This document shows positions 1 to 64,000 of a stretch of 64,000 nt of DNA, one piece after another. The first letter of the stretch is position 1, and the number at the start of each line of letters is the position of its first letter. The notes under the pieces were generated by a model. It saw only the letters and a program-made list of their open reading frames with translations. It had not been told where the DNA came from and searched no databases. Location of the stretch: positions 124,001 to 188,000 of the forward strand of contig BPKC01000001.1 of assembly GCA_026004935.1 (NCBI GenBank). Direction: 5' to 3'. Position numbers and translations under genes: made by a program. This DNA comes from Rhodothalassiaceae bacterium. GTDB lineage: Bacteria; Pseudomonadota; Alphaproteobacteria; Sphingomonadales; Rhodothalassiaceae.

Positions 1-1
1 G

Positions 2-490
2 CAGCTGCGCGGCATGCTCGGCATGCAGCTCGATCCGCACTCCTGCTGGATGGCGCTGCGCTCGCTCGAGACCTTGAAGATCCGCATGGAGCGGGCGACC
101 GAGAACGCCCGCGTCGTCGCGGAATTTCTGCGCGGGCACCCGAAGGTGGCCGAGGTCCACTATCTCGGCTTCCTGCCCGAGGGCAGCGAAGAGCGCGCCA
201 TCTACGAGCGCCAGTGCAAGGGGGCCGGGTCCACCTTCTCCTTTGCCATCAGGGGCGGCGAGGCGGAGGCCTTCCGCTTCCTCGACGCGCTCCAGGTGGC
301 CAAGCTCGCGGTCTCGCTCGGCGGCACCGAGACGCTGATCTCGCATCCGGCGAGCACGACGCATTCCGGCGTGCCGAAGGAGATCCGCGAGGCGGCCGGC
401 GTCACCGATTCGCTCATCCGCATCTCGGTCGGCATCGAGGCGGCCGAGGATCTGATCGCCGACCTCGCCCAGGCGCTGGAGCGGATCTGA
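2..490 (+). CDS. PLP trans-sulfuration enzyme, C-terminal part (partial)
   Basis: The 5' end lies outside the window; about 162 C-terminal residues remain. The sequence fits the C-terminal domain of the cystathionine gamma-synthase / methionine gamma-lyase family: a [18 protein letters not shown] block, which holds the conserved substrate-carboxylate-binding region, followed by [18 protein letters not shown]. The PLP lysine would be upstream and cannot be checked. Members cleave or exchange sulfur side chains of methionine, cystathionine or O-acyl-homoserine in the cytoplasm; which reaction applies here cannot be told from this fragment. It converges on hyuB with a 17-base gap, so membership in the neighbouring hydantoinase operon is not implied. 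Confidence 0.85.
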
Positions 491-507
491 GCCGGGCGCG
501 CGGGCGC

Positions 508-2382
508 TCACGCGGCGGGCGTCAGATGGTTCCAGCGCGGCGGTCTGGGCGCCGGCAGACCGGTTTCCTCGAGGCAGCGGGCGCGCAGCGTCTCGATGTC
601 CGGACCGAAATTGAAGATCGGCAGCTCGTTGCGCCCGGCCCGCATCTCCGCGCGCAGCGCCTCGGTCGCGGCGCGGTCGACGCGGCTCTGCTCGTCCAGC
701 ACGACGCCGTAGCGCCGCGCGCCTTCGCGGGTGACGAGCCCGCGGCGCACCTCGAGCGCGACCAGCTCGGGATCGCGCTCCAGCGGATCGCCCCATCCGC
801 CGCCGCCCCAGGTGATGTAGTGCAGCTGGTCGCCCGCCTCGACGCGGACATTGTCCACCTTGTTGGGCAGCACCTCGCGGCTGCCGTCGGCGCGCTCCAG
901 GATCTTGCGCGCGCGCATGCCGGGCTCGCCGCCGTTCACGCCCCAGGGGTAGGTGAACCAGCGGTCGTCATGGATCGAGATCGTGCCCGGACGCAGGAAG
1001 CGGTAGGTCATGTGGATGCCGTTGCCGCCGCGATGCCGGCCCGCCCCGCCCGAGTCGGGGACCGTCTCGTAGCGCTCGATCCTGAGCGGAAAATACTTCT
1101 CCAGAAACTCGTTCGGCACGTTCGTGAAGCCCGGCCAGAGCGAATGCCCGTCCGGCCCGTCGCCGAAGGGCCGGCCCGGGATGCCGCCGAAGCCGATCTG
1201 GAAGAGCTGGAACCACTGGCCGTTCTCGTCATGGCCCGAATACATGAGATGCGGCGAGGAGGAGAAGCCGGCGGCATTGAGGAACTCCGGCTGGCGCTGG
1301 CCGAGCAGGCCTCCCAGCACGTCGAAGATCCGCCCCAGCGCATGGGTGCGGCATGAGAGCGCCGCCGGAAACCGCGGCTTCAAGAGGCTGCCCTCGGGGA
1401 TGCGGACCTCGACGAGATCGTAGAAGCCGTCGTTGAACAGGATCTGCGGGTCGAACACCATGATCATGTAGATGCCGAAGAACATCTTGAACATGTTCTC
1501 GTTGAGGTAGAAATTGATCGAGGAGATCGACTGCGGATCCGTGCCCGTGAAATCGAGGATCGCCCTGTCTCCCTCGCGCCACATGGTGCAGTGGATCTTG
1601 TACGGGCCATAGCCGCGCCCGTCGTCGCACACGTAGTCGGTGAAGCTGAGCTTCTCCTCGGCGATGGTGTTGCGGATCAGCTCGCGCATGGCGCGGCGGT
1701 TGCGGGCGAGCAGCTCCTCGGTCGCGGCCACATAGACGTCGTCGCCGAAGCGCTCGCACAGCTCGTGCACGCGCCGCGCCGCCACCCGGCAGGAGGCGAT
1801 GAGCGCATTCAGGTCCGCCCGGCACCACTGGGGCACGCGGACATTGTGCATGACGAGGGTGAGGATGTCCTCCTGCAGCTCGCCGCGCCGGTAGAGCTTG
1901 ACCGGCGGGATGCGGATGCCCTCCTGGAAGATGGAATCGGCATCGGTCGGCAGCGACCCGGGCACCTTGCCGCCCACATCCGTCTGGTGGCCGAACATCG
2001 CGGCCCAGCCGATGAGCCGGCCGTTGCGGAAGATCGGCACGAGCACAAGCCAGTCGTTGAGGTGGCTGATCGCGGCCTCGCAGGAATAGGGGTCGTTCAG
2101 CCAGATGACGTCGCCCTCCTCGATCGTTCCCTCGTAGGCCTTGAGAAAGCCGCCGATGAAGCTGCCGAACTGGCCGACGATCATGCGCCCTTCGCGGTCG
2201 GCGATCAGCGGGAAGGCGTCGCCCTGTTCGCGGATCCCCGGGCTCATGGCGGTGCGGAAGAGGGTCGCGTCCATCTCGGCGCGGGCGTTCTTCAGCGCGT
2301 TCTCGATGATGTCCAAGGTGACCGGATCGATGTCGACCTCGGCGAAGGGTTCGGGATTGGTCTCGATGATGCGGGCGGGCAT
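508..2382 (-). CDS. hyuB: Hydantoinase B / oxoprolinase-type subunit
   Basis: A 624-residue HyuB-family protein. Together with HyuA it would perform ATP-dependent hydrolysis of a cyclic amide or imide (5-oxoproline, N-methylhydantoin and caprolactam are known family substrates), or carboxylation as in acetone or acetophenone carboxylases. The N-terminal block starting VDIDPVTLDIIENALKNAR is typical, as is the length. The frame is open further upstream, but the start at 2382 is chosen because GGAGGAG precedes it by a few bases and the upstream codons overlap hyuA with low-complexity sequence. It follows hyuA by 28 bases in one operon with the lyase gene. The substrate is not identifiable from sequence. 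Confidence 0.92.
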   Translation of the reverse strand: MPARIIETNPEPFAEVDIDPVTLDIIENALKNARAEMDATLFRTAMSPGIREQGDAFPLIADREGRMIVGQFGSFIGGFLKAYEGTIEEGDVIWLNDPYSCEAAISHLNDWLVLVPIFRNGRLIGWAAMFGHQTDVGGKVPGSLPTDADSIFQEGIRIPPVKLYRRGELQEDILTLVMHNVRVPQWCRADLNALIASCRVAARRVHELCERFGDDVYVAATEELLARNRRAMRELIRNTIAEEKLSFTDYVCDDGRGYGPYKIHCTMWREGDRAILDFTGTDPQSISSINFYLNENMFKMFFGIYMIMVFDPQILFNDGFYDLVEVRIPEGSLLKPRFPAALSCRTHALGRIFDVLGGLLGQRQPEFLNAAGFSSSPHLMYSGHDENGQWFQLFQIGFGGIPGRPFGDGPDGHSLWPGFTNVPNEFLEKYFPLRIERYETVPDSGGAGRHRGGNGIHMTYRFLRPGTISIHDDRWFTYPWGVNGGEPGMRARKILERADGSREVLPNKVDNVRVEAGDQLHYITWGGGGWGDPLERDPELVALEVRRGLVTREGARRYGVVLDEQSRVDRAATEALRAEMRAGRNELPIFNFGPDIETLRARCLEETGLPAPRPPRWNHLTPAA

Positions 2383-2410
2383 CGCGCGCTCCTCCGGCTT
2401 CAGCTTCGTC

Positions 2411-4465
2411 CTATGCGGGGTTGATGAGGATGTTGCCGAACCGGTCCACGGCCGCGACATGGTCCGGCAGCACCAGCGTCGTCGAGTCCATCTCCACGAT
2501 GATGGCGGGGCCCGGGATGCGGTCGCCGGCGAGCAGCCGCGCCCGGTCATAGATGCGCGCGGGCCTGCGGCCGCCGGCGACCCAGATCTCGTGCTCGTCG
2601 ATGACGGCACGGCCCGCATCGCCGTCGGTTTCGGGAAGCTCGGCCAGCGCCGCGGCGGCCGGCCGGCCGAGGGCGGCGGCGCGCAGATTCACGATCTCGC
2701 GCGGGGAATCGAGGTTGAAGGTGAACAGCCGCTCATGCTCGGCATCGAAGCGGCGGGCGAGTTCGGAAAGCCCCGTGCCGGCCCGGAAGGCCGCGATGTC
2801 GAGACCGAGGGTCACCTCGAAGGCCTGGCCGGCATAGCGGACGTCCGCCTCGAAGACGAGGGTCTGCTCGGCGCGGGCGACCCCCTCGGCCTCGAGCTCG
2901 GCCGCGACCTGCTCCCCGATCTCGTCCAGCACCGCCAGCACGTCGGCATCCGTGACGTCCTGGCATTGGCGGTTGAAGCTGCGCTGCGTCTCGGCTCTCA
3001 GCCGCGTCGTCGCATCGCCATAGGCGCACAGCACGCCCGGGCTCGGCGGCACGATCACGGGCCAGCTGCCGAGCACGCGCGCAAGCGCATTCGCATGCAG
3101 CGGCCCCGCGCCGCCGAAGGCCATGAGCGCGAAGGCGCGCGGGTCGTAGCCCTGCTGGACGGAGACGAGACGCAGCGCACCCAGCATCGCCTCGTTCGCG
3201 ATGTCGACGATCCCGGCCGCCGCCTGCTCGATGCCGAGCCCGAGCGCCTTCGCCACCTTGCCCACCGCGCGTGCGGCCGCCTCGCGGTCGAGACGCATCT
3301 CGCCGCCGAGCAGCGATTCGGGCAGGTAGCCGAGAACGACATTGGCGTCGGTGACCGTCGGCTCCTCGCCGCCGCGCCCGTAGGCCGCGGGCCCGGGCAC
3401 GGCACCCGCCGACTGCGGGCCGACGCGCAGCGCCCGCGTCAGCTCCGGGACATGGGCGATCGAGCCGCCGCCGGCACCCACGGTGCGGACATCGAGGGCG
3501 GAGGCCCGCACGGTGAGATCCCCGACCGTCGTCTCGCGCCTGAGCCTCGGCGAGCCGTTCTCGATGAGGGCGACGTCCGTCGAGGTCCCGCCCATGTCGA
3601 GCGTCATGACGTTGGCGAATCCGGCGTGGCTCGCCACCCACAGCGCGCCCGCGACACCGCCGGCCGGCCCCGACATCAGCAGATTGACCGGGGCTTCCGT
3701 GGCCTTCTCCGCCGACATCAGCCCGCCGTCCGAGCGCAGCAGCCGCAGCCGGCCGCGCATGCCCCATTCGCCGAGCGACTCCTTCAGATGCCGGACGTAG
3801 CGGGCGACCACGGGGCGCACGGCGGAATTGGCGACCGTGGTCAGCGTGCGCTCGTATTCCTGCATCTCCGGCAGGATGTCGTGGGAGATCGTGATCGGCA
3901 GATCGGGGAAGACCTCGGCCGCGATCTCGGCGGCGCGGCGCTCGTGGACCGGGTTCACATAGGAATTGATGAGGCTGATCGTGATGGCCTCGACGGTTTC
4001 TTCCGCCTTCAGCCTCTCGAGCCTTCTGCGCAGCTCGTCCTCGTCCAGCGGGCGCACGATCGCGCCGTCGGCGCCGATGCGTTCGGGCACCTCGATGGTG
4101 CACTCGAGCGGGGCGAGCGGCTCGGGCTTCGGCCAGACGATCCAGGCTGCGAGCCCGCCCGGCACATAGGAGCGGGCGATCTGCAGCACCTGCCGGTAGC
4201 CCTCGGTGACAAGCAGGCCGACGCGGGCGATCTTGCCTTCGAGCACGGCATTGGTCGCGACCGTCGTGCCGTGCATGAAGACGGCGATCGCGGCCGGATC
4301 GACCCCGGCTTCCGCCGCGAGCCTCTTCGCCCCGGCGATGACCGCGCGCGAGGGGTCATCCGGCGTGGAGGGCACCTTGGCGCGCCAGGTGCGCCCCGTC
4401 TCCTCCTCGATCAGCAGCAGGTCGGTGAAGGTGCCGCCGACGTCGCATCCCAGTCTGAAGGCCAT
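2411..4465 (-). CDS. hyuA: Hydantoinase A / oxoprolinase-type ATP-binding subunit
   Basis: A 684-residue HyuA-family protein. The N-terminus has the actin-fold phosphate-binding motif DVGGTFTD (residues 8-15), and a second one, LDMGGTSTDVALI, lies mid-protein, as in N-methylhydantoinase A and caprolactamase alpha subunits. It should activate the cyclic amide with ATP and act as a heteromer with HyuB in the cytoplasm. Its ATG begins at the base directly next to the stop of the HMG-CoA-lyase-like gene (no gap), which suggests translational coupling. The operon is probably driven from the promoter near 5.45-5.5 kb, which carries a GntR-type palindrome. Hydantoin, lactam or imide substrates all remain possible. 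Confidence 0.92.
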   Translation of the reverse strand: MAFRLGCDVGGTFTDLLLIEEETGRTWRAKVPSTPDDPSRAVIAGAKRLAAEAGVDPAAIAVFMHGTTVATNAVLEGKIARVGLLVTEGYRQVLQIARSYVPGGLAAWIVWPKPEPLAPLECTIEVPERIGADGAIVRPLDEDELRRRLERLKAEETVEAITISLINSYVNPVHERRAAEIAAEVFPDLPITISHDILPEMQEYERTLTTVANSAVRPVVARYVRHLKESLGEWGMRGRLRLLRSDGGLMSAEKATEAPVNLLMSGPAGGVAGALWVASHAGFANVMTLDMGGTSTDVALIENGSPRLRRETTVGDLTVRASALDVRTVGAGGGSIAHVPELTRALRVGPQSAGAVPGPAAYGRGGEEPTVTDANVVLGYLPESLLGGEMRLDREAAARAVGKVAKALGLGIEQAAAGIVDIANEAMLGALRLVSVQQGYDPRAFALMAFGGAGPLHANALARVLGSWPVIVPPSPGVLCAYGDATTRLRAETQRSFNRQCQDVTDADVLAVLDEIGEQVAAELEAEGVARAEQTLVFEADVRYAGQAFEVTLGLDIAAFRAGTGLSELARRFDAEHERLFTFNLDSPREIVNLRAAALGRPAAAALAELPETDGDAGRAVIDEHEIWVAGGRRPARIYDRARLLAGDRIPGPAIIVEMDSTTLVLPDHVAAVDRFGNILINPA

Positions 4466-5425
4466 TCACGCCGCTCCCTGTCCGTCCTTCGCTGTCTCAG
4501 CCGGCCAGCCCGCCGGCAAGCCCGCGCGCGCAAGCGCCGCCGGCAGCGGCCGCCCGAGCTCGCCCTCGAGCCAGCGCGTCGTCTCGATGAGCGCGGAGAT
4601 GTCGAGGCCGGCCCTGAGCCCCGAGCGGGCCAGCAGATAGGCCACGTCTTCTGTCGCGACATTGCCGGTGGCCGCCGGGGCGAAAGGACAGCCGCCCAGC
4701 CCGCCGATGCTCGCGTCCACCCGCCGCACGCCCGCGCGGACCGCCGCCCAGACATTGGCTGTGCCGGTGTTGCGGGTGTCGTGGAAATGCGCCCGCCACG
4801 GGATCGCGGGCACCCGTTCCCGCGCCGCGGCGAAGAGCTCCTCGACCTCGGCCGGCACCGCGACCCCGATGGTGTCGGCGAGCGCCAGCTCGTCCGGGCC
4901 GGCCGCGGCGAGCTCCTCGGCCAGCGCCAGCACCCGCTGCGGCGGCACGCGGCCCTCGAAGGGGCAGCCGAAGGCCGCCGAGATCATCGCCGTGGTCTTG
5001 AGCCCCTCGGCGCGTGCGCGGGCGATGATGCGGCAGGCGGCCCTCACCGATTCGGCCATGCTCATGCCCTGATTGCGCCGGGAGAAGCTGTCGCTTGCGA
5101 CGATCACGAGCCCCGCCTCGTCGATCCCGCGCGCGCCGGCGCGGGTGGCCAGCGCCCGGTCGAGCCCGCGTTCGTTGAGGACCAGCCCGATCCAGGAGAC
5201 GTCCGGCCGGTCCGGCAGGCGCGCCACCAGCGCCTCGGCATCGGCCATCTGCGGCACCTTCTTGGGGTGGACGAAGCTGGTGACCTCGAAGCGCCGGACG
5301 CCCGCCGCGATCAGCCGGTCGATGAGCGCGAGCTTGGTCGCGGTCGGGACCGCCTCGGACGCGTTCTGGAGGCCGTCGCGCGGGCCCACCTCTGTCAGCA
5401 TGATCTCGCCGCCGCCGTCCTGCAT
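4466..5425 (-). CDS. Hydroxymethylglutaryl-CoA lyase family protein
   Basis: A 319-residue TIM-barrel lyase of the HMG-CoA lyase family, which cleaves 3-hydroxy-3-methylglutaryl-CoA or related tertiary 3-hydroxyacyl-CoAs to acetyl-CoA and a keto acid. By comparison with the human enzyme the active site is complete: GPRDGLQ (R16, D17), E47 in FEVTSFV, D184 in LADTIG, the metal pair H213 and H215 in HFHDT, the loop cysteine C246 in GLGGCPF, and N255. The start at 5425 is preceded by an AAGGCGGCAAGG stretch; the longer open frame upstream runs through the operator and is antisense to the CoA-transferase. First gene of the lyase-hyuA-hyuB operon. The true acyl-CoA may differ from HMG-CoA. Confidence 0.9.
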   Translation of the reverse strand: MQDGGGEIMLTEVGPRDGLQNASEAVPTATKLALIDRLIAAGVRRFEVTSFVHPKKVPQMADAEALVARLPDRPDVSWIGLVLNERGLDRALATRAGARGIDEAGLVIVASDSFSRRNQGMSMAESVRAACRIIARARAEGLKTTAMISAAFGCPFEGRVPPQRVLALAEELAAAGPDELALADTIGVAVPAEVEELFAAARERVPAIPWRAHFHDTRNTGTANVWAAVRAGVRRVDASIGGLGGCPFAPAATGNVATEDVAYLLARSGLRAGLDISALIETTRWLEGELGRPLPAALARAGLPAGWPAETAKDGQGAA

Positions 5426-5463
5426 CGCCGCCTTGCCGCCTTTGCCAGCTTCGGGCTTGACCA

Positions 5464-5475
5464 ATTGTATACAAT
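5464..5475. promoter_or_regulatory. Primary GntR/FCD operator, lyase-CoA-transferase divergent promoter
   Basis: Perfect 12-bp palindrome ATTGTATACAAT, 39 bases upstream of the lyase start and about 150 upstream of the CoA-transferase start. The same 12-mer occurs at 8321-8332 beside the GntR-family gene. FCD-type GntR regulators commonly bind TTGTATACAA-like sites, so control by the linked regulator is the simplest reading. Confidence 0.8.
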
Positions 5476-5486
5476 CGGCCAAAGCT

Positions 5487-5498
5487 TCTGTATACGAT
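5487..5498. promoter_or_regulatory. Secondary GntR/FCD operator-like site
   Basis: TCTGTATACGAT keeps the GTATAC core and matches the primary operator at 9 of 12 bases. Its centre is 23 bp from the centre of the 5464-5475 site. The second divergent promoter (8.29-8.33 kb) also has one perfect and one degenerate site, which favours a real paired arrangement. Confidence 0.55.
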
Positions 5499-5626
5499 AT
5501 CGCCGGCCGGTGGCAAGACGCGATCTCGGCCGCGGCCGGCGAGCGGGCGGGAGCGGCCCGGGGCGGTGGCATGCTGTGGCGGGGCGAATGCCGGCGCATG
5601 CGGATGCGGAGGGAAGAGCGGTGACG

Positions 5627-6814
5627 ATGAGCGGGATGGCGGGAGCACTGGAAGACATCCGGGTCGTGGAATGCGGGCAGCTGATCGCGGGGCCCTTCTG
5701 CGGTCAGCTGCTGGCGGACCACGGCGCCGAGGTGATCAAGGTGGAGCCGCCGGGCAAGGGTGATGCGATGCGCGAATGGGGCCGCAACAAGCCCGTCTGG
5801 TGGCCGGTGATCGCCCGCAACAAGAAGTCGGTGACCCTCGACCTGCGCCGGCCGGAGGGCCAGGAGCTGTTCAGGAAGCTCGTGGCGAAGGCCGACATCG
5901 TGATCGAGAACTTCCGCCCCGGCACGATGGAAAAATGGGGGCTGGGCTACGACGAGCTCTCCCGCATCAATCCGGGCCTCATCATGGTGCGGGTCTCCGG
6001 CTTCGGCCAGACGGGGCCGTATGCGCCGCGCGCCGGCTATGGCGCCATCGGCGAGGCGATGGGCGGCTTGCGCAATCTGTGCGGCGATCCCTCGACCCCG
6101 CCCTCGCGGGTCGGGATTTCGATCGGCGATTCGCTGGCGGCGACCTTCGCCTGTCTCGGCGCGCTGATGGCGCTGCACCACCGCCACCGCACCGGCCGCG
6201 GCCAGGTCGTCGATTCGGCGATCTATGAGGCGGTGCTGGCGATGATGGAATCCACCATTCCCGAATACACCGAGGCCGGCTTCATCCGCGAGCGCACCGG
6301 CTCGATCCTGCCCAAGGTGGCCCCCTCCAACGTCTATCCCTCGAAGGACGGGGATCTGCTCATCGCCGCCAATCAGGACACGGTGTTCCGGCGGCTGTGC
6401 GAGGCGATGGGCCGCCCGGAGCTCGCCGACGATCCGCGCTATGCCACCCACACCGCCCGCGGCGAGCACCAGGCGGAGCTGGATGAACTGATCGCGGCAT
6501 GGACGCGCGAGCACACGAGCGCGGAGCTGATGGACCTGCTCGTGCGCCACGGCGTGCCGGCGGGCAAGATCTACAAGGCGCCCGACATGCTCGCCGATCC
6601 GCACTTCAAGGCGCGCGAGGCGATCGTCAAGGTCGAGCATCCCGAGTTCCGGAATCTCTGGATGCAGAACGTCTTCCCGAAGCTGTCGGATACGCCCGGC
6701 CGCATCCGCTGGCCGGGCCCGCCCCTTGGCGCCCACAACGAGGAGGTCTATGGCGGGGTTCTGGGGCTCGATGACGAGGAGATCGCCCGGCTCAGGGCCG
6801 AAGGGATCATCTAG
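5627..6814 (+). CDS. Class III CoA-transferase (CaiB/BaiF/Frc family)
   Basis: A 395-residue family III CoA-transferase, which moves CoA between a carboxylic acid and an acyl-CoA donor. The N-terminus (RVVECGQLIAGPFCGQLLADHGAEVIKVE) and the catalytic aspartate in GISIGDS (D168, equivalent to Asp169 of formyl-CoA transferase) are intact. ATG 5627 is chosen; a GTG six bases upstream is an alternative, and GGAGGGAAGAG at about 5607-5617 serves either. It is transcribed away from the lyase operon from a shared, operator-bearing promoter, and the downstream amidase starts 40 bases later, so they probably form one transcript. It plausibly makes the CoA thioester that the lyase then cuts; that link is inference. 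Confidence 0.92.
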   Translation: MSGMAGALEDIRVVECGQLIAGPFCGQLLADHGAEVIKVEPPGKGDAMREWGRNKPVWWPVIARNKKSVTLDLRRPEGQELFRKLVAKADIVIENFRPGTMEKWGLGYDELSRINPGLIMVRVSGFGQTGPYAPRAGYGAIGEAMGGLRNLCGDPSTPPSRVGISIGDSLAATFACLGALMALHHRHRTGRGQVVDSAIYEAVLAMMESTIPEYTEAGFIRERTGSILPKVAPSNVYPSKDGDLLIAANQDTVFRRLCEAMGRPELADDPRYATHTARGEHQAELDELIAAWTREHTSAELMDLLVRHGVPAGKIYKAPDMLADPHFKAREAIVKVEHPEFRNLWMQNVFPKLSDTPGRIRWPGPPLGAHNEEVYGGVLGLDDEEIARLRAEGII

Positions 6815-6854
6815 GGCGGCGGGCGGCCCGGGGCGCCCCGGCGGGAGGCCGGAG

Positions 6855-7487
6855 ATGAAGGACCTCGAGCGGGACTACCGGCGCGCCGGATTCGGCAACC
6901 GGCTCGGCTTCGGAGAGCGCCCCGCGCTCGTCGTCGTCGACATGGTGATGGCCTATTTCGAGCCGTCCTCGCCGCTTTACGCGGGCGTCGAGGGGATCGT
7001 CGCGCCGGCGAAGGCGGTGCTTGAGGCCGCGCGGGCGGCCGGGGTGCCCGTGATCTACACGGTCGTGCGCTACCACCCGTCGGGCCGCGACGGCGGATGG
7101 TTCTTCCGCAAGGTCTCCGCGCTGAAGGTGTTCGCCGGCGACGGGCCGCTCGGCGCGATCCACCCCGAGCTCGCCCCGCGCGCCGACGAGCTCGTCGTGG
7201 TCAAGCAGTATGCGAGCGCCTTCTTCGGCACCTCGCTCGCCGCAACGCTCGCGGCCGCGGGTCGAGACAGCTGCGTGATCATGGGGCTGTCCACCTCGGG
7301 CTGCGTGCGGGCCAGCGCGCTGGATGCGCTGCAGCACGGCTTCATCCCCCTCGTCGTGGCGGATGCCTGCGGCGATCGCGACCGCAGGGTCCACGAGGCC
7401 AATCTCTTCGATCTCGCCGCCAAATACGCGGATGTCGTGGAAAGCGGCGAGGTCATCGCGGCCTTCGCGCGGCTGCGGGATCGCTAG
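6855..7487 (+). CDS. Isochorismatase-fold amidase (N-carbamoylsarcosine/maleamate amidohydrolase-like)
   Basis: A 210-residue cysteine hydrolase with the family triad: D29 in VVVDMV, K117 in VVVKQYASAFFGTSLA and C150 in STSGCVRASA. The FGNRLGFGERPALVVVD opening and the HEANLFDLAAKYADVV block resemble N-carbamoylsarcosine amidases and NicF-type maleamate amidohydrolases more than true isochorismatases. Beside HyuAB, a carbamoyl- or amide-releasing step (an N-carbamoyl amino acid, or a half-amide of a dicarboxylate) fits well. Start 6855 follows GGAGGCCGGAG; the longer frame overlaps the CoA-transferase and has no family sequence. Its TAG shares a CTAG tetramer (7484-7487) with the stop of the opposing GntR gene. 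Confidence 0.9.
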   Translation: MKDLERDYRRAGFGNRLGFGERPALVVVDMVMAYFEPSSPLYAGVEGIVAPAKAVLEAARAAGVPVIYTVVRYHPSGRDGGWFFRKVSALKVFAGDGPLGAIHPELAPRADELVVVKQYASAFFGTSLAATLAAAGRDSCVIMGLSTSGCVRASALDALQHGFIPLVVADACGDRDRRVHEANLFDLAAKYADVVESGEVIAAFARLRDR

Positions 7488-8197
7488 GCGGCGGACGGGT
7501 CCGCGCCATCGGGGGGCGCGGCCACCTCGGCCGGACGGCCCGCCCCCGCCTGCGCCGCCGCCCGGACCTCCTCGAAGACCGCCCGGCCCGCCCGGATGTG
7601 GGCGAGCATGAGTGCGGCGGCCCAGTCCGGATCGCGATGCCGGATCGCCTCGACCAGCTGGCGGTGCTGGGCGTTGGAACGGGCGATGTCCTCGCGCCGG
7701 TAGCGCATGGCGGTGCGCGAGAGGATCGGCGGCTGGATCAGCCGCGGCATCAGCAGCGCCAGCCGCTCGCTCCCGGCCGCCTCGATCACGAGATCGTGGA
7801 AGCGGCGATTGGCGGCGAGAAAGGCGTCGGGATCGGGGGACGGGCCGCCCGCGACCAGCGCATCGATGGCATCGACGGCACGCAGCATCGCCGCCATCTG
7901 CTCCTCACTTGCGCGCAGCGCCGCGCGCCGCGCGCCGTAGGACTCCAGAATCGCCCTCAGCTCGAAGATCTCGGCGATGTCCTCGTCGCGCCAGCTGGTC
8001 ACGAAGGTCCCATGCCCCTGCGCGACGGTGACGTAGAATTCCGCGGCCAGGCGCCGGATCGCCTCGCGCACGGGGGTGCGGCTGACCCCCGTGTCGGCCG
8101 CGAGCTGCTCCTCGGTCAGCCGCGCACCCGGCGGATAGACGCCGGAGAGGATCCGGCGCCGGATCTCCGTATACGCCCGCTCGGACGCCTTCGACAT
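7484..8197 (-). CDS. GntR-family transcriptional regulator with FCD domain
   Basis: A 237-residue regulator. The N-terminal winged HTH (about residues 6-70) includes RLTEEQLAADTGVSRTPVREAIRRL; the C-terminal helical FCD ligand domain (about 75-210) includes ELRAILESYGARRAA and FLAANRRFHDLVIEAAGS. Such proteins usually repress catabolic genes until a small organic acid binds. ATG 8197 is preferred to the GTG two codons earlier because GGGAG lies 8 bases before it. It diverges from the racemase operon across a 207-base region that carries a perfect ATTGTATACAAT, and the same palindrome occurs at the lyase/CoA-transferase promoter. It is therefore the likely controller of region 1 and of itself. 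Confidence 0.93.
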   Translation of the reverse strand: MSKASERAYTEIRRRILSGVYPPGARLTEEQLAADTGVSRTPVREAIRRLAAEFYVTVAQGHGTFVTSWRDEDIAEIFELRAILESYGARRAALRASEEQMAAMLRAVDAIDALVAGGPSPDPDAFLAANRRFHDLVIEAAGSERLALLMPRLIQPPILSRTAMRYRREDIARSNAQHRQLVEAIRHRDPDWAAALMLAHIRAGRAVFEEVRAAAQAGAGRPAEVAAPPDGADPSAA

Positions 8198-8287
8198 GTC
8201 CACGCTCCCGCAGCGCGGCCGCCCTGCTGCGCCGCCACCCGGCTTTCTAGCACCGCTGCACCCGTCTGCCCAGCCCCGCGGGCCGTA

Positions 8288-8299
8288 TCTGCATACAAT
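8288..8299. promoter_or_regulatory. Secondary GntR/FCD operator-like site
   Basis: TCTGCATACAAT matches the primary palindrome at 9 of 12 bases, with one half-site intact. Its centre is 33 bp upstream of the centre of the perfect site at 8321-8332. It lies between the gntR start and the racemase promoter and could take part in autoregulation or cooperative binding. Confidence 0.55.
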
Positions 8300-8320
8300 T
8301 CGCTATTGACCTTGGCTTTC

Positions 8321-8332
8321 ATTGTATACAAT
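8321..8332. promoter_or_regulatory. Primary GntR/FCD operator overlapping the racemase-operon promoter
   Basis: Perfect palindrome ATTGTATACAAT, identical to the one at 5464-5475. A -35-like TTGACC at 8306-8311 is followed by TACAAT (15-base spacer) or CAATAT (17-base spacer) inside or overlapping the palindrome. A bound regulator would therefore cover the -10 region of the operon starting at 8405, a repressor-like layout. Confidence 0.8.
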
Positions 8333-8404
8333 ATGATCGGGAATCGCCCGCCTTCCGGCCACGGATGAAGGGAGCGGGCGGCGGAGGAGAGGCAGGACCG
8401 CGGC

Positions 8405-9160
8405 ATGGCCCGGCGCAGGATTCTGGTGATCGTGCCGATCCCGATGGACGAGGCGGGCGTCGCCCAGCGCGAGGCCCAGCTTGCCGGCCTGCGGATCGCC
8501 CCGGACACCGAGGTCGTCTTCCAGGCGGTGAGCTGGGGTGCGGCGCTCGGGGATTCCTACCACGACATGCTGCTCATGGACATGTCGGTCTTCGAGGCGG
8601 GGCTGAAGGCGGAAGAGGCGGGCTTTGATGCCGTCATCGTCGACACCGTGAGCGATTCCGGCCTCGCCGCCCTGCGCTCCCGGCTTGCGATCCCGGTGGT
8701 CGGCCCCGGCCAGGCGGCGCTGCATCTGGCGGCGATGCTTGGTCACCGCTTCACGATTCTCACCATGTGGGACGAGTGGTTCCCCCTCTACCGCAAGATT
8801 CTGACCGAATACGCGTTGTGGCCGCGGCTTGCGTCGATGCGCTCGATCCGCACGCGCCCGGATCTCAAGGAGCTGCTGGCGGGCAAGGAGGAGGTGGTCT
8901 TCGCGAAGCTGCTCGACGAGGCCCGGGCCGCGATCGCGGAGGACGGCGCCGACGTCATCGTCCTCGGTTCCACGACGATGCATCAGTCCCACGGCCATCT
9001 CGCGGCCAATCTGCCGGTGCCGGTGATCAATCCCGGGGTCGTCGCCTTCCGCATGACCGAGCTCCTGCTCGATCTCGGCCTCGCCCACTCCAAGAAGGCC
9101 TATCCGACCCCGGAGGTGCTGCAGGACGATGCGATTCTGGAAAGGAGGCCGCCGCGGTGA
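8405..9160 (+). CDS. Asp/Glu/hydantoin racemase-family protein lacking both catalytic cysteines
   Basis: A 251-residue protein with the racemase-superfamily layout (Asp/Glu racemase, hydantoin racemase, maleate isomerase, arylmalonate decarboxylase). The two positions that carry the catalytic cysteines in classic members appear as T81 (VIVDTVSDSGLAALR) and S189 (VIVLGSTTMHQ), and the whole protein has no cysteine at all. The family fold is still clear from PVVGPGQAALHLAAMLG and VPVINPG. It is thus unlikely to be an ordinary two-cysteine racemase; it may catalyse another reaction, or bind rather than convert a ligand. First gene of a four-gene operon; its stop overlaps the GTG of the next gene. 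Confidence 0.8.
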   Translation: MARRRILVIVPIPMDEAGVAQREAQLAGLRIAPDTEVVFQAVSWGAALGDSYHDMLLMDMSVFEAGLKAEEAGFDAVIVDTVSDSGLAALRSRLAIPVVGPGQAALHLAAMLGHRFTILTMWDEWFPLYRKILTEYALWPRLASMRSIRTRPDLKELLAGKEEVVFAKLLDEARAAIAEDGADVIVLGSTTMHQSHGHLAANLPVPVINPGVVAFRMTELLLDLGLAHSKKAYPTPEVLQDDAILERRPPR

Positions 9161-9603
9161 GCGGGATCGTGAGAGAGGAGTCCATCGGTGCGGTCTACCG
9201 CCTCGACGAGGCCGGACGGCTTCCTTACGAATACTATGTCGACATCGTCACCAAGCGCTACTTTCACGGCGTCGACAACAAGAACCTCGATCTCGTGCTG
9301 GCCTGCTTCCACGAGGACGCCTTCCTGCACGAGCTCACCTCCGACACGCGCCATGACGGGCGCGATCGCGGCATCCGCCGGATGTTCGAGGATCTCTTCG
9401 CCCATCACGGCCGCATCTGGCACGGCAACTTCGTCCACACCGTGGATGTCGAGGCCGAGGCCATCTGCTCGCAGTTCTCCGTCGAGATCGAAAGCCCCGA
9501 AGGCGAGATGCTGCGCTACGAGAACTGCAACCGCTTCCATCTGAAGGACGGCCGGTTCCAGCGCGTCTTCGTCTACATGAGCGGCGAAAATCTTCTGAAG
9601 TAG
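9157..9603 (+). CDS. SnoaL/NTF2-like protein, first of a tandem pair
   Basis: A 148-residue single-domain protein of the SnoaL/NTF2-like fold, seen in the opening YEYYVDIVTKRYFHGVDNKNLDLVLACFHEDA and the closing FQRVFVYMSGEN strand. This fold serves cyclases, dehydratases (for example BaiE-type bile acid dehydratases), isomerases and epoxide hydrolases, so the exact reaction is open. It starts at GTG 9157 inside GTGA, overlapping the stop of the racemase-like gene, with AAAGGAGG at 9141-9148. It is clearly paralogous to the next gene (shared LACFH, IRRMFEDLF/FFA and YVYMSG-type blocks). A dehydration or isomerisation step in the cluster's pathway is a reasonable inference. Confidence 0.85.
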   Translation: MSGIVREESIGAVYRLDEAGRLPYEYYVDIVTKRYFHGVDNKNLDLVLACFHEDAFLHELTSDTRHDGRDRGIRRMFEDLFAHHGRIWHGNFVHTVDVEAEAICSQFSVEIESPEGEMLRYENCNRFHLKDGRFQRVFVYMSGENLLK

Positions 9604-9612
9604 GAGGCGGCG

Positions 9613-10011
9613 ATGCAGTATCCGTGCACCCTCGACCGCGACGGCCTCGTGGATCTCGCCATCCGCCGCTACTTCGGCAGCGTCGACCGCAAGGACCTCG
9701 ACGCGACGCTGGCCTGCTTTCACGACGAGGCGCTGCTCACCGTCCAGACGGCCTTCGTCACCCATGCGGGCAAGGCCGCGATCCGGCGGATGTTCGAGGA
9801 CTTCTTCGCGAGCTGGACGCGGATCGTCCACCGCGACTTCGAGATCACGGCGGACCCCGGCAACGGCCGGATCGCGGCCAGCTTCATCGCCGAACTCACG
9901 GCGCCGGACGGCGCCGTCACCAGGCTTCACAACACCAATTTCTGGCGCGTGCGCGGCGAGCGCTTCCAGGAGGTCTATGTCTACATGAGCGGGCAGAACG
10001 TGCTGGTCTGA
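9613..10011 (+). CDS. SnoaL/NTF2-like protein, second of a tandem pair
   Basis: A 132-residue SnoaL/NTF2-like protein lying 9 bases after its paralogue. It shares the RYFGSVDRKDLDATLACFHDEA opening, the IRRMFEDFF helix and the VYVYMSGQNVL end with the upstream copy, but lacks about 16 N-terminal residues and differs strongly in the middle, where pocket residues lie. Either a heteromer of the two or two successive steps on related intermediates would fit. AGGAGG sits 6-11 bases before ATG 9613. The TonB-dependent receptor follows 64 bases later in the same direction. Confidence 0.85.
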   Translation: MQYPCTLDRDGLVDLAIRRYFGSVDRKDLDATLACFHDEALLTVQTAFVTHAGKAAIRRMFEDFFASWTRIVHRDFEITADPGNGRIAASFIAELTAPDGAVTRLHNTNFWRVRGERFQEVYVYMSGQNVLV

Positions 10012-10075
10012 GCCGCCGCAAGGGTCGGGGCGGCGATCGAGGCTGAAGGCTCCAGGGCAGGTGAAGGAGGAAACC

Positions 10076-12604
10076 ATGGCGGAACGGGCAGGTGGACGGC
10101 GCAGCGGCGGCGTGGATCGCGGGCGGTGGCTTGCGGCCGCGGCGGCCGGAACGGCGCTTGCGGTGGTCCTCGGCGCCGGCGCGCCGCGGGCGCAGACGGC
10201 CGACCAGACGGAAGCGGCCGGCGAGCAGACCCTTGAGGAGATCGTGGTGACGGCCCGGCGCGTCGCCGAGTCGCTGCAGAACGTGCCGGCGACGGTCTCC
10301 GTGCTGACCAGCCGCACCATCGAGACCGCGGGCATCGAACGCGTAGAGGACTATGTCGCGCTGACCCCCGGGGTCACCATCGTCACCAACACCGCCGAGG
10401 TCGCGGACTCGCAGGTCAACATCCGCGGCATCAACGGCGCCCGCGACGCCGAAAACAACTATGCGCTGATCATCGATGGCGTGCTGCGCACCAATCCCGC
10501 GGCGCTCAACCGCGAATACAGCGATCTCCAGCAGATCGAGGTGCTGAAGGGGCCGCAGGGCGCGCTCTACGGGCGCAACGCGGCCGCCGGCGCCATCGTC
10601 ATCACGACGAAGAGACCCGGCAACGAGGTCGAAGGCGAGGTGAAGGTCTCGGGCGCCGAGGACAACACCTTCCTCGTCTCCGGCTCGCTGTCCGGTCCGC
10701 TGGTCAAGGACGAGCTCTTCGTGCGGCTGCATGCCGACTACCGCACGAGCGACGGCTACTACCGCAACAGCTTCCTCGACAGCAAAACCATCGACGGCTT
10801 CGAGGGCTGGAACATCGACGGCCGGATTCTCTGGGAGCCGTCGGCGGCGACCAGCCTCGACACCCAGATCCACTACGGCGAGGTGGACGCGAACGCCATC
10901 GTCTTCAACGCGTCCTTCCAGCTTCCGGCCTTCGCCGAGTTTCTCGGCGTGCCCGAGTTCTTCGAGGACGTGAACGACCACCGCTTCGTGTTCCAGCCCA
11001 ACATCACCTCCTTCAACAACCAGACCGCACTCGAGCTGTCGACGAAGCTCGACCATGACCTCGAATGGGCGACGCTGACGGCCTGGCTGCTCTATTCGGA
11101 CATCGACAACAACTTCGGCGCCGACGGAACCTCGGGCGCCTTCGGCTTCTTCAACGACGAGCCGACCTGCCGCCAGACGACGGCCGAGCTGTTCGCCGCC
11201 GGCGTCACGCTGCCGCCGCCGCAGATCCTGGGGCCCGTTCCCGAATTTTCGATCTTCGGCCCCTACACGCCGACGAGCTGCGACGGCACGCAGTTCCAGG
11301 TCCGCAATCAGGAGGACGTGAGCTTCGAGCTGCGGCTTGCGTCACCGGACGGCCAGGCGCTGCGCTGGCTGGCCGGCGTCTACTATCTGCACATCGACCG
11401 GGAGGTCGGCGTGAATCTGGGCATCGACAAGGGCGCGGGCATCACCCGGGCGCTCTTCGTGCCGCCGTCGGGCGCGAACCCCACCGAGCAGCTGGTCCAC
11501 GACAATTTCCGGACCAACGTCTACGCCGTCTTCGGCCAGCTCGCCTATGATCTGACCCCCGATCTCGAAGGCTCGGTGGCGCTGCGCTACGACCGCGAGG
11601 TGCGGCGGGTGCGCAATCTCGTGCCAGCGGATGCGCGCACGCAGTTCGTCGACTTCGACGGGCCGCCGTTTGCCGGTGGCGCGCCGCTCAATCCGGGCCT
11701 GTCGCCGATCATCAACCCGAGCGGCGTGATCCCGCCGCAAAAGCGCGCCTTCGAGCAGGTCCAGCCGAAGGTGAGCCTGACCTGGCGGGTGGATCCCGAG
11801 TGGACGCTGTTCGCCAACTGGGGCGTGGGCTTCCGCAGCGGCGGCTTCAACAACCTCGGCTCGGCGGCGACCGTGGATCTCTTCTTCAACAGCACGATCG
11901 GCGCGGGCGTGAAGATCGCCGACGTCTTCCGCAAGGAGACCTCGAACGCCACCGAGGCGGGCTTCCGCGGGCGGCTCTTCGGCGGCCGGCTCCGGCTGGA
12001 GGGCGCCTACTACCACACCATCGTCGACGACATGCAGTTCTTCGAGTTCTTCGTCGGCCCCTTCGGGCTGCTGCGCGTCGTCTCCAACATCGACAAGGTG
12101 CGCATCGACGGCTTCGAGGTGAGCGCGAACGCGCGCCCCGCCTCCTGGCTCGATCTCTACGCCGCCTTCAACTTCACCGACTCGAGCATCAAGCGCAACG
12201 ACTCGCGCCCCGATACCGTCGGCAACAAGTCGCCGCTGACCGCCAAGTACACCTTGAACGGCGGCGCGATGCTGACGCTGCCGGTGCTGGATGATGTCGA
12301 CTGGATCCTGCGCGCCGACGGCCGGCTCACCGGCCCGACCTGGTTCCACACGGTCCAGGACGAGCAGCGGCCGACGATCTTCGGCGTGCCGGCCGACTAC
12401 AGCGTCACCCGGCGCGACGCCTTCTTCCTGCTGGACCTGCGCACGGGTTTCGAGACCGCGCGCTGGTCGCTCATGGCGTTCGCCACGAATCTGACGAAGG
12501 AGCGCTATCTGGCCGAGGTGATCCCGGCGATCGAGTTCGGCGGCAGCTTCGTCTCGCCGGGGGCGCTGCGCCGCTTCGGCGCCGAGTTCCGGGTGAAGTT
12601 CTAG
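10076..12604 (+). CDS. TonB-dependent outer-membrane receptor 1
   Basis: An 842-residue receptor for energy-coupled uptake across the outer membrane. A basic N-terminus and a hydrophobic AAAAGTALAVVLGAG stretch form the signal peptide, followed by the LEEIVVTARR TonB-box-like segment, the plug domain (VYDGVLR-type region IIDGVLRTNP and IEVLKGPQGALYGRNAAAGAI) and a long beta-barrel ending in VKF. ATG 10076 is chosen: GAAGGAGGAAACC precedes it directly. It is the last gene of the operon that begins with the racemase-like gene, so it probably brings in the compound degraded by region 1. The ligand cannot be told from sequence. A strong hairpin terminator follows at 12667. Confidence 0.95.
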   Translation: MAERAGGRRSGGVDRGRWLAAAAAGTALAVVLGAGAPRAQTADQTEAAGEQTLEEIVVTARRVAESLQNVPATVSVLTSRTIETAGIERVEDYVALTPGVTIVTNTAEVADSQVNIRGINGARDAENNYALIIDGVLRTNPAALNREYSDLQQIEVLKGPQGALYGRNAAAGAIVITTKRPGNEVEGEVKVSGAEDNTFLVSGSLSGPLVKDELFVRLHADYRTSDGYYRNSFLDSKTIDGFEGWNIDGRILWEPSAATSLDTQIHYGEVDANAIVFNASFQLPAFAEFLGVPEFFEDVNDHRFVFQPNITSFNNQTALELSTKLDHDLEWATLTAWLLYSDIDNNFGADGTSGAFGFFNDEPTCRQTTAELFAAGVTLPPPQILGPVPEFSIFGPYTPTSCDGTQFQVRNQEDVSFELRLASPDGQALRWLAGVYYLHIDREVGVNLGIDKGAGITRALFVPPSGANPTEQLVHDNFRTNVYAVFGQLAYDLTPDLEGSVALRYDREVRRVRNLVPADARTQFVDFDGPPFAGGAPLNPGLSPIINPSGVIPPQKRAFEQVQPKVSLTWRVDPEWTLFANWGVGFRSGGFNNLGSAATVDLFFNSTIGAGVKIADVFRKETSNATEAGFRGRLFGGRLRLEGAYYHTIVDDMQFFEFFVGPFGLLRVVSNIDKVRIDGFEVSANARPASWLDLYAAFNFTDSSIKRNDSRPDTVGNKSPLTAKYTLNGGAMLTLPVLDDVDWILRADGRLTGPTWFHTVQDEQRPTIFGVPADYSVTRRDAFFLLDLRTGFETARWSLMAFATNLTKERYLAEVIPAIEFGGSFVSPGALRRFGAEFRVKF

Positions 12605-12615
12605 GAGCCGGATCT

Positions 12616-12664
12616 CCCTGACAGGTTTCCACCAGCCGAAACCCCGTCTCCGCTCCTGTCAGGG
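12616..12664. terminator. Inverted repeat after TonB receptor 1
   Basis: A perfect 10-bp inverted repeat, CCCTGACAGG (12616-12625) and CCTGTCAGGG (12655-12664), with a nested GGTTTC/GAAACC hairpin inside. No T-run follows. It stands just before the strong terminator at 12667 and may protect the 3' end of the receptor mRNA or assist termination. Confidence 0.55.
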
Positions 12665-12666
12665 CG

Positions 12667-12697
12667 ACCCCGCCCCGGTTCTCAGCCGGGGCGGGGT
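12667..12697. terminator. Bidirectional terminator overlapping the GST-like gene end
   Basis: A perfect 12-bp stem (ACCCCGCCCCGG at 12667-12678 with CCGGGGCGGGGT at 12686-12697) around a 7-base loop, with a short T tail on the plus side. It lies between the convergent receptor and GST-like genes, and the stop codon of the GST-like gene sits in the loop, so one structure probably ends both transcripts. Confidence 0.8.
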
Positions 12698-13317
12698 TTC
12701 CATGTGGTCCAGCCCCCCGGGCCCGGGACCGCGACGACCAGCGGCTCGCCCGCAAGCAGCGGCTCGACCCGCCGGGGCCAGGCGAGCCGGCCGGGCGCAT
12801 CCCCGCCGAGCGCGCTGATCCTCTCCCACCACGCCTGAAGCGGCGGCGCGCCCGCAACGAGGCGGGCGCCCGCCGCGGTCGAGATCGCCGCGCCGACGAC
12901 GAGGGCGCAGGCCGCATCCGCCAGCCCCGGCACCGCACCCTGAAGGAAGGCCCGGCCGTCGGCGAGCTGGCGGCGCACCAGCTCGAGATGGCCGGCAAGG
13001 CGCGGCCCGCGGGCGCGGCGCGCGACCCGTGCCCAGGTCAGCAGCGCCAGCGGCATGCCCCGGTTGCCGTTGGGAAACAGCGTCGGCTGCGGGCGATGCG
13101 CCTCCACCAGCAGCGCCAGCACGAGCGGCCCGGTCACGCGGTCCCGGCCGAGCGTCAGCACGAACGGCTCGCCTTGCGGGACATCCCCGTGCCCCTCCGC
13201 CTCCGGCAGCCGGGGCGGAGCGAGCCCCTTGATCGCCGCAAGCAGCCGCGCGCAGACCCGCGCCCCGGCATCCGCGCGCCGGGCCGGATACAGCCGTGGC
13301 TGCGGACCCTGCGTCAT
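12682..13317 (-). CDS. Glutathione S-transferase-like protein
   Basis: A 211-residue protein. The C-terminal half reads like the GST helical domain: LELVRRQLADGRAFLQGAVPGLADAACALVV, then a PPLQAWWERISALGG helix. The N-terminal half has the spacing of a thioredoxin-like domain (RLYPARRADAGARVCARLLAAIKGL) but is weakly conserved. The start at 13317 is chosen because this is where family-like sequence begins; the same frame stays open upstream as antisense to the RpiR gene, which is an artefact of high GC. It is convergent with the TonB receptor gene and divergent from the RpiR regulator. A glutathione-linked or stress role is possible; the substrate is unknown. Confidence 0.65.
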   Translation of the reverse strand: MTQGPQPRLYPARRADAGARVCARLLAAIKGLAPPRLPEAEGHGDVPQGEPFVLTLGRDRVTGPLVLALLVEAHRPQPTLFPNGNRGMPLALLTWARVARRARGPRLAGHLELVRRQLADGRAFLQGAVPGLADAACALVVGAAISTAAGARLVAGAPPLQAWWERISALGGDAPGRLAWPRRVEPLLAGEPLVVAVPGPGGWTTWKPRPG

Positions 13318-13518
13318 CCGTGCGCCTTCCCTTCCGCCGTCGCACCGCCGCCCGCCGCCCTTCCCTAGCACGCCGTTGCGGTGGCGGCGAAGCGCCGGCG
13401 GAGCCCTCGGCTTGTGCGGCGCGGGCGTCTGCCTTACGTTTCTTTCCGATCTGCGATCGTGGCCGGCGGCCAACAAGAATGTTCCGCACGCGGCGGCAGA
13501 CAGGGGAGGGAGCGGGCC

Positions 13519-14418
13519 ATGGCGAAACGGGATGCCTCCGGGGCGCGGACGCAGGATCCTCCCGTCACCGTCGCCCAGCGGGTGCGCGCGAAGATGGAGG
13601 AGCTGGCGCCCTCCGAGCGGCGGGTGGCGCGGCTGCTGCTTACGAACTATCCCGCCGCGGGGCTGCAGTCCATCAACCAGCTCGCCCGCGAGGCCGGCGT
13701 GAGCGCGCCGACGGTGCTGCGGTTTCTCGCGCGGATCGGGTTTCCGGGCTATGCGCCGTTCCAGGATGCCCTGCGCGAGGAGCTGCGCCAGCGCAGCGTC
13801 TCGCCGCTGGCACTGGACGATCTGCCCGAGGCGGGCACGGGCGCGCGCCATGCCATGGCGGCGCGGCTGGCGCGGGCGATCGAGCACAGCTTCGCGCTCG
13901 TGACCGACTTCGACTTCTCCGCCGCCATCGATCTTCTCGCCGACCGTCGCCGGCCGGTGCTCGTCACCGGCGGGCGGTTCTCGGACCCGCTGGCGCGGTA
14001 TCTCTGGCTGCATCTGCGCGAGATCCGGCCGCGCACGTTCCACCTGCCGGCGGATCCGCTCATCCGCAATCCGGCGCTTGTGGATCACGGGCCGCGGTCG
14101 GTGGCGGTCGTCTTCGACTTCCGCCGCTACCAGGAGACGACCGCCGATTTCGCGGAACGCGCGGCGGAGCGCGGGGTCAGCATCGTTCTCGTGACCGATC
14201 CCTATCTTTCGCCGATTTCGCGCCTGGCCAAGGTGGTGCTCACCGTCGATGTCGCCGCGGTCACGCCCTTCGACAGCTACACGCCGGCGTTTGCGCTCAT
14301 CGAGGTGCTGGTCGCCGAGCTCGTCGCCCGTCTCGGCGACGAGGCGCGGCGCCGGATGGCGGAGGCCGACGCGCTGAGAGGCGTGCCGCGCACGCCGGCC
14401 GGGCCCTCACGCGGCTGA
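13519..14418 (+). CDS. RpiR/MurR-family transcriptional regulator
   Basis: A 299-residue regulator. The N-terminal HTH_6 domain (about residues 20-95) includes SINQLAREAGVSAPTVLRFLARIGFPGYAPFQ; the C-terminal SIS domain (about 125-255) normally senses a phosphorylated sugar or another small ligand. Start 13519 follows GGGGAGGGAGCGGG; the frame is open further upstream without homologous sequence. Its end overlaps the end of the opposing amidase gene by 12 bases. TTCCGATC at 13446-13453 in its upstream region resembles half of the GTTCCGATCGGAAC palindrome found before TonB receptor 2, which hints that it controls region 2 and itself; this is tentative. Confidence 0.9.
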   Translation: MAKRDASGARTQDPPVTVAQRVRAKMEELAPSERRVARLLLTNYPAAGLQSINQLAREAGVSAPTVLRFLARIGFPGYAPFQDALREELRQRSVSPLALDDLPEAGTGARHAMAARLARAIEHSFALVTDFDFSAAIDLLADRRRPVLVTGGRFSDPLARYLWLHLREIRPRTFHLPADPLIRNPALVDHGPRSVAVVFDFRRYQETTADFAERAAERGVSIVLVTDPYLSPISRLAKVVLTVDVAAVTPFDSYTPAFALIEVLVAELVARLGDEARRRMAEADALRGVPRTPAGPSRG

Positions 14419-15855
14419 GAGCGGCGGGCGCGGGCTGCGCCATTCCCGCTTCCGCTCGATCCAGGCCGCGGCCGCCATCAGCCGGGCGTCCTCGCCGCGG
14501 CGCGCGACGAGCTGGATCCCGAGCGGCATGCCGGCGGCGTCGAACACGCCGGGCAGGGAAGCGGCGGGCTGTCCCGAGACATTGAAGGGCAGGGTGAAGA
14601 ACAGCCAGGCGAGCACGGCCTCGGCATGGGCGCGCCAGTCGGGATTGGAGAAGGGAAAGGCGTCGGCGGCGGGCGCGGCGCGCGGCACCGCGGGCAGCAG
14701 CAGCAGATCGCCGTCCGCGCAAGAACCCGCGATCACGCGCGCCGCGATTCTCAGAGCCTCTTGGGCGCGGGCGAGCGCGGGAGCGGGCATTCGCCGCCCC
14801 GCCTCGATCAGGCCCGCGACCACGGGCGAGAGGGTGGCGAGATCGAAGGGCGTGCCGGTCGCCTCCTCGACGGCTGCGATCGCGGCCGCCGCCTCGGCCG
14901 CCGCCAGCGTGAGGAAGGCGTCCGAGATCGCCGCGAAATCATGGGTGAAGGAGACCTCCGCGATCCGTGCTCCGGCCGCCTCCAGCTCACGGGCCAGCTC
15001 CGTGACGGCCGCGGCGAGGGCGGGATCGGTCGCAAGCGGCCCCTCGTCGGTGATGAGACCGATGCGCGGGCGCCCGAGTTCGGCCGCGCCTGCGGCCGCG
15101 AGCAGGTCGGCGCGGTCCGGCAGCGCGTAAGGGTCGCCCGGAGCGGGGCCGCAGAGGATGTCGAGATAGGCCGCGGCGTCGCGCACGCTGAGCGAGATCA
15201 CGCCCTCTGAAGCGAGCCCCTGCCAGACGTCGCCCAGATAGGGGGCGTAGCTGGTGCGTCCGCGCGACGGCTTGAAGCCGAAGACGCCGCAGAAGGCGGC
15301 CGGCACCCGGATCGAGCCCGCCCCGTCGCTCGCATGGGCGAAGGGCACGAGCCGCGCCGCGACCGCCGCCGCGGCACCTCCGCTCGATCCGCCGGCGGCG
15401 CGTGCGGGATCCCAGGGGTTGCGGGTCGTCCCGTGCACCGGGGAGACGCTGGAAATCGAGAACCCGAACTCGGGCACCGCCGTCTTGCCGCAGGGCAGCA
15501 GCCCGGCCGCCCGCCCCCGCGAGACGATCAGGCTGTCGCCCGGCACGGGCAGGGATGCGAGGGCGGCGAGTCCGTTGCTGGTGGGCCAGGGCGCGCAGAA
15601 AAGCGTCATGTCCTTCAGCAGCCAGGGCAGCCCCGCGAGCGGACTGCCGCCCGGCACCCCGCCCCGCCGAAGCGCCGCGCGGGCCGCGGCGGGATCGAAG
15701 ACCGTGGTGAGCCCGAGCCGCGGGTTGAGGGCCGCGTGGGCGTCCTCGAGCCAGGCGATGAGATCCTCCGGCCGGCAGCGCCCGGCCGCGATCGCCGCCG
15801 CAGCCGCCATTCCGTCGCGGCCGCTCCGGCCGTCCAGTCCGAAAAATCCGGTCAT
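14407..15855 (-). CDS. Amidase signature family hydrolase
   Basis: A 482-residue amidase-signature enzyme that hydrolyses a carboxamide or carbamoyl bond. The Ser-cisSer-Lys machinery is visible: the lysine in LPWLLKDMT, the glycine/serine block AGGSSGGAAAAVAA, and the nucleophile region SDGAGSIRVPAAFCGVFGFKPSRGR. The length is normal for the family, and no tRNA-dependent GatA partner genes are nearby, so a catabolic amidase is more likely than GatA. It diverges from the second isochorismatase-fold gene across a 121-base region with a perfect 14-bp palindrome 37 bases upstream of the amidase start. The substrate is unknown. Confidence 0.92.
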   Translation of the reverse strand: MTGFFGLDGRSGRDGMAAAAAIAAGRCRPEDLIAWLEDAHAALNPRLGLTTVFDPAAARAALRRGGVPGGSPLAGLPWLLKDMTLFCAPWPTSNGLAALASLPVPGDSLIVSRGRAAGLLPCGKTAVPEFGFSISSVSPVHGTTRNPWDPARAAGGSSGGAAAAVAARLVPFAHASDGAGSIRVPAAFCGVFGFKPSRGRTSYAPYLGDVWQGLASEGVISLSVRDAAAYLDILCGPAPGDPYALPDRADLLAAAGAAELGRPRIGLITDEGPLATDPALAAAVTELARELEAAGARIAEVSFTHDFAAISDAFLTLAAAEAAAAIAAVEEATGTPFDLATLSPVVAGLIEAGRRMPAPALARAQEALRIAARVIAGSCADGDLLLLPAVPRAAPAADAFPFSNPDWRAHAEAVLAWLFFTLPFNVSGQPAASLPGVFDAAGMPLGIQLVARRGEDARLMAAAAWIERKREWRSPRPPLSAA

Positions 15856-15891
15856 GGTCGCTCCCGTGGCCGCGGTTCGCCCGGCCCATGT

Positions 15892-15905
15892 GTAATGATC
15901 ATTAC
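15892..15905. promoter_or_regulatory. Perfect 14-bp palindrome in the amidase/isochorismatase divergent promoter
   Basis: GTAATGATCATTAC is a perfect palindrome in an otherwise GC-rich region, 37 bases before the amidase start and 72 before the hydrolase start. A regulator binding here could control both directions. The motif differs from both the GntR-type operator and the palindrome at 19183; which protein binds it is unknown. Confidence 0.6.
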
Positions 15906-15976
15906 GCTTGCGTCCTCAGGCTCTCATACCGTAGTGATGTGTCGCGGACAATGTCAAAAGGGAAAGGGCGGCGGCC

Positions 15977-16639
15977 GTGCATGAGAGCGGTGACTGCGGG
16001 CGGAATCTTCCGTTCCGGTGCGCGGAGCAGACCGCGCTTCTGGTCGTGGACGTGCAGGGCTACGTCGGCCATCCGCAGCGGGGCATGTTCGCGCGCGCCG
16101 ACGTGCCGGAAACCGTGCGGGATGCCTATTTCGACCGCCTGAGGGGAACGGTGCTGCCGAACATCGCGGCGCTCGCCGACGCCTGCCGGGACAAGGGTGC
16201 CGAGGTCCTCTACACGGTGATCGAGAGTCTCACCCGCGACGGGCGCGAGCGCAGCCTCGACCACAAGATCTCGGGCATCTTCGTCGCGCCCGGCTCGCCG
16301 GAGGCCCGGGTTCTGCCCGAGGTCGCGCCCCGCGGCGACGAGATGGTGATCCCCAAGACCTCCTCGTCGGTCTTCTGCTCGACGAACATCGACTACATCC
16401 TGCGCAACCTCGGCATCCGCCAGCTGATGATCGTCGGCCTGTTCACCGAGCAGTGCGTGCTCTCGGCGGTGCGCGATGCCGCCGATCTCGGCTATCTCGT
16501 CACCGTGGCGGCGGACGCCTGCGCGTCGCTGCTGCCCGAGCGCCACGAGATGGGGCTGAAGCTCTGCGAGGGCTACGCGCGCGTCCTGACGACGGCCGAC
16601 GCGCTCGCGGAACTTTCGGTGATGGCCGCCCGCGGCTAG
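15977..16639 (+). CDS. Isochorismatase-fold cysteine hydrolase 2
   Basis: A 220-residue hydrolase with the family triad D25 (LLVVDVQGYV), K127 (VIPKTSSSVF) and C160 (GLFTEQCVLSAVRDA). It belongs to the broad nicotinamidase/isochorismatase group; SSVFCSTNIDYILRNLGIRQLMIVGLFTEQCV is like peroxyureidoacrylate/ureidoacrylate amidohydrolases and related amidases, but the substrate is not settled. It starts with GTG 15977 after a GGGAAAGGG stretch; an ATG four bases on is out of frame. Its TAG lies in a CTAG tetramer shared with the stop of the opposing deacylase gene, the same arrangement as in region 1. Confidence 0.88.
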   Translation: MHESGDCGRNLPFRCAEQTALLVVDVQGYVGHPQRGMFARADVPETVRDAYFDRLRGTVLPNIAALADACRDKGAEVLYTVIESLTRDGRERSLDHKISGIFVAPGSPEARVLPEVAPRGDEMVIPKTSSSVFCSTNIDYILRNLGIRQLMIVGLFTEQCVLSAVRDAADLGYLVTVAADACASLLPERHEMGLKLCEGYARVLTTADALAELSVMAARG

Positions 16640-17736
16640 GCGGGCAGGAGCGGCCCCGGCCCCGCCCGGGGCGTCTCGGCGGCGATCTTGGCGACGATCT
16701 CGCCCGCATGCAGGAAGCGCCGGTGGTGGCGCGCGAACATCAGACCGTCCGCCGGCGCGGTGACGGGCTCCAGAAGGGGCCGGCCCCGGGCATCGAGCCG
16801 CGCAAGCGTGGCGAGCGGGGCCCCGGCCGCGATCCGCGATCCGGGTGCGGCCCGGTAGTCCACCACGCCGGCGGCCGGCATGGCGACATAGGCGACATGG
16901 GACAGCGGGCGCCAGATGGGAGCCTCTCCGGCGGGCGGCTCCGCCCGGGCCGCGATCATGCCCTCCTCGGCGAGGAAGGCGAGCAGCGCCGCCTTGTCGC
17001 GCCTGGCGGCCGCGCCGCCGACGTCGGCCCGCCCGCGCAGCTCGACGGTGGTCGCGAGCGGCCGCCGGGCGCCGGGGATGCGGGAGGCCTCGAGCACGAG
17101 CGTCTCCTCGAAGGCGCCCGCCTCGCCGTCGGTGCCCTCGAGCACGAGCGCGACCCCGAGGTGCCGGAACAGCGATTCGAGCAGGGGATGGCGCGCGGGG
17201 GCGTAGGCATGCAGAATGGATTCGCCGTCGCAGTGGAGATCGACCACCAGATCGCAGCTCGCACCGAGCGCCAGGAGCGCCGCCCGCCAAAGGGGAAGGA
17301 CACTCCGGCCGCCCTCGGCCGCAAGGCGCAGCATCCGCCGCCCGCCGCCCAACCCTTCCGCGATCGCCGGCAGCAGCTCCGCCGCCAAGGGCACCACCGT
17401 CTGGAAGCCGCGGTTGAAATTGCCGCCGTCCGCCAGCGCGTAGCGACCCGCCTGCTCTCCCAGCAGCATCTGGTGCGGACCGAAGGGGTTGGCGAGAGGC
17501 AGGATGACGAGGCTGCCCCGCACCGGCCTCAGGCCGGGCGTGGCGAGCAGGCGGTGGGCGAGCCGGGTGAGCAGATAGATGCCCGCATGCTCGCCGCCGT
17601 GCAGCCCCGCCTGCAGGCAGATGCGCGGCCCCGGCCGACCGCTGTCGAAGACATGCGCGACAAGCCGGTGCTCGCGCCCGGGATCGGCCAGCGCGATGGT
17701 CAGCCGGTGCGGGCTCCCCGCCCGCCTGCGTCGCAT
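16636..17736 (-). CDS. M14-family succinylglutamate desuccinylase/aspartoacylase-like deacylase
   Basis: A 366-residue zinc deacylase. The metal site is visible as GLHGGEHAGIYLL (His and Glu ligands) and the third ligand in VVDLHCDGE; a C-terminal lipoyl-like beta domain (APGSRIAAGAPLATL to HAGEIVAKI) is typical of the longer AspA/AstE-like group. Members remove acyl groups from N-acylated amino acids or related amides. ATG 17736 lies 4 bases after the stop of the glutamine-synthetase-like gene, with TGAGGGG before it; the open frame upstream overlaps that gene. The two are almost certainly one operon, so a ligation and a deacylation may be steps of one pathway. Confidence 0.85.
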   Translation of the reverse strand: MRRRRAGSPHRLTIALADPGREHRLVAHVFDSGRPGPRICLQAGLHGGEHAGIYLLTRLAHRLLATPGLRPVRGSLVILPLANPFGPHQMLLGEQAGRYALADGGNFNRGFQTVVPLAAELLPAIAEGLGGGRRMLRLAAEGGRSVLPLWRAALLALGASCDLVVDLHCDGESILHAYAPARHPLLESLFRHLGVALVLEGTDGEAGAFEETLVLEASRIPGARRPLATTVELRGRADVGGAAARRDKAALLAFLAEEGMIAARAEPPAGEAPIWRPLSHVAYVAMPAAGVVDYRAAPGSRIAAGAPLATLARLDARGRPLLEPVTAPADGLMFARHHRRFLHAGEIVAKIAAETPRAGPGPLLPA

Positions 17737-17740
17737 CCCC

Positions 17741-19123
17741 TCAGAAGACCTCGGCATAGCGGCGCACCAGCTCGTCTTCGTCACACCCGTCCGCCTGCTC
17801 CATCTCGTGGCGCTTCATGGCGTCGAAGCAGCGCAGCATCGCATCCGGCAGCAGGCCCGTCGCCCACCGGCTTGCGAGAAAGCGCGCCCGCGCATCGGCG
17901 AGGCTTTCCGGCAGCGGCCGGATGTCGAGGGCGGCGCGCTGCTCGGGGGTGAGAGCGGCGACGTCGTCTTCAACGATGGTCTGCGGCGGCCGGCCCCTTG
18001 CGAGCCCCGCAAGCCCCGCCTCGATCACCGCGGCGAGCAGCAGGTAGAAATTGGCGGTCGCGTCGGGAATGCGCAGCTCGACGTTGAACTGGGCGGCGGG
18101 CGCCGCGCCGCCCAGGGCATGCACGGGACAGATGCGCAGCGCCGCCTCCCGGTTTTGCAGGCCGAGGCAGGCGCCCGCCGCGCTCCAGCGATGGGGCTGC
18201 AGGCGGATGTAGGAGACGGGGCTGGGCGCGAGCAGATAGGTGATCGCGGGCAGCGCCTCGGCGACGCCGGCGAGGAAGGCGGCGAAGGGCGCAGACAGGC
18301 CGCCGGGCCCGGCCGGATCATGGCCGACGGGCCGGCCGTCCGCATCCGCGAGAGAGATGTGGACATGCACGCCGTTGCCGATGCCGCCGACCACGGGTGC
18401 CGGCGAGAAGGTGACGCTGCGGCCCATCTGCCGGGCCGCATCGCGTATGATCTCGCGGGCGGCGGCGGCGAGATCCGCGGCCCGCACGGGCCCGGCGGGG
18501 GCGAGCGAGAACTCGAACTGGCCGGCGCCGAATTCCGGGAGCAGCATGGCAAGCTCCATCCCCGCCTCCTCGAGGGCGGCATGCCAGCGCTCCACCAGCT
18601 CCGCCTCGGCGCGCAGGCGCGCAAGCGAAAAGCCCGGCGTCGGCGCGCAGCCGCGCAGGGTGAATTCCTGCTCGAAGGCCACCTTGAGCGTGAACCCGTG
18701 CCGCTCCAAGAGACGCGCGGCGGCCGCCTCGAGGAGATGACGCGGACACAGCGGCGAGGGCGAGCCGTCGAGCTCCACCAGTCCCCCGAGCGCAAGCGCA
18801 AGCGGCGGACGGTCTGGGCCCGCCGTATGGGCGAGGAACAGGGCGTCGGCATCCGGCACGAGGCGCAGATCGCCGATGGCGCCGAAGGGTGCGTCCGCGG
18901 GAATCCCGTCGAGCGGGGAGATCGCCTGATTGACCGGCACCCATCCGACCCCGACGGCCATCAGTTCCTCGAGCCGCGCGCGCGCAAGCGGGCGGCCGCG
19001 CAGAATGCCGCCGAGGTCGAGATGTCCGGCGAAAACGGTGACATCCGCGCCTGCGCCGCCGTTCCCTGCGGCGGCGGATGGTTGAAAGCGGGGCTGCTGG
19101 TCGTGCACGGGCGTCTCCTCCAC
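17741..19123 (-). CDS. Glutamine-synthetase-like amide ligase
   Basis: A 460-residue GS-fold enzyme of the catabolic type (gamma-glutamylpolyamine synthetase and relatives) rather than GlnA: the sequence is far from housekeeping GS, but catalytic blocks remain, including AFEQEF, EFGAGQFEFS, the nucleotide-site GNGVHVHISL and the arginine in NREAALRIC. It would use ATP to join glutamate, or a similar acid, to an amine. First gene of an operon with the M14 deacylase. Its upstream region, shared with TonB receptor 2, has two symmetric elements. No glnB or glnD-type neighbours are present, which also argues for a catabolic role. Confidence 0.85.
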   Translation of the reverse strand: MEETPVHDQQPRFQPSAAAGNGGAGADVTVFAGHLDLGGILRGRPLARARLEELMAVGVGWVPVNQAISPLDGIPADAPFGAIGDLRLVPDADALFLAHTAGPDRPPLALALGGLVELDGSPSPLCPRHLLEAAAARLLERHGFTLKVAFEQEFTLRGCAPTPGFSLARLRAEAELVERWHAALEEAGMELAMLLPEFGAGQFEFSLAPAGPVRAADLAAAAREIIRDAARQMGRSVTFSPAPVVGGIGNGVHVHISLADADGRPVGHDPAGPGGLSAPFAAFLAGVAEALPAITYLLAPSPVSYIRLQPHRWSAAGACLGLQNREAALRICPVHALGGAAPAAQFNVELRIPDATANFYLLLAAVIEAGLAGLARGRPPQTIVEDDVAALTPEQRAALDIRPLPESLADARARFLASRWATGLLPDAMLRCFDAMKRHEMEQADGCDEDELVRRYAEVF

Positions 19124-19144
19124 ACTGGCGCAGGAAGATGTCTG

Positions 19145-19177
19145 TTACCTATTGCATGAATTTTTGCAAGATGGTAA
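19145..19177. promoter_or_regulatory. Nested inverted repeats between the GS-like gene and TonB receptor 2
   Basis: TTACC (19145-19149) pairs with GGTAA (19173-19177), and TTGCA (19152-19156) pairs with TGCAA (19165-19169); the two dyads share a centre to within half a base. The element is AT-rich in a very GC-rich setting and lies 22 bases from the GS-like start. Probably a regulator site over the ligase promoter. Confidence 0.5.
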
Positions 19178-19182
19178 TTCCT

Positions 19183-19196
19183 GTTCCGATCGGAAC
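19183..19196. promoter_or_regulatory. Perfect 14-bp palindrome upstream of TonB receptor 2
   Basis: GTTCCGATCGGAAC is a perfect palindrome 32 bases before the receptor start. TTCCGATC, half of this motif plus two bases, also lies upstream of the RpiR gene (13446-13453). A shared operator for the cluster's RpiR regulator is possible but not shown. Confidence 0.6.
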
Positions 19197-19228
19197 GATC
19201 ATTTCGTCAGCCTCGGAACAGGGAGGAA

Positions 19229-21433
19229 ATGATGGCATTCGTGACCCATGCGTCCCGGACCGCCGGGAGCCGCCTTGCCGCCCTCATCGCGGCCGGCGCC
19301 ACCCTTGCCGTGGTCCCCGCACCGGCCGCGGCGCAGGCGGCCGAGGATTCCCTCGTGCTCGAGGAGATCGTCGTCACGGCGCGCAAGCGGCAGGAGACGC
19401 TCTTTTCGGTGCCGATGTCGCTGGCGGTGCTCACGGCCGGCGAAATCGCGCGTGCCGACATCGAGACCAGCGTCGATCTCGTCGGGCGCATTCCCGGGCT
19501 GTCGCTGTCGAGCGACGGGCTTTCGCCGGGCCGCGACTTCCGCTTTCTCGTCATCCGCGGCGTCGGCAGCACGACGAGCGGCGATCCGGCGGTGCCCGTC
19601 TTCATCGACGGCGTGTATCAGCCGCGGCTCGGCTTCGATGCGGCCTTCTTCGACGTCGAGCGGGTGGAGGTGCTGCGCGGACCCCAGGGCACGCTCTTCG
19701 GGCGCAACACCGAAGGCGGCGCGGTCAACATCGTCACCCGCCGTCCTGACGACGAGACCCGCGGGCGGGTCGGTTTTCTCTACGACGAGTTCAACACGCT
19801 GCGCGCACAGGGCCAGCTGTCGGGGCCGATCGCGGAAGGCTGGGCCGCCTCGGTGGCGTTCTCGGGCGAGACGACCGACGGCTGGCTCGACAATCCGGTC
19901 GTCCCGGCGCGCGCAAAGGGCGATCTCAACACCGTGATCAAGCCGGCCGATGCCAATGACGGGCGCGACATCTACGGCCGCGCGGCGCTTCGCTACTACG
20001 GCCGCGACGATCTCGAGTTCATGCTGAGCGCCGACATCCAGGACTTCAAGGGCCTCGCGGGGCTTCCGGGCGTGCCGCGCGGATGCCGCTGCTACGACGT
20101 GTTCACCGAGTTCCAGCTCGACGAGCGGGACCGCAACCGCGGCGTTTCCGCGCATCTGGAAAAGGACCTCGCCTTCGGCACGCTCACCGCGATCACCGGC
20201 TGGCGGCATCTGTCGACCCGGCTGCCCTTCGACTTCGACGGCGGAGCGGACGTTTCGGGCAACATCCACGACTTCCGCACCCGCCAGGACTTCCTGTCCG
20301 AGGAGCTGCGGCTTGCGGGCGCGCGCGGCGCGCTGGACTGGCTGGCGGGCGTCTACGCCTTCCGCGAGAAGCTCGATTCGCGCCGGCGCTATGATCTTCC
20401 GAACAATCCGATGCTGCCCGGGCTCGTGATCCGCGCCCAGGACGTGCTCTCGCGCCGCGTCGGTTTCGCGGCCTTCCTGCAGGGCTCCTGGCGCATCGCC
20501 GACGACCTCGAGCTGACGCTCGGCGGCCGGTTCTCGAAGGAATGGGCGCGGGCAAAGCTTGCGGTGGACTTCTCGATTGCGGGATTCGGTGTCGATGTCG
20601 TGGACTCCGATCTCGAACGCGCCCGGTTCGACAGCCTGACGGGGCTCGCCTCGCTCAGCTGGCATGCCAGCGACGAAGTGCTCGTCTACGCCACCGTCTC
20701 CCAGGGCTACAAGGCAGGCGGCTTTCCCATCGCGCCGCTCAACAGCGTCGATTTCACGGCCTTCGACGACGAGCGCACGATCAACTTCGAGGCGGGCGTG
20801 CGCGCCCGCACGCGCGACCGGAGCTTCGTCATCGATGCCGCGGTCTTCCACGTCCTGCTGCGCGACCAGCAGCTGTCGACCGCCGTCACCATCGACGGGC
20901 TCCCGGTCTCGACGATCGCGAATGCGGGCAAGAGCCATTCGACCGGCTTCGAGCTGGACGTCACGTGGCGGCCGGCGTCCTTCCTCACCCTTCACAACGC
21001 CACGGGCCTCGCCGCCACCAACATCGACGACTACGTGGACGCCGAGGGCCGCCAGCACCGGGGCGAGCGCTTCCGCTTCACGCCGAAGTGGACGAGCTTC
21101 ACGGAGGCGGTCGTGACGCGGCCGGTCGCGCTGCTCGGCGAGGAAGGCGAGGCGCGGCTGAGCTTCGCGCACCGCTTCGTCGGCCGGATCATCCAGGGGT
21201 TCGGGGTGTTCGCGGACCCCGTCTTCGCCATCGGCTCCTACAACATTCTCGATGTCAGGCTCGCCCTCGATCTTGCCGCCTGGCGGCTCGAGATCTTCGC
21301 CGAGAACGTCACCGACAACTATGTCGAGACCCGCGCCTGGAACACCTTCTTCTTCGTCCCGGACGGCAGCCGCGTGTTCTCCACGCTTCTCCCGCCCCGC
21401 CGGGTCGGCGGCCGGATCAGCTACAGCTTCTAG
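19229..21433 (+). CDS. TonB-dependent outer-membrane receptor 2
   Basis: A 734-residue receptor. The signal peptide (AALIAAGATLAVVPAPAAAQA) is followed by the LEEIVVTARKR TonB-box-like segment, a plug with VFIDGVYQPR and VEVLRGPQGTLFGRNTEGGAVNIVTRRP, and a barrel ending with the aromatic SYSF. GGGAGGAA precedes two adjacent ATGs at 19229 and 19232; either could be used. It is divergent from the GS-like/deacylase operon. It resembles receptor 1 in type but is about 110 residues shorter, so the two probably take up different ligands. Likely importer for region 2. Confidence 0.95.
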   Translation: MMAFVTHASRTAGSRLAALIAAGATLAVVPAPAAAQAAEDSLVLEEIVVTARKRQETLFSVPMSLAVLTAGEIARADIETSVDLVGRIPGLSLSSDGLSPGRDFRFLVIRGVGSTTSGDPAVPVFIDGVYQPRLGFDAAFFDVERVEVLRGPQGTLFGRNTEGGAVNIVTRRPDDETRGRVGFLYDEFNTLRAQGQLSGPIAEGWAASVAFSGETTDGWLDNPVVPARAKGDLNTVIKPADANDGRDIYGRAALRYYGRDDLEFMLSADIQDFKGLAGLPGVPRGCRCYDVFTEFQLDERDRNRGVSAHLEKDLAFGTLTAITGWRHLSTRLPFDFDGGADVSGNIHDFRTRQDFLSEELRLAGARGALDWLAGVYAFREKLDSRRRYDLPNNPMLPGLVIRAQDVLSRRVGFAAFLQGSWRIADDLELTLGGRFSKEWARAKLAVDFSIAGFGVDVVDSDLERARFDSLTGLASLSWHASDEVLVYATVSQGYKAGGFPIAPLNSVDFTAFDDERTINFEAGVRARTRDRSFVIDAAVFHVLLRDQQLSTAVTIDGLPVSTIANAGKSHSTGFELDVTWRPASFLTLHNATGLAATNIDDYVDAEGRQHRGERFRFTPKWTSFTEAVVTRPVALLGEEGEARLSFAHRFVGRIIQGFGVFADPVFAIGSYNILDVRLALDLAAWRLEIFAENVTDNYVETRAWNTFFFVPDGSRVFSTLLPPRRVGGRISYSF

Positions 21434-21499
21434 CTAGTTCTAGGTGAAGGGGGCACGGCCTGGAGCCGGACGGGTCCTTCTCCCCTCTCCTCACCAGGC

Positions 21500-21531
21500 A
21501 AGGGGGCCGGTCCATCGGGGGCCGGCCCCTT
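21500..21531. terminator. Hairpin after TonB receptor 2
   Basis: AAGGGGGCCGG and GGCCGGCCCCTT form a long GC stem with one unpaired G, followed by TCT. It is 67 bases past the receptor stop and well before the opposing tRNA gene, so it is the probable end of the receptor transcript. Confidence 0.7.
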
Positions 21532-21588
21532 CTGCCATGGGCCGATCGCCCCAACAATCCGCCCCCCCGAGATGGGATCAAAGAAGAA

Positions 21589-21665
21589 TGGCGCACCCGA
21601 GAGGATTCGAACCTCTGACCTCTGCCTTCGGAGGGCAGCGCTCTATCCAACTGAGCTACGGGTGC
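21589..21665 (-). tRNA. tRNA-Arg (anticodon CCG)
   Basis: A full cloverleaf on the minus strand: acceptor GCACCCG pairs with CGGGTGC, D-arm GCTCAGTTGGATAGAGC, anticodon stem CTGCC/GGCAG with loop CTCCGAA (anticodon CCG, reading CGG), and T-arm AGAGG-TTCGAAT-CCTCT. Discriminator G is followed by an encoded CCA (21589-21591). 77 bases in all. It marks the change from the accessory clusters to core genes; tRNA genes are common insertion points, but no integrase or direct repeat was seen here. Confidence 0.97.
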
Positions 21666-21883
21666 CCGGTCCGGGATCGCATCGCGGCGAGGCCCGCCAT
21701 GGGCGTGCCGCGGCGCGCCGGACCCTAGCTCAAAGCGCCCGGGCATGCAATCGCGTAATTGCGCCGCGGGCGCGTCGCAAGGCCCGGCATCAGCGGATGC
21801 TTGCCAGCACGCCGGCGGCCTGCCAGATTTCGCGCGGTGCCTGTCGCGGGGCCGACAGGGGGCTTGCGGGAGGAGAAGGAACG

Positions 21884-22804
21884 ATGACGGCGATGACGCG
21901 ATGGCGGGCGGCGCGGGCCGCCCGGGCGTGGTGCGGCGGCGGGAGCGCCGGTCTGCTGCTGGCCGTGCTGCTGCTCCTCGGCGCGCTGCCGGCGGCGGCC
22001 GCACCGGCGCTGTGGCGCTATGGCGACGAGGACACGACCGTCTATCTCTTCGGGACCGTGCATCTGATGCGCGCGGACACCGACTGGCGCGATGAGACGC
22101 TCGACGACGTCCTCGCCCGGGTGGACCATTTCGTCTTCGAGGTCTCCCAGGAGGAGATGAACCCGATCGTCATGCAGCAGCTCGTCATGCAGAAGGGTTT
22201 CCTGCCTGCCGGGCGGAATCTGAGCGCGCTGCTGCCCGCAGCCCTTCGCCAGCGTCTCAAGGACGCGGCGGGCCGCTACAAGATCCCCGAGGCCGCGCTC
22301 GAGCGGATGCGCCCCTGGTATGCGGCGCTGCAGATCACGGTGGAGGCCGCGCGCGCCGAGGGGCTGAGGCCCGAGGACGGGGTGGACGTCGCGCTCATGC
22401 GCTACGCGGCCGAGCGCGGGGTGCCGAGCGGCGGACTCGAGACGGTGGCCGAGCAGCTCGATCTCTTCGCCGGGCTAGCGCTCGATGACGAGATCGCCTT
22501 TCTCGAAGGCTCGCTCGACGACGCGGCGCGGATCCCGGAGCTCGTCGCGCGCCTCGAGTCCGCCTGGGTCGACGGCCGCGTCGAGGAGCTCGCCGCGCTG
22601 CTCGCCGAAAGCCTCGACCGCGACCCCGATCTCAGGGCGCGGCTGCTCACCGACCGCAATCGCCGCTGGGTCGCCCGGCTCAAGGATCTTCTGGCGCGCC
22701 CCGGAACCCATTTCGTCGCGGTCGGGGCCGCGCATCTGGCCGGCCCGGCCAATGTCGTCGAGCTGCTCGCAAAGGATGGGGTCGCGGTGGAGCGGCTGCG
22801 CTAG
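21884..22804 (+). CDS. TraB/GumN family protein, exported
   Basis: A 306-residue protein with an N-terminal hydrophobic segment (SAGLLLAVLLLLGALPAAAAPA) that looks like a signal peptide. Family features are the LFGTVHLMRADTDWR block near the start of the mature part and FVAVGAAHLAGPANVVELLAKDG near the end, with conserved Gly-His pairs thought to mark a Tiki-like metalloprotease fold. Function in bacteria is poorly known. ATG 21884 follows GGAGGAGAAGG; upstream open sequence overlaps the tRNA on the other strand and was not used. It stands alone between the tRNA and the opposing RodZ-like gene. Confidence 0.85.
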   Translation: MTAMTRWRAARAARAWCGGGSAGLLLAVLLLLGALPAAAAPALWRYGDEDTTVYLFGTVHLMRADTDWRDETLDDVLARVDHFVFEVSQEEMNPIVMQQLVMQKGFLPAGRNLSALLPAALRQRLKDAAGRYKIPEAALERMRPWYAALQITVEAARAEGLRPEDGVDVALMRYAAERGVPSGGLETVAEQLDLFAGLALDDEIAFLEGSLDDAARIPELVARLESAWVDGRVEELAALLAESLDRDPDLRARLLTDRNRRWVARLKDLLARPGTHFVAVGAAHLAGPANVVELLAKDGVAVERLR

Positions 22805-22934
22805 CGCGGCCCGGGGCGCGGGCCCGGCTGCGCCTCCTCCCGTCGCGGCGTCGCGGCCCGGCCGTTCGGCCTGGTGATGTGCCCCCGGTGTTCCCCCGGT
22901 TGATCGGAAAGGCGGGATGCCGAGCGCCCGTGCG

Positions 22935-23879
22935 TCAGCGGCGGGCCTGGACGAGCCGGGCCTTGCGCGCGCGTTCCGCGAGAAAGGCCGCAAGCGCCTC
23001 GGGCTTGAGCGGCACGTCGAGCACCGCCTGCATCGCGGTCCCGAGCGGGCCCCTGTCGGCGCCGTGCAGGATCACGACGAGATTGCCGGGGTGGGTCGTG
23101 GCGAGCGCGACGGCGCCCTCCGGCGGCACCCACAGCTCTCCCGCCGGCAGCACGCCGCTCCACAGCGGCCGGCCCATGCCGTCCTTCACCAGCACCCAGG
23201 CCCCGGCGGCGACCCGGAAGGCCACGGCAGGCGTCGCGGCGGGCGCCGCCTCGGCGCTCATGCGGGGCGCCCGGTCGGCGGCCCGGGGCCGGTCCCCCCG
23301 CCGTGCCGGCGCGCCGGCACGCCGCGCGGGCCGGACCTCGACCGGGGCAAGCGAGGACGCCTTGCGCACGCCCTGCGCGGATGCTCCCGCCGGCGCCTCG
23401 TCGTGGCGCGCCGCGTTGCGGGCCGCGTCCTGCCCGTCCGCGTCAAGGCGGGGCAGATAGAAGCCGAGAAGCAATGCCAGGGCCACGAACAGCAGGGGAG
23501 CGAGGAGCAGCGCGGCGCGCGAGCGGGAACCCGCGGCCTCGCCGGATGCCGCCTCGGCGGCGGGCGGCAGTGGTGCCTCGCGCGCGCAGGCGTCACCGTC
23601 GCGCGCGAGAAGACCCTCCTTGAGCCGCGCGACGAGCGGCTCGGGCTCAAGTCCCAGAAGATGGGCATAGGCGCGCATGAAGCCGATGGCGAAGGGACGC
23701 GCCGGAAGGGCCTTCAGATCCTCTTCCTCGAGCGCCTCGAGATAGACGCGGCGGATCTTCAGCCGCGCCGCGACCGCCTTAAGATCGAGGCCCCGCGCCG
23801 CGCGCGCGGCCCGCAGCACGGCACCGAAGCCCGCCTGTGCGGCTGCGCCACCCGGCTCGATCTGCCGATATTCGGTCAT
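22935..23879 (-). CDS. rodZ: RodZ-like membrane protein with N-terminal HTH
   Basis: A 314-residue protein. An XRE-type helix-turn-helix occupies about residues 15-80 (GAVLRAARAARGLDLKAVAARLKIRRVYLEALEEEDL), a single transmembrane segment lies near 125-150 (AALLLAPLLFVALALLLGFYLP), a low-complexity basic linker follows, and the C-terminus has the DUF4115 beta domain (WVLVKDGMGRPLWSGVLPAGELW). This layout matches RodZ, which links MreB to the membrane in cell-shape control. ATG 23879 opens the family sequence; the longer frame is random-looking. A CtrA-type box lies 265 bases upstream. An alternative label is simply 'helix-turn-helix domain-containing protein'. Confidence 0.8.
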   Translation of the reverse strand: MTEYRQIEPGGAAAQAGFGAVLRAARAARGLDLKAVAARLKIRRVYLEALEEEDLKALPARPFAIGFMRAYAHLLGLEPEPLVARLKEGLLARDGDACAREAPLPPAAEAASGEAAGSRSRAALLLAPLLFVALALLLGFYLPRLDADGQDAARNAARHDEAPAGASAQGVRKASSLAPVEVRPARRAGAPARRGDRPRAADRAPRMSAEAAPAATPAVAFRVAAGAWVLVKDGMGRPLWSGVLPAGELWVPPEGAVALATTHPGNLVVILHGADRGPLGTAMQAVLDVPLKPEALAAFLAERARKARLVQARR

Positions 23880-24227
23880 CGCGCTTTCGCGGCCCCTGCT
23901 CCCGCCGGCCGGCGATGGCCGGCCGATCCGCCGATCGGTCACATGCGCCGCAGCGCACGCGACCGCCACGTCCTCCCGCCACCGGGCGGGCATCCGTGGA
24001 TCCACTCTTGCGCTCGCTGTCGCGGACCGATGTTGTCGATCTTGACGGACGCCGCCGCTCACCCGGCCTGCACCCCGCCGATCGGGCGGCGGCTTCCCCG
24101 TCGTCTCTTGCGGGCTGGCCTCCCCGGTCCCGCCCCGTGAACGTTAACGAATCCTTAATCCGCGTCAGCCGCGCATGGCAAGCCTGCGCCCGAGTCCTCA
24201 AGAAAACGTGAACGAACGGGGCCGGTT
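23880..24227. other. 348-base intergenic region between rodZ and ptsP
   Basis: No convincing gene. It holds the promoter side of the RodZ-like gene. The one clear signal is a TTAA-N7-TTAA box at 24144-24158 in an AT-rich patch; the rest is GC-rich without strong repeats. Confidence 0.6.
24144..24158. promoter_or_regulatory. CtrA-type box with internal GANTC site
   Basis: TTAA-CGAATCC-TTAA is an exact fit to the alphaproteobacterial CtrA consensus (TTAA-N7-TTAA). GAATC inside it (24149-24153) is also a CcrM (GANTC) methylation site. It is upstream of the RodZ-like gene and just after the ptsP end, so rodZ is the likely target, suggesting cell-cycle timing of a shape gene. Confidence 0.55.
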
Positions 24228-26504
24228 TTAGGGAAAATCGCGGCCGTCCGGCAGCGTGATTCCATGATCGCGCGCAAAATTGCGCAGCTCTGCGCGAAGG
24301 GATTGTTCTCCCCGCGCCAATGCTTGAAGAATGAAATTTTCGAATCGGCGAAGCTCCACCATGCGCACGAGCCGGCGCATCGGCCCGATCGCCGAGGGCG
24401 ACATCGACAGCCGGCGCACCCCGAGCGCCATCAGCGCCAGCGCGTCCAGGGGGCGGCCCGCAAGCTCGCCGCACACCGTCACCGGCACGCCGGCGCGGGC
24501 GGCCTTCTCCACGACGGCGCGCACGAAGCGCAGCAGCGCCGGCGAGAGGGGGTCGTAGCGGCCCGCGATGCGCGGATTGGTGCGGTCCGCGGCGAACAGG
24601 AACTGGCCGAGGTCATTGGTGCCGATGGACAGGAAGTCGATCTCCGGCAGGATGTCGTCGAGCTCGAAGAACAGCGACGGCACCTCGAGCATGACGCCGA
24701 CGAGGATGCGCCGGGGCCCGGGCAGCGCCAGGCGCGCGAAACGCGTCCTCTCGCGCTCCAGCACCCGCCGCGCCGCGCGGAACTCCGCGGCGGTCGCGAC
24801 CATGGGGAACATCACCCTGAGCTCGCGGTCGGCCGCCGCCTGCATCAGCGCGCGCAGCTGGTAGCGCAGCAGCACCGGCCGGTCGAGGGCCAGCCGGATC
24901 GCCCGCCAGCCCATCGCGGGGTTGGGCTCGCGCTCATGCGGCAGGAAGGGCACGATCTTGTCGCCGCCGAGGTCGAGCGTGCGGAAGTGGACCGGGCGCT
25001 CGCCCGCCGCGCTCAGCACCGCGTGGTAGAGCTCGCGCTGGGCCTCCAGCCGCGGCAGGGTGGCGCGCAGCATGAACTGGAATTCCGTGCGGAACAGGCC
25101 GATGCCCTCGGCCCCGGTGCGTTCGAGGGCGGCGGTGTCGCTCGCAAGGCCCGCATTGATGAACAGGTGGATCAGCGTACCGTCGCGGCTGCGGCTTTCG
25201 AGCCCGCGCTCGGCGTAATAGGCGGCCTGTTCCTTCTCGCGCGCGGCGATCGCCTGGACGTAGAGCTCGCGCACGTCCTCCTGCGGGCGCAGCAGGGCGT
25301 GGCCGGCCACCGCGTCGACGATGACGAGATCGCCTTCCGCGATCAGCCTGGTCGCCGCGCGCACGCGCCCGAGCATCGGAATGGCGAGGCTGCGCGCGAG
25401 GATCGCGACATGGGCCGTGGGCGCGCCCTCCTCCAGCACCACGCCCTTCACATGCGCCGGATCGTATTCCAGAAGCTCCGCCGGGCCCATGTTGCGGGCG
25501 ACGATCACGCTGTCGGCCTCGAGCCGCCGGCCGGTGCTGCGCCCGGTGAGCAGCCGCATCAGCCGCCGCGAGAGGTCCTCGAGATCGTTGAGCCGCGCGC
25601 GCAGATAGGGGTCGTGGCTGGCCTCGAGCCGGGCGCGGTTGTCCAGCGCCACGCGCTCGACCGCGGCCTCCGCCGTCAGCCCCGCATCGATGGCCGCGCG
25701 GATGCGCTGCTGCCAGCCGCGGTCATAGGCGAACATCTTGTAGGCCTCGAGGATGTCGTGGTGTTCGCCGCCGGTCCCGATCTCGGGATTCTGGACCAGG
25801 CGGTCGACCTCGGCCCTCAGGCGCGCGAGCGCCTCCTCGAGCCGGCGATGCTCGGCGTCGATGTCCTCGGCGACATAGCGCGAGACCGCGACGCTGCCGT
25901 CGTGGAGCACCGCCGCCCCCATGCCGATGCCGGCCGCAAGCGGTTCGCCGTCCAGGGTGGCCGCGGCTTCCGGGGTGCCGGGCGCCGGCAGCAGCTCCTC
26001 GCGCGCGACCAGCTGGCCCGAGCCGATGAGCTCGGCCAGCACCATCGCCACCGTCTGCAGCGCCTCCTCCTCCTCGTCGGTGTAGGCGCGCGAGGCGACG
26101 TTCTGGACCACGAGCACGCCGACGACCCGCCCGGCATGCACGATCGGCACGCCGAGAAAGCCGTGATAGGGCTCCTCGCCGGTCTCGGGGCGGTAGGCGA
26201 AGTGGGGGTGGCGGGGCGCGTCCTGAAGTCTGAGCGGCAGACCGGTCTGCGCGACGAGGCCGACGAGGCCCTCGCCGATCCGCAGCCGGGTGCGGTGGAC
26301 CGCCTCGGGATTGAGGCCCTCGGTGGCGAACAGCTCGAGGATGTCGCCCGCGCGCACGAGATAGACCGAGCAGACCTCGGCGACCATGTTCTGGGCGATC
26401 AGGCGCACGACCTTCTGCAGGCGCTCCTCGGCCGTGCCCGGCCCCGCCATGACGCGGTGGAGCTGGCGCAGAAGCACCCTCGGCCTGCTCGGAAGCTCGT
26501 TCAC
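24228..26504 (-). CDS. ptsP: PTS-Ntr enzyme I (phosphoenolpyruvate-protein phosphotransferase)
   Basis: A 758-residue EI-Ntr. An N-terminal GAF domain (about residues 15-155) precedes the EI HPr-binding and phosphohistidine domain, with the active histidine in EEGAPTAHVAILARSLAIPMLG, and the C-terminal PEP-binding barrel (FRTEFQFMLR, SIGTNDLGQF and VCGELAGRP). It passes phosphate from PEP to the NPr/HPr protein, the probable partner being the HPr gene at 33582-33884. It starts with GTG 26504 after GGGGAGA. It lies downstream of lysC and the nitronate-monooxygenase-like gene on the same strand; a lysC-ptsP neighbourhood is common in alphaproteobacteria. Confidence 0.95.
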   Translation of the reverse strand: MNELPSRPRVLLRQLHRVMAGPGTAEERLQKVVRLIAQNMVAEVCSVYLVRAGDILELFATEGLNPEAVHRTRLRIGEGLVGLVAQTGLPLRLQDAPRHPHFAYRPETGEEPYHGFLGVPIVHAGRVVGVLVVQNVASRAYTDEEEEALQTVAMVLAELIGSGQLVAREELLPAPGTPEAAATLDGEPLAAGIGMGAAVLHDGSVAVSRYVAEDIDAEHRRLEEALARLRAEVDRLVQNPEIGTGGEHHDILEAYKMFAYDRGWQQRIRAAIDAGLTAEAAVERVALDNRARLEASHDPYLRARLNDLEDLSRRLMRLLTGRSTGRRLEADSVIVARNMGPAELLEYDPAHVKGVVLEEGAPTAHVAILARSLAIPMLGRVRAATRLIAEGDLVIVDAVAGHALLRPQEDVRELYVQAIAAREKEQAAYYAERGLESRSRDGTLIHLFINAGLASDTAALERTGAEGIGLFRTEFQFMLRATLPRLEAQRELYHAVLSAAGERPVHFRTLDLGGDKIVPFLPHEREPNPAMGWRAIRLALDRPVLLRYQLRALMQAAADRELRVMFPMVATAAEFRAARRVLERERTRFARLALPGPRRILVGVMLEVPSLFFELDDILPEIDFLSIGTNDLGQFLFAADRTNPRIAGRYDPLSPALLRFVRAVVEKAARAGVPVTVCGELAGRPLDALALMALGVRRLSMSPSAIGPMRRLVRMVELRRFENFILQALARGEQSLRAELRNFARDHGITLPDGRDFP

Positions 26505-26567
26505 CCGAATCTCCCCATCCCCGCGGCGGCGACCGCCCCGCCGCGCGGGAACCGCCGCCGGCCCGGA

Positions 26568-27662
26568 CTATAGCGCGGCCGTGGCCCGATGCGCGAGGTG
26601 CCGGGCCGCCTGGTCGACGAGCTCGGCGATGATCTCGGCCGCGCTCTGCTCGGCGCGCACCATGCCGACGCTCTGGCCGGCCATCAGCGAGCCGTGCTCG
26701 ACGTCGCCCTCGACCACCGCCCGTCTCAGCGCCCCGGCCCAGAAATGCTCGACCGCAAGCTGCGCCTCCTCGAGCGTGACCTCGCCGCGGTCGAGGCGCG
26801 CGATCATCTCGCGCTGAAGCCGCTGAAAAGCCTCGCTCGCCGCGTTCTTCAGCGCGCGCACGGGGATCACGGGCAGCCGCGGGTCGAGCTGCACCGAGAT
26901 CACGGCATCGCGGGCCTGGGCGCGGATGAAGGCCCGCTTGAAGCGCGGATGCGCCCGGGATTCGCGGGCGCAGACGAAACGCGTGCCGAGCTGGACGCCG
27001 GCCGCGCCCATCTCCAGATAGGCGGCGATCAGCGCCCCGTGGCCGATGCCCCCGGCGACGAAGATCGGGATGTCCGCCCCGAGCGCGGGCAGGATCTCCT
27101 GCGCGAGCACCTGGGTCGAGACGGGACCCACATGGCCGCCCGCCTCGGCCCCCTCGATGATGAGCGCATCCACCCCCGCGCGCATGAGCTTGCGGGCGAC
27201 CGCGAGCGAAGGCGCAAAGCACAGCACGCGCACGCCCGCCTCCTTGAGCCGCGCGATCGCCGTGCCCTTCGGCAGGCCGCCGCCCAGCACCACATGGCTC
27301 ACGCCTTCGGCGATCACCATCTCGAGCAGGGCATCGAAGGCGGGGTGCAGCGTGATGATGTTGACGCCGAAGGGCCGCCCGGTGAGCGCGCGGGTGGCGC
27401 GGATCTCCGCGCGCAGGGCGTCCACGTCGAGCGCGCCGCCGGCCAGCACCCCGAAGCCGCCGGCGTTCGAGATGGCGGAGACGAGATGGCGCTCGGACAC
27501 CCAGGTCATCGCCCCGCCCATGATCGCCCGCTCGGCACCGAGGAAGGCGCTGCCGCGCGCCATCAGCGCATCGAGCGCGCGCAGACCCGCATCCGCAGCC
27601 GGCGCGGCCGGCGGGGGTGACGGCGGGCGGATCGCGGTCATGCGTGCATCCCGTGCGGTCAT
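26568..27662 (-). CDS. Nitronate monooxygenase / 2-nitropropane dioxygenase family protein
   Basis: A 364-residue FMN-dependent TIM-barrel protein related to nitronate monooxygenases and FabK. Visible blocks are MGGAMTWVSERHLVSAISNAGGFGVLAGG, VSHVVLGGGLPKG, EGAEAGGHVG (flavin/substrate site), VAGGIGHGALIAAYLEMGAAGVQLGTRFVCA. It may oxidise alkyl nitronates such as propionate-3-nitronate, but many family members are unassigned. Start 27662 lies 4 bases after the lysC stop; 27680 and 27641 are alternative starts. It may share a transcript with lysC. Confidence 0.88.
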   Translation of the reverse strand: MTARDARMTAIRPPSPPPAAPAADAGLRALDALMARGSAFLGAERAIMGGAMTWVSERHLVSAISNAGGFGVLAGGALDVDALRAEIRATRALTGRPFGVNIITLHPAFDALLEMVIAEGVSHVVLGGGLPKGTAIARLKEAGVRVLCFAPSLAVARKLMRAGVDALIIEGAEAGGHVGPVSTQVLAQEILPALGADIPIFVAGGIGHGALIAAYLEMGAAGVQLGTRFVCARESRAHPRFKRAFIRAQARDAVISVQLDPRLPVIPVRALKNAASEAFQRLQREMIARLDRGEVTLEEAQLAVEHFWAGALRRAVVEGDVEHGSLMAGQSVGMVRAEQSAAEIIAELVDQAARHLAHRATAAL

Positions 27663-27666
27663 GCCG

Positions 27667-28890
27667 TCATTCCGCGGCATCGAGCCCGTAGGCGCTGTGC
27701 AGCGCGCGCAGCGCCAGCTCGGTGTAGGCCGCGTCGATCAGCACCGAGATCTTGATCTCGGAGGTCGAGATCGCGAGGATCGGCACGCCCTTCTCGGCCA
27801 GCGTCGTGAACATGGTGTTCGCCACCCCCGCATGCGAGCGCATGCCGATGCCGATGACCGAGACCTTCACGACATCGCTGTTGTGCTCGAGCGCGCGGTA
27901 GCCGATGCGTCGCGCGCCGCCTTCAGCACGTCGAGCGCGCGCGGCAGATCGTCCGCCGGCACGGTGAAGGTGATCTCCGCCTCGCCCTCGGCCGGCGTCT
28001 TGGACTGGACGATCATGTCGACGACGATGCCGGCCTCGGCCAGCGGCCCGAACACGGCGGCCACCCGCCCCGGCCCCGGCGGGACGCCGTAGACGGTGAT
28101 CACCGCGTCGCTCCTGGAATAGGCCAGTCCCGTGACGAGTTCCTGTTCCACGATCTCATCCTCGTTCACCAGCAGGGTGCCGGGCTCGTCCTTGAAGGAG
28201 GAGAGCACCTGCACCCGCACGCCGTGGGTCATCGCCAGCGCGACCGAGCGGATCTGCAGCACCTTCGCGCCGAGCGACGCCATCTCCAGCATCTCCTCGT
28301 AGGAGATGCGGTCGAGCTTGCGCGCGCGGGCGACGATCCGCGGATCCGTCGTGTAGACCCCGTCGACGTCGGTGTAGATGTCGCAGCGGTCGGCCTTCAG
28401 CGCCGCCGCGAGCGCGACCGCCGAGGTGTCCGACCCGCCGCGGCCCAGGGTCGTGACGCGGTTGTCGGGCCCGAGCCCCTGAAAGCCCGTCACCACCGGC
28501 ACCTCGCCGCGCGCCGAGGCGCTCCTCGAGCGCCGCCGTCTCGATCTCGCGGATCAGCGCCGCGGAATGCCGGTCGTCGGTCCGGATCGGGATCTGCCAG
28601 CCCATCCAGCTGCGCGCCGGCACGCCGAGCCCCTGCAGGACGATCGCGAACAGCCCGGCCGAGACCTGCTCGCCGGAGGCGACGACGGCGTCATACTCGC
28701 GGGCGTCATGCAGCGGCGCGGCCTCGCGGCACAGCGCGACCAGCCGGTTCGTCTCGCCGGCCATGGCCGAGACCACGACGGCGACCTCGTGGCCGGCCGC
28801 GCGCGCCGCCGCCACGCGCTCGGCTGCGCGGCGGATGCGCGCGAGATCCCCCAGCGAGGTGCCGCCGAACTTCTTGACAATCCGGGCCAT
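27667..28890 (-). pseudogene. lysC: Aspartokinase, broken by two compensating one-base shifts as read
   Basis: The protein (about 407 residues after repair) matches aspartate kinase from MARIVKKFGGTSLGDLARI through [19 protein letters not shown] to the C-terminal ACT domain (VSVIGIGMRSHAGVANTMF). It would phosphorylate aspartate, the first step to lysine, threonine and methionine. The first part runs 28890 to about 28515. Near 28508-28522 one extra base shifts the frame (the kinase resumes as [12 protein letters not shown] in the second frame); near 27905-27915 one base is missing and the original frame returns at [18 protein letters not shown]. The shifts cancel, everything else is well conserved, and the gene is normally essential. 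Base-calling errors are therefore more likely than true decay. Confidence 0.85.
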
Positions 28891-28992
28891 CGCTCCGCAA
28901 CTTCGACAGGGCTGCAGCGTTTCCGGCGGCACCCGCGGCTGCCGCGCGAGCCTGTTTAGAGGACCGCAAGAAGGCGGCGCAAGGGCATCAAG

Positions 28993-29781
28993 ATGGCCGC
29001 TTCGGGATCATCCGCGACGGACGCCGCCTCGGCCGCGCCCGCGCCCAATGTCGATGCCGGCGAGGTGGCCCGCTTCGCCGCACTCGCCGCGCGCTGGTGG
29101 GACGAGGACGGACCGGCGGCGCCGCTGCACCGCCTCAACCCTGCGCGGCTCGATTTCATCCGCCGGACCGCGCTGGTCCATTTCGGCCGCCCTGCCGCCG
29201 CGCGCGCGCCGTTCACCGGGCTTGCGGCGGTCGATGTGGGCTGCGGCGGCGGGCTGGTGGCCGAGCCGCTCATGCGCATGGGCTTTTCCGTCCTCGGCAT
29301 CGACGCCGACGAGACGGCGATCGCCGTCGCGCGCCGGCATGCGGCGGAGATGGAGCTCGGCGAAGGCCTCTCCTATCGCGTCGCGACGGCCGAGGCGCTC
29401 GTCGCCGAGGGCGCCGCCTTCGACCTCGTCTGCTGCCTCGAGCTCATCGAGCATGTGCCCCGGCCGCGCCGGCTCGTCAGCGATCTGGTGCATCTGGCCC
29501 GCCCGGGCGGGCTCATCGTGCTGTCCACCCTGAACCGCACCGCGCGAAGCTTCCTCGCCGCCATCCTGGGCGCCGAATATCTGCTCGGCTGGCTGCCGCG
29601 CGGCACCCATGACTGGAACCGCTTCCTGAAGCCGGAGGAGCTTGCCGCCTGGCTGGCCGAGGACGGCGCGCAGGAGACCGCCCGCGCCGGCATCGTCTAC
29701 GACGCCTGCCGCGACCGTTTCCGGCTCGGCGACGACACGCGCGTGAACTATCTCGTCGCAGCCGTCCGCAACCGGCGCTGA
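28993..29781 (+). CDS. ubiG: Ubiquinone biosynthesis O-methyltransferase
   Basis: A 262-residue class I SAM-dependent methyltransferase that performs both O-methylations in ubiquinone synthesis. The SAM motif VDVGCGGGLVAEPLMRMGFSVLGIDAD and the UbiG pattern LIEHVPRPRRLVSDLVHLARPGG, HDWNRFLKPEEL and VNYLVAAVRNR are all present. The N-terminal ARFAALAARWWDEDGPAAPLHRLNPARLDFIR segment is the family hallmark. It diverges from lysC across 102 bases and converges on the DUF1178 gene. Confidence 0.95.
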   Translation: MAASGSSATDAASAAPAPNVDAGEVARFAALAARWWDEDGPAAPLHRLNPARLDFIRRTALVHFGRPAAARAPFTGLAAVDVGCGGGLVAEPLMRMGFSVLGIDADETAIAVARRHAAEMELGEGLSYRVATAEALVAEGAAFDLVCCLELIEHVPRPRRLVSDLVHLARPGGLIVLSTLNRTARSFLAAILGAEYLLGWLPRGTHDWNRFLKPEELAAWLAEDGAQETARAGIVYDACRDRFRLGDDTRVNYLVAAVRNRR

Positions 29782-29811
29782 AACACGGCCCGGGCCCGGG
29801 CGCAGCGGCAT

Positions 29812-30270
29812 TCAGGCGTCGGTCTTGCGCAGGCCCGGGATGGGGATGATCTCGATGCCCTCCTCGCGAAGCGCGCGGGATTCCTCGGCCGTCGCCTCGC
29901 CGTAGATGCCGCGGCGCTCCGCCTCGCCGTAATGGATGCGCCGCGCCTCCTCGGGAAAGCGGCGGCCGACGTATTCGCACCGCTTTTCCACCTCGCGCCT
30001 GAGATCCCGGAAGAAGCGGTGAAGCCGCTCCTCGATGCCGGCCGCGTGCATGCCGCCCTGAGCCGCCGGGGCCTTCACCGGCGGCGCATCCGGCTTGCCG
30101 CCGCGCCCGCGGGCGACATGGGGCGCGCTGGGGCGCTTCTCGATGTCGTGCGAGCCGCATTCCGGGCAGGTCAGCAGGCCGGCCCGCTGCTGGCGCGTGC
30201 AGTCCTCGGGCGAGCGGAACCAGCCCTCGAAGCTGTGGCCGGCGCGGCAGCGCAGCGTGTAGACGATCAT
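29812..30270 (-). CDS. DUF1178 family protein
   Basis: A 152-residue protein of unknown function. It begins MIVYTLRCRAGHSFEGWFRS and carries a CPECGS zinc-ribbon-like pair, as is usual in DUF1178. The middle holds a variable low-complexity linker; the C-terminal half is a charged helix-rich block ending in IIPIPGLRKTDA. ATG 30270 is chosen over a longer frame that overlaps the nitrilase gene. Last gene of the comF-grxC-nitrilase-DUF1178 run, an order seen in many alphaproteobacteria. Confidence 0.88.
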   Translation of the reverse strand: MIVYTLRCRAGHSFEGWFRSPEDCTRQQRAGLLTCPECGSHDIEKRPSAPHVARGRGGKPDAPPVKAPAAQGGMHAAGIEERLHRFFRDLRREVEKRCEYVGRRFPEEARRIHYGEAERRGIYGEATAEESRALREEGIEIIPIPGLRKTDA

Positions 30271-30274
30271 GTCC

Positions 30275-31216
30275 TCATCCGTTCCCGGCCTCGTCGTCAC
30301 GGCCTGCGGCCCTGCAGGAAGCATGCCCGCCCGCCTCGACCACCACGAATTCCCGTCCGTGGTCAAGCACCGGGATCCGGCGGCGGGCGTCATGGAGCCG
30401 CGCGCGCTCCAGCGTCGTGACGACGACTCCCGGCTCCTCGCCGGCCTCCACGAGCACCTCGCCCCAGGGCGCGACCGCCATGCTGTGGCCGTAGGTGGCG
30501 CGGCCATCCTCATGCTCGCCTGTCTGCGCGGCGGCGAGCACGAAGGCGCCGTTCTCGATCGCCCGCGCCTTGAGCAGCGTGCGCCAGTGGGCGCGCCCCG
30601 TCGGCCGGGTGAAGGCGGCCGGCACCATCAGGATCTCGGCGCCCGCCAGCGCCAGCGCGCGATAGAGCTGCGGGAAGCGCAGATCGTAGCAGACCGTCAG
30701 CCCGACCCGCCAGCCGGCGACGGCGGCGACCACGGCGCGCCGGCCGGCATGAAAGAGCCGGGATTCGCCGTAAGCTTCGCCGTCGCCGAGATCGACGTCG
30801 AAGAGATGGATCTTGTCGTAGCAGGCGGCGATCCGGCCGTCCGGCGCGATCACGACCGAGCGGTTCCACGCCTTCTCCCCCCGCCCGTCCAGCACCGGAA
30901 TCGAGCCGACGACGAGCCACAGGCCGTGACGGCGCGCGGCGTCCGCAAGCGGGGCGAGCTGACGCGCGGCCGGCCAGGCGGCAAGCGTCTCCAAGATGCG
31001 CCGGCGGCTGCGGTCGAGCAGCGTCGTCATCTCCGGGGTGAGCACGAGCCGGGCCCCTGCGCGGGCGGCCTCGGCGACCGCCTCCTCCACGGCGGCGATG
31101 TTGCGCACGGGATCGATGCCGCTCGTCATCTGCACGAGGGCGACGGTAAGCGCCTCGCCGGCGCGCGCGGGTGCTGCGGGATCGGCGGCCATCCTTCCTT
31201 GCGCGGCCTCCTTCAT
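30275..31216 (-). CDS. Carbon-nitrogen hydrolase (Nit1/deaminated-glutathione-amidase-like)
   Basis: A 313-residue nitrilase-superfamily amidase. The Glu-Lys-Cys triad is visible in LTPEMTTLL, CYDKIHLFDVDLGDG and LTVCYDLRFPQLYRALA. The YDKIHLFDVDL pattern and the adjacent glutaredoxin suggest a metabolite-repair amidase acting on deaminated glutathione, though other omega-amidase roles are possible. Start 31216 overlaps the glutaredoxin stop as ATGA; an ATG at 31192, closely preceded by AAGGAAGG, is a credible shorter alternative. Confidence 0.9.
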   Translation of the reverse strand: MKEAAQGRMAADPAAPARAGEALTVALVQMTSGIDPVRNIAAVEEAVAEAARAGARLVLTPEMTTLLDRSRRRILETLAAWPAARQLAPLADAARRHGLWLVVGSIPVLDGRGEKAWNRSVVIAPDGRIAACYDKIHLFDVDLGDGEAYGESRLFHAGRRAVVAAVAGWRVGLTVCYDLRFPQLYRALALAGAEILMVPAAFTRPTGRAHWRTLLKARAIENGAFVLAAAQTGEHEDGRATYGHSMAVAPWGEVLVEAGEEPGVVVTTLERARLHDARRRIPVLDHGREFVVVEAGGHASCRAAGRDDEAGNG

Positions 31217-31485
31217 CCGGCGGCCGCGGCCTCCTTCAGCCAGCGGTCGAGATCGCCGCGGCCTTCGGCGGCCAGAAGATCGTCGCAGCCTCCCACATGG
31301 CGGCCGCCGATGAAGATCTGCGGCACGGTGCGCCGCCCGCCGGCTCGCGCGACCATCTCGGCGAAGCGCGCGGCATCATGCTCGACGTCCATCTCCGTGA
31401 ACGCGACGCCCTTGTCCCGCAGCAGGGCCTTCGCCCGCCGGCAATAGGGGCAATAGGACTTCGTGTAGATCACGACCTCGGCCAA
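31213..31485 (-). CDS. grxC: Glutaredoxin 3
   Basis: A 90-residue dithiol glutaredoxin with the CPYC active site at residues 12-15, the TVPQIFIGG cis-proline loop and the GGCDDLLAAE glutathione-binding end. It reduces disulfides with glutathione in the cytoplasm. It sits between comF and the nitrilase gene and overlaps the latter by 4 bases. Confidence 0.96.
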   Translation of the reverse strand: MAEVVIYTKSYCPYCRRAKALLRDKGVAFTEMDVEHDAARFAEMVARAGGRRTVPQIFIGGRHVGGCDDLLAAEGRGDLDRWLKEAAAAG

Positions 31486-31512
31486 ACCGGTTCTCCTTTC
31501 TCCATGCGATCT

Positions 31513-32301
31513 TCATCCCCGGACCGTCCCGCCCGTCCCGGGCGGGAGCGCGCGGGCGAAGACGAGCACCTCCACCTCCGCCGCCCCCGCCTTCAGACAG
31601 GCCCGGGCCGCCGCCCGCAGGGTCGCGCCCGTCGTCATCACGTCGTCGACGAGCAGCACGCGGCGTCCCGCCAGCAGGGCGCGGTCCGCATCGAAGGCGC
31701 CGGCGACGTTGCGGCGGCGCTGGGAGGCGCTCAGCCCGCCTTGCGAGCGCGTCGCCCGCCGGCGTCTGACGACGAGAGGCAGATAGGGCCGCCGCAGCCG
31801 TTGCGCAATGGCCGCGGCGACGAGCCCGGCCTGGTTGTAGCGGCGGCGGATGCGGCGCAGGGGGTGAAGCGGCACCGCGGCCACGACGTCCGGCGGCGGC
31901 CCGTCGCCGGCGCGGGCCTGCAGCATGAGCCCCGCGAGCACCGGCGCCAGCTCGCTGCCGTCGCCGTGCTTGAGACGCAGGACGAGCGCGCGGCTCGCAT
32001 CGTCGTAGCGCACGGCCGCATGGGCGCGGGCGAAGGGGGGCGGGTCGGCGCGGCAGCCGGCGCATACGGGCGCAGCGGCCGCATCCCCGGCCGTCTGCGG
32101 CAGCGGCAGCGCGCAGCGGGCACACAGCGGCGGCACGAGAAAGGCGAGCGCCGACCAGCAGGCCGCGCACAGCGCCCCGCCGTCCGCGACCACGGCGCCG
32201 CAGCCCGGGCAGGTCGCGGGCAGCAGCTGGCCGGCCCAGCCGCGCGCGGCGGCGATCAGCCGCCCCGCCCGCCCCCGCAACGCCTCCCGGATCATCCGCA
32301 C
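31513..32301 (-). CDS. ComF family phosphoribosyltransferase-like protein
   Basis: A 262-residue protein. The N-terminus carries a four-cysteine zinc-ribbon region (CPGCGAVVADGGALCAACW, then CARCALPLP and CAGC), followed by a type I PRTase-like domain with AVPLHPLRRIRRRYNQA and the PRPP loop VLLVDDVMTTGATLRAAA. ComF proteins act in DNA uptake in some bacteria, but their role in alphaproteobacteria is unclear. First gene of the four-gene minus-strand run. Confidence 0.92.
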   Translation of the reverse strand: MRMIREALRGRAGRLIAAARGWAGQLLPATCPGCGAVVADGGALCAACWSALAFLVPPLCARCALPLPQTAGDAAAAPVCAGCRADPPPFARAHAAVRYDDASRALVLRLKHGDGSELAPVLAGLMLQARAGDGPPPDVVAAVPLHPLRRIRRRYNQAGLVAAAIAQRLRRPYLPLVVRRRRATRSQGGLSASQRRRNVAGAFDADRALLAGRRVLLVDDVMTTGATLRAAARACLKAGAAEVEVLVFARALPPGTGGTVRG

Positions 32302-32335
32302 CGCCCCCCTTGCCTGCGCGCCGCCGGCCCGCGGA

Positions 32336-33595
32336 TCAGCGCCCGCCGGGGCGGGCCGAGAGCATCATGTATTCCTCGGGCACATAGGCATAGCCGGTGC
32401 CGGGGGAGAACACGGCCAGCGCATACCATCTCCGCCCCCCGGTCGTGACCCGCAGCGCCGCGGGATACCCCTGGCCCTTCTCGAGCCGCATCAGCACCCG
32501 CGCACCCTGGGCCGGCATCGCGAGCAGCGCGACCTCGCGCACGGCGAAGGCCATGAGGCCCTCCGAGAGCACCTCCTCGCGGTAGCCGGCGGCGAAGACG
32601 GCGCGCGCGGCCGGCAGCTCGGGCGCAGGCGGCGCGGCTGCGACCGCGGCCGCCAGACTGTCGAGGTCGTAGGGGACGCCCGCGACCGCCTTCAGCCCGT
32701 CTTCGGCGACGAAGACCAGCGTCGGAAAGCCCCAGTCGCGCCCGGCGCGGTGGTCGAGCTCGGGCTTCATCGAGGCGAGGGTGTGGAAGTGGTACTCGAG
32801 GATGCGCCGGCCCATCAGCCGTTCCTGCGCCGAAAGCGGCGGGCTGTCGTCCCGGCCCTCGCCGAAGACCGCGGCCAGCAGCGCCGGCTCGCCGCGGGCG
32901 ACGGCCTTGAGCAGCCGATCGTCGCCCGCCCCCGGCTCGGCCGCCACCAGGATCCAGTCCCAGGCGAGCCCCCGGTGGTCGGCCGCGACCAGCCGGTAGA
33001 GCGCGCGCGAGCCCGGATCGGCCGGCGAGGCGAGCACGATGACGCGCCGGGCGCCGGGCGCGCCCGTCGGGATCGCGGCCAGCCCGGACAGCTCGGCCAG
33101 CAGCGCCGCATCCTCGGCGGGCAGGTCGCCGGCGCCCGCCTGCCGGTGCGCGCGCGGCGTCTCGCGCCCGAAGACGAGCCCCGATATGTCGCGTCCGGGA
33201 CGCGCGAGGCCGGCGGCGTATTCCGGGCGGTCGGCGAAGCTCCACATCTGGGCGCGCGCCGCCGTGCCGCCGACGAGGCGCGCGCCGGTGAGCCTGTCGA
33301 AGCCCGCGACGATCAGCGTCTTAAGATCGGGGCAGCGCGCGCCCACGATCCGCCCCGCCTCTCTGACCGCGATGTCGAAGGCCGGCGCCGAGAACAGCGC
33401 CGCCGGCGCCTCAACCAGCAGCGCCGCACCCGGCGCGCAGCCGCCGCTCCAGAAGACCTCGATCCCCTGGCGCGGGGCGTAGACGAGGCGCACGGCGTCC
33501 TCCTCCTCGCCCGCCCGCGCGCCGGACGGCGACAGCGCGAAAAGCAGGAGCGCGACGAGAAGCCGGGCGCCCCGTGCCCGCTCATTCCGGCTCAT
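32336..33595 (-). CDS. Unknown exported protein, possible thioredoxin fold without CXXC
   Basis: A 419-residue protein I do not recognise. Residues 9-28 form a signal peptide (GARLLVALLLFALSPSGARA). The middle part has a pattern like DsbC/DsbG: a strand VIVLASPADPGSRALYRLV (about 185-203) where those proteins have the CXXC motif, and a DWGFPTLVFV segment (288-296) that resembles the cis-proline loop. No cysteine pair is present there; the only cysteines are C53 and C88. The start overlaps the end of the HPr gene by 14 bases, so it is probably translated with the PTS genes. A periplasmic binding or chaperone role is only a guess. Confidence 0.7.
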   Translation of the reverse strand: MSRNERARGARLLVALLLFALSPSGARAGEEEDAVRLVYAPRQGIEVFWSGGCAPGAALLVEAPAALFSAPAFDIAVREAGRIVGARCPDLKTLIVAGFDRLTGARLVGGTAARAQMWSFADRPEYAAGLARPGRDISGLVFGRETPRAHRQAGAGDLPAEDAALLAELSGLAAIPTGAPGARRVIVLASPADPGSRALYRLVAADHRGLAWDWILVAAEPGAGDDRLLKAVARGEPALLAAVFGEGRDDSPPLSAQERLMGRRILEYHFHTLASMKPELDHRAGRDWGFPTLVFVAEDGLKAVAGVPYDLDSLAAAVAAAPPAPELPAARAVFAAGYREEVLSEGLMAFAVREVALLAMPAQGARVLMRLEKGQGYPAALRVTTGGRRWYALAVFSPGTGYAYVPEEYMMLSARPGGR

Positions 33596-33884
33596 CGAAT
33601 CCCCCCTCGACCAGCGCGGCGAGCGCCGCGACGGCCTCCTCGGCATCCGGCCCCTCGGCCCTCAGCCGGATCCGCTCGCCGGCTGCGGCCGCGAGCAGCA
33701 GCAGCCCCATGATCGAGGTGCCGCAGACCGCCGTGCCGTCCTTCTCGACGGTGATGCGGCTCCGGAAGCGCGCCGCGGTCTTGACGAAGCGGGCGGCCGC
33801 GCGGGCATGCAGGCCGCGGCGGTTGCGGATGACGAGCTCGGCCTCCACGGGCATCCGCTCGCGGCTCGCATCCGCCCCCATCAC
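33582..33884 (-). CDS. ptsH: HPr-family phosphocarrier protein
   Basis: A 100-residue HPr/NPr. The phosphorylated histidine is H26 in RGLHARAAARF, and S57 in GTSIMGLLLLAA is the regulatory serine targeted by HPr kinase, fitting the hprK gene 1.3 kb upstream. It relays phosphate from PtsP to the EIIA encoded just upstream; no sugar permease (EIIB/EIIC) is present, so the system is regulatory. ATGA overlap with the EIIA gene; M11 is a possible shorter start. Confidence 0.94.
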   Translation of the reverse strand: MMGADASRERMPVEAELVIRNRRGLHARAAARFVKTAARFRSRITVEKDGTAVCGTSIMGLLLLAAAAGERIRLRAEGPDAEEAVAALAALVEGGFDEPE

Positions 33885-34291
33885 CCCTCCCGCTCCGCGT
33901 TGAGCACGTGGCTTGCGACATTGATGTAGCGCCGGCCGGCCTCGGCGGCCGCGCGCACCGCCTCCTCGAGCGGCGCCTCGGCGCGCAGGCTCGCGAGCTT
34001 TATCAGCATCGGCAGGTTGGTGCCGGCGATGACCTCGAGCCGCGGGCGGCCGAGAAGCGAGATCGCGAGATTGGACGGCGTGCCGCCGAACATGTCGGTC
34101 AGCACGATGACGCCGTCTCCCGTGTCCACCGCTTCCACGGCCTCGAGAATCTCCTGGCGGCGCTGCTCCATGTCGTCGTCGGGGCCGATGGAGACGACCC
34201 GCACCTGCTGCTGCGGGCCGACGACATGCTCCATCGCCGCCAGCAGCTCCTGGGCGAGGCGTCCGTGGGAGACGAGCACCAGTCCGATCAT
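33881..34291 (-). CDS. Mannose-family PTS EIIA component
   Basis: A 136-residue EIIA of the mannose family: MIGLVLVSHGRLAQELLAAM has the phospho-accepting histidine H9, and LTDMFGGTPSNLA is the second family block. In alphaproteobacteria this protein acts as a phosphorylation-state sensor rather than a transporter part. ATG 34291 overlaps the rapZ stop by 4 bases; the upstream open frame is out of register with rapZ and without homologous sequence. Confidence 0.93.
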   Translation of the reverse strand: MIGLVLVSHGRLAQELLAAMEHVVGPQQQVRVVSIGPDDDMEQRRQEILEAVEAVDTGDGVIVLTDMFGGTPSNLAISLLGRPRLEVIAGTNLPMLIKLASLRAEAPLEEAVRAAAEAGRRYINVASHVLNAEREG

Positions 34292-35223
34292 GATCGCGAA
34301 TCCGTCACCTGCGCCCGGTCCTGCGCCTCCGGGCAGTCGCGGTGGATGATGCTGGCACGAATTCCCCGCCGCGCCAAGCTGCGCCGCAGGCGTTCGGCGA
34401 GATAGACGCTGCGGTGGCGGCCGCCCGTGCAACCGAAGGCGATGGTGAGATAGCGCTTGCCCTCCTCCCGGTAGGCCGGCAGCAGAAAGGAGACGAGGCC
34501 GGTGAGCCGTCGCCAGAAGCCGGCAAGCCTGGGATCGGCGGCGATGTGGCGCGCCACCGCGCGGTCCCGGCCGGTCAGCGGCCTGAGCGCCGGGTCGTAG
34601 TGCGGATTTCTGAGGAAGCGCGCGTCGAAGACGAGATCCGCCTCGCGCGGCACGCCGCGGGCGTAGCCGAAGGAGATGATGGTCACGAGCAGCGAATCGT
34701 CGCCCACGGGCGCGAAGCGGGATTTCAGCCGGCGGCGCAGGTCGTGGATGCTGCTCTCGCTCGTGTCATAGATGAAGTCCGCGAGCGCCCGGACGGGTGC
34801 GAGCGCATGCCGCTCGATCAGGATCGCGTCCCGGAGCGGCCGGTCGTCGGCGGCCGGATGCGGCCGGCGCGTCTCCGAGAACCGGCGCATCAGCACGTCG
34901 TCGCTCGCATCGAAGAACAGGAGCTCCGCGGCGACGTCGGGCCGGGCTCTCAGATCGTCGAGCAGCGCCGCAAGCTCGCCCGCATCGAACCCCCGGGTGC
35001 GCAGGTCGATCCCCAGCGCCAGCGGCCGCTCCCCGGGCCCGGTGTGGGATTCCGCGAGCAGCCGGCGCACAAGCGACAGCGGCAGATTGTCGACCGCCTC
35101 GTAGCCCATGTCTTCCAGCGCATGCAGCGCCGAGGTCTTGCCGGCCCCGCTCATGCCGGTCACCAGCACGACGCGCAGCCGCGCGCCGGGCGCGTCCGTC
35201 GGGCCGCGTGCCGTCTCCGTCAT
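34288..35223 (-). CDS. rapZ: RapZ-type RNase adapter / nucleotide-binding protein
   Basis: A 311-residue RapZ (YvcJ) family protein. A Walker A motif (VTGMSGAGKTSALHALEDMGYEAVDNLP) opens it, and the C-terminal domain has the diagnostic FGYARGVPREADLVFDARFLRNPHY and IAFGCTGGRHRSVYLAERL. In E. coli RapZ binds GlcN6P and controls glmS-regulating small RNAs; in alphaproteobacteria the role is less clear. ATGA-type overlaps join it to hprK upstream and the EIIA gene downstream in one tight operon. Confidence 0.95.
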   Translation of the reverse strand: MTETARGPTDAPGARLRVVLVTGMSGAGKTSALHALEDMGYEAVDNLPLSLVRRLLAESHTGPGERPLALGIDLRTRGFDAGELAALLDDLRARPDVAAELLFFDASDDVLMRRFSETRRPHPAADDRPLRDAILIERHALAPVRALADFIYDTSESSIHDLRRRLKSRFAPVGDDSLLVTIISFGYARGVPREADLVFDARFLRNPHYDPALRPLTGRDRAVARHIAADPRLAGFWRRLTGLVSFLLPAYREEGKRYLTIAFGCTGGRHRSVYLAERLRRSLARRGIRASIIHRDCPEAQDRAQVTDSRS

Positions 35224-35666
35224 GGCGCAACCCCCGGACTGGCGAGGAAGGCGGCGCGCACCTTCGCCGCGGCGGCCGGGTCGTCGGCGCAAAGGCGCAC
35301 CGCCGGCACCGCAACCTCGCCGAGGCGCCATGCATCCGGCTCCGGGAGCCGTTCCCCGGGCTCCTCGCCGGGGCCGGACAGCCGCACGACGAGACGCAGC
35401 GGCGCGCGTCTCAGCCACGGCAGCTCGTGGATGCCGATGCCTGCGACCTCGATCAGCCCCTGAAGGCGCGCCGGCGGCGACAGCCAGATGCGGCCCTGCG
35501 CGACCGTCGCCTCGAGTTGATCATCGCCGACCAGCATCGCGCCGTCCGCGATCAGCGCGAGCGCAAGCCGCGACTTCCCGCACCCCGAGGGACCCGTCAG
35601 CATCACCGCCTGACGGGCGAAGGCGACGGCGCTGGCATGGATGCGCTCACCGGAACCGGGCCGCAT
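35220..35666 (-). CDS. hprK: Short HPr kinase/phosphorylase
   Basis: A 148-residue protein that keeps only the kinase core of HprK, as usual in alphaproteobacteria; the N-terminal domain of the Firmicutes enzyme is absent. The Walker A GPSGCGKSRLALALI lies at residues 25-39, followed by GAMLVGDDQLE. It should phosphorylate the serine of the HPr encoded downstream. The start at 35666 is 44 bases after the chvG stop, so the sensor pair and PTS genes probably share control. Confidence 0.9.
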   Translation of the reverse strand: MRPGSGERIHASAVAFARQAVMLTGPSGCGKSRLALALIADGAMLVGDDQLEATVAQGRIWLSPPARLQGLIEVAGIGIHELPWLRRAPLRLVVRLSGPGEEPGERLPEPDAWRLGEVAVPAVRLCADDPAAAAKVRAAFLASPGVAP

Positions 35667-35710
35667 GTCGGTGCTCCTGCCGCTTCCTGCGTCGATTCTT
35701 GGGCCCGAGA

Positions 35711-37324
35711 CTATCCATCGGCCGCGGGCAGTTCCACCTCGAATCGCGCCCCCAGCACGCGGCCCTCGTCGTCCGTGCGGTTGGCGGCGGTGATCCGCCC
35801 GCCATGGGCCTCGACGATCTGGCGCGCGATCGCAAGCCCGAGGCCCGAATGGATGCCGAAGGCCTCGCCCTCGGGCCGCTCCGAATAGAAGCGCTCGAAG
35901 ATCTTCTCCTCCGCGCCCGCCGGCAGGCCCGGGCCGTCATCGTCCACCGTCACCCGGATCCGGGCGCCGTCGCGCGCGAGCCTGATCCGCACCGTGCCGC
36001 CTTCGGGCGAAAAGGAGACCGCATTGTCGATCAGATTGGCGAAGACCTGCATGAGCCGGCCGGCCACGCCGCGCAGCTTGAGCCCTCTGGCCTCGGCGCC
36101 TTCCAGCACGATGCCGATCCCGCGCGCGGCCAGCCGCTCGCCGTGGACGAGGGGGTCGCGGTAGTGCGAGACGAGCTCGGCGAGCAGGGCGCCCAGGTCG
36201 AGGATCTCCTGGCGGCTGCGGGTGAGCTCGGCATCGAGCCGCGAGGCCTCGGAGATGTCGCGGATGAGCCGGTCGATCCGGCGCACGTCCTCTGCGATGA
36301 TGGCCATCAGCCGCCGGCGGGTGGCGGCATCGCGCGCCTTCGCCAGCGCCTCGCTCGCCGAGCGCAGCGAGGACAGCGGGTTCTTGAGCTCGTGGGCGAC
36401 ATCCGCGGCGAAGCGCTCGACGCGGTCGAGCTGATGGTAGAGCGCCTCCGTCATCTCCGCCAGCGTGCGCGAGAGCACGCCGATCTCGTCGCGCCGGCGC
36501 CGGTTGCGGGGAATGGCCTCGGCCTTGGAGGCGCCGAAACGGATGCGCTCGGCCGCCTGCGACAGCCGCCGGATGGGCCGCAGGATCCCGAGCGCGAGAT
36601 AGAGCGAAAGCGCCAGCGTCACCGCGAACGAGAGCGCCACCACCTTGAGGATCTTGCGCCGCTCGGCATCGAGCAGGCGGTCGAGGGCGCGGCTGTCGGC
36701 GGTCAGCAGCACCGCGCCCAGCACCCGGCGGAAGCGCTGGATGGGCTCGGCCGCCGACAGCATCAGTCCGCCCTCCGGCAGCCGCCGGAGCCGCCGGTCG
36801 CTCTCGCCGACGAGGGCCGAGAGCACCTCGGGAAAGGCGCCGGCACGCGTGCCGCCGCGTTCCTCGTAGACGGGCAGATCCCGGTCGTCGCGCGGGCCCG
36901 CGAGCCTGTCCTCGAGCGCGTTGAGCCAGACGACGAGCCGCGGGCGCTCCTCCTCCAAGGGGGGAAGCTCCTCGGCCTCCACCCGCCCGCCGCCGAGCTG
37001 GCGGCTGTCCAGCACGAGCCGGCCCTCGGCGTCGAAGATCCGCGCGCGCGCGCGCTTCGGATCGACGAGGCGGATCACGAGCCGCTCCGCGGCCCCGGCA
37101 TCGAGACGGTCCGCGTCGCCGTCGGCGACCACCGCCGACTCCCCGATCGCGCCGGCGAGCGCGCGCGCCTGCTCGGCCAGCTCCATCAGCCGGTCGTCGA
37201 CGAGCCGGCGGCGGAAGTCGCTCAGATACAGCACGCCGCCGGCGAGGATGATGAGGCTGACGAGATTGACCGCGAGCACGCGCCAGAGCAGCGGCGAGAG
37301 CAGCAGCGGGGGATGGCGGGCCAT
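35711..37324 (-). CDS. chvG: Envelope-stress sensor histidine kinase
   Basis: A 537-residue membrane kinase of the ChvG/ExoS type. An N-terminal transmembrane segment (LAVNLVSLIILAGGVLYL) precedes a periplasmic sensing domain, a second membrane segment near residues 225-245, HAMP, the HisKA box ADVAHELKNPLSSLRSAS with the phosphorylated histidine, and the ATPase blocks NLIDNAVSFSPEGG, DDDGPGLP and SGLGLAIARQIVEAHGG. Partner of ChvI encoded 15 bases upstream. Known homologues sense acid or envelope stress in host-associated and free-living alphaproteobacteria. Confidence 0.93.
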   Translation of the reverse strand: MARHPPLLLSPLLWRVLAVNLVSLIILAGGVLYLSDFRRRLVDDRLMELAEQARALAGAIGESAVVADGDADRLDAGAAERLVIRLVDPKRARARIFDAEGRLVLDSRQLGGGRVEAEELPPLEEERPRLVVWLNALEDRLAGPRDDRDLPVYEERGGTRAGAFPEVLSALVGESDRRLRRLPEGGLMLSAAEPIQRFRRVLGAVLLTADSRALDRLLDAERRKILKVVALSFAVTLALSLYLALGILRPIRRLSQAAERIRFGASKAEAIPRNRRRRDEIGVLSRTLAEMTEALYHQLDRVERFAADVAHELKNPLSSLRSASEALAKARDAATRRRLMAIIAEDVRRIDRLIRDISEASRLDAELTRSRQEILDLGALLAELVSHYRDPLVHGERLAARGIGIVLEGAEARGLKLRGVAGRLMQVFANLIDNAVSFSPEGGTVRIRLARDGARIRVTVDDDGPGLPAGAEEKIFERFYSERPEGEAFGIHSGLGLAIARQIVEAHGGRITAANRTDDEGRVLGARFEVELPAADG

Positions 37325-37339
37325 CCGGGTCCGCCCGCC

Positions 37340-38137
37340 TCAGCCCTCGCCTGCGGGCGGCTCGGCGCGGAAGCGGTAGCCCACGCCGTAGAGCGTCTCG
37401 ATCGCCTTGAAGTCGGGATCCACCGCCCGGAACTTCTTGCGCAGGCGCTTGATGTGGCTGTCGATGGTGCGGTCGTCGACATAGACGTCGTCGGAATAGG
37501 CCGCATCCATGAGCTGGTCGCGGCTCTTCACATGGCCGGGGCGCTGGGCGAGCGCCAGCAGGATGAGGAATTCGGTGACCGTGAGACGGATCTCCCGGTC
37601 GTCCCAGGACACGAAGTGCCGCGCCGGATCGAGCTTCAGCCGCCCGCGCACGAGAAGCGTGCTCTCCCCGCCGTCCTCGCCGGGCCCCGCCGACCGCTCG
37701 GCGAAGCGGCGGGCGGCGTGACAGCGCCGCAGCACCGTCTTGATCCGCTCGATGAGCAGGCGCTGGGAGAAGGGTTTGGACACGTAGTCGTCCGCGCCCA
37801 TTTTCAGCCCCAGCAGCTCGTCGAGCTCGTCGTCCTTGGAGGTGAGGAAGATGACCGGCATGTCGCTCGTCTCGCGCAGGCGGCGCAGGACCTCCATGCC
37901 GTCGAGCCGCGGCATCTTGATGTCGAGGACCGCGAGATCCGCCGGCTTGCGCAGCAGGGCCTCGAGCGCCCGCTCGCCGTCGCTGTAGCAGCGCACGACG
38001 AAGCCCTCCGCCTCCAGCGCGACGGTGAGCGAGGTGAGGATGTTGCGGTCGTCGTCGACGAGCGCGATCTCCCGGCCCGCGACGGGATCCTCCGTGGTCT
38101 CCTCGGCCGGCAGCAGCGTCTCCTTCGTCTCGGCCAT
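37340..38137 (-). CDS. chvI: Response regulator of the ChvG/ChvI pair
   Basis: A 265-residue OmpR-class regulator: receiver domain with DD acidic pair, phospho-aspartate in [20 protein letters not shown] and lysine in YVSKPFS, then a winged-helix output domain ([28 protein letters not shown]). Start 38137 opens family-like sequence with a short acidic leader; the frame is open further upstream but non-homologous. Divergent from pckA across 362 bases, a conserved alphaproteobacterial arrangement. Confidence 0.95.
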
Positions 38138-38499
38138 GGCTTGCGCCCCGCTCCTGATTCGGCCCCGGCCCGCGTGCCGGCACCCTTCCTCTCCAGGCAC
38201 AGTTATGCCACTTCTGGAAAATGGCAAGAAGATGGTGCGCGGCGGGCAAGTTCGGCCCCCGCGTGCGCCGCGATTCCGCAACGGCCTTGCGCGCGGCAGC
38301 GGATGCCGGCATCGGCTCTTGATTTGCAGGCGCGATTCGATCAGCTTCAGGGTCTCCCGTCGGGTGCGGACGGGCGGCATGAGGCCGGGCCCGCGCATCG
38401 GGAAAGGCAGGATGGACGGCACGCGATCCCGCCGGGGCCGGCGGCTCCGGGAGGCGGGTTCGTCGCCGGCCAGGGGCAGTCAGGGCAGGACAGGTGACG
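38138..38499. other. 362-base chvI/pckA divergent control region
   Basis: No gene is supported. It holds a TGCCA-N11-TGGCA inverted repeat at 38206-38226, about 70 bases before the chvI start, in the region's AT-richest patch, and a second AT-richer patch at 38320-38350. In rhizobia a LacI-type regulator (PckR) acts on pckA, so a regulator site is plausible; its identity is not shown by sequence. Confidence 0.5.
38206..38226. promoter_or_regulatory. Inverted repeat TGCCA-N11-TGGCA upstream of chvI and pckA
   Basis: TGCCA (38206-38210) and TGGCA (38222-38226) flank an 11-base spacer; the half-site spacing suits a dimeric regulator. It lies much nearer to chvI than to pckA. Only five base pairs per arm, so chance is not excluded. 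Confidence 0.35.
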
Positions 38500-40089
38500 A
38501 TGAGCGACGACACTTTTTCGTTGGCCGGCGGCCGCATCGCGGCGCGGCGGGTGCTGCGCAACCTCGGGCGCGCCCAGCTCTACGAGGAGGCGATCCGCCG
38601 CGGCGAGGGGTTGCTGTCGCGCGAGGGCGCGCTCATCGTCGAGACGGGCCGCCACACGGGCCGGGCGGCGAAGGACAAGTTCATCGTCCGCGACGCCGAA
38701 ACCGACTCCCAGGTCTGGTGGGGCGCGATCAACCAGCCGATGGCCGGCGAGCATTTCGCAAGGCTGCTCGAGGACGTGATCCGCCACTATGCCGAACGCG
38801 AGATCTTTCTCGAGGAGCTGGTGGCCGGCGCGGATCCGGACTACCGGATCGCCGTCGACGTGGTGACCGAGCGGGCCTGGCACGCGCTGTTCGCGCGCAC
38901 GATGCTGATCGTGCCGGCCGATCCGGCGCGCCGTCCCGCGACGCGGTTCCTGGTCCTGCATGCGCCCTCCTTCGCGGCCGATCCGGCCCGCCACGGCTGC
39001 CGGTCGGAGACGGTGATCGCGATCGATTTCACGCGCCGGATCGTCATCATCGCCGGCACGGCCTATGCCGGCGAGATCAAGAAATCGGTCTTCACCATCC
39101 TGAACTATCTCCTGCCGCCCCGGGGCGTGATGCCGATGCACTGCTCGGCGAACGTCGGCGAGGCGGGCGATGTCGCGATCTTCTTCGGCCTGTCGGGCAC
39201 CGGCAAGACGACGCTGTCCGCCGACCCGCGCCGGCGGCTCATCGGCGATGACGAGCACGGCTGGTCCGACAACGGCGTCTTCAACTTCGAGGGCGGCTGC
39301 TATGCGAAGATGATCCGCCTGTCGGCGGAGGCCGAGCCCGACATCTACGCCGCGGTCCACCGCTTCGGCGCGGTGCTGGAGAACGTCGTATACGATCCCG
39401 TGCGCCGGACCCTCGATTTCGACGACGCCTCGCTCACCGAGAACACCCGCGGCGCCTATCCGCTGGAGTTCATCGCCAACCACGTGCCCGAGAACCGGGC
39501 GGGACACCCGCGCAACATCGTGATGCTGACGGCGGACGCCTTCGGCGTGCTGCCCCCGATTGCGCGGCTGACACCCGAGCAGGCGATGTATCACTTCATC
39601 TCGGGGTACACCGCCAAGGTCGCCGGCACCGAGATGGGGGTGAGCGAGCCGCAGGCCACCTTCTCGGCCTGCTTCGGCGCCCCCTTCATGCCGCGGCATC
39701 CGGGCGTCTACGGGAACCTCCTGCGCCGCCGGATCGCGGAGCGCGGCGTCAACTGCTGGCTTGTCAACACCGGCTGGACGGGCGGGCCCTATGGCGTCGG
39801 CCACCGGATGCCGATCAGGGCGACGCGTGCGCTGCTCGATGCCGCACTCTCCGGGGCGCTGGATGACGTGCCCACGCGCATCGATCCCAACTTCGGCATC
39901 GCCGTGCCGATCGCCGTGCCGGGGGTGGACGGCCGCCTCCTGGATCCGCGCGGCACATGGCCGGATGCCGCGGCCTATGACGCCAAGGCGGCGGAGCTGG
40001 TGCGCCTGTTCAACGACAACTTCGCCCAGTTCGCGGATGCCGTGGACGAGAAGATCCGGGCCGCCGCGCCGGCTCCGGCGGGAGCCTGA
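38500..40089 (+). CDS. pckA: Phosphoenolpyruvate carboxykinase (ATP)
   Basis: A 529-residue enzyme that converts oxaloacetate and ATP to PEP, the entry to gluconeogenesis. Kinase loop [26 protein letters not shown] and the [10 protein letters not shown] and [10 protein letters not shown] blocks are all intact. ATG 38500 is chosen with AGGACAGG upstream; GTG 38494 would add two residues. Beside chvI-chvG and the PTS regulatory genes it forms a carbon-flux module: PEP made here is also the phosphate donor for PtsP. Confidence 0.97.
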
Positions 40090-40161
40090 GTCCCGCGCGC
40101 CGGTCCGGCGGCGGGAAGGACCCCAGCACTGGCCGGGCGCATTCACCGCTATCGTCTCGAG

Positions 40162-40620
40162 GTGGCCTGGACGGGGGCCGGCAGGGCCGGCACGCGCGCC
40201 TATGACGGCTATGGGCGCGAGCATGTGATTCGCGCGCCCGGCAAGCCCGAGATCATCGGCTCCAGCGATCCGGCCTTTCGCGGCCGGGCGGATGCCTGGA
40301 ATCCGGAAGAGCTGCTGGTTGCGGCGCTGTCGGCCTGCCACATGCTCTGGTTCCTGCATCTGGCGGCCGAGGCCGGGCTCGTCGTCACCGCCTATCGCGA
40401 CCGGCCCGAAGGCGTCATGCGCGAGGATGCGGACGGCGCGGGGCGGTTCGAGTCGGTCACGCTGCGGCCCGAGGTCACCATCGCCGCGGGGCCGGCCGGG
40501 CTGGTTCCCGAGCTGCACCGGCGCGCGCATGCCCGCTGCTTCATCGCGCGCTCGGTGAATTTCCCGGTGAAGCTGGCGGATGCGGCGCGCAAGCATGACG
40601 GAGAGCGCCCAGACCCTTGA
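40162..40620 (+). CDS. OsmC-family protein with doubtful start
   Basis: An OsmC/Ohr-fold protein of the peroxide-handling or thiol-reducing type (152 residues from GTG 40162). The family block AWNPEELLVAALSACHMLWFLHLAAEAGLVVTAY contains one conserved cysteine; the second is in HARCFIARSVNFPV. Homologues usually begin about a dozen residues earlier with an HRYRLEVAWTG-like stretch, and exactly that is encoded here upstream of the GTG (from 40138). The only start codon matching it is CTG 40129, with GGGAAGGA at 40113-40120, 8 bases before it. The true start is probably there, or a base was misread. Confidence 0.85.
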   Translation: MAWTGAGRAGTRAYDGYGREHVIRAPGKPEIIGSSDPAFRGRADAWNPEELLVAALSACHMLWFLHLAAEAGLVVTAYRDRPEGVMREDADGAGRFESVTLRPEVTIAAGPAGLVPELHRRAHARCFIARSVNFPVKLADAARKHDGERPDP

Positions 40621-40692
40621 ACCCGCCACTGGCGCCGTCGATTGCGAGGCGGCACCATGCGTGCGGCAGGTCCGTTTCCCTTTCACCTCCTG

Positions 40693-41286
40693 TCAGCTGT
40701 GCGCCCTGAGCCATTCGGCGATGTCGAAGCCGGGCGGCGGGCTGGTGTGCAGCCGCGCGCGCCCCTCCTCGCGGTCGGCGAGCCAGGCGCGGATCGTCCA
40801 TTCGACGCTGGGAAAGGCGAGCGCGGCCCACGGGATGTCGGCGATCGCGAACAGGCGCACCTCCCGGCTTTCCGGCCCCGGAGCGAAGGACGGCGCGGCC
40901 AGATGCGCGAGATAGAAGATCTGCACCTGCGAGATGTGCGGCAGGGAATAGACCGCAAGCAGGCGTTCGAGAACCAGATCGGCCTCGGCCTCCTCGCGGG
41001 CCTCGCGTCGGGCGCCATCCTCCAGCGTCTCGCCGACCTCCAGAAACCCCGCCGGCATCGTCCAGTAGCCCGCGCGCGGCTCGATGGCGCGGCGGCACAG
41101 CAGCAGCCGGTCCTCCTCCACCACCAGCGCGCCGACGACGATCTTCGGATTGACGTAGTGCACGAAGCCGCAGTGCCGGCAGACCTCGCGCACCCGGTTG
41201 TCGCCATCGGGCACGATGCGCGCGAAATCGGGCGCAAGCGCCGCCCCGGCGCCGCCCCTGCCGGCATCGCGGTCGGCCGCGCTCAT
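40693..41286 (-). CDS. NUDIX hydrolase
   Basis: A 197-residue NUDIX pyrophosphohydrolase. The N-terminus holds a CRHCGFVHYVNPKIVVGALV ribbon like that of NADH pyrophosphatase relatives; the NUDIX box is GFLEVGETLEDGARREAREEAEADL, with Ala in place of the usual last Gly. The substrate, probably a nucleoside diphosphate derivative, is not defined. Its start overlaps the ccmI stop by 4 bases, so it is likely carried at the end of the ccm transcript. Confidence 0.9.
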   Translation of the reverse strand: MSAADRDAGRGGAGAALAPDFARIVPDGDNRVREVCRHCGFVHYVNPKIVVGALVVEEDRLLLCRRAIEPRAGYWTMPAGFLEVGETLEDGARREAREEAEADLVLERLLAVYSLPHISQVQIFYLAHLAAPSFAPGPESREVRLFAIADIPWAALAFPSVEWTIRAWLADREEGRARLHTSPPPGFDIAEWLRAHS

Positions 41287-42386
41287 GAGCCGTCCTTTCT
41301 CTCCGCATCCGGCGCCGCCCCGCCGGCCGTGCGCTTCAGGCGGGCGATGTCGGCCTCCACCGCCGCACGCGCCGGACCGGAGACGAGCGCGCCGAGCCGC
41401 TCGAGCGCGGCCAGCGCGTCGGCCGGACGCCCGAGAACCTCATAGGAGCGCGCCAGCATCGCCCAGCCCTCGGCATCGTCCGGATCCTCGGCCAGCCGCG
41501 CCCGCAGGCGCTCCACCATGCCCGCGATCGCCGCCCCGGGGTCGCCGGCGCGCATCGCCGCGATCATCTCGACGCGGGCGATCTCGCGGGTGAGCCGGCC
41601 GCGGAAGGGATCATCGGCCTTGAGCGAGGCGGCCAGCTCCCGCCAGACCGCGAGCGCCTCGTCGGGCTTTCCCGCCTGCAGCAGGGCGAGCCCGCGATAG
41701 TAGCGCGGCGCGGGATGCTCGGGGCGGACGGCGGCGAGCTTCTCGAGCGCAAGCTCCGCCGCCGGCGTCACCCGCCCGTCGGCCCCGGCGATGAGCGCCT
41801 CGGCCCTGAGCAGCAGCAGATCCGGATCATCGGGCGCCAGAGCCAGGCCCCGTTGGGCGGCGCGGAAGGCGTCGCGCGCCCGGCCCTGGTCGAGGCGCGA
41901 GCGGGCGAGCAGCTTCCAGCCGTCGACGCGCCCGGGATGTTCCTCGAGCACGCGCGCGAGCCGGTCGACGAGGGCGGCGTATTCCCCGCCGCTTGCGGCG
42001 CCGGATGCATCCGGCCGCGCCGGTGCGGGAGAAGCCGTCAGGAGATCGGGACGGCCGAGAACGAGCCAGATCCCCGCCGCCAGCAGCAGCGCGCCCGCGA
42101 GCAGGGCCGGCGCGGGCGTGCGGGCCGGCGGGGCCGGCACCGGCTCCGTGCGCCCGGCATCGCCGGACAGCAGATCCTCCAGCACGCGGCGCTCGGCCGC
42201 CGCATCCTCGGGCGCGAGAAGCCCCGCCGCGGCCTCCGCCTCCAGCTCGGCGAGCCGCGCGCGCGCATAGGTCTGCGGCGGCGGCCCGTCGTCCCGGCCC
42301 GTGCGCCCCGCGCGCAGGAGGGTGACGAGGATCAGCGCGAAACCCGCCGCCGCGAGGACGAGAAAGATGACGACGGGCGCGGTCAT
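41283..42386 (-). CDS. ccmI: Cytochrome c maturation protein CcmI
   Basis: A 367-residue apocytochrome c chaperone. Two transmembrane helices, VVIFLVLAAAGFALILVTLL at the N-terminus and LLAGALLLAAGIWLVLG near 100, flank a cytoplasmic CcmI helix pair (ARLAELEAEAAAGLLAPEDAAAERRVLEDLL). The periplasmic part is a run of TPR-like repeats (WAMLARSYEVLGRPADALAALERL). It hands apocytochrome to the CcmF/CcmH ligation complex. It overlaps ccmH by 4 bases. Confidence 0.92.
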   Translation of the reverse strand: MTAPVVIFLVLAAAGFALILVTLLRAGRTGRDDGPPPQTYARARLAELEAEAAAGLLAPEDAAAERRVLEDLLSGDAGRTEPVPAPPARTPAPALLAGALLLAAGIWLVLGRPDLLTASPAPARPDASGAASGGEYAALVDRLARVLEEHPGRVDGWKLLARSRLDQGRARDAFRAAQRGLALAPDDPDLLLLRAEALIAGADGRVTPAAELALEKLAAVRPEHPAPRYYRGLALLQAGKPDEALAVWRELAASLKADDPFRGRLTREIARVEMIAAMRAGDPGAAIAGMVERLRARLAEDPDDAEGWAMLARSYEVLGRPADALAALERLGALVSGPARAAVEADIARLKRTAGGAAPDAERKDGS

Positions 42387-42859
42387 GGCCCGTCCTCCCC
42401 TTGCGCGCGGCGACCGGCGATCCAGGCGGCGAGCGCCTCCTCGTCCGCCGCCGCGGCTGCGCCCGCCGCGCGCCGCCAGCGCCGGAAGAGGGCGATCAGC
42501 AGAACGAGGAGCAGGAGCGGCGGGCCGATCCAGAGCACGAGGGTGCGCGCATCGAACGGCGGCCGGAGCAGGATCCAGTCCCCGTAGCGGGCCTTGAGGT
42601 AGGCGCGGATCTGCTCGTCGCTCCGGCCGGCGGCGACCTGTTCGCGCACCAGCCGGCGCAGGTCGCGCGCCAGATCGGCGCCCGATTCGGCGATGGACTC
42701 GCCCTGGCAGACGAGACAGCGGATCTCGTGCATCAGGGCCCGGGCGCGCGCCTCGGCGGCCGGATCCGGCAGCGGCGTCTCAGGCGCATCCGGGGCGGCC
42801 GCGGCGGTGCAGAGCAGCACGAGGCCGGCCAGTGCCGCCGCCAGAAGATGCCGGGTCAT
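42383..42859 (-). CDS. ccmH: Cytochrome c maturation protein CcmH
   Basis: A 158-residue periplasmic thiol protein with a signal peptide (LLAAALAGLVLLCTAAAAP), the redox motif RCLVCQGESIAESGADLARDLR, and a C-terminal transmembrane anchor (TLVLWIGPPLLLLVLLIALF). It helps reduce the CXXCH cysteines of apocytochrome c before haem attachment. ATG 42859 overlaps the ccmG stop by 4 bases; the longer frame upstream is antisense-like noise. Confidence 0.94.
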   Translation of the reverse strand: MTRHLLAAALAGLVLLCTAAAAPDAPETPLPDPAAEARARALMHEIRCLVCQGESIAESGADLARDLRRLVREQVAAGRSDEQIRAYLKARYGDWILLRPPFDARTLVLWIGPPLLLLVLLIALFRRWRRAAGAAAAADEEALAAWIAGRRAQGEDGP

Positions 42860-43407
42860 CGCGCCTTCTCCTCCTTCTTCAGCGCCGCAAGCCGCGGTTC
42901 GAGCTCGCGCGCGATGATCTCCGGGGTGAGCGGACCCGGCTGATGCCAGACGATGCGGCCGTCGGCGTCGACGAGGAAGCTCTCCGGCACGCCGGAGGCG
43001 CCGAAGTCGATGAGCGCGCGCCCGTCCGCATCGACGAGCACGTCGGCGAACGGGTTGCCGAGGCGCGCAAGGAAGCGGCGGGTGTCGTCGGCTGCGTCCT
43101 TGTAGGCGATGCCGATGATGGCGACATCTTCCTTGGCCAGCTCTTCGAGCAGGGGATGCTCCACCCGGCAGGGCCCGCACCAGGACGCGAAGAAGTTGAC
43201 GAGCACGGGCGCGCGCGCCGCGATCGCGGCCGCATCGACGGTCTCCTGCGGCGCATCGAGCCGCGGCAGCGCAAGCAGGGGCAGCGGCCGGCCGACGCGC
43301 GCGGACGGGATCGTCTCGTCATGGGTGATGAGCCCGCGCCAGAGCAGCGCGGCAAGCAGCAGCACCGGGACGAGGGGCAGAAACCAGAGGAGTCGGCCCG
43401 GCGTCAT
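42856..43407 (-). CDS. ccmG: Thiol:disulfide interchange protein CcmG (DsbE)
   Basis: A 183-residue membrane-anchored thioredoxin. An N-terminal anchor (LLWFLPLVPVLLLAALLW) precedes the thioredoxin fold with active site FFASWCGPCRVEHP and the cis-proline region GVPESFLVD. It supplies reducing power to CcmH and apocytochrome c. 4-base overlaps at both ends with ccmF and ccmH. Confidence 0.95.
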   Translation of the reverse strand: MTPGRLLWFLPLVPVLLLAALLWRGLITHDETIPSARVGRPLPLLALPRLDAPQETVDAAAIAARAPVLVNFFASWCGPCRVEHPLLEELAKEDVAIIGIAYKDAADDTRRFLARLGNPFADVLVDADGRALIDFGASGVPESFLVDADGRIVWHQPGPLTPEIIARELEPRLAALKKEEKAR

Positions 43408-45365
43408 GACGCATTCTCCTCGCGCGCAGGCACCCTGCGGGCGGCAAGCCGCACCCGGGAGACGAGCGCGAGCAGCCCGCCCGTCGCCATCAGCAGCGCC
43501 CCCAGCCAGATGAGCGCGACCAGCGGCTTGAACGAGGCCCTGAGTTCCACCGCATCGCCCCGCCGCGCGCCGATGGCGAGATAGATGTCGCCGAGCGGGG
43601 TGGGGCGGATCGCCGCCTCGGTCGTCTCCATCGGCGGCGCCCAGTAGCTGCGCCGCGCCGGATCGAGCAGCGGGCCGCCGGGCCCGTCCAGCCGGAAGAG
43701 GCCGGCGACCGCCGTGTAGTTGGGGCCGATGGCGGGCTCCAGCCCCTCGAAGACGAGCCGCCGGCCCGCCACCTCCACCCCGGCGCCGGGTTCGACGAGG
43801 ACCGTCTTCTCGGTCGCGAAGCTCTCCGCCGCCACGACGCCGATGACGGTCACCGCCAGCCCGAGATGCGCGAGCGCATAGGCGTGCCGGTTGAGCGGGA
43901 TGCGCCGCAGCGCCTCGCGGAGGCCGGACCGGCGGCCCTGCGTGCGGGGCCAGGCGCGCCGCCATTCGGCCAGGGCCGAGGCGATCAGCGCGCCGGCGAG
44001 CGCAATGGCGAGCGCCGCGAGCACCCCCGGCAGGCCGAAGGCGGCGGCGACCGCCGCCAGCGCGGCGAGGGCGCCGAGGCCGGCGCGCGGCAGCAGGAAG
44101 GCCAGCCGGCCCGCCGCGTCGCGCTTCCACCGCAGATGCGGGGCGACGACGACGAGGGCGAGCAGAATCACCGCAAGCGGCCCGAAGAGCGTCACGAAAT
44201 AGGGCGCGCCGACGCTGATCTTCTCGCCCGTCAGCGCCTCGAGCGCCAGCGGATAGAGCGTGCCGACGAGGACCACCGCCGCGGCGACCGCCAGCAGCAC
44301 GTTGTTCAGCATCATCGCGCCCTCCCGGCTCACCGGCCGGCAGCCCGCGGCCCGCTCGAGCAGCGGCGCGCGCCAGGCAAGCAAAGCGAAGGCCGCGACG
44401 ATCGCCGCCGTGAGAATCGCGAGGATGAACAGGCCGCGGCGCGGGTCCACCGCGAAGGCATGCACGCTGGTGAGCACGCCGGAGCGCACGAGGAAGGTCC
44501 CGAGCAGCGCCAGCGCGAAGGTGATGGTGGCAAGGACCAGCGTCCAGCGGGCGAGCGCGCCGCGCTTTTCGGTAACCACCAGCGAGTGGATCAGCGCCGC
44601 CCCGGCAAGCCAGGGAATGAAGCTCGCGTTCTCCACGGGATCCCAGAACCAGAAGCCGCCCCAGCCGAGTTCGTAGTAGGCCCACCAGCTGCCGAGCCCG
44701 ATGCCCAGGGTCAGCGCCGAGAACGCCGCCAGCGCGAACGGCCGCATCGCCCGCGCGACGATCGCGTCCATCCGCCCGGCGATCAGGGCGGCGGCGGCGA
44801 AGGCGTAGACGATCGAGAACCCGACATAGCCGAGATAGAGCAGCGGCGGATGGAAGGCGAGGCCGGGGTCCTGCAGCAGCGGGTTGAGGCCGCGGCCTTC
44901 GAGCGGTGCGGGATCGAGCCGCAGGAAGGGGTTGGAGGCGGCAAGGATGAACAGCAGGAAGGCGGCCGCGATCGCCGCCTGCACCGCCAGCACCTTCGCG
45001 CGCATGCGCAGGTCGAGCAGCCGGCGGGTGCGCGGCACGAAGGCGGCATAGAGCTGCAGCACCCAGACCCACAGCAGCATCGAGCCCTCGTGATTCCCCC
45101 ACGCGCCCGTGATCTTGTAGAGCAGCGGCTTGGCGGTGTGGGAGTTCTGCCAGACATTGAGGATCGAAAAATCGCTCGTGACATAGCCGGTCACCAGCGC
45201 CATGAGGGCGATGGTGACGGCGATGAGGCCGGCGCGCGCAAGCGGCGCGACGAGCTGCAGCCAGCCGTCGCGGCCCGGCCGGTGGCCGATCACGGCCGCC
45301 GCGATCGTGGCGAGCGCAAGCCCAAGCGCGAGCGCGAGCGCGAAATGGCCGATCTCGGCGACCAT
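43404..45365 (-). CDS. ccmF: Haem lyase subunit CcmF
   Basis: A 653-residue multi-spanning membrane protein that joins haem to apocytochrome c. The WWAYYELGWGGFWFWDPVENASFIPWL tryptophan-rich motif and HEGSMLLWVWVL region, with many transmembrane helices, are diagnostic. Typical length. ATG 45365 lies 3 bases after the ccmE stop. Confidence 0.97.
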   Translation of the reverse strand: MVAEIGHFALALALGLALATIAAAVIGHRPGRDGWLQLVAPLARAGLIAVTIALMALVTGYVTSDFSILNVWQNSHTAKPLLYKITGAWGNHEGSMLLWVWVLQLYAAFVPRTRRLLDLRMRAKVLAVQAAIAAAFLLFILAASNPFLRLDPAPLEGRGLNPLLQDPGLAFHPPLLYLGYVGFSIVYAFAAAALIAGRMDAIVARAMRPFALAAFSALTLGIGLGSWWAYYELGWGGFWFWDPVENASFIPWLAGAALIHSLVVTEKRGALARWTLVLATITFALALLGTFLVRSGVLTSVHAFAVDPRRGLFILAILTAAIVAAFALLAWRAPLLERAAGCRPVSREGAMMLNNVLLAVAAAVVLVGTLYPLALEALTGEKISVGAPYFVTLFGPLAVILLALVVVAPHLRWKRDAAGRLAFLLPRAGLGALAALAAVAAAFGLPGVLAALAIALAGALIASALAEWRRAWPRTQGRRSGLREALRRIPLNRHAYALAHLGLAVTVIGVVAAESFATEKTVLVEPGAGVEVAGRRLVFEGLEPAIGPNYTAVAGLFRLDGPGGPLLDPARRSYWAPPMETTEAAIRPTPLGDIYLAIGARRGDAVELRASFKPLVALIWLGALLMATGGLLALVSRVRLAARRVPAREENAS

Positions 45366-45368
45366 CGC

Positions 45369-45869
45369 TCAGACTCCTCCCGCATCCGCCGGCGCGTCCG
45401 CCGGGTGGCCGGCCTTGCGGATGCGTTCGTAGACCTCGCGCGGCATGTAGCGCTCGTCGTGCTTGGCGAGCACCTTGTCCGCGATGAAGACGCGGTCCGG
45501 CCCGAAGGCGCCCTCGGCGATCACCCCCTGGCCCTCGCGGAAGAGGTCCGGGAGGATGCCGCGGTACTCCACCGTGACCGAAGCATGATGGTCGGTGACG
45601 AGAAAGCGTACCCCCGCGCCGCCGTCCAGCCGCACGACCGAGCCGGGCGCCACGAGCCCCCCCAGCCGCCAGCGCCGGCCGGGCGCGAAGGCGGCATCGC
45701 CCTCGGCCACGAGGTCCTGGGGCATGCGGAAATAGAGCACGTTGCCCTCCAGCGCCTTCAGCGCCACCAGCACGAAGAGACCGGCGCCGGCCAGCACCGC
45801 CAGCACCGCGATCGTGCGCCGGCGGCGACGGCGGGCGGCCCGGGCGGCCTTGGCGGTCTCAGCCGTCAT
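45369..45869 (-). CDS. ccmE: Periplasmic haem chaperone CcmE
   Basis: A 166-residue membrane-anchored haem carrier. A basic N-terminus (RRRRRR) and one transmembrane helix precede the beta-barrel. The haem-binding histidine lies in LAKHDERYMPREV. It takes haem from CcmABCD to CcmF. It overlaps the ccmD end by 11 bases. Confidence 0.96.
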   Translation of the reverse strand: MTAETAKAARAARRRRRRTIAVLAVLAGAGLFVLVALKALEGNVLYFRMPQDLVAEGDAAFAPGRRWRLGGLVAPGSVVRLDGGAGVRFLVTDHHASVTVEYRGILPDLFREGQGVIAEGAFGPDRVFIADKVLAKHDERYMPREVYERIRKAGHPADAPADAGGV

Positions 45870-46092
45870 GATCCGTCTCCGCCTTGCCCCGGCGCGCCTC
45901 GCCGGCCCGGATCAGCGCCCGCCGGGCCGCAAGCCAGAGCCCGATGAGCACCACGACGCTCACGGCATAGGCGCCGACGAGATAGGGCAGCTCGGCGCCG
46001 TGGGGCAGCGCGCCCGGAGCGGCCGCGGGTGCCGCGACCTGGACGCCCGTCGCCGCATCCGCCGCCCGCACCGCCGGCAGGTGTCCGGTCAT
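45859..46092 (-). CDS. ccmD: Haem exporter protein CcmD
   Basis: A 77-residue small membrane protein, longer than the usual 45-70 because of an Ala-rich N-terminal extension. The transmembrane core GAYAVSVVVLIGLWLAARRALIRAG with a positive cytoplasmic end fits CcmD, as does its place between ccmC and ccmE. ATG 46092 overlaps the ccmC stop by 4 bases. It stabilises CcmC-CcmE. Confidence 0.85.
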   Translation of the reverse strand: MTGHLPAVRAADAATGVQVAAPAAAPGALPHGAELPYLVGAYAVSVVVLIGLWLAARRALIRAGEARRGKAETDHDG

Positions 46093-46814
46093 GCCGCCTC
46101 CTTTCGCGCCGCCGCCTCGTGCCGCAGGCGCGGGGCAAGCCGCGCGCGCAGCTGCCGGGCCCAGACCAGCAGGAAGAAGGCCTGATAGGCGGCCATCATG
46201 ACGAGAAGCGGGCGCAGCATGCTGGGGTCGATGCTCGGCCCGCCGGGTCTGAGCAGGCTCGCCGGCTGGTGGAGCGTGTTCCACCACTCCACGGAAAAGC
46301 GGATGACGGGCAGGTCGATCGCCCCGATCACCGCCAGCCAGGCGGCGAGCCGCCGCGCCTTGTCGGGCGTCTCTACCGCCTGGCGCAGGGCGATGTAGCC
46401 GAGATAGAGGAAGAACAGCACCAGCACCGAGGTCAGCCGCGCGTCCCACACCCACCAGGCGCCCCAGGTCGGCCGCCCCCACAGCGAGCCGGTCACCAGC
46501 GCGAGCGCCGTGAACGCCGCACCCAGGGGGGCCGCCGCCTCGGCCGCCATGTCGGCGAGCGGATTGCGCCAGACGAGATACAGCGCCGATGCCGCCGCAA
46601 GCAGCAGATAGACCTGGCTTGCGAGATAGGCCGCCGGCACGTGGACATACATGATCCGCACGCTCTCGCCCTGCTGGTAGTCGGGCGGCGACAGCAGCAG
46701 CGCATCGACGAGCCCGAAGCCGAAGAGCGCGAGCGTCGCCACCTGGAGCCAGGGATCGGCCCGGCGCAGAAGCGCGAGCACGGCGCGCGGACTGATGGCG
46801 CGGGTCAGCATCAC
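46089..46814 (-). CDS. ccmC: Haem exporter protein CcmC
   Basis: A 241-residue six-helix membrane protein that loads haem onto CcmE. The tryptophan-rich periplasmic motif WGRPTWGAWWVWDARLTSVLVLFFLYLGY is diagnostic, and flanking histidines in MYVHVPAAYLA and VEWWNTLHQPAS fit the haem ligands. It follows ccmB after 46 bases. Confidence 0.97.
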   Translation of the reverse strand: MMLTRAISPRAVLALLRRADPWLQVATLALFGFGLVDALLLSPPDYQQGESVRIMYVHVPAAYLASQVYLLLAAASALYLVWRNPLADMAAEAAAPLGAAFTALALVTGSLWGRPTWGAWWVWDARLTSVLVLFFLYLGYIALRQAVETPDKARRLAAWLAVIGAIDLPVIRFSVEWWNTLHQPASLLRPGGPSIDPSMLRPLLVMMAAYQAFFLLVWARQLRARLAPRLRHEAAARKEAA

Positions 46815-46860
46815 GCGGCCTCATCTAGTGGCCGCGGCGGCGGGGCGCAAGCCATCGCGG

Positions 46861-47523
46861 CTACTCCAGCACGAGCCGCAGCACCGCCGCGGCGACCCAG
46901 GGCACGACCAGCAGCGCGGCGAGGCTGAAAAGGCCGAGATAGGCGAGCCCTGCGGCCGCCTCCGGCCCCGCGGCGGCCGCCGACCAGACGCCGAAGATCA
47001 GCACGGGCAGCTCGAGCGGCACGACGATCAGCGCGACCAGCGCGCCCGCGCGCCTGAGGCCGGCGGTGAGCGCCGCACCCAGCATGCCGATGAGGGTGAG
47101 CGCGGGCAGCCCCGCGAGCAGGGCGACGACGAGGCCGAGCGTCGCCGCACCGTCGAGCCGGTAGGCGAGCGCGACGAGCGGCGCGAGCGCGACGAGCGGC
47201 AGCCCGAAGGCGAGGAGATGCGCGAGCGCCTTCGCCAATACGGCCAGCTCCAGCGGCAGCGCCGAGAGCGCCAGCCCGTCGAGGCTGCCGTCCTCGATGT
47301 CCTCGCCGAAGATCCGCTCCAGCGACATCAGCACCGCCAGCACGCCGGCCACCCAGACCACCGCCGGGGCGAGAAGGCGCAGGATCCCGGGTTCGGGATT
47401 GAGAGCGAGCGGAAACAGGGTCGCGACGAGCGCAAAAAACCCCGGCGCCAGCACGAGCCCGCCGCCGGCGCGCGCAAACACCGCAAGATCGCGCCGGATG
47501 ATCGCAAGCGCCGCCCGCATCAT
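46861..47523 (-). CDS. ccmB: Haem exporter protein CcmB
   Basis: A 220-residue, six-helix ABC permease partner of CcmA. It begins MMRAALAIIRRDLAVFARAGGG; LFPLALNPEP, LMSLERIFGEDIEDGSLDGLALSALPLE and LLAGLPALTLIGMLGAALTAGLRRAGAL are family blocks. Two adjacent ATGs (47523 and 47520) overlap the ccmA stop; the first is taken. The frame open further upstream is antisense noise over ccmA. Confidence 0.95.
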   Translation of the reverse strand: MMRAALAIIRRDLAVFARAGGGLVLAPGFFALVATLFPLALNPEPGILRLLAPAVVWVAGVLAVLMSLERIFGEDIEDGSLDGLALSALPLELAVLAKALAHLLAFGLPLVALAPLVALAYRLDGAATLGLVVALLAGLPALTLIGMLGAALTAGLRRAGALVALIVVPLELPVLIFGVWSAAAAGPEAAAGLAYLGLFSLAALLVVPWVAAAVLRLVLE

Positions 47524-48203
47524 GGCAGCCGCTCCCCGGCCCGGGCCGCCTCGGCGAAGGGCGCCAGCGCAAGGGTGGGCACGCCGGCGAGCGGCACGGG
47601 CTGATGGCTCGTCATCACCACCGCGCGGCCCGCGCGGGCGAGGTCTGAGACCAGCGCGGCGAGGGCCCGGCCCGCCTCCTCGTCCAGGCCGACCCAGGGC
47701 TCGTCCAGCAGCACCAGCACCCGCCCGCCGGCAAACGCCAGCCGCGCCAGCGACACGCGGCGCTTCTGCCCCTGGGACAGGCTGCGCAGCGGCCGCCGCC
47801 AGAAGGCGTCGATGCCGAACAGCCCGCGCGCACGCATGAGATCGGCGGGCCCGCCGCCCCACACGCCGGCCCAGAAGCGCAGGTTCTCGGCGACCGTCAG
47901 CGCGGGCTTCAGGGCGTTCTCATGGGCGATCATGAGGCAGGCGGCGCGGTGGCCCGCCGGATCGGCGCGCCAGTCCGTGCCCATCAGCCGCATCCGCCCG
48001 CCCGCCGGCGGGGTGAGGCCCGCCAGCGTGCGCAGCAGGCTCGTCTTGCCGACGCCGTTCGGACCCGACAGATGCAGCATGTCGCCGGCCCCGAGCCGCA
48101 GATCGAGCCCCGCCAGCAGGCGCCCGCCGGCCCGCTGGACGACGAGGCCTTCGCTCACCAGGATCTCGCCGCTCCCGCTCACGCGCGTTCCTCGAATCGC
48201 CAT
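47520..48203 (-). CDS. ccmA: Haem exporter ATP-binding protein CcmA
   Basis: A 227-residue ABC ATPase that powers release of haem-loaded CcmE. Walker A (LSGPNGVGKTSLLRTLAGL), the signature region (LSQGQKRRVSLARL) and Walker B (VLVLLDEPWVGLD) are present. Homologues usually start near VSEGLVVQRAGGRLLAGL, so GTG 48158 is a good alternative to ATG 48203. First gene of the ccm operon, divergent from acnA across 155 bases. Confidence 0.95.
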   Translation of the reverse strand: MAIRGTRVSGSGEILVSEGLVVQRAGGRLLAGLDLRLGAGDMLHLSGPNGVGKTSLLRTLAGLTPPAGGRMRLMGTDWRADPAGHRAACLMIAHENALKPALTVAENLRFWAGVWGGGPADLMRARGLFGIDAFWRRPLRSLSQGQKRRVSLARLAFAGGRVLVLLDEPWVGLDEEAGRALAALVSDLARAGRAVVMTSHQPVPLAGVPTLALAPFAEAARAGERLP

Positions 48204-48358
48204 GCTCCGGCGCGGGTGGAACCCGCCGCCCCGCCCCGCTTACCAGAGCGCTGCGGCCGGTGCACGCTTCTTGAGAATCGCCGCGCAATCTGCCACAAGC
48301 GCTCCCCGGCGGAGCGAGCCGCCCGCGGGGCGGCACAGGAACGGGAAAGCAGGCCAGG

Positions 48359-51040
<2,682 letters not shown>

Positions 51041-51073
51041 GCGGCGCAGCGGCCGGGCCGGGAGATCGACACG

Positions 51074-51097
51074 GGGGCGGTGCCGGGGCGCCGCCCC
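51074..51097 (+). terminator. Hairpin after acnA
   Basis: GGGGCGG (51074-51080) and CCGCCCC (51091-51097) form a 7-bp GC stem with a 10-base loop, followed by a pyrimidine stretch TTCGTCCTT but no pure T-run. It starts 34 bases past the acnA stop. Confidence 0.55.
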
Positions 51098-51135
51098 TTC
51101 GTCCTTGGGCGGCCCTTGCGCGGCCTTGCTGCCGG

Positions 51136-51246
51136 CCGGGACGCGAAGGGCGGTGCCCGGCAGATCCGGACACCGCCCACCCACGAGACAGGTCGATCAG
51201 GAGAGGTCCCATGGGTCCGGCCGCACCACGAACGCCGGCGTCCCGG
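51136..51246. ncRNA. Candidate structured RNA element
   Basis: CCGGGACGC (51136-51144) pairs perfectly with GCGTCCCGG (51238-51246), closing a 111-base element. Inside, GGGCGGTG (51148-51155) pairs with CACCGCCC (51171-51178), and a CCCATGGG palindrome lies at 51208-51215. The stems are perfect and nested in a gap with no gene. Strand is undetermined. Read on the minus strand, GTTCG-N5-CGGCCGGACCC slightly resembles part of 6S RNA, but I cannot claim that family. Confidence 0.35.
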
Positions 51247-51626
51247 GACGGGGGTTGAGGGGGCGCACATCCTCACTTCCGCAACGGGCGGCCGTGCAAG
51301 GTTCGGCTGCGACCGCCGCCCGCCGCGGAGCCCGGAAACGCCGGCCATCCGCGTCCGGCCGGCCCTGAACCTAGTGCGACCCGCCCCGCCCGCCAAGCGC
51401 GAAGCGGCCAGCTCACGCAATTGTGATACGATTTATGAGAGAAACACTTGTCGCGATTTCTCGAAGCGGCAGGACGACATTGCGGCCCCACGCCTCGCGG
51501 TTGCATCCGCGCCCCTCCCCGGCGGCGTGAGGGGAAGGTGGAAAGCCGGACGCGGCTGCCGTAGAAGCGTCAGGCGGCGCGCCGGGAAGGGCGCGCGCTC
51601 CGCGGCGGTGGCGAGGGCGGGAGCGG

Positions 51627-54455
<2,829 letters not shown>

Positions 54456-54471
54456 CCGGTGCCGGCGGGGC

Positions 54472-54957
54472 TCAGGCCTCGCCCTTGGACCCGCCGGCCG
54501 GGGCCGGCGCCACCGGCTCGACGAAGAGCACCGGCCCGTCCGCGCCGACGATGCGCACCTCCGCGCCTTCCGGCGCATCCGGCCCTTCGGCGAGCCATTC
54601 GGTATCGCCCAGCCGCACGCGGCCCTTGCCCATGCGGATCGCCTCGGTGACGGGAACGATGCGGCCGACATGCCGGCCGCCGCCGGTGTTCAGCGTCACG
54701 CCGGGCCGGCCCTCGTCGCCGAGATCGCGGAACCAGCGGCGGCCGATGACGGTGCTGACGACCGCAAGCACCGCGAACAGCAGCCCCTGCCATTCCGGAC
54801 TCATCGCCGGCGCGAGCCAGACGACGATGCCGGTGATGCCGCTCGCGATCGCGACCCACAGGAAGAAGACCCCCGGCGCGGCGATCTCGCCGATGAGCAG
54901 GACGATGCCGAGGATCCACCACATCCAGTGGGTGAAGACGAGATCATGAAGCGTCAT
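54472..54957 (-). CDS. NfeD-family membrane protein
   Basis: A 161-residue short NfeD protein: three or four transmembrane helices (HWMWWILGIVLLIGEIAAPGVFFLWVAIASGITGIVVWL and LLFAVLAVVSTVIG), then a C-terminal OB-fold domain (GRVRLGDTEWLAEGPDAPEGAEVRIVGADGPVLFVEPV). Such proteins pair with stomatin-like proteins, here the gene 34 bases upstream. ATG 54957 is the first in family sequence. Likely a membrane-organising or protein quality role. Confidence 0.9.
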   Translation of the reverse strand: MTLHDLVFTHWMWWILGIVLLIGEIAAPGVFFLWVAIASGITGIVVWLAPAMSPEWQGLLFAVLAVVSTVIGRRWFRDLGDEGRPGVTLNTGGGRHVGRIVPVTEAIRMGKGRVRLGDTEWLAEGPDAPEGAEVRIVGADGPVLFVEPVAPAPAGGSKGEA

Positions 54958-54991
54958 GGCGCATCCCTTCCAGCTGCCCGGATCCGCCGCC

Positions 54992-55963
<972 letters not shown>

Positions 55964-56140
55964 GGATGCCCCCTTCCCTTCCCCCGGGGCGCCCGCTGTG
56001 GCGCCCCCCGGGCGGCGCCATCATGGCGCAATGCCGGCGGCGGGAAAAGAGGCGGGATGAAGACGCCTCTTGCGCAGGAAGCAGGGGCCCGGCCCCCCGC
56101 GGGAGCCGGGCCCCGGTGTCCATCGGCCGCGCCGGGCCGT

Positions 56141-56623
56141 CTAGAGCCGGGCGAGGACGTGTTCCGCGCTCGATACCGAGAATTCGCCGGGCTTTTCGAC
56201 GAAGACGTCCTTCACCCGGCCGTTCTCCACGATCATGGCGAAGCGCTGCATGCGCTCGCCCATCCCGAACTTGCCCGCGTCGAAGGCCAGCCCCAGGGCG
56301 CGCGCCAGCGTGCCGTTGCCGTCGGCCCACATCTCGACCTTGCCGTCGGCTCCCTGGGCCTTGCCCCAGGCGTCCATCACGAAGGCGTCGTTCACCGACA
56401 CGCAGGCGATCTTTTTGACGCCCTTCGCCTTCAGCTCGTCGGCCTTCTCGATGAAGCCGGGCAGATGCTTGGCCGAGCAGGTGGGCGTGAACGCCCCCGG
56501 CAGGCCGAAGATCACGACGAGGCCCTCGCCCGCCTCGTCCCGCAGGCGGAAGGTCTCCGGGCCGTTCGGGCCCATCCGGAACAGCTCGACATCGGGAAGC
56601 GGGTCGCCTGGCTTGATGGTCAT
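56141..56623 (-). CDS. Peroxiredoxin (Prx5/AhpE-like)
   Basis: A 160-residue thiol peroxidase. The peroxidatic cysteine is in GLPGAFTPTCSAKHLPGF (C49), with the conserved Arg further on in NGTLARALGL-type sequence. No glutaredoxin domain is fused, so an external reductant is needed; thioredoxin reductase is encoded 75 bases upstream on the same strand, a sensible pairing. GGAGAG precedes the start. Confidence 0.95.
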   Translation of the reverse strand: MTIKPGDPLPDVELFRMGPNGPETFRLRDEAGEGLVVIFGLPGAFTPTCSAKHLPGFIEKADELKAKGVKKIACVSVNDAFVMDAWGKAQGADGKVEMWADGNGTLARALGLAFDAGKFGMGERMQRFAMIVENGRVKDVFVEKPGEFSVSSAEHVLARL

Positions 56624-56698
56624 GGATGCTCTCCTTTCCGCAGCTTTTCTCTCGTCAAGGGGACGTCCCGGTCCGGCCTTCCGGCCCGGGCGGCCGTC

Positions 56699-57685
56699 TC
56701 AGCTTCCGGCCAGCGCGGCCGCATCCGCCGTGGCGGCGCGGCCGTGTTCGGCGAGGAAGCGCTCGGCCTCCAGCGCGGCCATGCAGCCCATGCCGGCGGC
56801 GGTGACCGCCTGGCGGTAGACGGGATCCGCCACGTCGCCGGCCGCATAGACGCCGGGCACCGAGGTCGCCGTGGAATGGGGTGCGATGCGGATGTAGCCG
56901 CCCTCGTCCATGTCGAGCTGACCGCGGAAGAGCGCGGTCGCCGGCTCGTGGCCGATGGCGATGAAGACGCCGTCGGTCGCAAGCTCCCGCTCCGCCCCGG
57001 TCTTCACATGGCGCACGCGCACGCCGGTGACACCGAGGGGATCCTCCTCGCCCAGAATCTCGACCACGACATGGTCCCACAGCACCGCGATCTTGTCATT
57101 GGCGAACAGCCTCTCCTGCAGGATCTTCTCCGCGCGCAGCTCGTCGCGGCGGTGGATCAGGGTCACCCTGCGGGCGAAGCGCGTCAGGAACAGCGCCTCC
57201 TCGACCGCGGTGTTGCCGCCGCCCACCACCACGACATCCTTGCCGCGGTAGAAGAAGCCGTCACAGGTCGCGCAGGCCGAAACCCCGTGGCCCTTGAACT
57301 TCTCTTCCGAGGGCAGCCCCAGCCAGCGCGCCTGGGCGCCGGTGGCGATGACGAGCGTGTCGCCGAGGTAACGGGTGCCCGAATCGCCGACGGCCGTGAA
57401 GGGCCGGCGGGAGAGGTCCACCGAGACGATGGTGTCGCTTTCCATCCGCGCGCCGACGTTCTCGGCCTGCTTTTGCATCTGCTCCATCAGCCAGGGCCCC
57501 TGGACCGGCTCGGCGAAGCCCGGGAAGTTCTCGACATCGGTGGTGATGGTGAGCTGGCCGCCCGGCTGCAGGCCGGCCACGACCACGGGCTCCAGCATCG
57601 CGCGCGCCGCGTAGATCGCCGCCGTCAGCCCCGCGGGCCCCGAGCCCAGGATCAGCACCGGTGTGGTAATCGTCCGCTCGCCCAT
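56699..57685 (-). CDS. trxB: Thioredoxin reductase
   Basis: A 328-residue NADPH-dependent flavoenzyme. FAD motif ILGSGPAGLTAAIYAARA, redox pair ACATCDGFF (CATC), NADPH motif VVVGGGNTAVEEALFL, and the second FAD motif GVYAAGDVADPVYRQAVTAAGMGCMAALEAERFL are intact. It reduces thioredoxin, and through it the neighbouring peroxiredoxin. Confidence 0.97.
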   Translation of the reverse strand: MGERTITTPVLILGSGPAGLTAAIYAARAMLEPVVVAGLQPGGQLTITTDVENFPGFAEPVQGPWLMEQMQKQAENVGARMESDTIVSVDLSRRPFTAVGDSGTRYLGDTLVIATGAQARWLGLPSEEKFKGHGVSACATCDGFFYRGKDVVVVGGGNTAVEEALFLTRFARRVTLIHRRDELRAEKILQERLFANDKIAVLWDHVVVEILGEEDPLGVTGVRVRHVKTGAERELATDGVFIAIGHEPATALFRGQLDMDEGGYIRIAPHSTATSVPGVYAAGDVADPVYRQAVTAAGMGCMAALEAERFLAEHGRAATADAAALAGS

Positions 57686-57805
57686 GCGCCCTGTCCGCCT
57701 TCATGCCGCCGCGCGCGATGCCCGCCGGGGTCCCGCGCCTTCGCGTCCTAGGTAGCGGCCGGCGCGATGGCGCGCAAGGACCGCCGGGCGCCGGCCGGGC
57801 GCCTT

Positions 57806-58954
57806 TCAGCGATCGTGGAGATGGGAGCCGGCCCCGCGCCCGCCGGCGACCGCAAGCTTCAGGCTGCGGGCGAGCTCGCCGAGCGTGCGGGCATAGTCCT
57901 CCAGCCGGGGATCTTCGGTACTGCGGGCGAGCCGGTCGGCCGCGTCCGCCATGCGCTCGAGAAGCTCGGGGATGGATCGCGCGGCGGGCGCCATCACGCG
58001 GTCGAGATCGCGCGCCGTGCCGGCGTAGCCGAGAAAGCGCCCGTCGGGAAAGGAGAACCGCGGCTTCGCCCGGATCCGCCAGCGCCGCGCCGGTGCGCCG
58101 TCCGCGGGCGCGAGCTCCACGACGGCGTCGCGAATCGGCCGCCGCGCGCGCATCGCCTCGCCGATCCAGTCGGGCCCCGGGGCGGCGGCGTGATCGGCGA
58201 CGAGATCGACGAAGGAGCGCCCGGCCAGAGCGTCCAGCGGCCGGCCGAAGGCCGTCTCGGCAAGCGGAGACAGACCCGTGACCACCCCGCGCCGGTCCGT
58301 CTGGAAGGCCCAGGCATCGCCCGCCGGATCGTCGAGCAGCTGCCAGCCGTCGTCCGCCGGGAGCGGCGGCTCCGCGCCGAGCGGACGACGGGCGGGGCTG
58401 CGGGCGGCTTCGCGTCCCCCCTCCCGCGTCCGCGCAGGCGATGCATCCGCCGACGCCTTGCCCGCAGACGGCGGCGCGGCGGGCCTGCTGACGGCGACCG
58501 GGCGCCGGTCGGGTTCGGCGTCCTCTTCCGCCTTCTCGCGCCGGCCGCGGGCGGTGGCCGCGCGCGCCAGCGCGAGCCAGACGTCGAGCGTCAGGTCCGC
58601 GCGTTTCGCGATTTCGATGTGGTGCGCCGGGCCGGAGCGCGCGACCAGCGCGATCAGCTCGTCCGCGCCGAAGGGCGCCTCTTTGAGCAGCGGGGCGGCG
58701 ATCTCGGGATCGTCCTCGGCCGCGGCAAGCAGCAGATCCCCGGGCGGATCGGGAAGTTCCAGCAGCCGGCGCACGACGGCCGCGCGCGCATCACGGTCCA
58801 CCGCATCCCGCAGCCGCCGCCAGAGAGCGAGCAGATGCGCGCGCTCGGCCGGCTCCAGGCCCCGGGCCAGCAGCCGGTCGGTGAGTTCCGCGAAGACCGG
58901 GCCGTTCTCGCGCGCCGCGGACACCTCGCTGGCCGTCCTTTCGTCCCCCCGCAT
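57806..58954 (-). CDS. PAS-domain protein with DUF2336-like N-terminus
   Basis: A 382-residue protein. The N-terminal half has HEAT-like helices (DARAAVVRRLLELPDPPGDLLLAAAEDDPEIAAPLLKEAPFGADELIALVARSGPAHHIEIAKRADL) resembling DUF2336; a basic, low-complexity linker follows; the C-terminal half has a PAS-like sensor fold (AWAFQTDRRGVVTGLSPLAETAFGRPLDALAGRSFVDLV to FLGYAGTARDLDR). No kinase or output domain is present. ATG 58954 follows GGGGGAGGAG closely; an ATG at 59044 is an alternative. Likely a signalling adaptor; no partner is visible. Confidence 0.7.
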   Translation of the reverse strand: MRGDERTASEVSAARENGPVFAELTDRLLARGLEPAERAHLLALWRRLRDAVDRDARAAVVRRLLELPDPPGDLLLAAAEDDPEIAAPLLKEAPFGADELIALVARSGPAHHIEIAKRADLTLDVWLALARAATARGRREKAEEDAEPDRRPVAVSRPAAPPSAGKASADASPARTREGGREAARSPARRPLGAEPPLPADDGWQLLDDPAGDAWAFQTDRRGVVTGLSPLAETAFGRPLDALAGRSFVDLVADHAAAPGPDWIGEAMRARRPIRDAVVELAPADGAPARRWRIRAKPRFSFPDGRFLGYAGTARDLDRVMAPAARSIPELLERMADAADRLARSTEDPRLEDYARTLGELARSLKLAVAGGRGAGSHLHDR

Positions 58955-59197
58955 CTCCTCCCCCGCCTGGCGCTCGTCGTCGGCCGGCACCGCTCGTGGG
59001 CGGCGCCGCAGCGCTATCGCCACGGGCCTCCCTGGACGGCGCACCGGCTCCGTCCGGTGGCCCGGCCATGATCATCCTCGCGCGAGCTGTCGAAAGCGGT
59101 CGATCTCGTCGTTCTTGTGCGTGCCGATCCACCCGCCGTCCCTTTCTATCCCGTCCGGTCGGCGAAGGCAATCCGCGGCGATGCGGATGCCGGCGGG

Positions 59198-59226
59198 TTG
59201 GCAAGATCGTGGCGGGGCGTTATAAT
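59198..59226 (+). promoter_or_regulatory. Sigma-70-type promoter for the Lrp-family gene
   Basis: TTGGCA (59198-59203) and a perfect TATAAT (59221-59226) are separated by 17 bases, 74 bases before the start codon. The -10 runs into an AT-rich TATTATTAG stretch that may also be an Lrp-type autoregulatory site. One of the strongest promoter matches in the window. Confidence 0.75.
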
Positions 59227-59299
59227 ATTATTAGCATGTCGAGGGAGGGGTCCGGCTGCGGCGCAGCCCGGACGCATGAGGATGAAGGAGTGATCATCG

Positions 59300-59791
59300 A
59301 TGGCACGCGTGAAGCTCGATGCGGTGGACATGAAGATTCTCTCGATCCTCCAGCAGGAGGGTCGCATCACGAACGTGGATCTGGCCGAGCGGGTGGGAAT
59401 CACGGCGCCGCCGTGTCTGAGGCGGGTGCGGGCGCTGGAGGAGGCCGGCTACATCAAGGGCTATCACGCCGAGCTCGACCAGGAGATGCTCGGCTACGGG
59501 ATCACGGTGTTCGCGCTGGTCTCGCTCAAGAGCCAGGCGGAGGCCGATCTGCAGGCCTTCGAGCGCAAGGTCCAGAGCTGGCCGATGGTGCGCGAGTGCT
59601 ACATGCTCAACGGCGAGATCGACTTCATCCTCAAGATCGTCGCCCGCGATCTGGCCGAGTTCCAGCGCTTCCTGACCACGGAGCTGACGGCGGCCGAGAA
59701 TGTCGAGCATGTGAAGACCTCGCTGACCATCCGCTGCTCGAAGCATCTGCCCGGCGTGCCCCTGCCCGCGGCCAGCGAAAAGGCGGCGTGA
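59300..59791 (+). CDS. Lrp/AsnC-family transcriptional regulator
   Basis: A 163-residue regulator: N-terminal HTH (VDMKILSILQQEGRITNVDLAERVGITAPPCLRRVRALEEAGYI) and C-terminal RAM ligand domain (VFALVSLKSQAEADLQAFERKV to CYMLNGEIDFILKIVARDLAEFQRFL). Usually responds to an amino acid and controls its metabolism or itself. GAAGGAG lies about 12 bases before ATG. It stands alone, converging on ettA. Confidence 0.95.
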   Translation: MARVKLDAVDMKILSILQQEGRITNVDLAERVGITAPPCLRRVRALEEAGYIKGYHAELDQEMLGYGITVFALVSLKSQAEADLQAFERKVQSWPMVRECYMLNGEIDFILKIVARDLAEFQRFLTTELTAAENVEHVKTSLTIRCSKHLPGVPLPAASEKAA

Positions 59792-59980
59792 GGAAGACGG
59801 CGGACGGCGGGCGTTGCCGATTCCGGCCTTCCGTCCGCAAAGGGGGGTGTCGTTGCGGGCAAGGCTCGCCGCGGGTGCTCCGCAAGGTAGATGTCGGCGG
59901 GGACGTCCCGGCCATCCTTTGGCCGAAATCGCGTGGCCGTCGCCTGAGGTGGCCCCTTCTGGAATTCCACCCTCTCCCGT

Positions 59981-61657
59981 TCAGCCCCGGCTGAACTTGC
60001 GGTAGCGGATGCGGTGGGGGACCAGCGCGTCGGTGCCCAGCCGGCGCTTCCTGTCCTCCATGTAGGCGGCGAAATTGCCCTCGAACCAGACCACCCGCGA
60101 ATCGCCCTCGAAGGCGAGGATGTGGGTGGCGAGCCGGTCGAGGAAGAAGCGGTCGTGGCTGATGACGACCGCACAGCCCGCGAAATCCTCCAGCGCGTCC
60201 TCGAGTGCGGAGAGCGTCTCGACGTCGAGGTCGTTCGTCGGCTCGTCCAGCAGCAGAACGTTCGCACCGGATTTCAGCATCTTGGCCAGATGCACGCGAT
60301 TGCGCTCGCCGCCCGAGAGCACGCCCACCTTCTTCTGCTGGTCCGCGCCGCGGAAGTTGAAGGCGCCGACATAGGCGCGGCTGTTGACCGGCTGGTTGCC
60401 GAAGGTGAAGACGTCCTCGCCGCCCGAGATCTCCTCCCAGACGGTCCTGTCGGGATCGAGGCTGTCCCGCGACTGATCGACATAGCCGAGCCGGACCGTC
60501 TCGCCGATGCGGATCTCGCCGGCGTCCGGCTTCTCCTCGCCCGTGATGATCCGGAACAGCGTCGTCTTGCCCGCGCCATTGGGGCCGATGACGCCGACGA
60601 TCCCGCCGGGCGGCAGCGAGAAGGACAGATCCTCGAACAGCAGCTTGTCGCCATAGGCCTTGGTAAGCCCCTTCGCCTCGATCACGAGATCGCCGAGCCG
60701 GGGCGCCGGCGGGATCTTGATCTGGGCCGGGCCGGACAGCCGCTCCTGCTGGCGGCGCAGGAGCTCGTCATAGGCCTTGATGCGCGCCCTGGACTTGGCC
60801 TGGCGGGCCTTCGGGGCGGAGCGGATCCACTCCAGCTCGCGCTTCAGGGCCTTCAGCCGCGCCTCTTCGGCCCGCTCTTCGAGCGCAAGGCGCTTTGCGC
60901 GCGCCTCCAGCCAGGCGGAATAGTTGCCCTCGAAGGGAATGCCGCGGCCGCGGTCGAGCTCCAGCACCCAGCCGACGACATTGTCGAGGAAATAGCGGTC
61001 GTGGGTGACCAGCACGACGGTGCCGGGATACTCCTTCAGGTGCTGTTCCAGCCAGGCGACCGATTCGGCGTCCAGATGGTTGGTCGGCTCATCGAGCAGC
61101 AGCAGGTCGGGCCGCTCGAGCAGCAGCCGGCACAGCGCCACCCGGCGCTTCTCGCCGCCGGATAGCGTCGCAACCTCCGCATCGCCCGGCGGGCAGCGCA
61201 GGGCGTCCATCGCCTGCTCGACCTTGCTCATCAGATCCCAGGCATCGAGGGCGTCGATCTTCTCCTGCAGCTCGGCCTGCTCGGCGATGAGCGCGTTCAT
61301 CTCATCCTCGTCCGCAACCTCGGCAAAGCGCGCCGAGACGGCCTCGAAGCGATCGAGCAGGGCCTTCGTTTCCTTGACACCGTCGAGCACATTGCCCAGC
61401 ACGTCCTTTGCGGGATCGAGCTCCGGCTCCTGCGGCAGATAGCCGACGCGCACCCCCTTGCCGGGAAAGGCCTCGCCCACGAATTCGGTGTCGATCCCGG
61501 CCATGATCCGCAGCAGCGTGGACTTGCCCGCGCCGTTGACGCCGATCACCGCGATCTTGGCGCCCGGCAGGAAGTTGAGATTGATGTCCTTCAAGACCTG
61601 ACGACCGCCGGGATAGGTCTTGCTCACCCCGTGCATGTGAAAGACGTACTGGGTCAT
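59981..61657 (-). CDS. ettA: Energy-dependent translational throttle protein
   Basis: A 558-residue ABC-F protein with two ATPase domains: Walker [12 protein letters not shown] and [11 protein letters not shown], signatures [14 protein letters not shown] and [14 protein letters not shown], Walker [12 protein letters not shown] and [11 protein letters not shown]. Between them is the ribosome-facing linker [22 protein letters not shown]. It gates ribosome entry into elongation according to energy state. Typical length and start. Confidence 0.97.
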
Positions 61658-61859
61658 CGCGCGAATCTGCCTCCAGGCTGGATGGTCCGCTCGAGAAGGC
61701 GGGCGGGGCGTTCCTTACCGGCGCGCCCGCGGGTGCGCAAGCGGCTCAACGAAAGGCGGGGCCGCCCGCGCTTGTGCCGGGCCGGCGGCGGCCGCTAAGT
61801 CCCGGAGGGGACGGGCGGCGGTTTCGGCCGCCGCGCGCGGCAGGCAACGGGAGACGCCC

Positions 61860-63305
61860 ATGGGACGGTTCATGCATCGAGGTGCGGCGGGGCTCGTGGC
61901 CGCCCTGCTGCTCGCCATCGCCGGTGTCGCCGCGCCATGCGCCCAGGAATCCGCGCCCGCCGCCACGCCCGCGCTGATGGACACGGCCGCGCGGCTGCGG
62001 GACCGGGCGCTTCAGAGCGATCTCGCCTGGCGGATTGCGGCGGAGCTGACCACCCGCATCGGCCCCCGGCTTGCGGGGTCGCCGGCGGAGGCCCGGGCGC
62101 GCGCGCTGATGGTCGAGCGGTTGAAGGCGCTGGGCTTCGCCAATGTCCGCATCGAGCCCTTCGCGCTTGCCGGCTGGCGGCGCGGGCGCGAGGAGGCCGC
62201 CGTCGTCTCGCCCGCCCCGCAGCCGCTCGCGGTGACGGCGCTGGGCGGCTCGGTGGCCACCCCGCCGGACGGGATCACCGCGCCGGTGGTGCGCTTTCCC
62301 GACCTTGCCGCGCTGGAAGCGGCGGCGGAGGGAAGCCTTGCCGGCCGCATCGCCTTCATCGATCTGAAGATGTTCCGCGCCCAGGACGGCTCGGGCTACG
62401 GCGAGACCGTCGCGATCCGTTCGCGCGGCGCGGTGGCGGCGGCGAAGAAGGGCGCGGCGGCGGTGCTCATCCGCTCGGTCGGCACCGATTCGCACCGGCT
62501 GCCGCATACCGGGATGATGCGTTACGAGGAGGCGGTGCCGAAAATTCCGGCGGCCGCCCTCTCCAACCCCGACGCCGACCAGCTCGCGCGCCTGCTCGCG
62601 GATGGCGGCGAGGTCACCGTCCGCCTCCTGCTCACCCCGGACGGCGGGTTCACGGCCCGCTCCGGCAACGTGATCGCCGAGATTCCGGGAACCGACCGGG
62701 CCGGAGAAATCGTGCTCCTCGGCGCGCATCTCGACAGCTGGGACCTCGGCACGGGGGCGATCGACGATGCCGCGGGTGTGGGCATCGTCACGGCCGCCGC
62801 CAGGCTTGCGGCGGAGGCGGCCCCGCCGCGGCGGACCATCCGCGTCGTGCTCTTCGGCGCCGAGGAGGTGGGGCTCGTCGGCGCGCGGGCGTATCTGGAG
62901 GCCCACAGGGACGAGATCGCCCGCCACATGCTGGTCACCGAGGCCGATTTCGGCACCGGCCGCGTCTGGCGACTGGAAAGCGGCGTGGGACGGGATGCGC
63001 CGGCCTTCGTCGACCGGCTCCATGCGCTGCTCAGGCCGCTCGGCATCGGCCGCGGGGGCAACGACTCGCTCGGCGGCTCCGACGTCTCGGTGCTGGCGCG
63101 CGCCGGCGTGCCGGCGATCGGCTTGAGGCAGGACGGCCTCGGCTACTTCGACATCCACCACACCGCCGACGACACCCTGGACAAGATCGACCCCGATGCG
63201 CTCGCCCAGGCGACGGCGGCCTGGGCCGTGACGGCCTTCCTCGCCGCCCATGGGCAAGAAGACCTGCGCGCGGGCGGACGCGCAGGCGAACCCCGCGGCG
63301 AGTAG
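61860..63305 (+). CDS. Exported M28-family zinc peptidase
   Basis: A 481-residue aminopeptidase-like protein. A signal peptide (GLVAALLLAIAGVAAPCAQ) is followed by a segment with a PA-type insert (about 125-230) and the M28 catalytic core: HLDSWDLGTGAIDDAAGVGI (metal His and Asp), GAEEVGLVGARAYLE (catalytic Glu pair), VTEADFGTGRV (Asp) and FDIHHTADDTLDKID (His). All metal ligands are present. Acts in the periplasm or outside on peptides. ATG 61860 or 61872 could be the start; 61860 lies after GGGAG. Alone between ettA and the last gene. Confidence 0.93.
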   Translation: MGRFMHRGAAGLVAALLLAIAGVAAPCAQESAPAATPALMDTAARLRDRALQSDLAWRIAAELTTRIGPRLAGSPAEARARALMVERLKALGFANVRIEPFALAGWRRGREEAAVVSPAPQPLAVTALGGSVATPPDGITAPVVRFPDLAALEAAAEGSLAGRIAFIDLKMFRAQDGSGYGETVAIRSRGAVAAAKKGAAAVLIRSVGTDSHRLPHTGMMRYEEAVPKIPAAALSNPDADQLARLLADGGEVTVRLLLTPDGGFTARSGNVIAEIPGTDRAGEIVLLGAHLDSWDLGTGAIDDAAGVGIVTAAARLAAEAAPPRRTIRVVLFGAEEVGLVGARAYLEAHRDEIARHMLVTEADFGTGRVWRLESGVGRDAPAFVDRLHALLRPLGIGRGGNDSLGGSDVSVLARAGVPAIGLRQDGLGYFDIHHTADDTLDKIDPDALAQATAAWAVTAFLAAHGQEDLRAGGRAGEPRGE

Positions 63306-63460
63306 GAACTTGTTAACCCGGGCTCGGAAGACTCGATCCTGGGTCGGTGCGCGGCGTGCCGGGCGGGCCGGCGGCATGGCGTTCGGCAGGCTTCTTGCAT
63401 GGAACGCCATGCGCGCCGGGCCGCGCGACGCGTCCCGCGGCAGGATCGGGAGAAGGCTCC

Positions 63461-64000
63461 TTGGCGTTCGGCGGTGTCGGCATCTTCAGCGGGCTCAACA
63501 TCTCCGGGCTGTTTGCGACGCTCAAGCAGCAGCAGGAGGTGCTGAACGCGCCGCCCGAGCCCGTCGCGCTCGATCTGTCGGTGCTCGCGCTCAACGCCGT
63601 TCAGCTCGCCCCGCCGCCGGACGTCCATGGCCCGGCCGTGATCCCGCCCTGGAAGCTGCCCTCCGACCCGGCCAATGAATCGCTTGACCGGCGGCTGGCC
63701 GAGATCCGGGGGATCACGAGCTTCATCGACACCGGTGCGCCGCAGGTGGCCGCCGCGGGCGACGACGTCGATTCGCGCACGAGCTTCATCCTCTTCGACG
63801 CCCTGCGCAAGCTCGAGACGCTCGCGCTCTACGCGGCGGAAGATGCGACCCCGGACGCCTCGCTGCCCCGCCTCGACGCCCAGTTCCAGCAGGGCCTGCA
63901 GGAGATCCGGGATTTCATCGAGACCGCGCCGACGAAGGAGCTGACCTTTCTGACGGGCGATCTCGTGACCAAGGTCGAGCCGGAAGTGGATCTCGGCAGC
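63461..64000 (+). CDS. Unrecognised protein, N-terminal part (runs off the window)
   Basis: An open frame of 180 codons continues to the window edge. It starts best at TTG 63461, with GGGAGAAGG at 63448-63456; no ATG is available near. The product opens with (M)AFGGVGIFSGLNISGLFATLKQQQEVLNAPP and continues with long amphipathic stretches (SFILFDALRKLETLALYAAEDA, FQQGLQEIRDFIETAPTKELTFLTGDLV). There is no signal peptide in the usual place. Codon use matches its neighbours, so it is a real gene. The function is not recognised. Confidence 0.75.
   Translation, partial: MAFGGVGIFSGLNISGLFATLKQQQEVLNAPPEPVALDLSVLALNAVQLAPPPDVHGPAVIPPWKLPSDPANESLDRRLAEIRGITSFIDTGAPQVAAAGDDVDSRTSFILFDALRKLETLALYAAEDATPDASLPRLDAQFQQGLQEIRDFIETAPTKELTFLTGDLVTKVEPEVDLGS

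Follow-up and report, generated by a model that had tools for sequence, protein, structure and literature searches.

The window, by which we mean the whole stretch of 64,000 nucleotides that was analysed, carries a gene cluster with two divergent promoters that includes a gene for a cysteine-free protein of the racemase fold. The features of the cluster are, by position:

508..2382 (start estimated), minus strand: HyuB, hydantoinase/oxoprolinase subunit; groups with the HyuB proteins of 17 other loci
2411..4465, minus strand: HyuA, hydantoinase/oxoprolinase subunit (Hydantoinase_A, 309 bits)
4466..5410, minus strand: HMG-CoA-lyase-like enzyme (HMGL-like, 155 bits; HMG-CoA lyases in the PDB, E 4e-66)
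5464..5475, no strand: second copy of ATTGTATACAAT, between the HMG-CoA-lyase-like and CoA-transferase genes
5629..6814, plus strand: type III CoA-transferase (CoA_transf_3, 450 bits)
6855..7487, plus strand: isochorismatase-type cysteine amidohydrolase (PF00857)
7484..8203, minus strand: GntR/FCD-type regulator, transcribed away from the racemase-fold gene (GntR and FCD domains)
8321..8332, no strand: ATTGTATACAAT, a perfect palindrome and candidate GntR operator between the GntR and racemase-fold genes
8405..9160, plus strand: cysteine-free Asp/Glu/hydantoin-racemase-fold protein of the Thr81/Ser189 clade (251 aa)
9157..9603, plus strand: SnoaL/NTF2-like partner B (SnoaL_2, 41 bits)
9613..10011, plus strand: SnoaL/NTF2-like partner A (SnoaL_2, 43 bits)
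10061..12604, plus strand: TonB-dependent outer-membrane receptor (plug and barrel domains)

Partner B starts with GTG, and the two genes share 4 bases at the racemase-fold stop codon. Partner A belongs to a sequence cluster spanning 57 loci and has weak similarity to ketosteroid isomerase in the PDB. The TonB-dependent receptor is a probable uptake protein. HyuA matches N-methylhydantoinase (E 6e-134) and 5-oxoprolinase (E 7e-117) in the PDB, and the closest PDB entries to the amidohydrolase are N-carbamoylsarcosine amidohydrolase and 3ot4/3uao, which we take to be maleamate amidohydrolase. The nearest NCBIfam models for the CoA-transferase are succinyl-CoA-dependent dicarboxylate CoA-transferases, below their cut-off. 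A separate, possibly catabolic group lies at 13381–16639 and contains an RpiR-type-regulator-like gene (13381–14418), an amidase-like gene (14407–15855) and another isochorismatase-family hydrolase (15977–16639).

The first-pass annotation had described the 8405–9160 product as a racemase-family protein with a well-kept fold, in which T81 and S189 occupy the positions of the catalytic cysteines. Profile and structure bear out the fold: PF01177 (Asp_Glu_race) covers residues 25–217 with 106 bits (cut-off 31), and the AlphaFold2 model (pLDDT 89.7) has the two-domain, pseudo-symmetric architecture of the superfamily, with the allantoin racemases 3qvk/3qvj as nearest solved folds (TM 0.83). Phmmer and profile searches of PDB sequences likewise ranked allantoin/hydantoin racemases first. 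The superfamily is usually presented as a fold with two thiols (one for arylmalonate decarboxylase, AMDase), and maleate isomerase uses two cysteines at those same family positions. In the allantoin racemase of Klebsiella the catalytic residues are Cys79 and Cys184 (PMC12661438). The phmmer and profile alignments to the K. pneumoniae enzyme (3qvj) place T81 at Cys79 and S189 at Cys184, and a clade-derived HMM aligned to Cys/Cys relatives independently reproduced both columns. The agreement of the three alignments identifies T81 and S189 as the replaced cysteines and rules out misaligned catalytic positions. In the PDB alignments, entries 3qvk/3qvl have Ser at both columns. The clade as a whole lacks the cysteine pair of hydantoin and allantoin racemases. 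The window's protein likewise has neither cysteine of maleate isomerase, and has S189 and T81 at the family columns where AMDase has its proton donor Cys188 and Gly74.

Two other parts of the earlier description needed qualification. The rule that these enzymes use two cysteines (one in AMDase) holds for the Klebsiella enzyme but is not universal: in the allantoin racemase sequence of Pseudomonas fluorescens, Gly stands opposite T81 and Glu opposite D84, with the second Cys kept, and Gly74 of AMDase is itself a departure from the two-Cys plan (PMC4996985). The product does have zero cysteines in its 251 residues, as had been stated, but this is unremarkable by itself: at the window's Cys frequency of 0.79% the probability is about 0.14, and 67 of the 89 matched sequences have 1–6 cysteines at other positions, which together rule out total absence as a signal. 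The unusual feature is the loss of both catalytic cysteines. In public databases, proteins of the clade are annotated as 'aspartate/glutamate racemase family' or 'hydrogenase expression protein HupH', and both names are probably misleading.

The Thr/Ser replacement defines a conserved clade. A scan of GTDB genomes, open also to relatives other than the Thr/Ser clade, found at least 575 confirmed relatives, and the 80 loci kept from it all belong to the clade. Across 398 genomes sampled phylum-wide, scores separated clearly, with at least 343 bits in six genomes (the window's own included) and at most 125 bits for the next. Among the matches listed, clade members share 46–74% identity and come from Sphingomonadales, Alcanivoracaceae, Halomonadaceae, Pseudomonas, rhizobia, Tistrella, Variovorax and Bacillaceae, the closest named relative being Iodidimonas muriae (74%). 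Of the 95 aligned members, 92 have Thr and 3 have Ser at position 81, and every one has Ser at 189. The clade is monophyletic: the tree places the Thr/Ser group on one side of a branch with 100/100 support, together with two more diverged, Cys-less tandem paralogs. Conservation in 95 sequences rules out a one-genome oddity or decay.

The conservation extends well beyond the two replaced positions. All 95 members carry the motifs [DN][TS]xxD (80–84), LGSTTM[HY] (187–193) and NPG (209–211), and S189, D84, W122, W125, Y129, K131, R146, G160-K161-E162, T190-T191-M192 and N209-P210-G211 are invariant; H193 is kept in 94. The 22 Cys/Cys relatives have non-clade residues at positions 121, 122, 125, 129, 131, 193 and 209, and 21 of the 22 at position 191. 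D84 is present in all 22 as well, hence it is no clade-specific gain. Judged from these alignments, the predicted pocket (W122, W125, K131, T191, H193 and N209) is changed as a set relative to the Cys/Cys relatives.

We also identified related Cys-less proteins and one doubtful host. At three loci, a more diverged tandem paralog without either catalytic Cys lies directly downstream of the clade gene (L034:10787–11527, L035:10765–11421 and L036:10768–11457) and may supply the other half of a heteromeric enzyme. A second, independent Cys-less PF01177 lineage (L132, L138, L139 and L142; larger loci L157 and L160–L162) carries AAFGDPG at one catalytic site and AGAPL at the other; it has 100/100 support on the tree and lies far from the window's clade. 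A clade gene also occurs in a Bacteroidota MAG (L047), a doubtful true host because the flanking genes are shared with a Porticoccaceae MAG (L052); its placement is probably a binning error.

The gene neighbourhood is conserved with the clade. We compared 53 clade relatives with full flanks to 20 control loci, which were PF01177 relatives outside the clade (Cys/Cys or other), some with shorter flanks. A SnoaL/NTF2 gene lay near all 53 clade genes, as it does in the window (9157–9603 and 9613–10011), and near none of the controls. HyuA was nearby in 42 of the 53 (2 of 20 controls), leaving 11 without it, HyuB was nearby in 41 (0 of 20), the CoA-transferase in 41 (1 of 20), the HMG-CoA-lyase-like gene in 40 (0 of 20) and the isochorismatase-type hydrolase in 31 (0 of 20). 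TonB receptors accompanied 37 of the 53. A GntR gene was nearby in 40, but also in 10 of the 20 controls. LeuD (11/53) and LeuC (9/53) are rare in the clade clusters. Genomes with LeuCD in the cluster (L101, L063, L065 and L092) have 2–3 LeuC copies, and those with a cluster without LeuCD (the window's own, L056 and L060) have one. The same gene set is found in Bacillota; Halobacillus (L101), for example, has CoA-transferase, isochorismatase-type hydrolase, HyuA, HyuB, LeuC, LeuD, SnoaL and racemase-fold genes in one compact row.

Some clusters depart from this arrangement. In L035 and L036, MmgE/PrpD and PEP-mutase-family genes replace LeuCD and the HMG-CoA lyase, and genes for an FAD-dependent oxidoreductase and a tautomerase-like protein are also present. 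Near the L082 cluster (14378–17915) are a RutA paralog (383 bits, below the RutA cut-off), an FAD-linked oxidase and an alpha/beta hydrolase, a group that would suit a cyclic amide substrate. In L067 (11216–15449) and its Pseudomonas/Vreelandella relatives, two tandem flavoenzymes of the old-yellow-enzyme type (mycofactocin OYE 2/BaiCD-like, below cut-off) directly follow the racemase-fold/SnoaL pair.

Across the 2.9 Mb genome there are just two exact matches to the palindrome ATTGTATACAAT, one at each of the cluster's two divergent promoters. This suggests that one GntR regulon spans both promoters; from the position of the palindrome, we infer that the GntR regulator may bind it. Together the 80 related loci (1.45 Mb) hold 69 copies of the 10-base core, with 33 of them within 300 bases upstream of a racemase-fold ORF and most of the others 0.7–3.6 kb upstream, near 2 kb in many loci. 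Further copies lie about 7 kb upstream in L060 and L101 (Bacillota). The gene had been described as leading an operon; the operon context stands, but the gene is not merely a leader, being one arm of an apparent two-promoter GntR regulon.

We propose, with a probability of about 0.6, that the racemase-fold protein is a cysteine-free isomerase or lyase that works with its SnoaL partner(s), under GntR control, in the catabolism of an N-heterocycle (imide, hydantoin or lactam). The first-pass annotation had anticipated either a changed chemistry or a ligand-binding role. The invariance of the altered pocket favours changed chemistry rather than simple decay, and the protein may be an isomerase, a lyase or a hydrolase that uses Thr/Ser or an acid. 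Both catalytic thiols would have been replaced in the ancestor of the clade (Cys to Thr81, Cys to Ser189) and the remaining pocket rebuilt, to give a soluble and probably catalytic protein. Serine and threonine are poor acid/bases, hardly able to stand in for thiols. The fungal epimerase OpaE retains 4.8% of its activity as a C90S mutant and at most 0.3% as C199S (PMC12661438). Both considerations imply that the acid-base chemistry of the clade protein would have to come from elsewhere. D84, three residues past the lost Cys, is the natural candidate base by alignment, and its carboxylate could act with E162, K161 or H193. In the P. fluorescens allantoin racemase, Glu78 lies three residues after the missing Cys and reportedly takes over its role. 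K161 and E162 align next to the pocket-capping loop of OpaE. The hydroxyls of T81, S83, S189, T190 and T191 may hold a planar enolate or oxyanion, with no two-thiol 1,1-proton transfer. In the human trans-3-hydroxyproline enzyme, Thr replaces a Cys of a two-Cys racemase, and the reaction changes from epimerisation to elimination (PMC8142540). Elimination is an attractive guess here too, as an analogy only: that dehydratase belongs to the unrelated proline racemase superfamily and has one Cys replaced.

The gene set probably breaks down a small N-containing ring, and homology suggests an order of steps with the racemase-fold protein and its coupled SnoaL partner(s) at the pathway entry. The TonB receptor would take up a small cyclic N-compound, which the racemase-fold protein and SnoaL would convert by isomerisation or elimination, without redox chemistry. 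HyuAB would then open the ring with ATP and the isochorismatase-type hydrolase would remove the amide nitrogen. Where present, LeuCD could hydrate the resulting unsaturated dicarboxylate before its activation by the CoA-transferase. Cleavage by the HMG-CoA-lyase-like enzyme would yield acetyl-CoA and an oxo-acid (citramalyl-CoA- or HMG-CoA-type). One lyase can serve both citramalyl-CoA and HMG-CoA, but it has another fold (PMC6689899). A substituted maleimide/citraconamate or a related imide would, hypothetically, fit this order, a chemical guess prompted by LeuCD, the CoA-transferase and the HMG-CoA lyase.

Three other readings deserve consideration. The protein could be a catalytically dead racemase fold, a scaffold or sensor that binds the pathway substrate or its SnoaL partner without chemistry. 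The loss of both nucleophilic/basic thiols, the fixed SnoaL neighbour and the tandem paralog in L034–L036, as expected of a non-catalytic partner subunit, are consistent with such a role. Yet Proteobacteria and Bacillota share the same unvarying pocket residues, which is unusual for decay, a whole new residue set was gained, and the gene is retained even without adjacent HyuAB. We regard this reading as unlikely. A genuine racemase or epimerase of a hydantoin-like or allantoin-like intermediate, with a carboxylate or His in place of Cys, would agree with the allantoin racemases as closest folds, with the Gly and Glu of the P. fluorescens sequence, and with the classical hydantoin trio completed by the N-methylhydantoinase-like HyuA and the N-carbamoylsarcosine-amidohydrolase-like hydrolase. 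It is nonetheless distinctly improbable: the P. fluorescens enzyme retains its second Cys whereas the clade protein has neither, and pathways from hydantoin to amino acids need no CoA-transferase, HMG-CoA lyase or LeuCD. We consider it very improbable that the protein is a maleate-isomerase- or AMDase-like enzyme with its Cys lost, acting in dicarboxylate cis-trans isomerisation or decarboxylation. The resemblance of the hydrolase to 3ot4/3uao would put a maleate-type intermediate nearby, and AMDase is among the structural matches, but at a lower TM (about 0.6), and both families need at least one Cys where this protein has none. Cys188 is the sole proton donor of AMDase (PMC4996985).

A literature search on the Thr/Ser clade, the gene combination, and imide/citraconate pathways with hydantoinase returned nothing relevant, and the gene set and its regulon are apparently undescribed. 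If the racemase-fold protein is a cysteine-free isomerase or lyase, a widespread clade that lacks both thiols yet has a frozen new pocket would demonstrate that this fold can do chemistry without cysteine. Its regular association with SnoaL, HyuAB, the amidohydrolase, the CoA-transferase, the HMG-CoA lyase and, in some genomes, LeuCD suggests a catabolic route, and the two-promoter regulon offers a direct handle on substrate discovery.

Among known systems, the allantoin racemases HpxA/AllR (3qvj, 5lfd/5lg5) share the whole-length fold (TM 0.83), about 29–30% identity and an Asp or Glu at D84. The clade differs from them in having T81 and S189 for both Cys, N209 for D/E, T191 for G, the new W122, W125, K131, GKE and H193, and a different gene neighbourhood. 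AMDase has the same superfamily fold and, with Gly74, is also off the two-Cys plan at the first position, but it keeps Cys188 where the clade protein has Ser189. OpaE (9qbx), a fungal epimerase of the Asp/Glu racemase family, is related at 20% identity and TM 0.75 but requires Cys90 and Cys199. Hydantoin/creatinine degradation resembles the cluster, by homology, in its trio of N-methylhydantoinase, carbamoyl amidohydrolase and hydantoin racemase. Here, in contrast, SnoaL, a CoA-transferase, an HMG-CoA lyase and sometimes LeuCD join the trio, which implies a route ending in a dicarboxylate.
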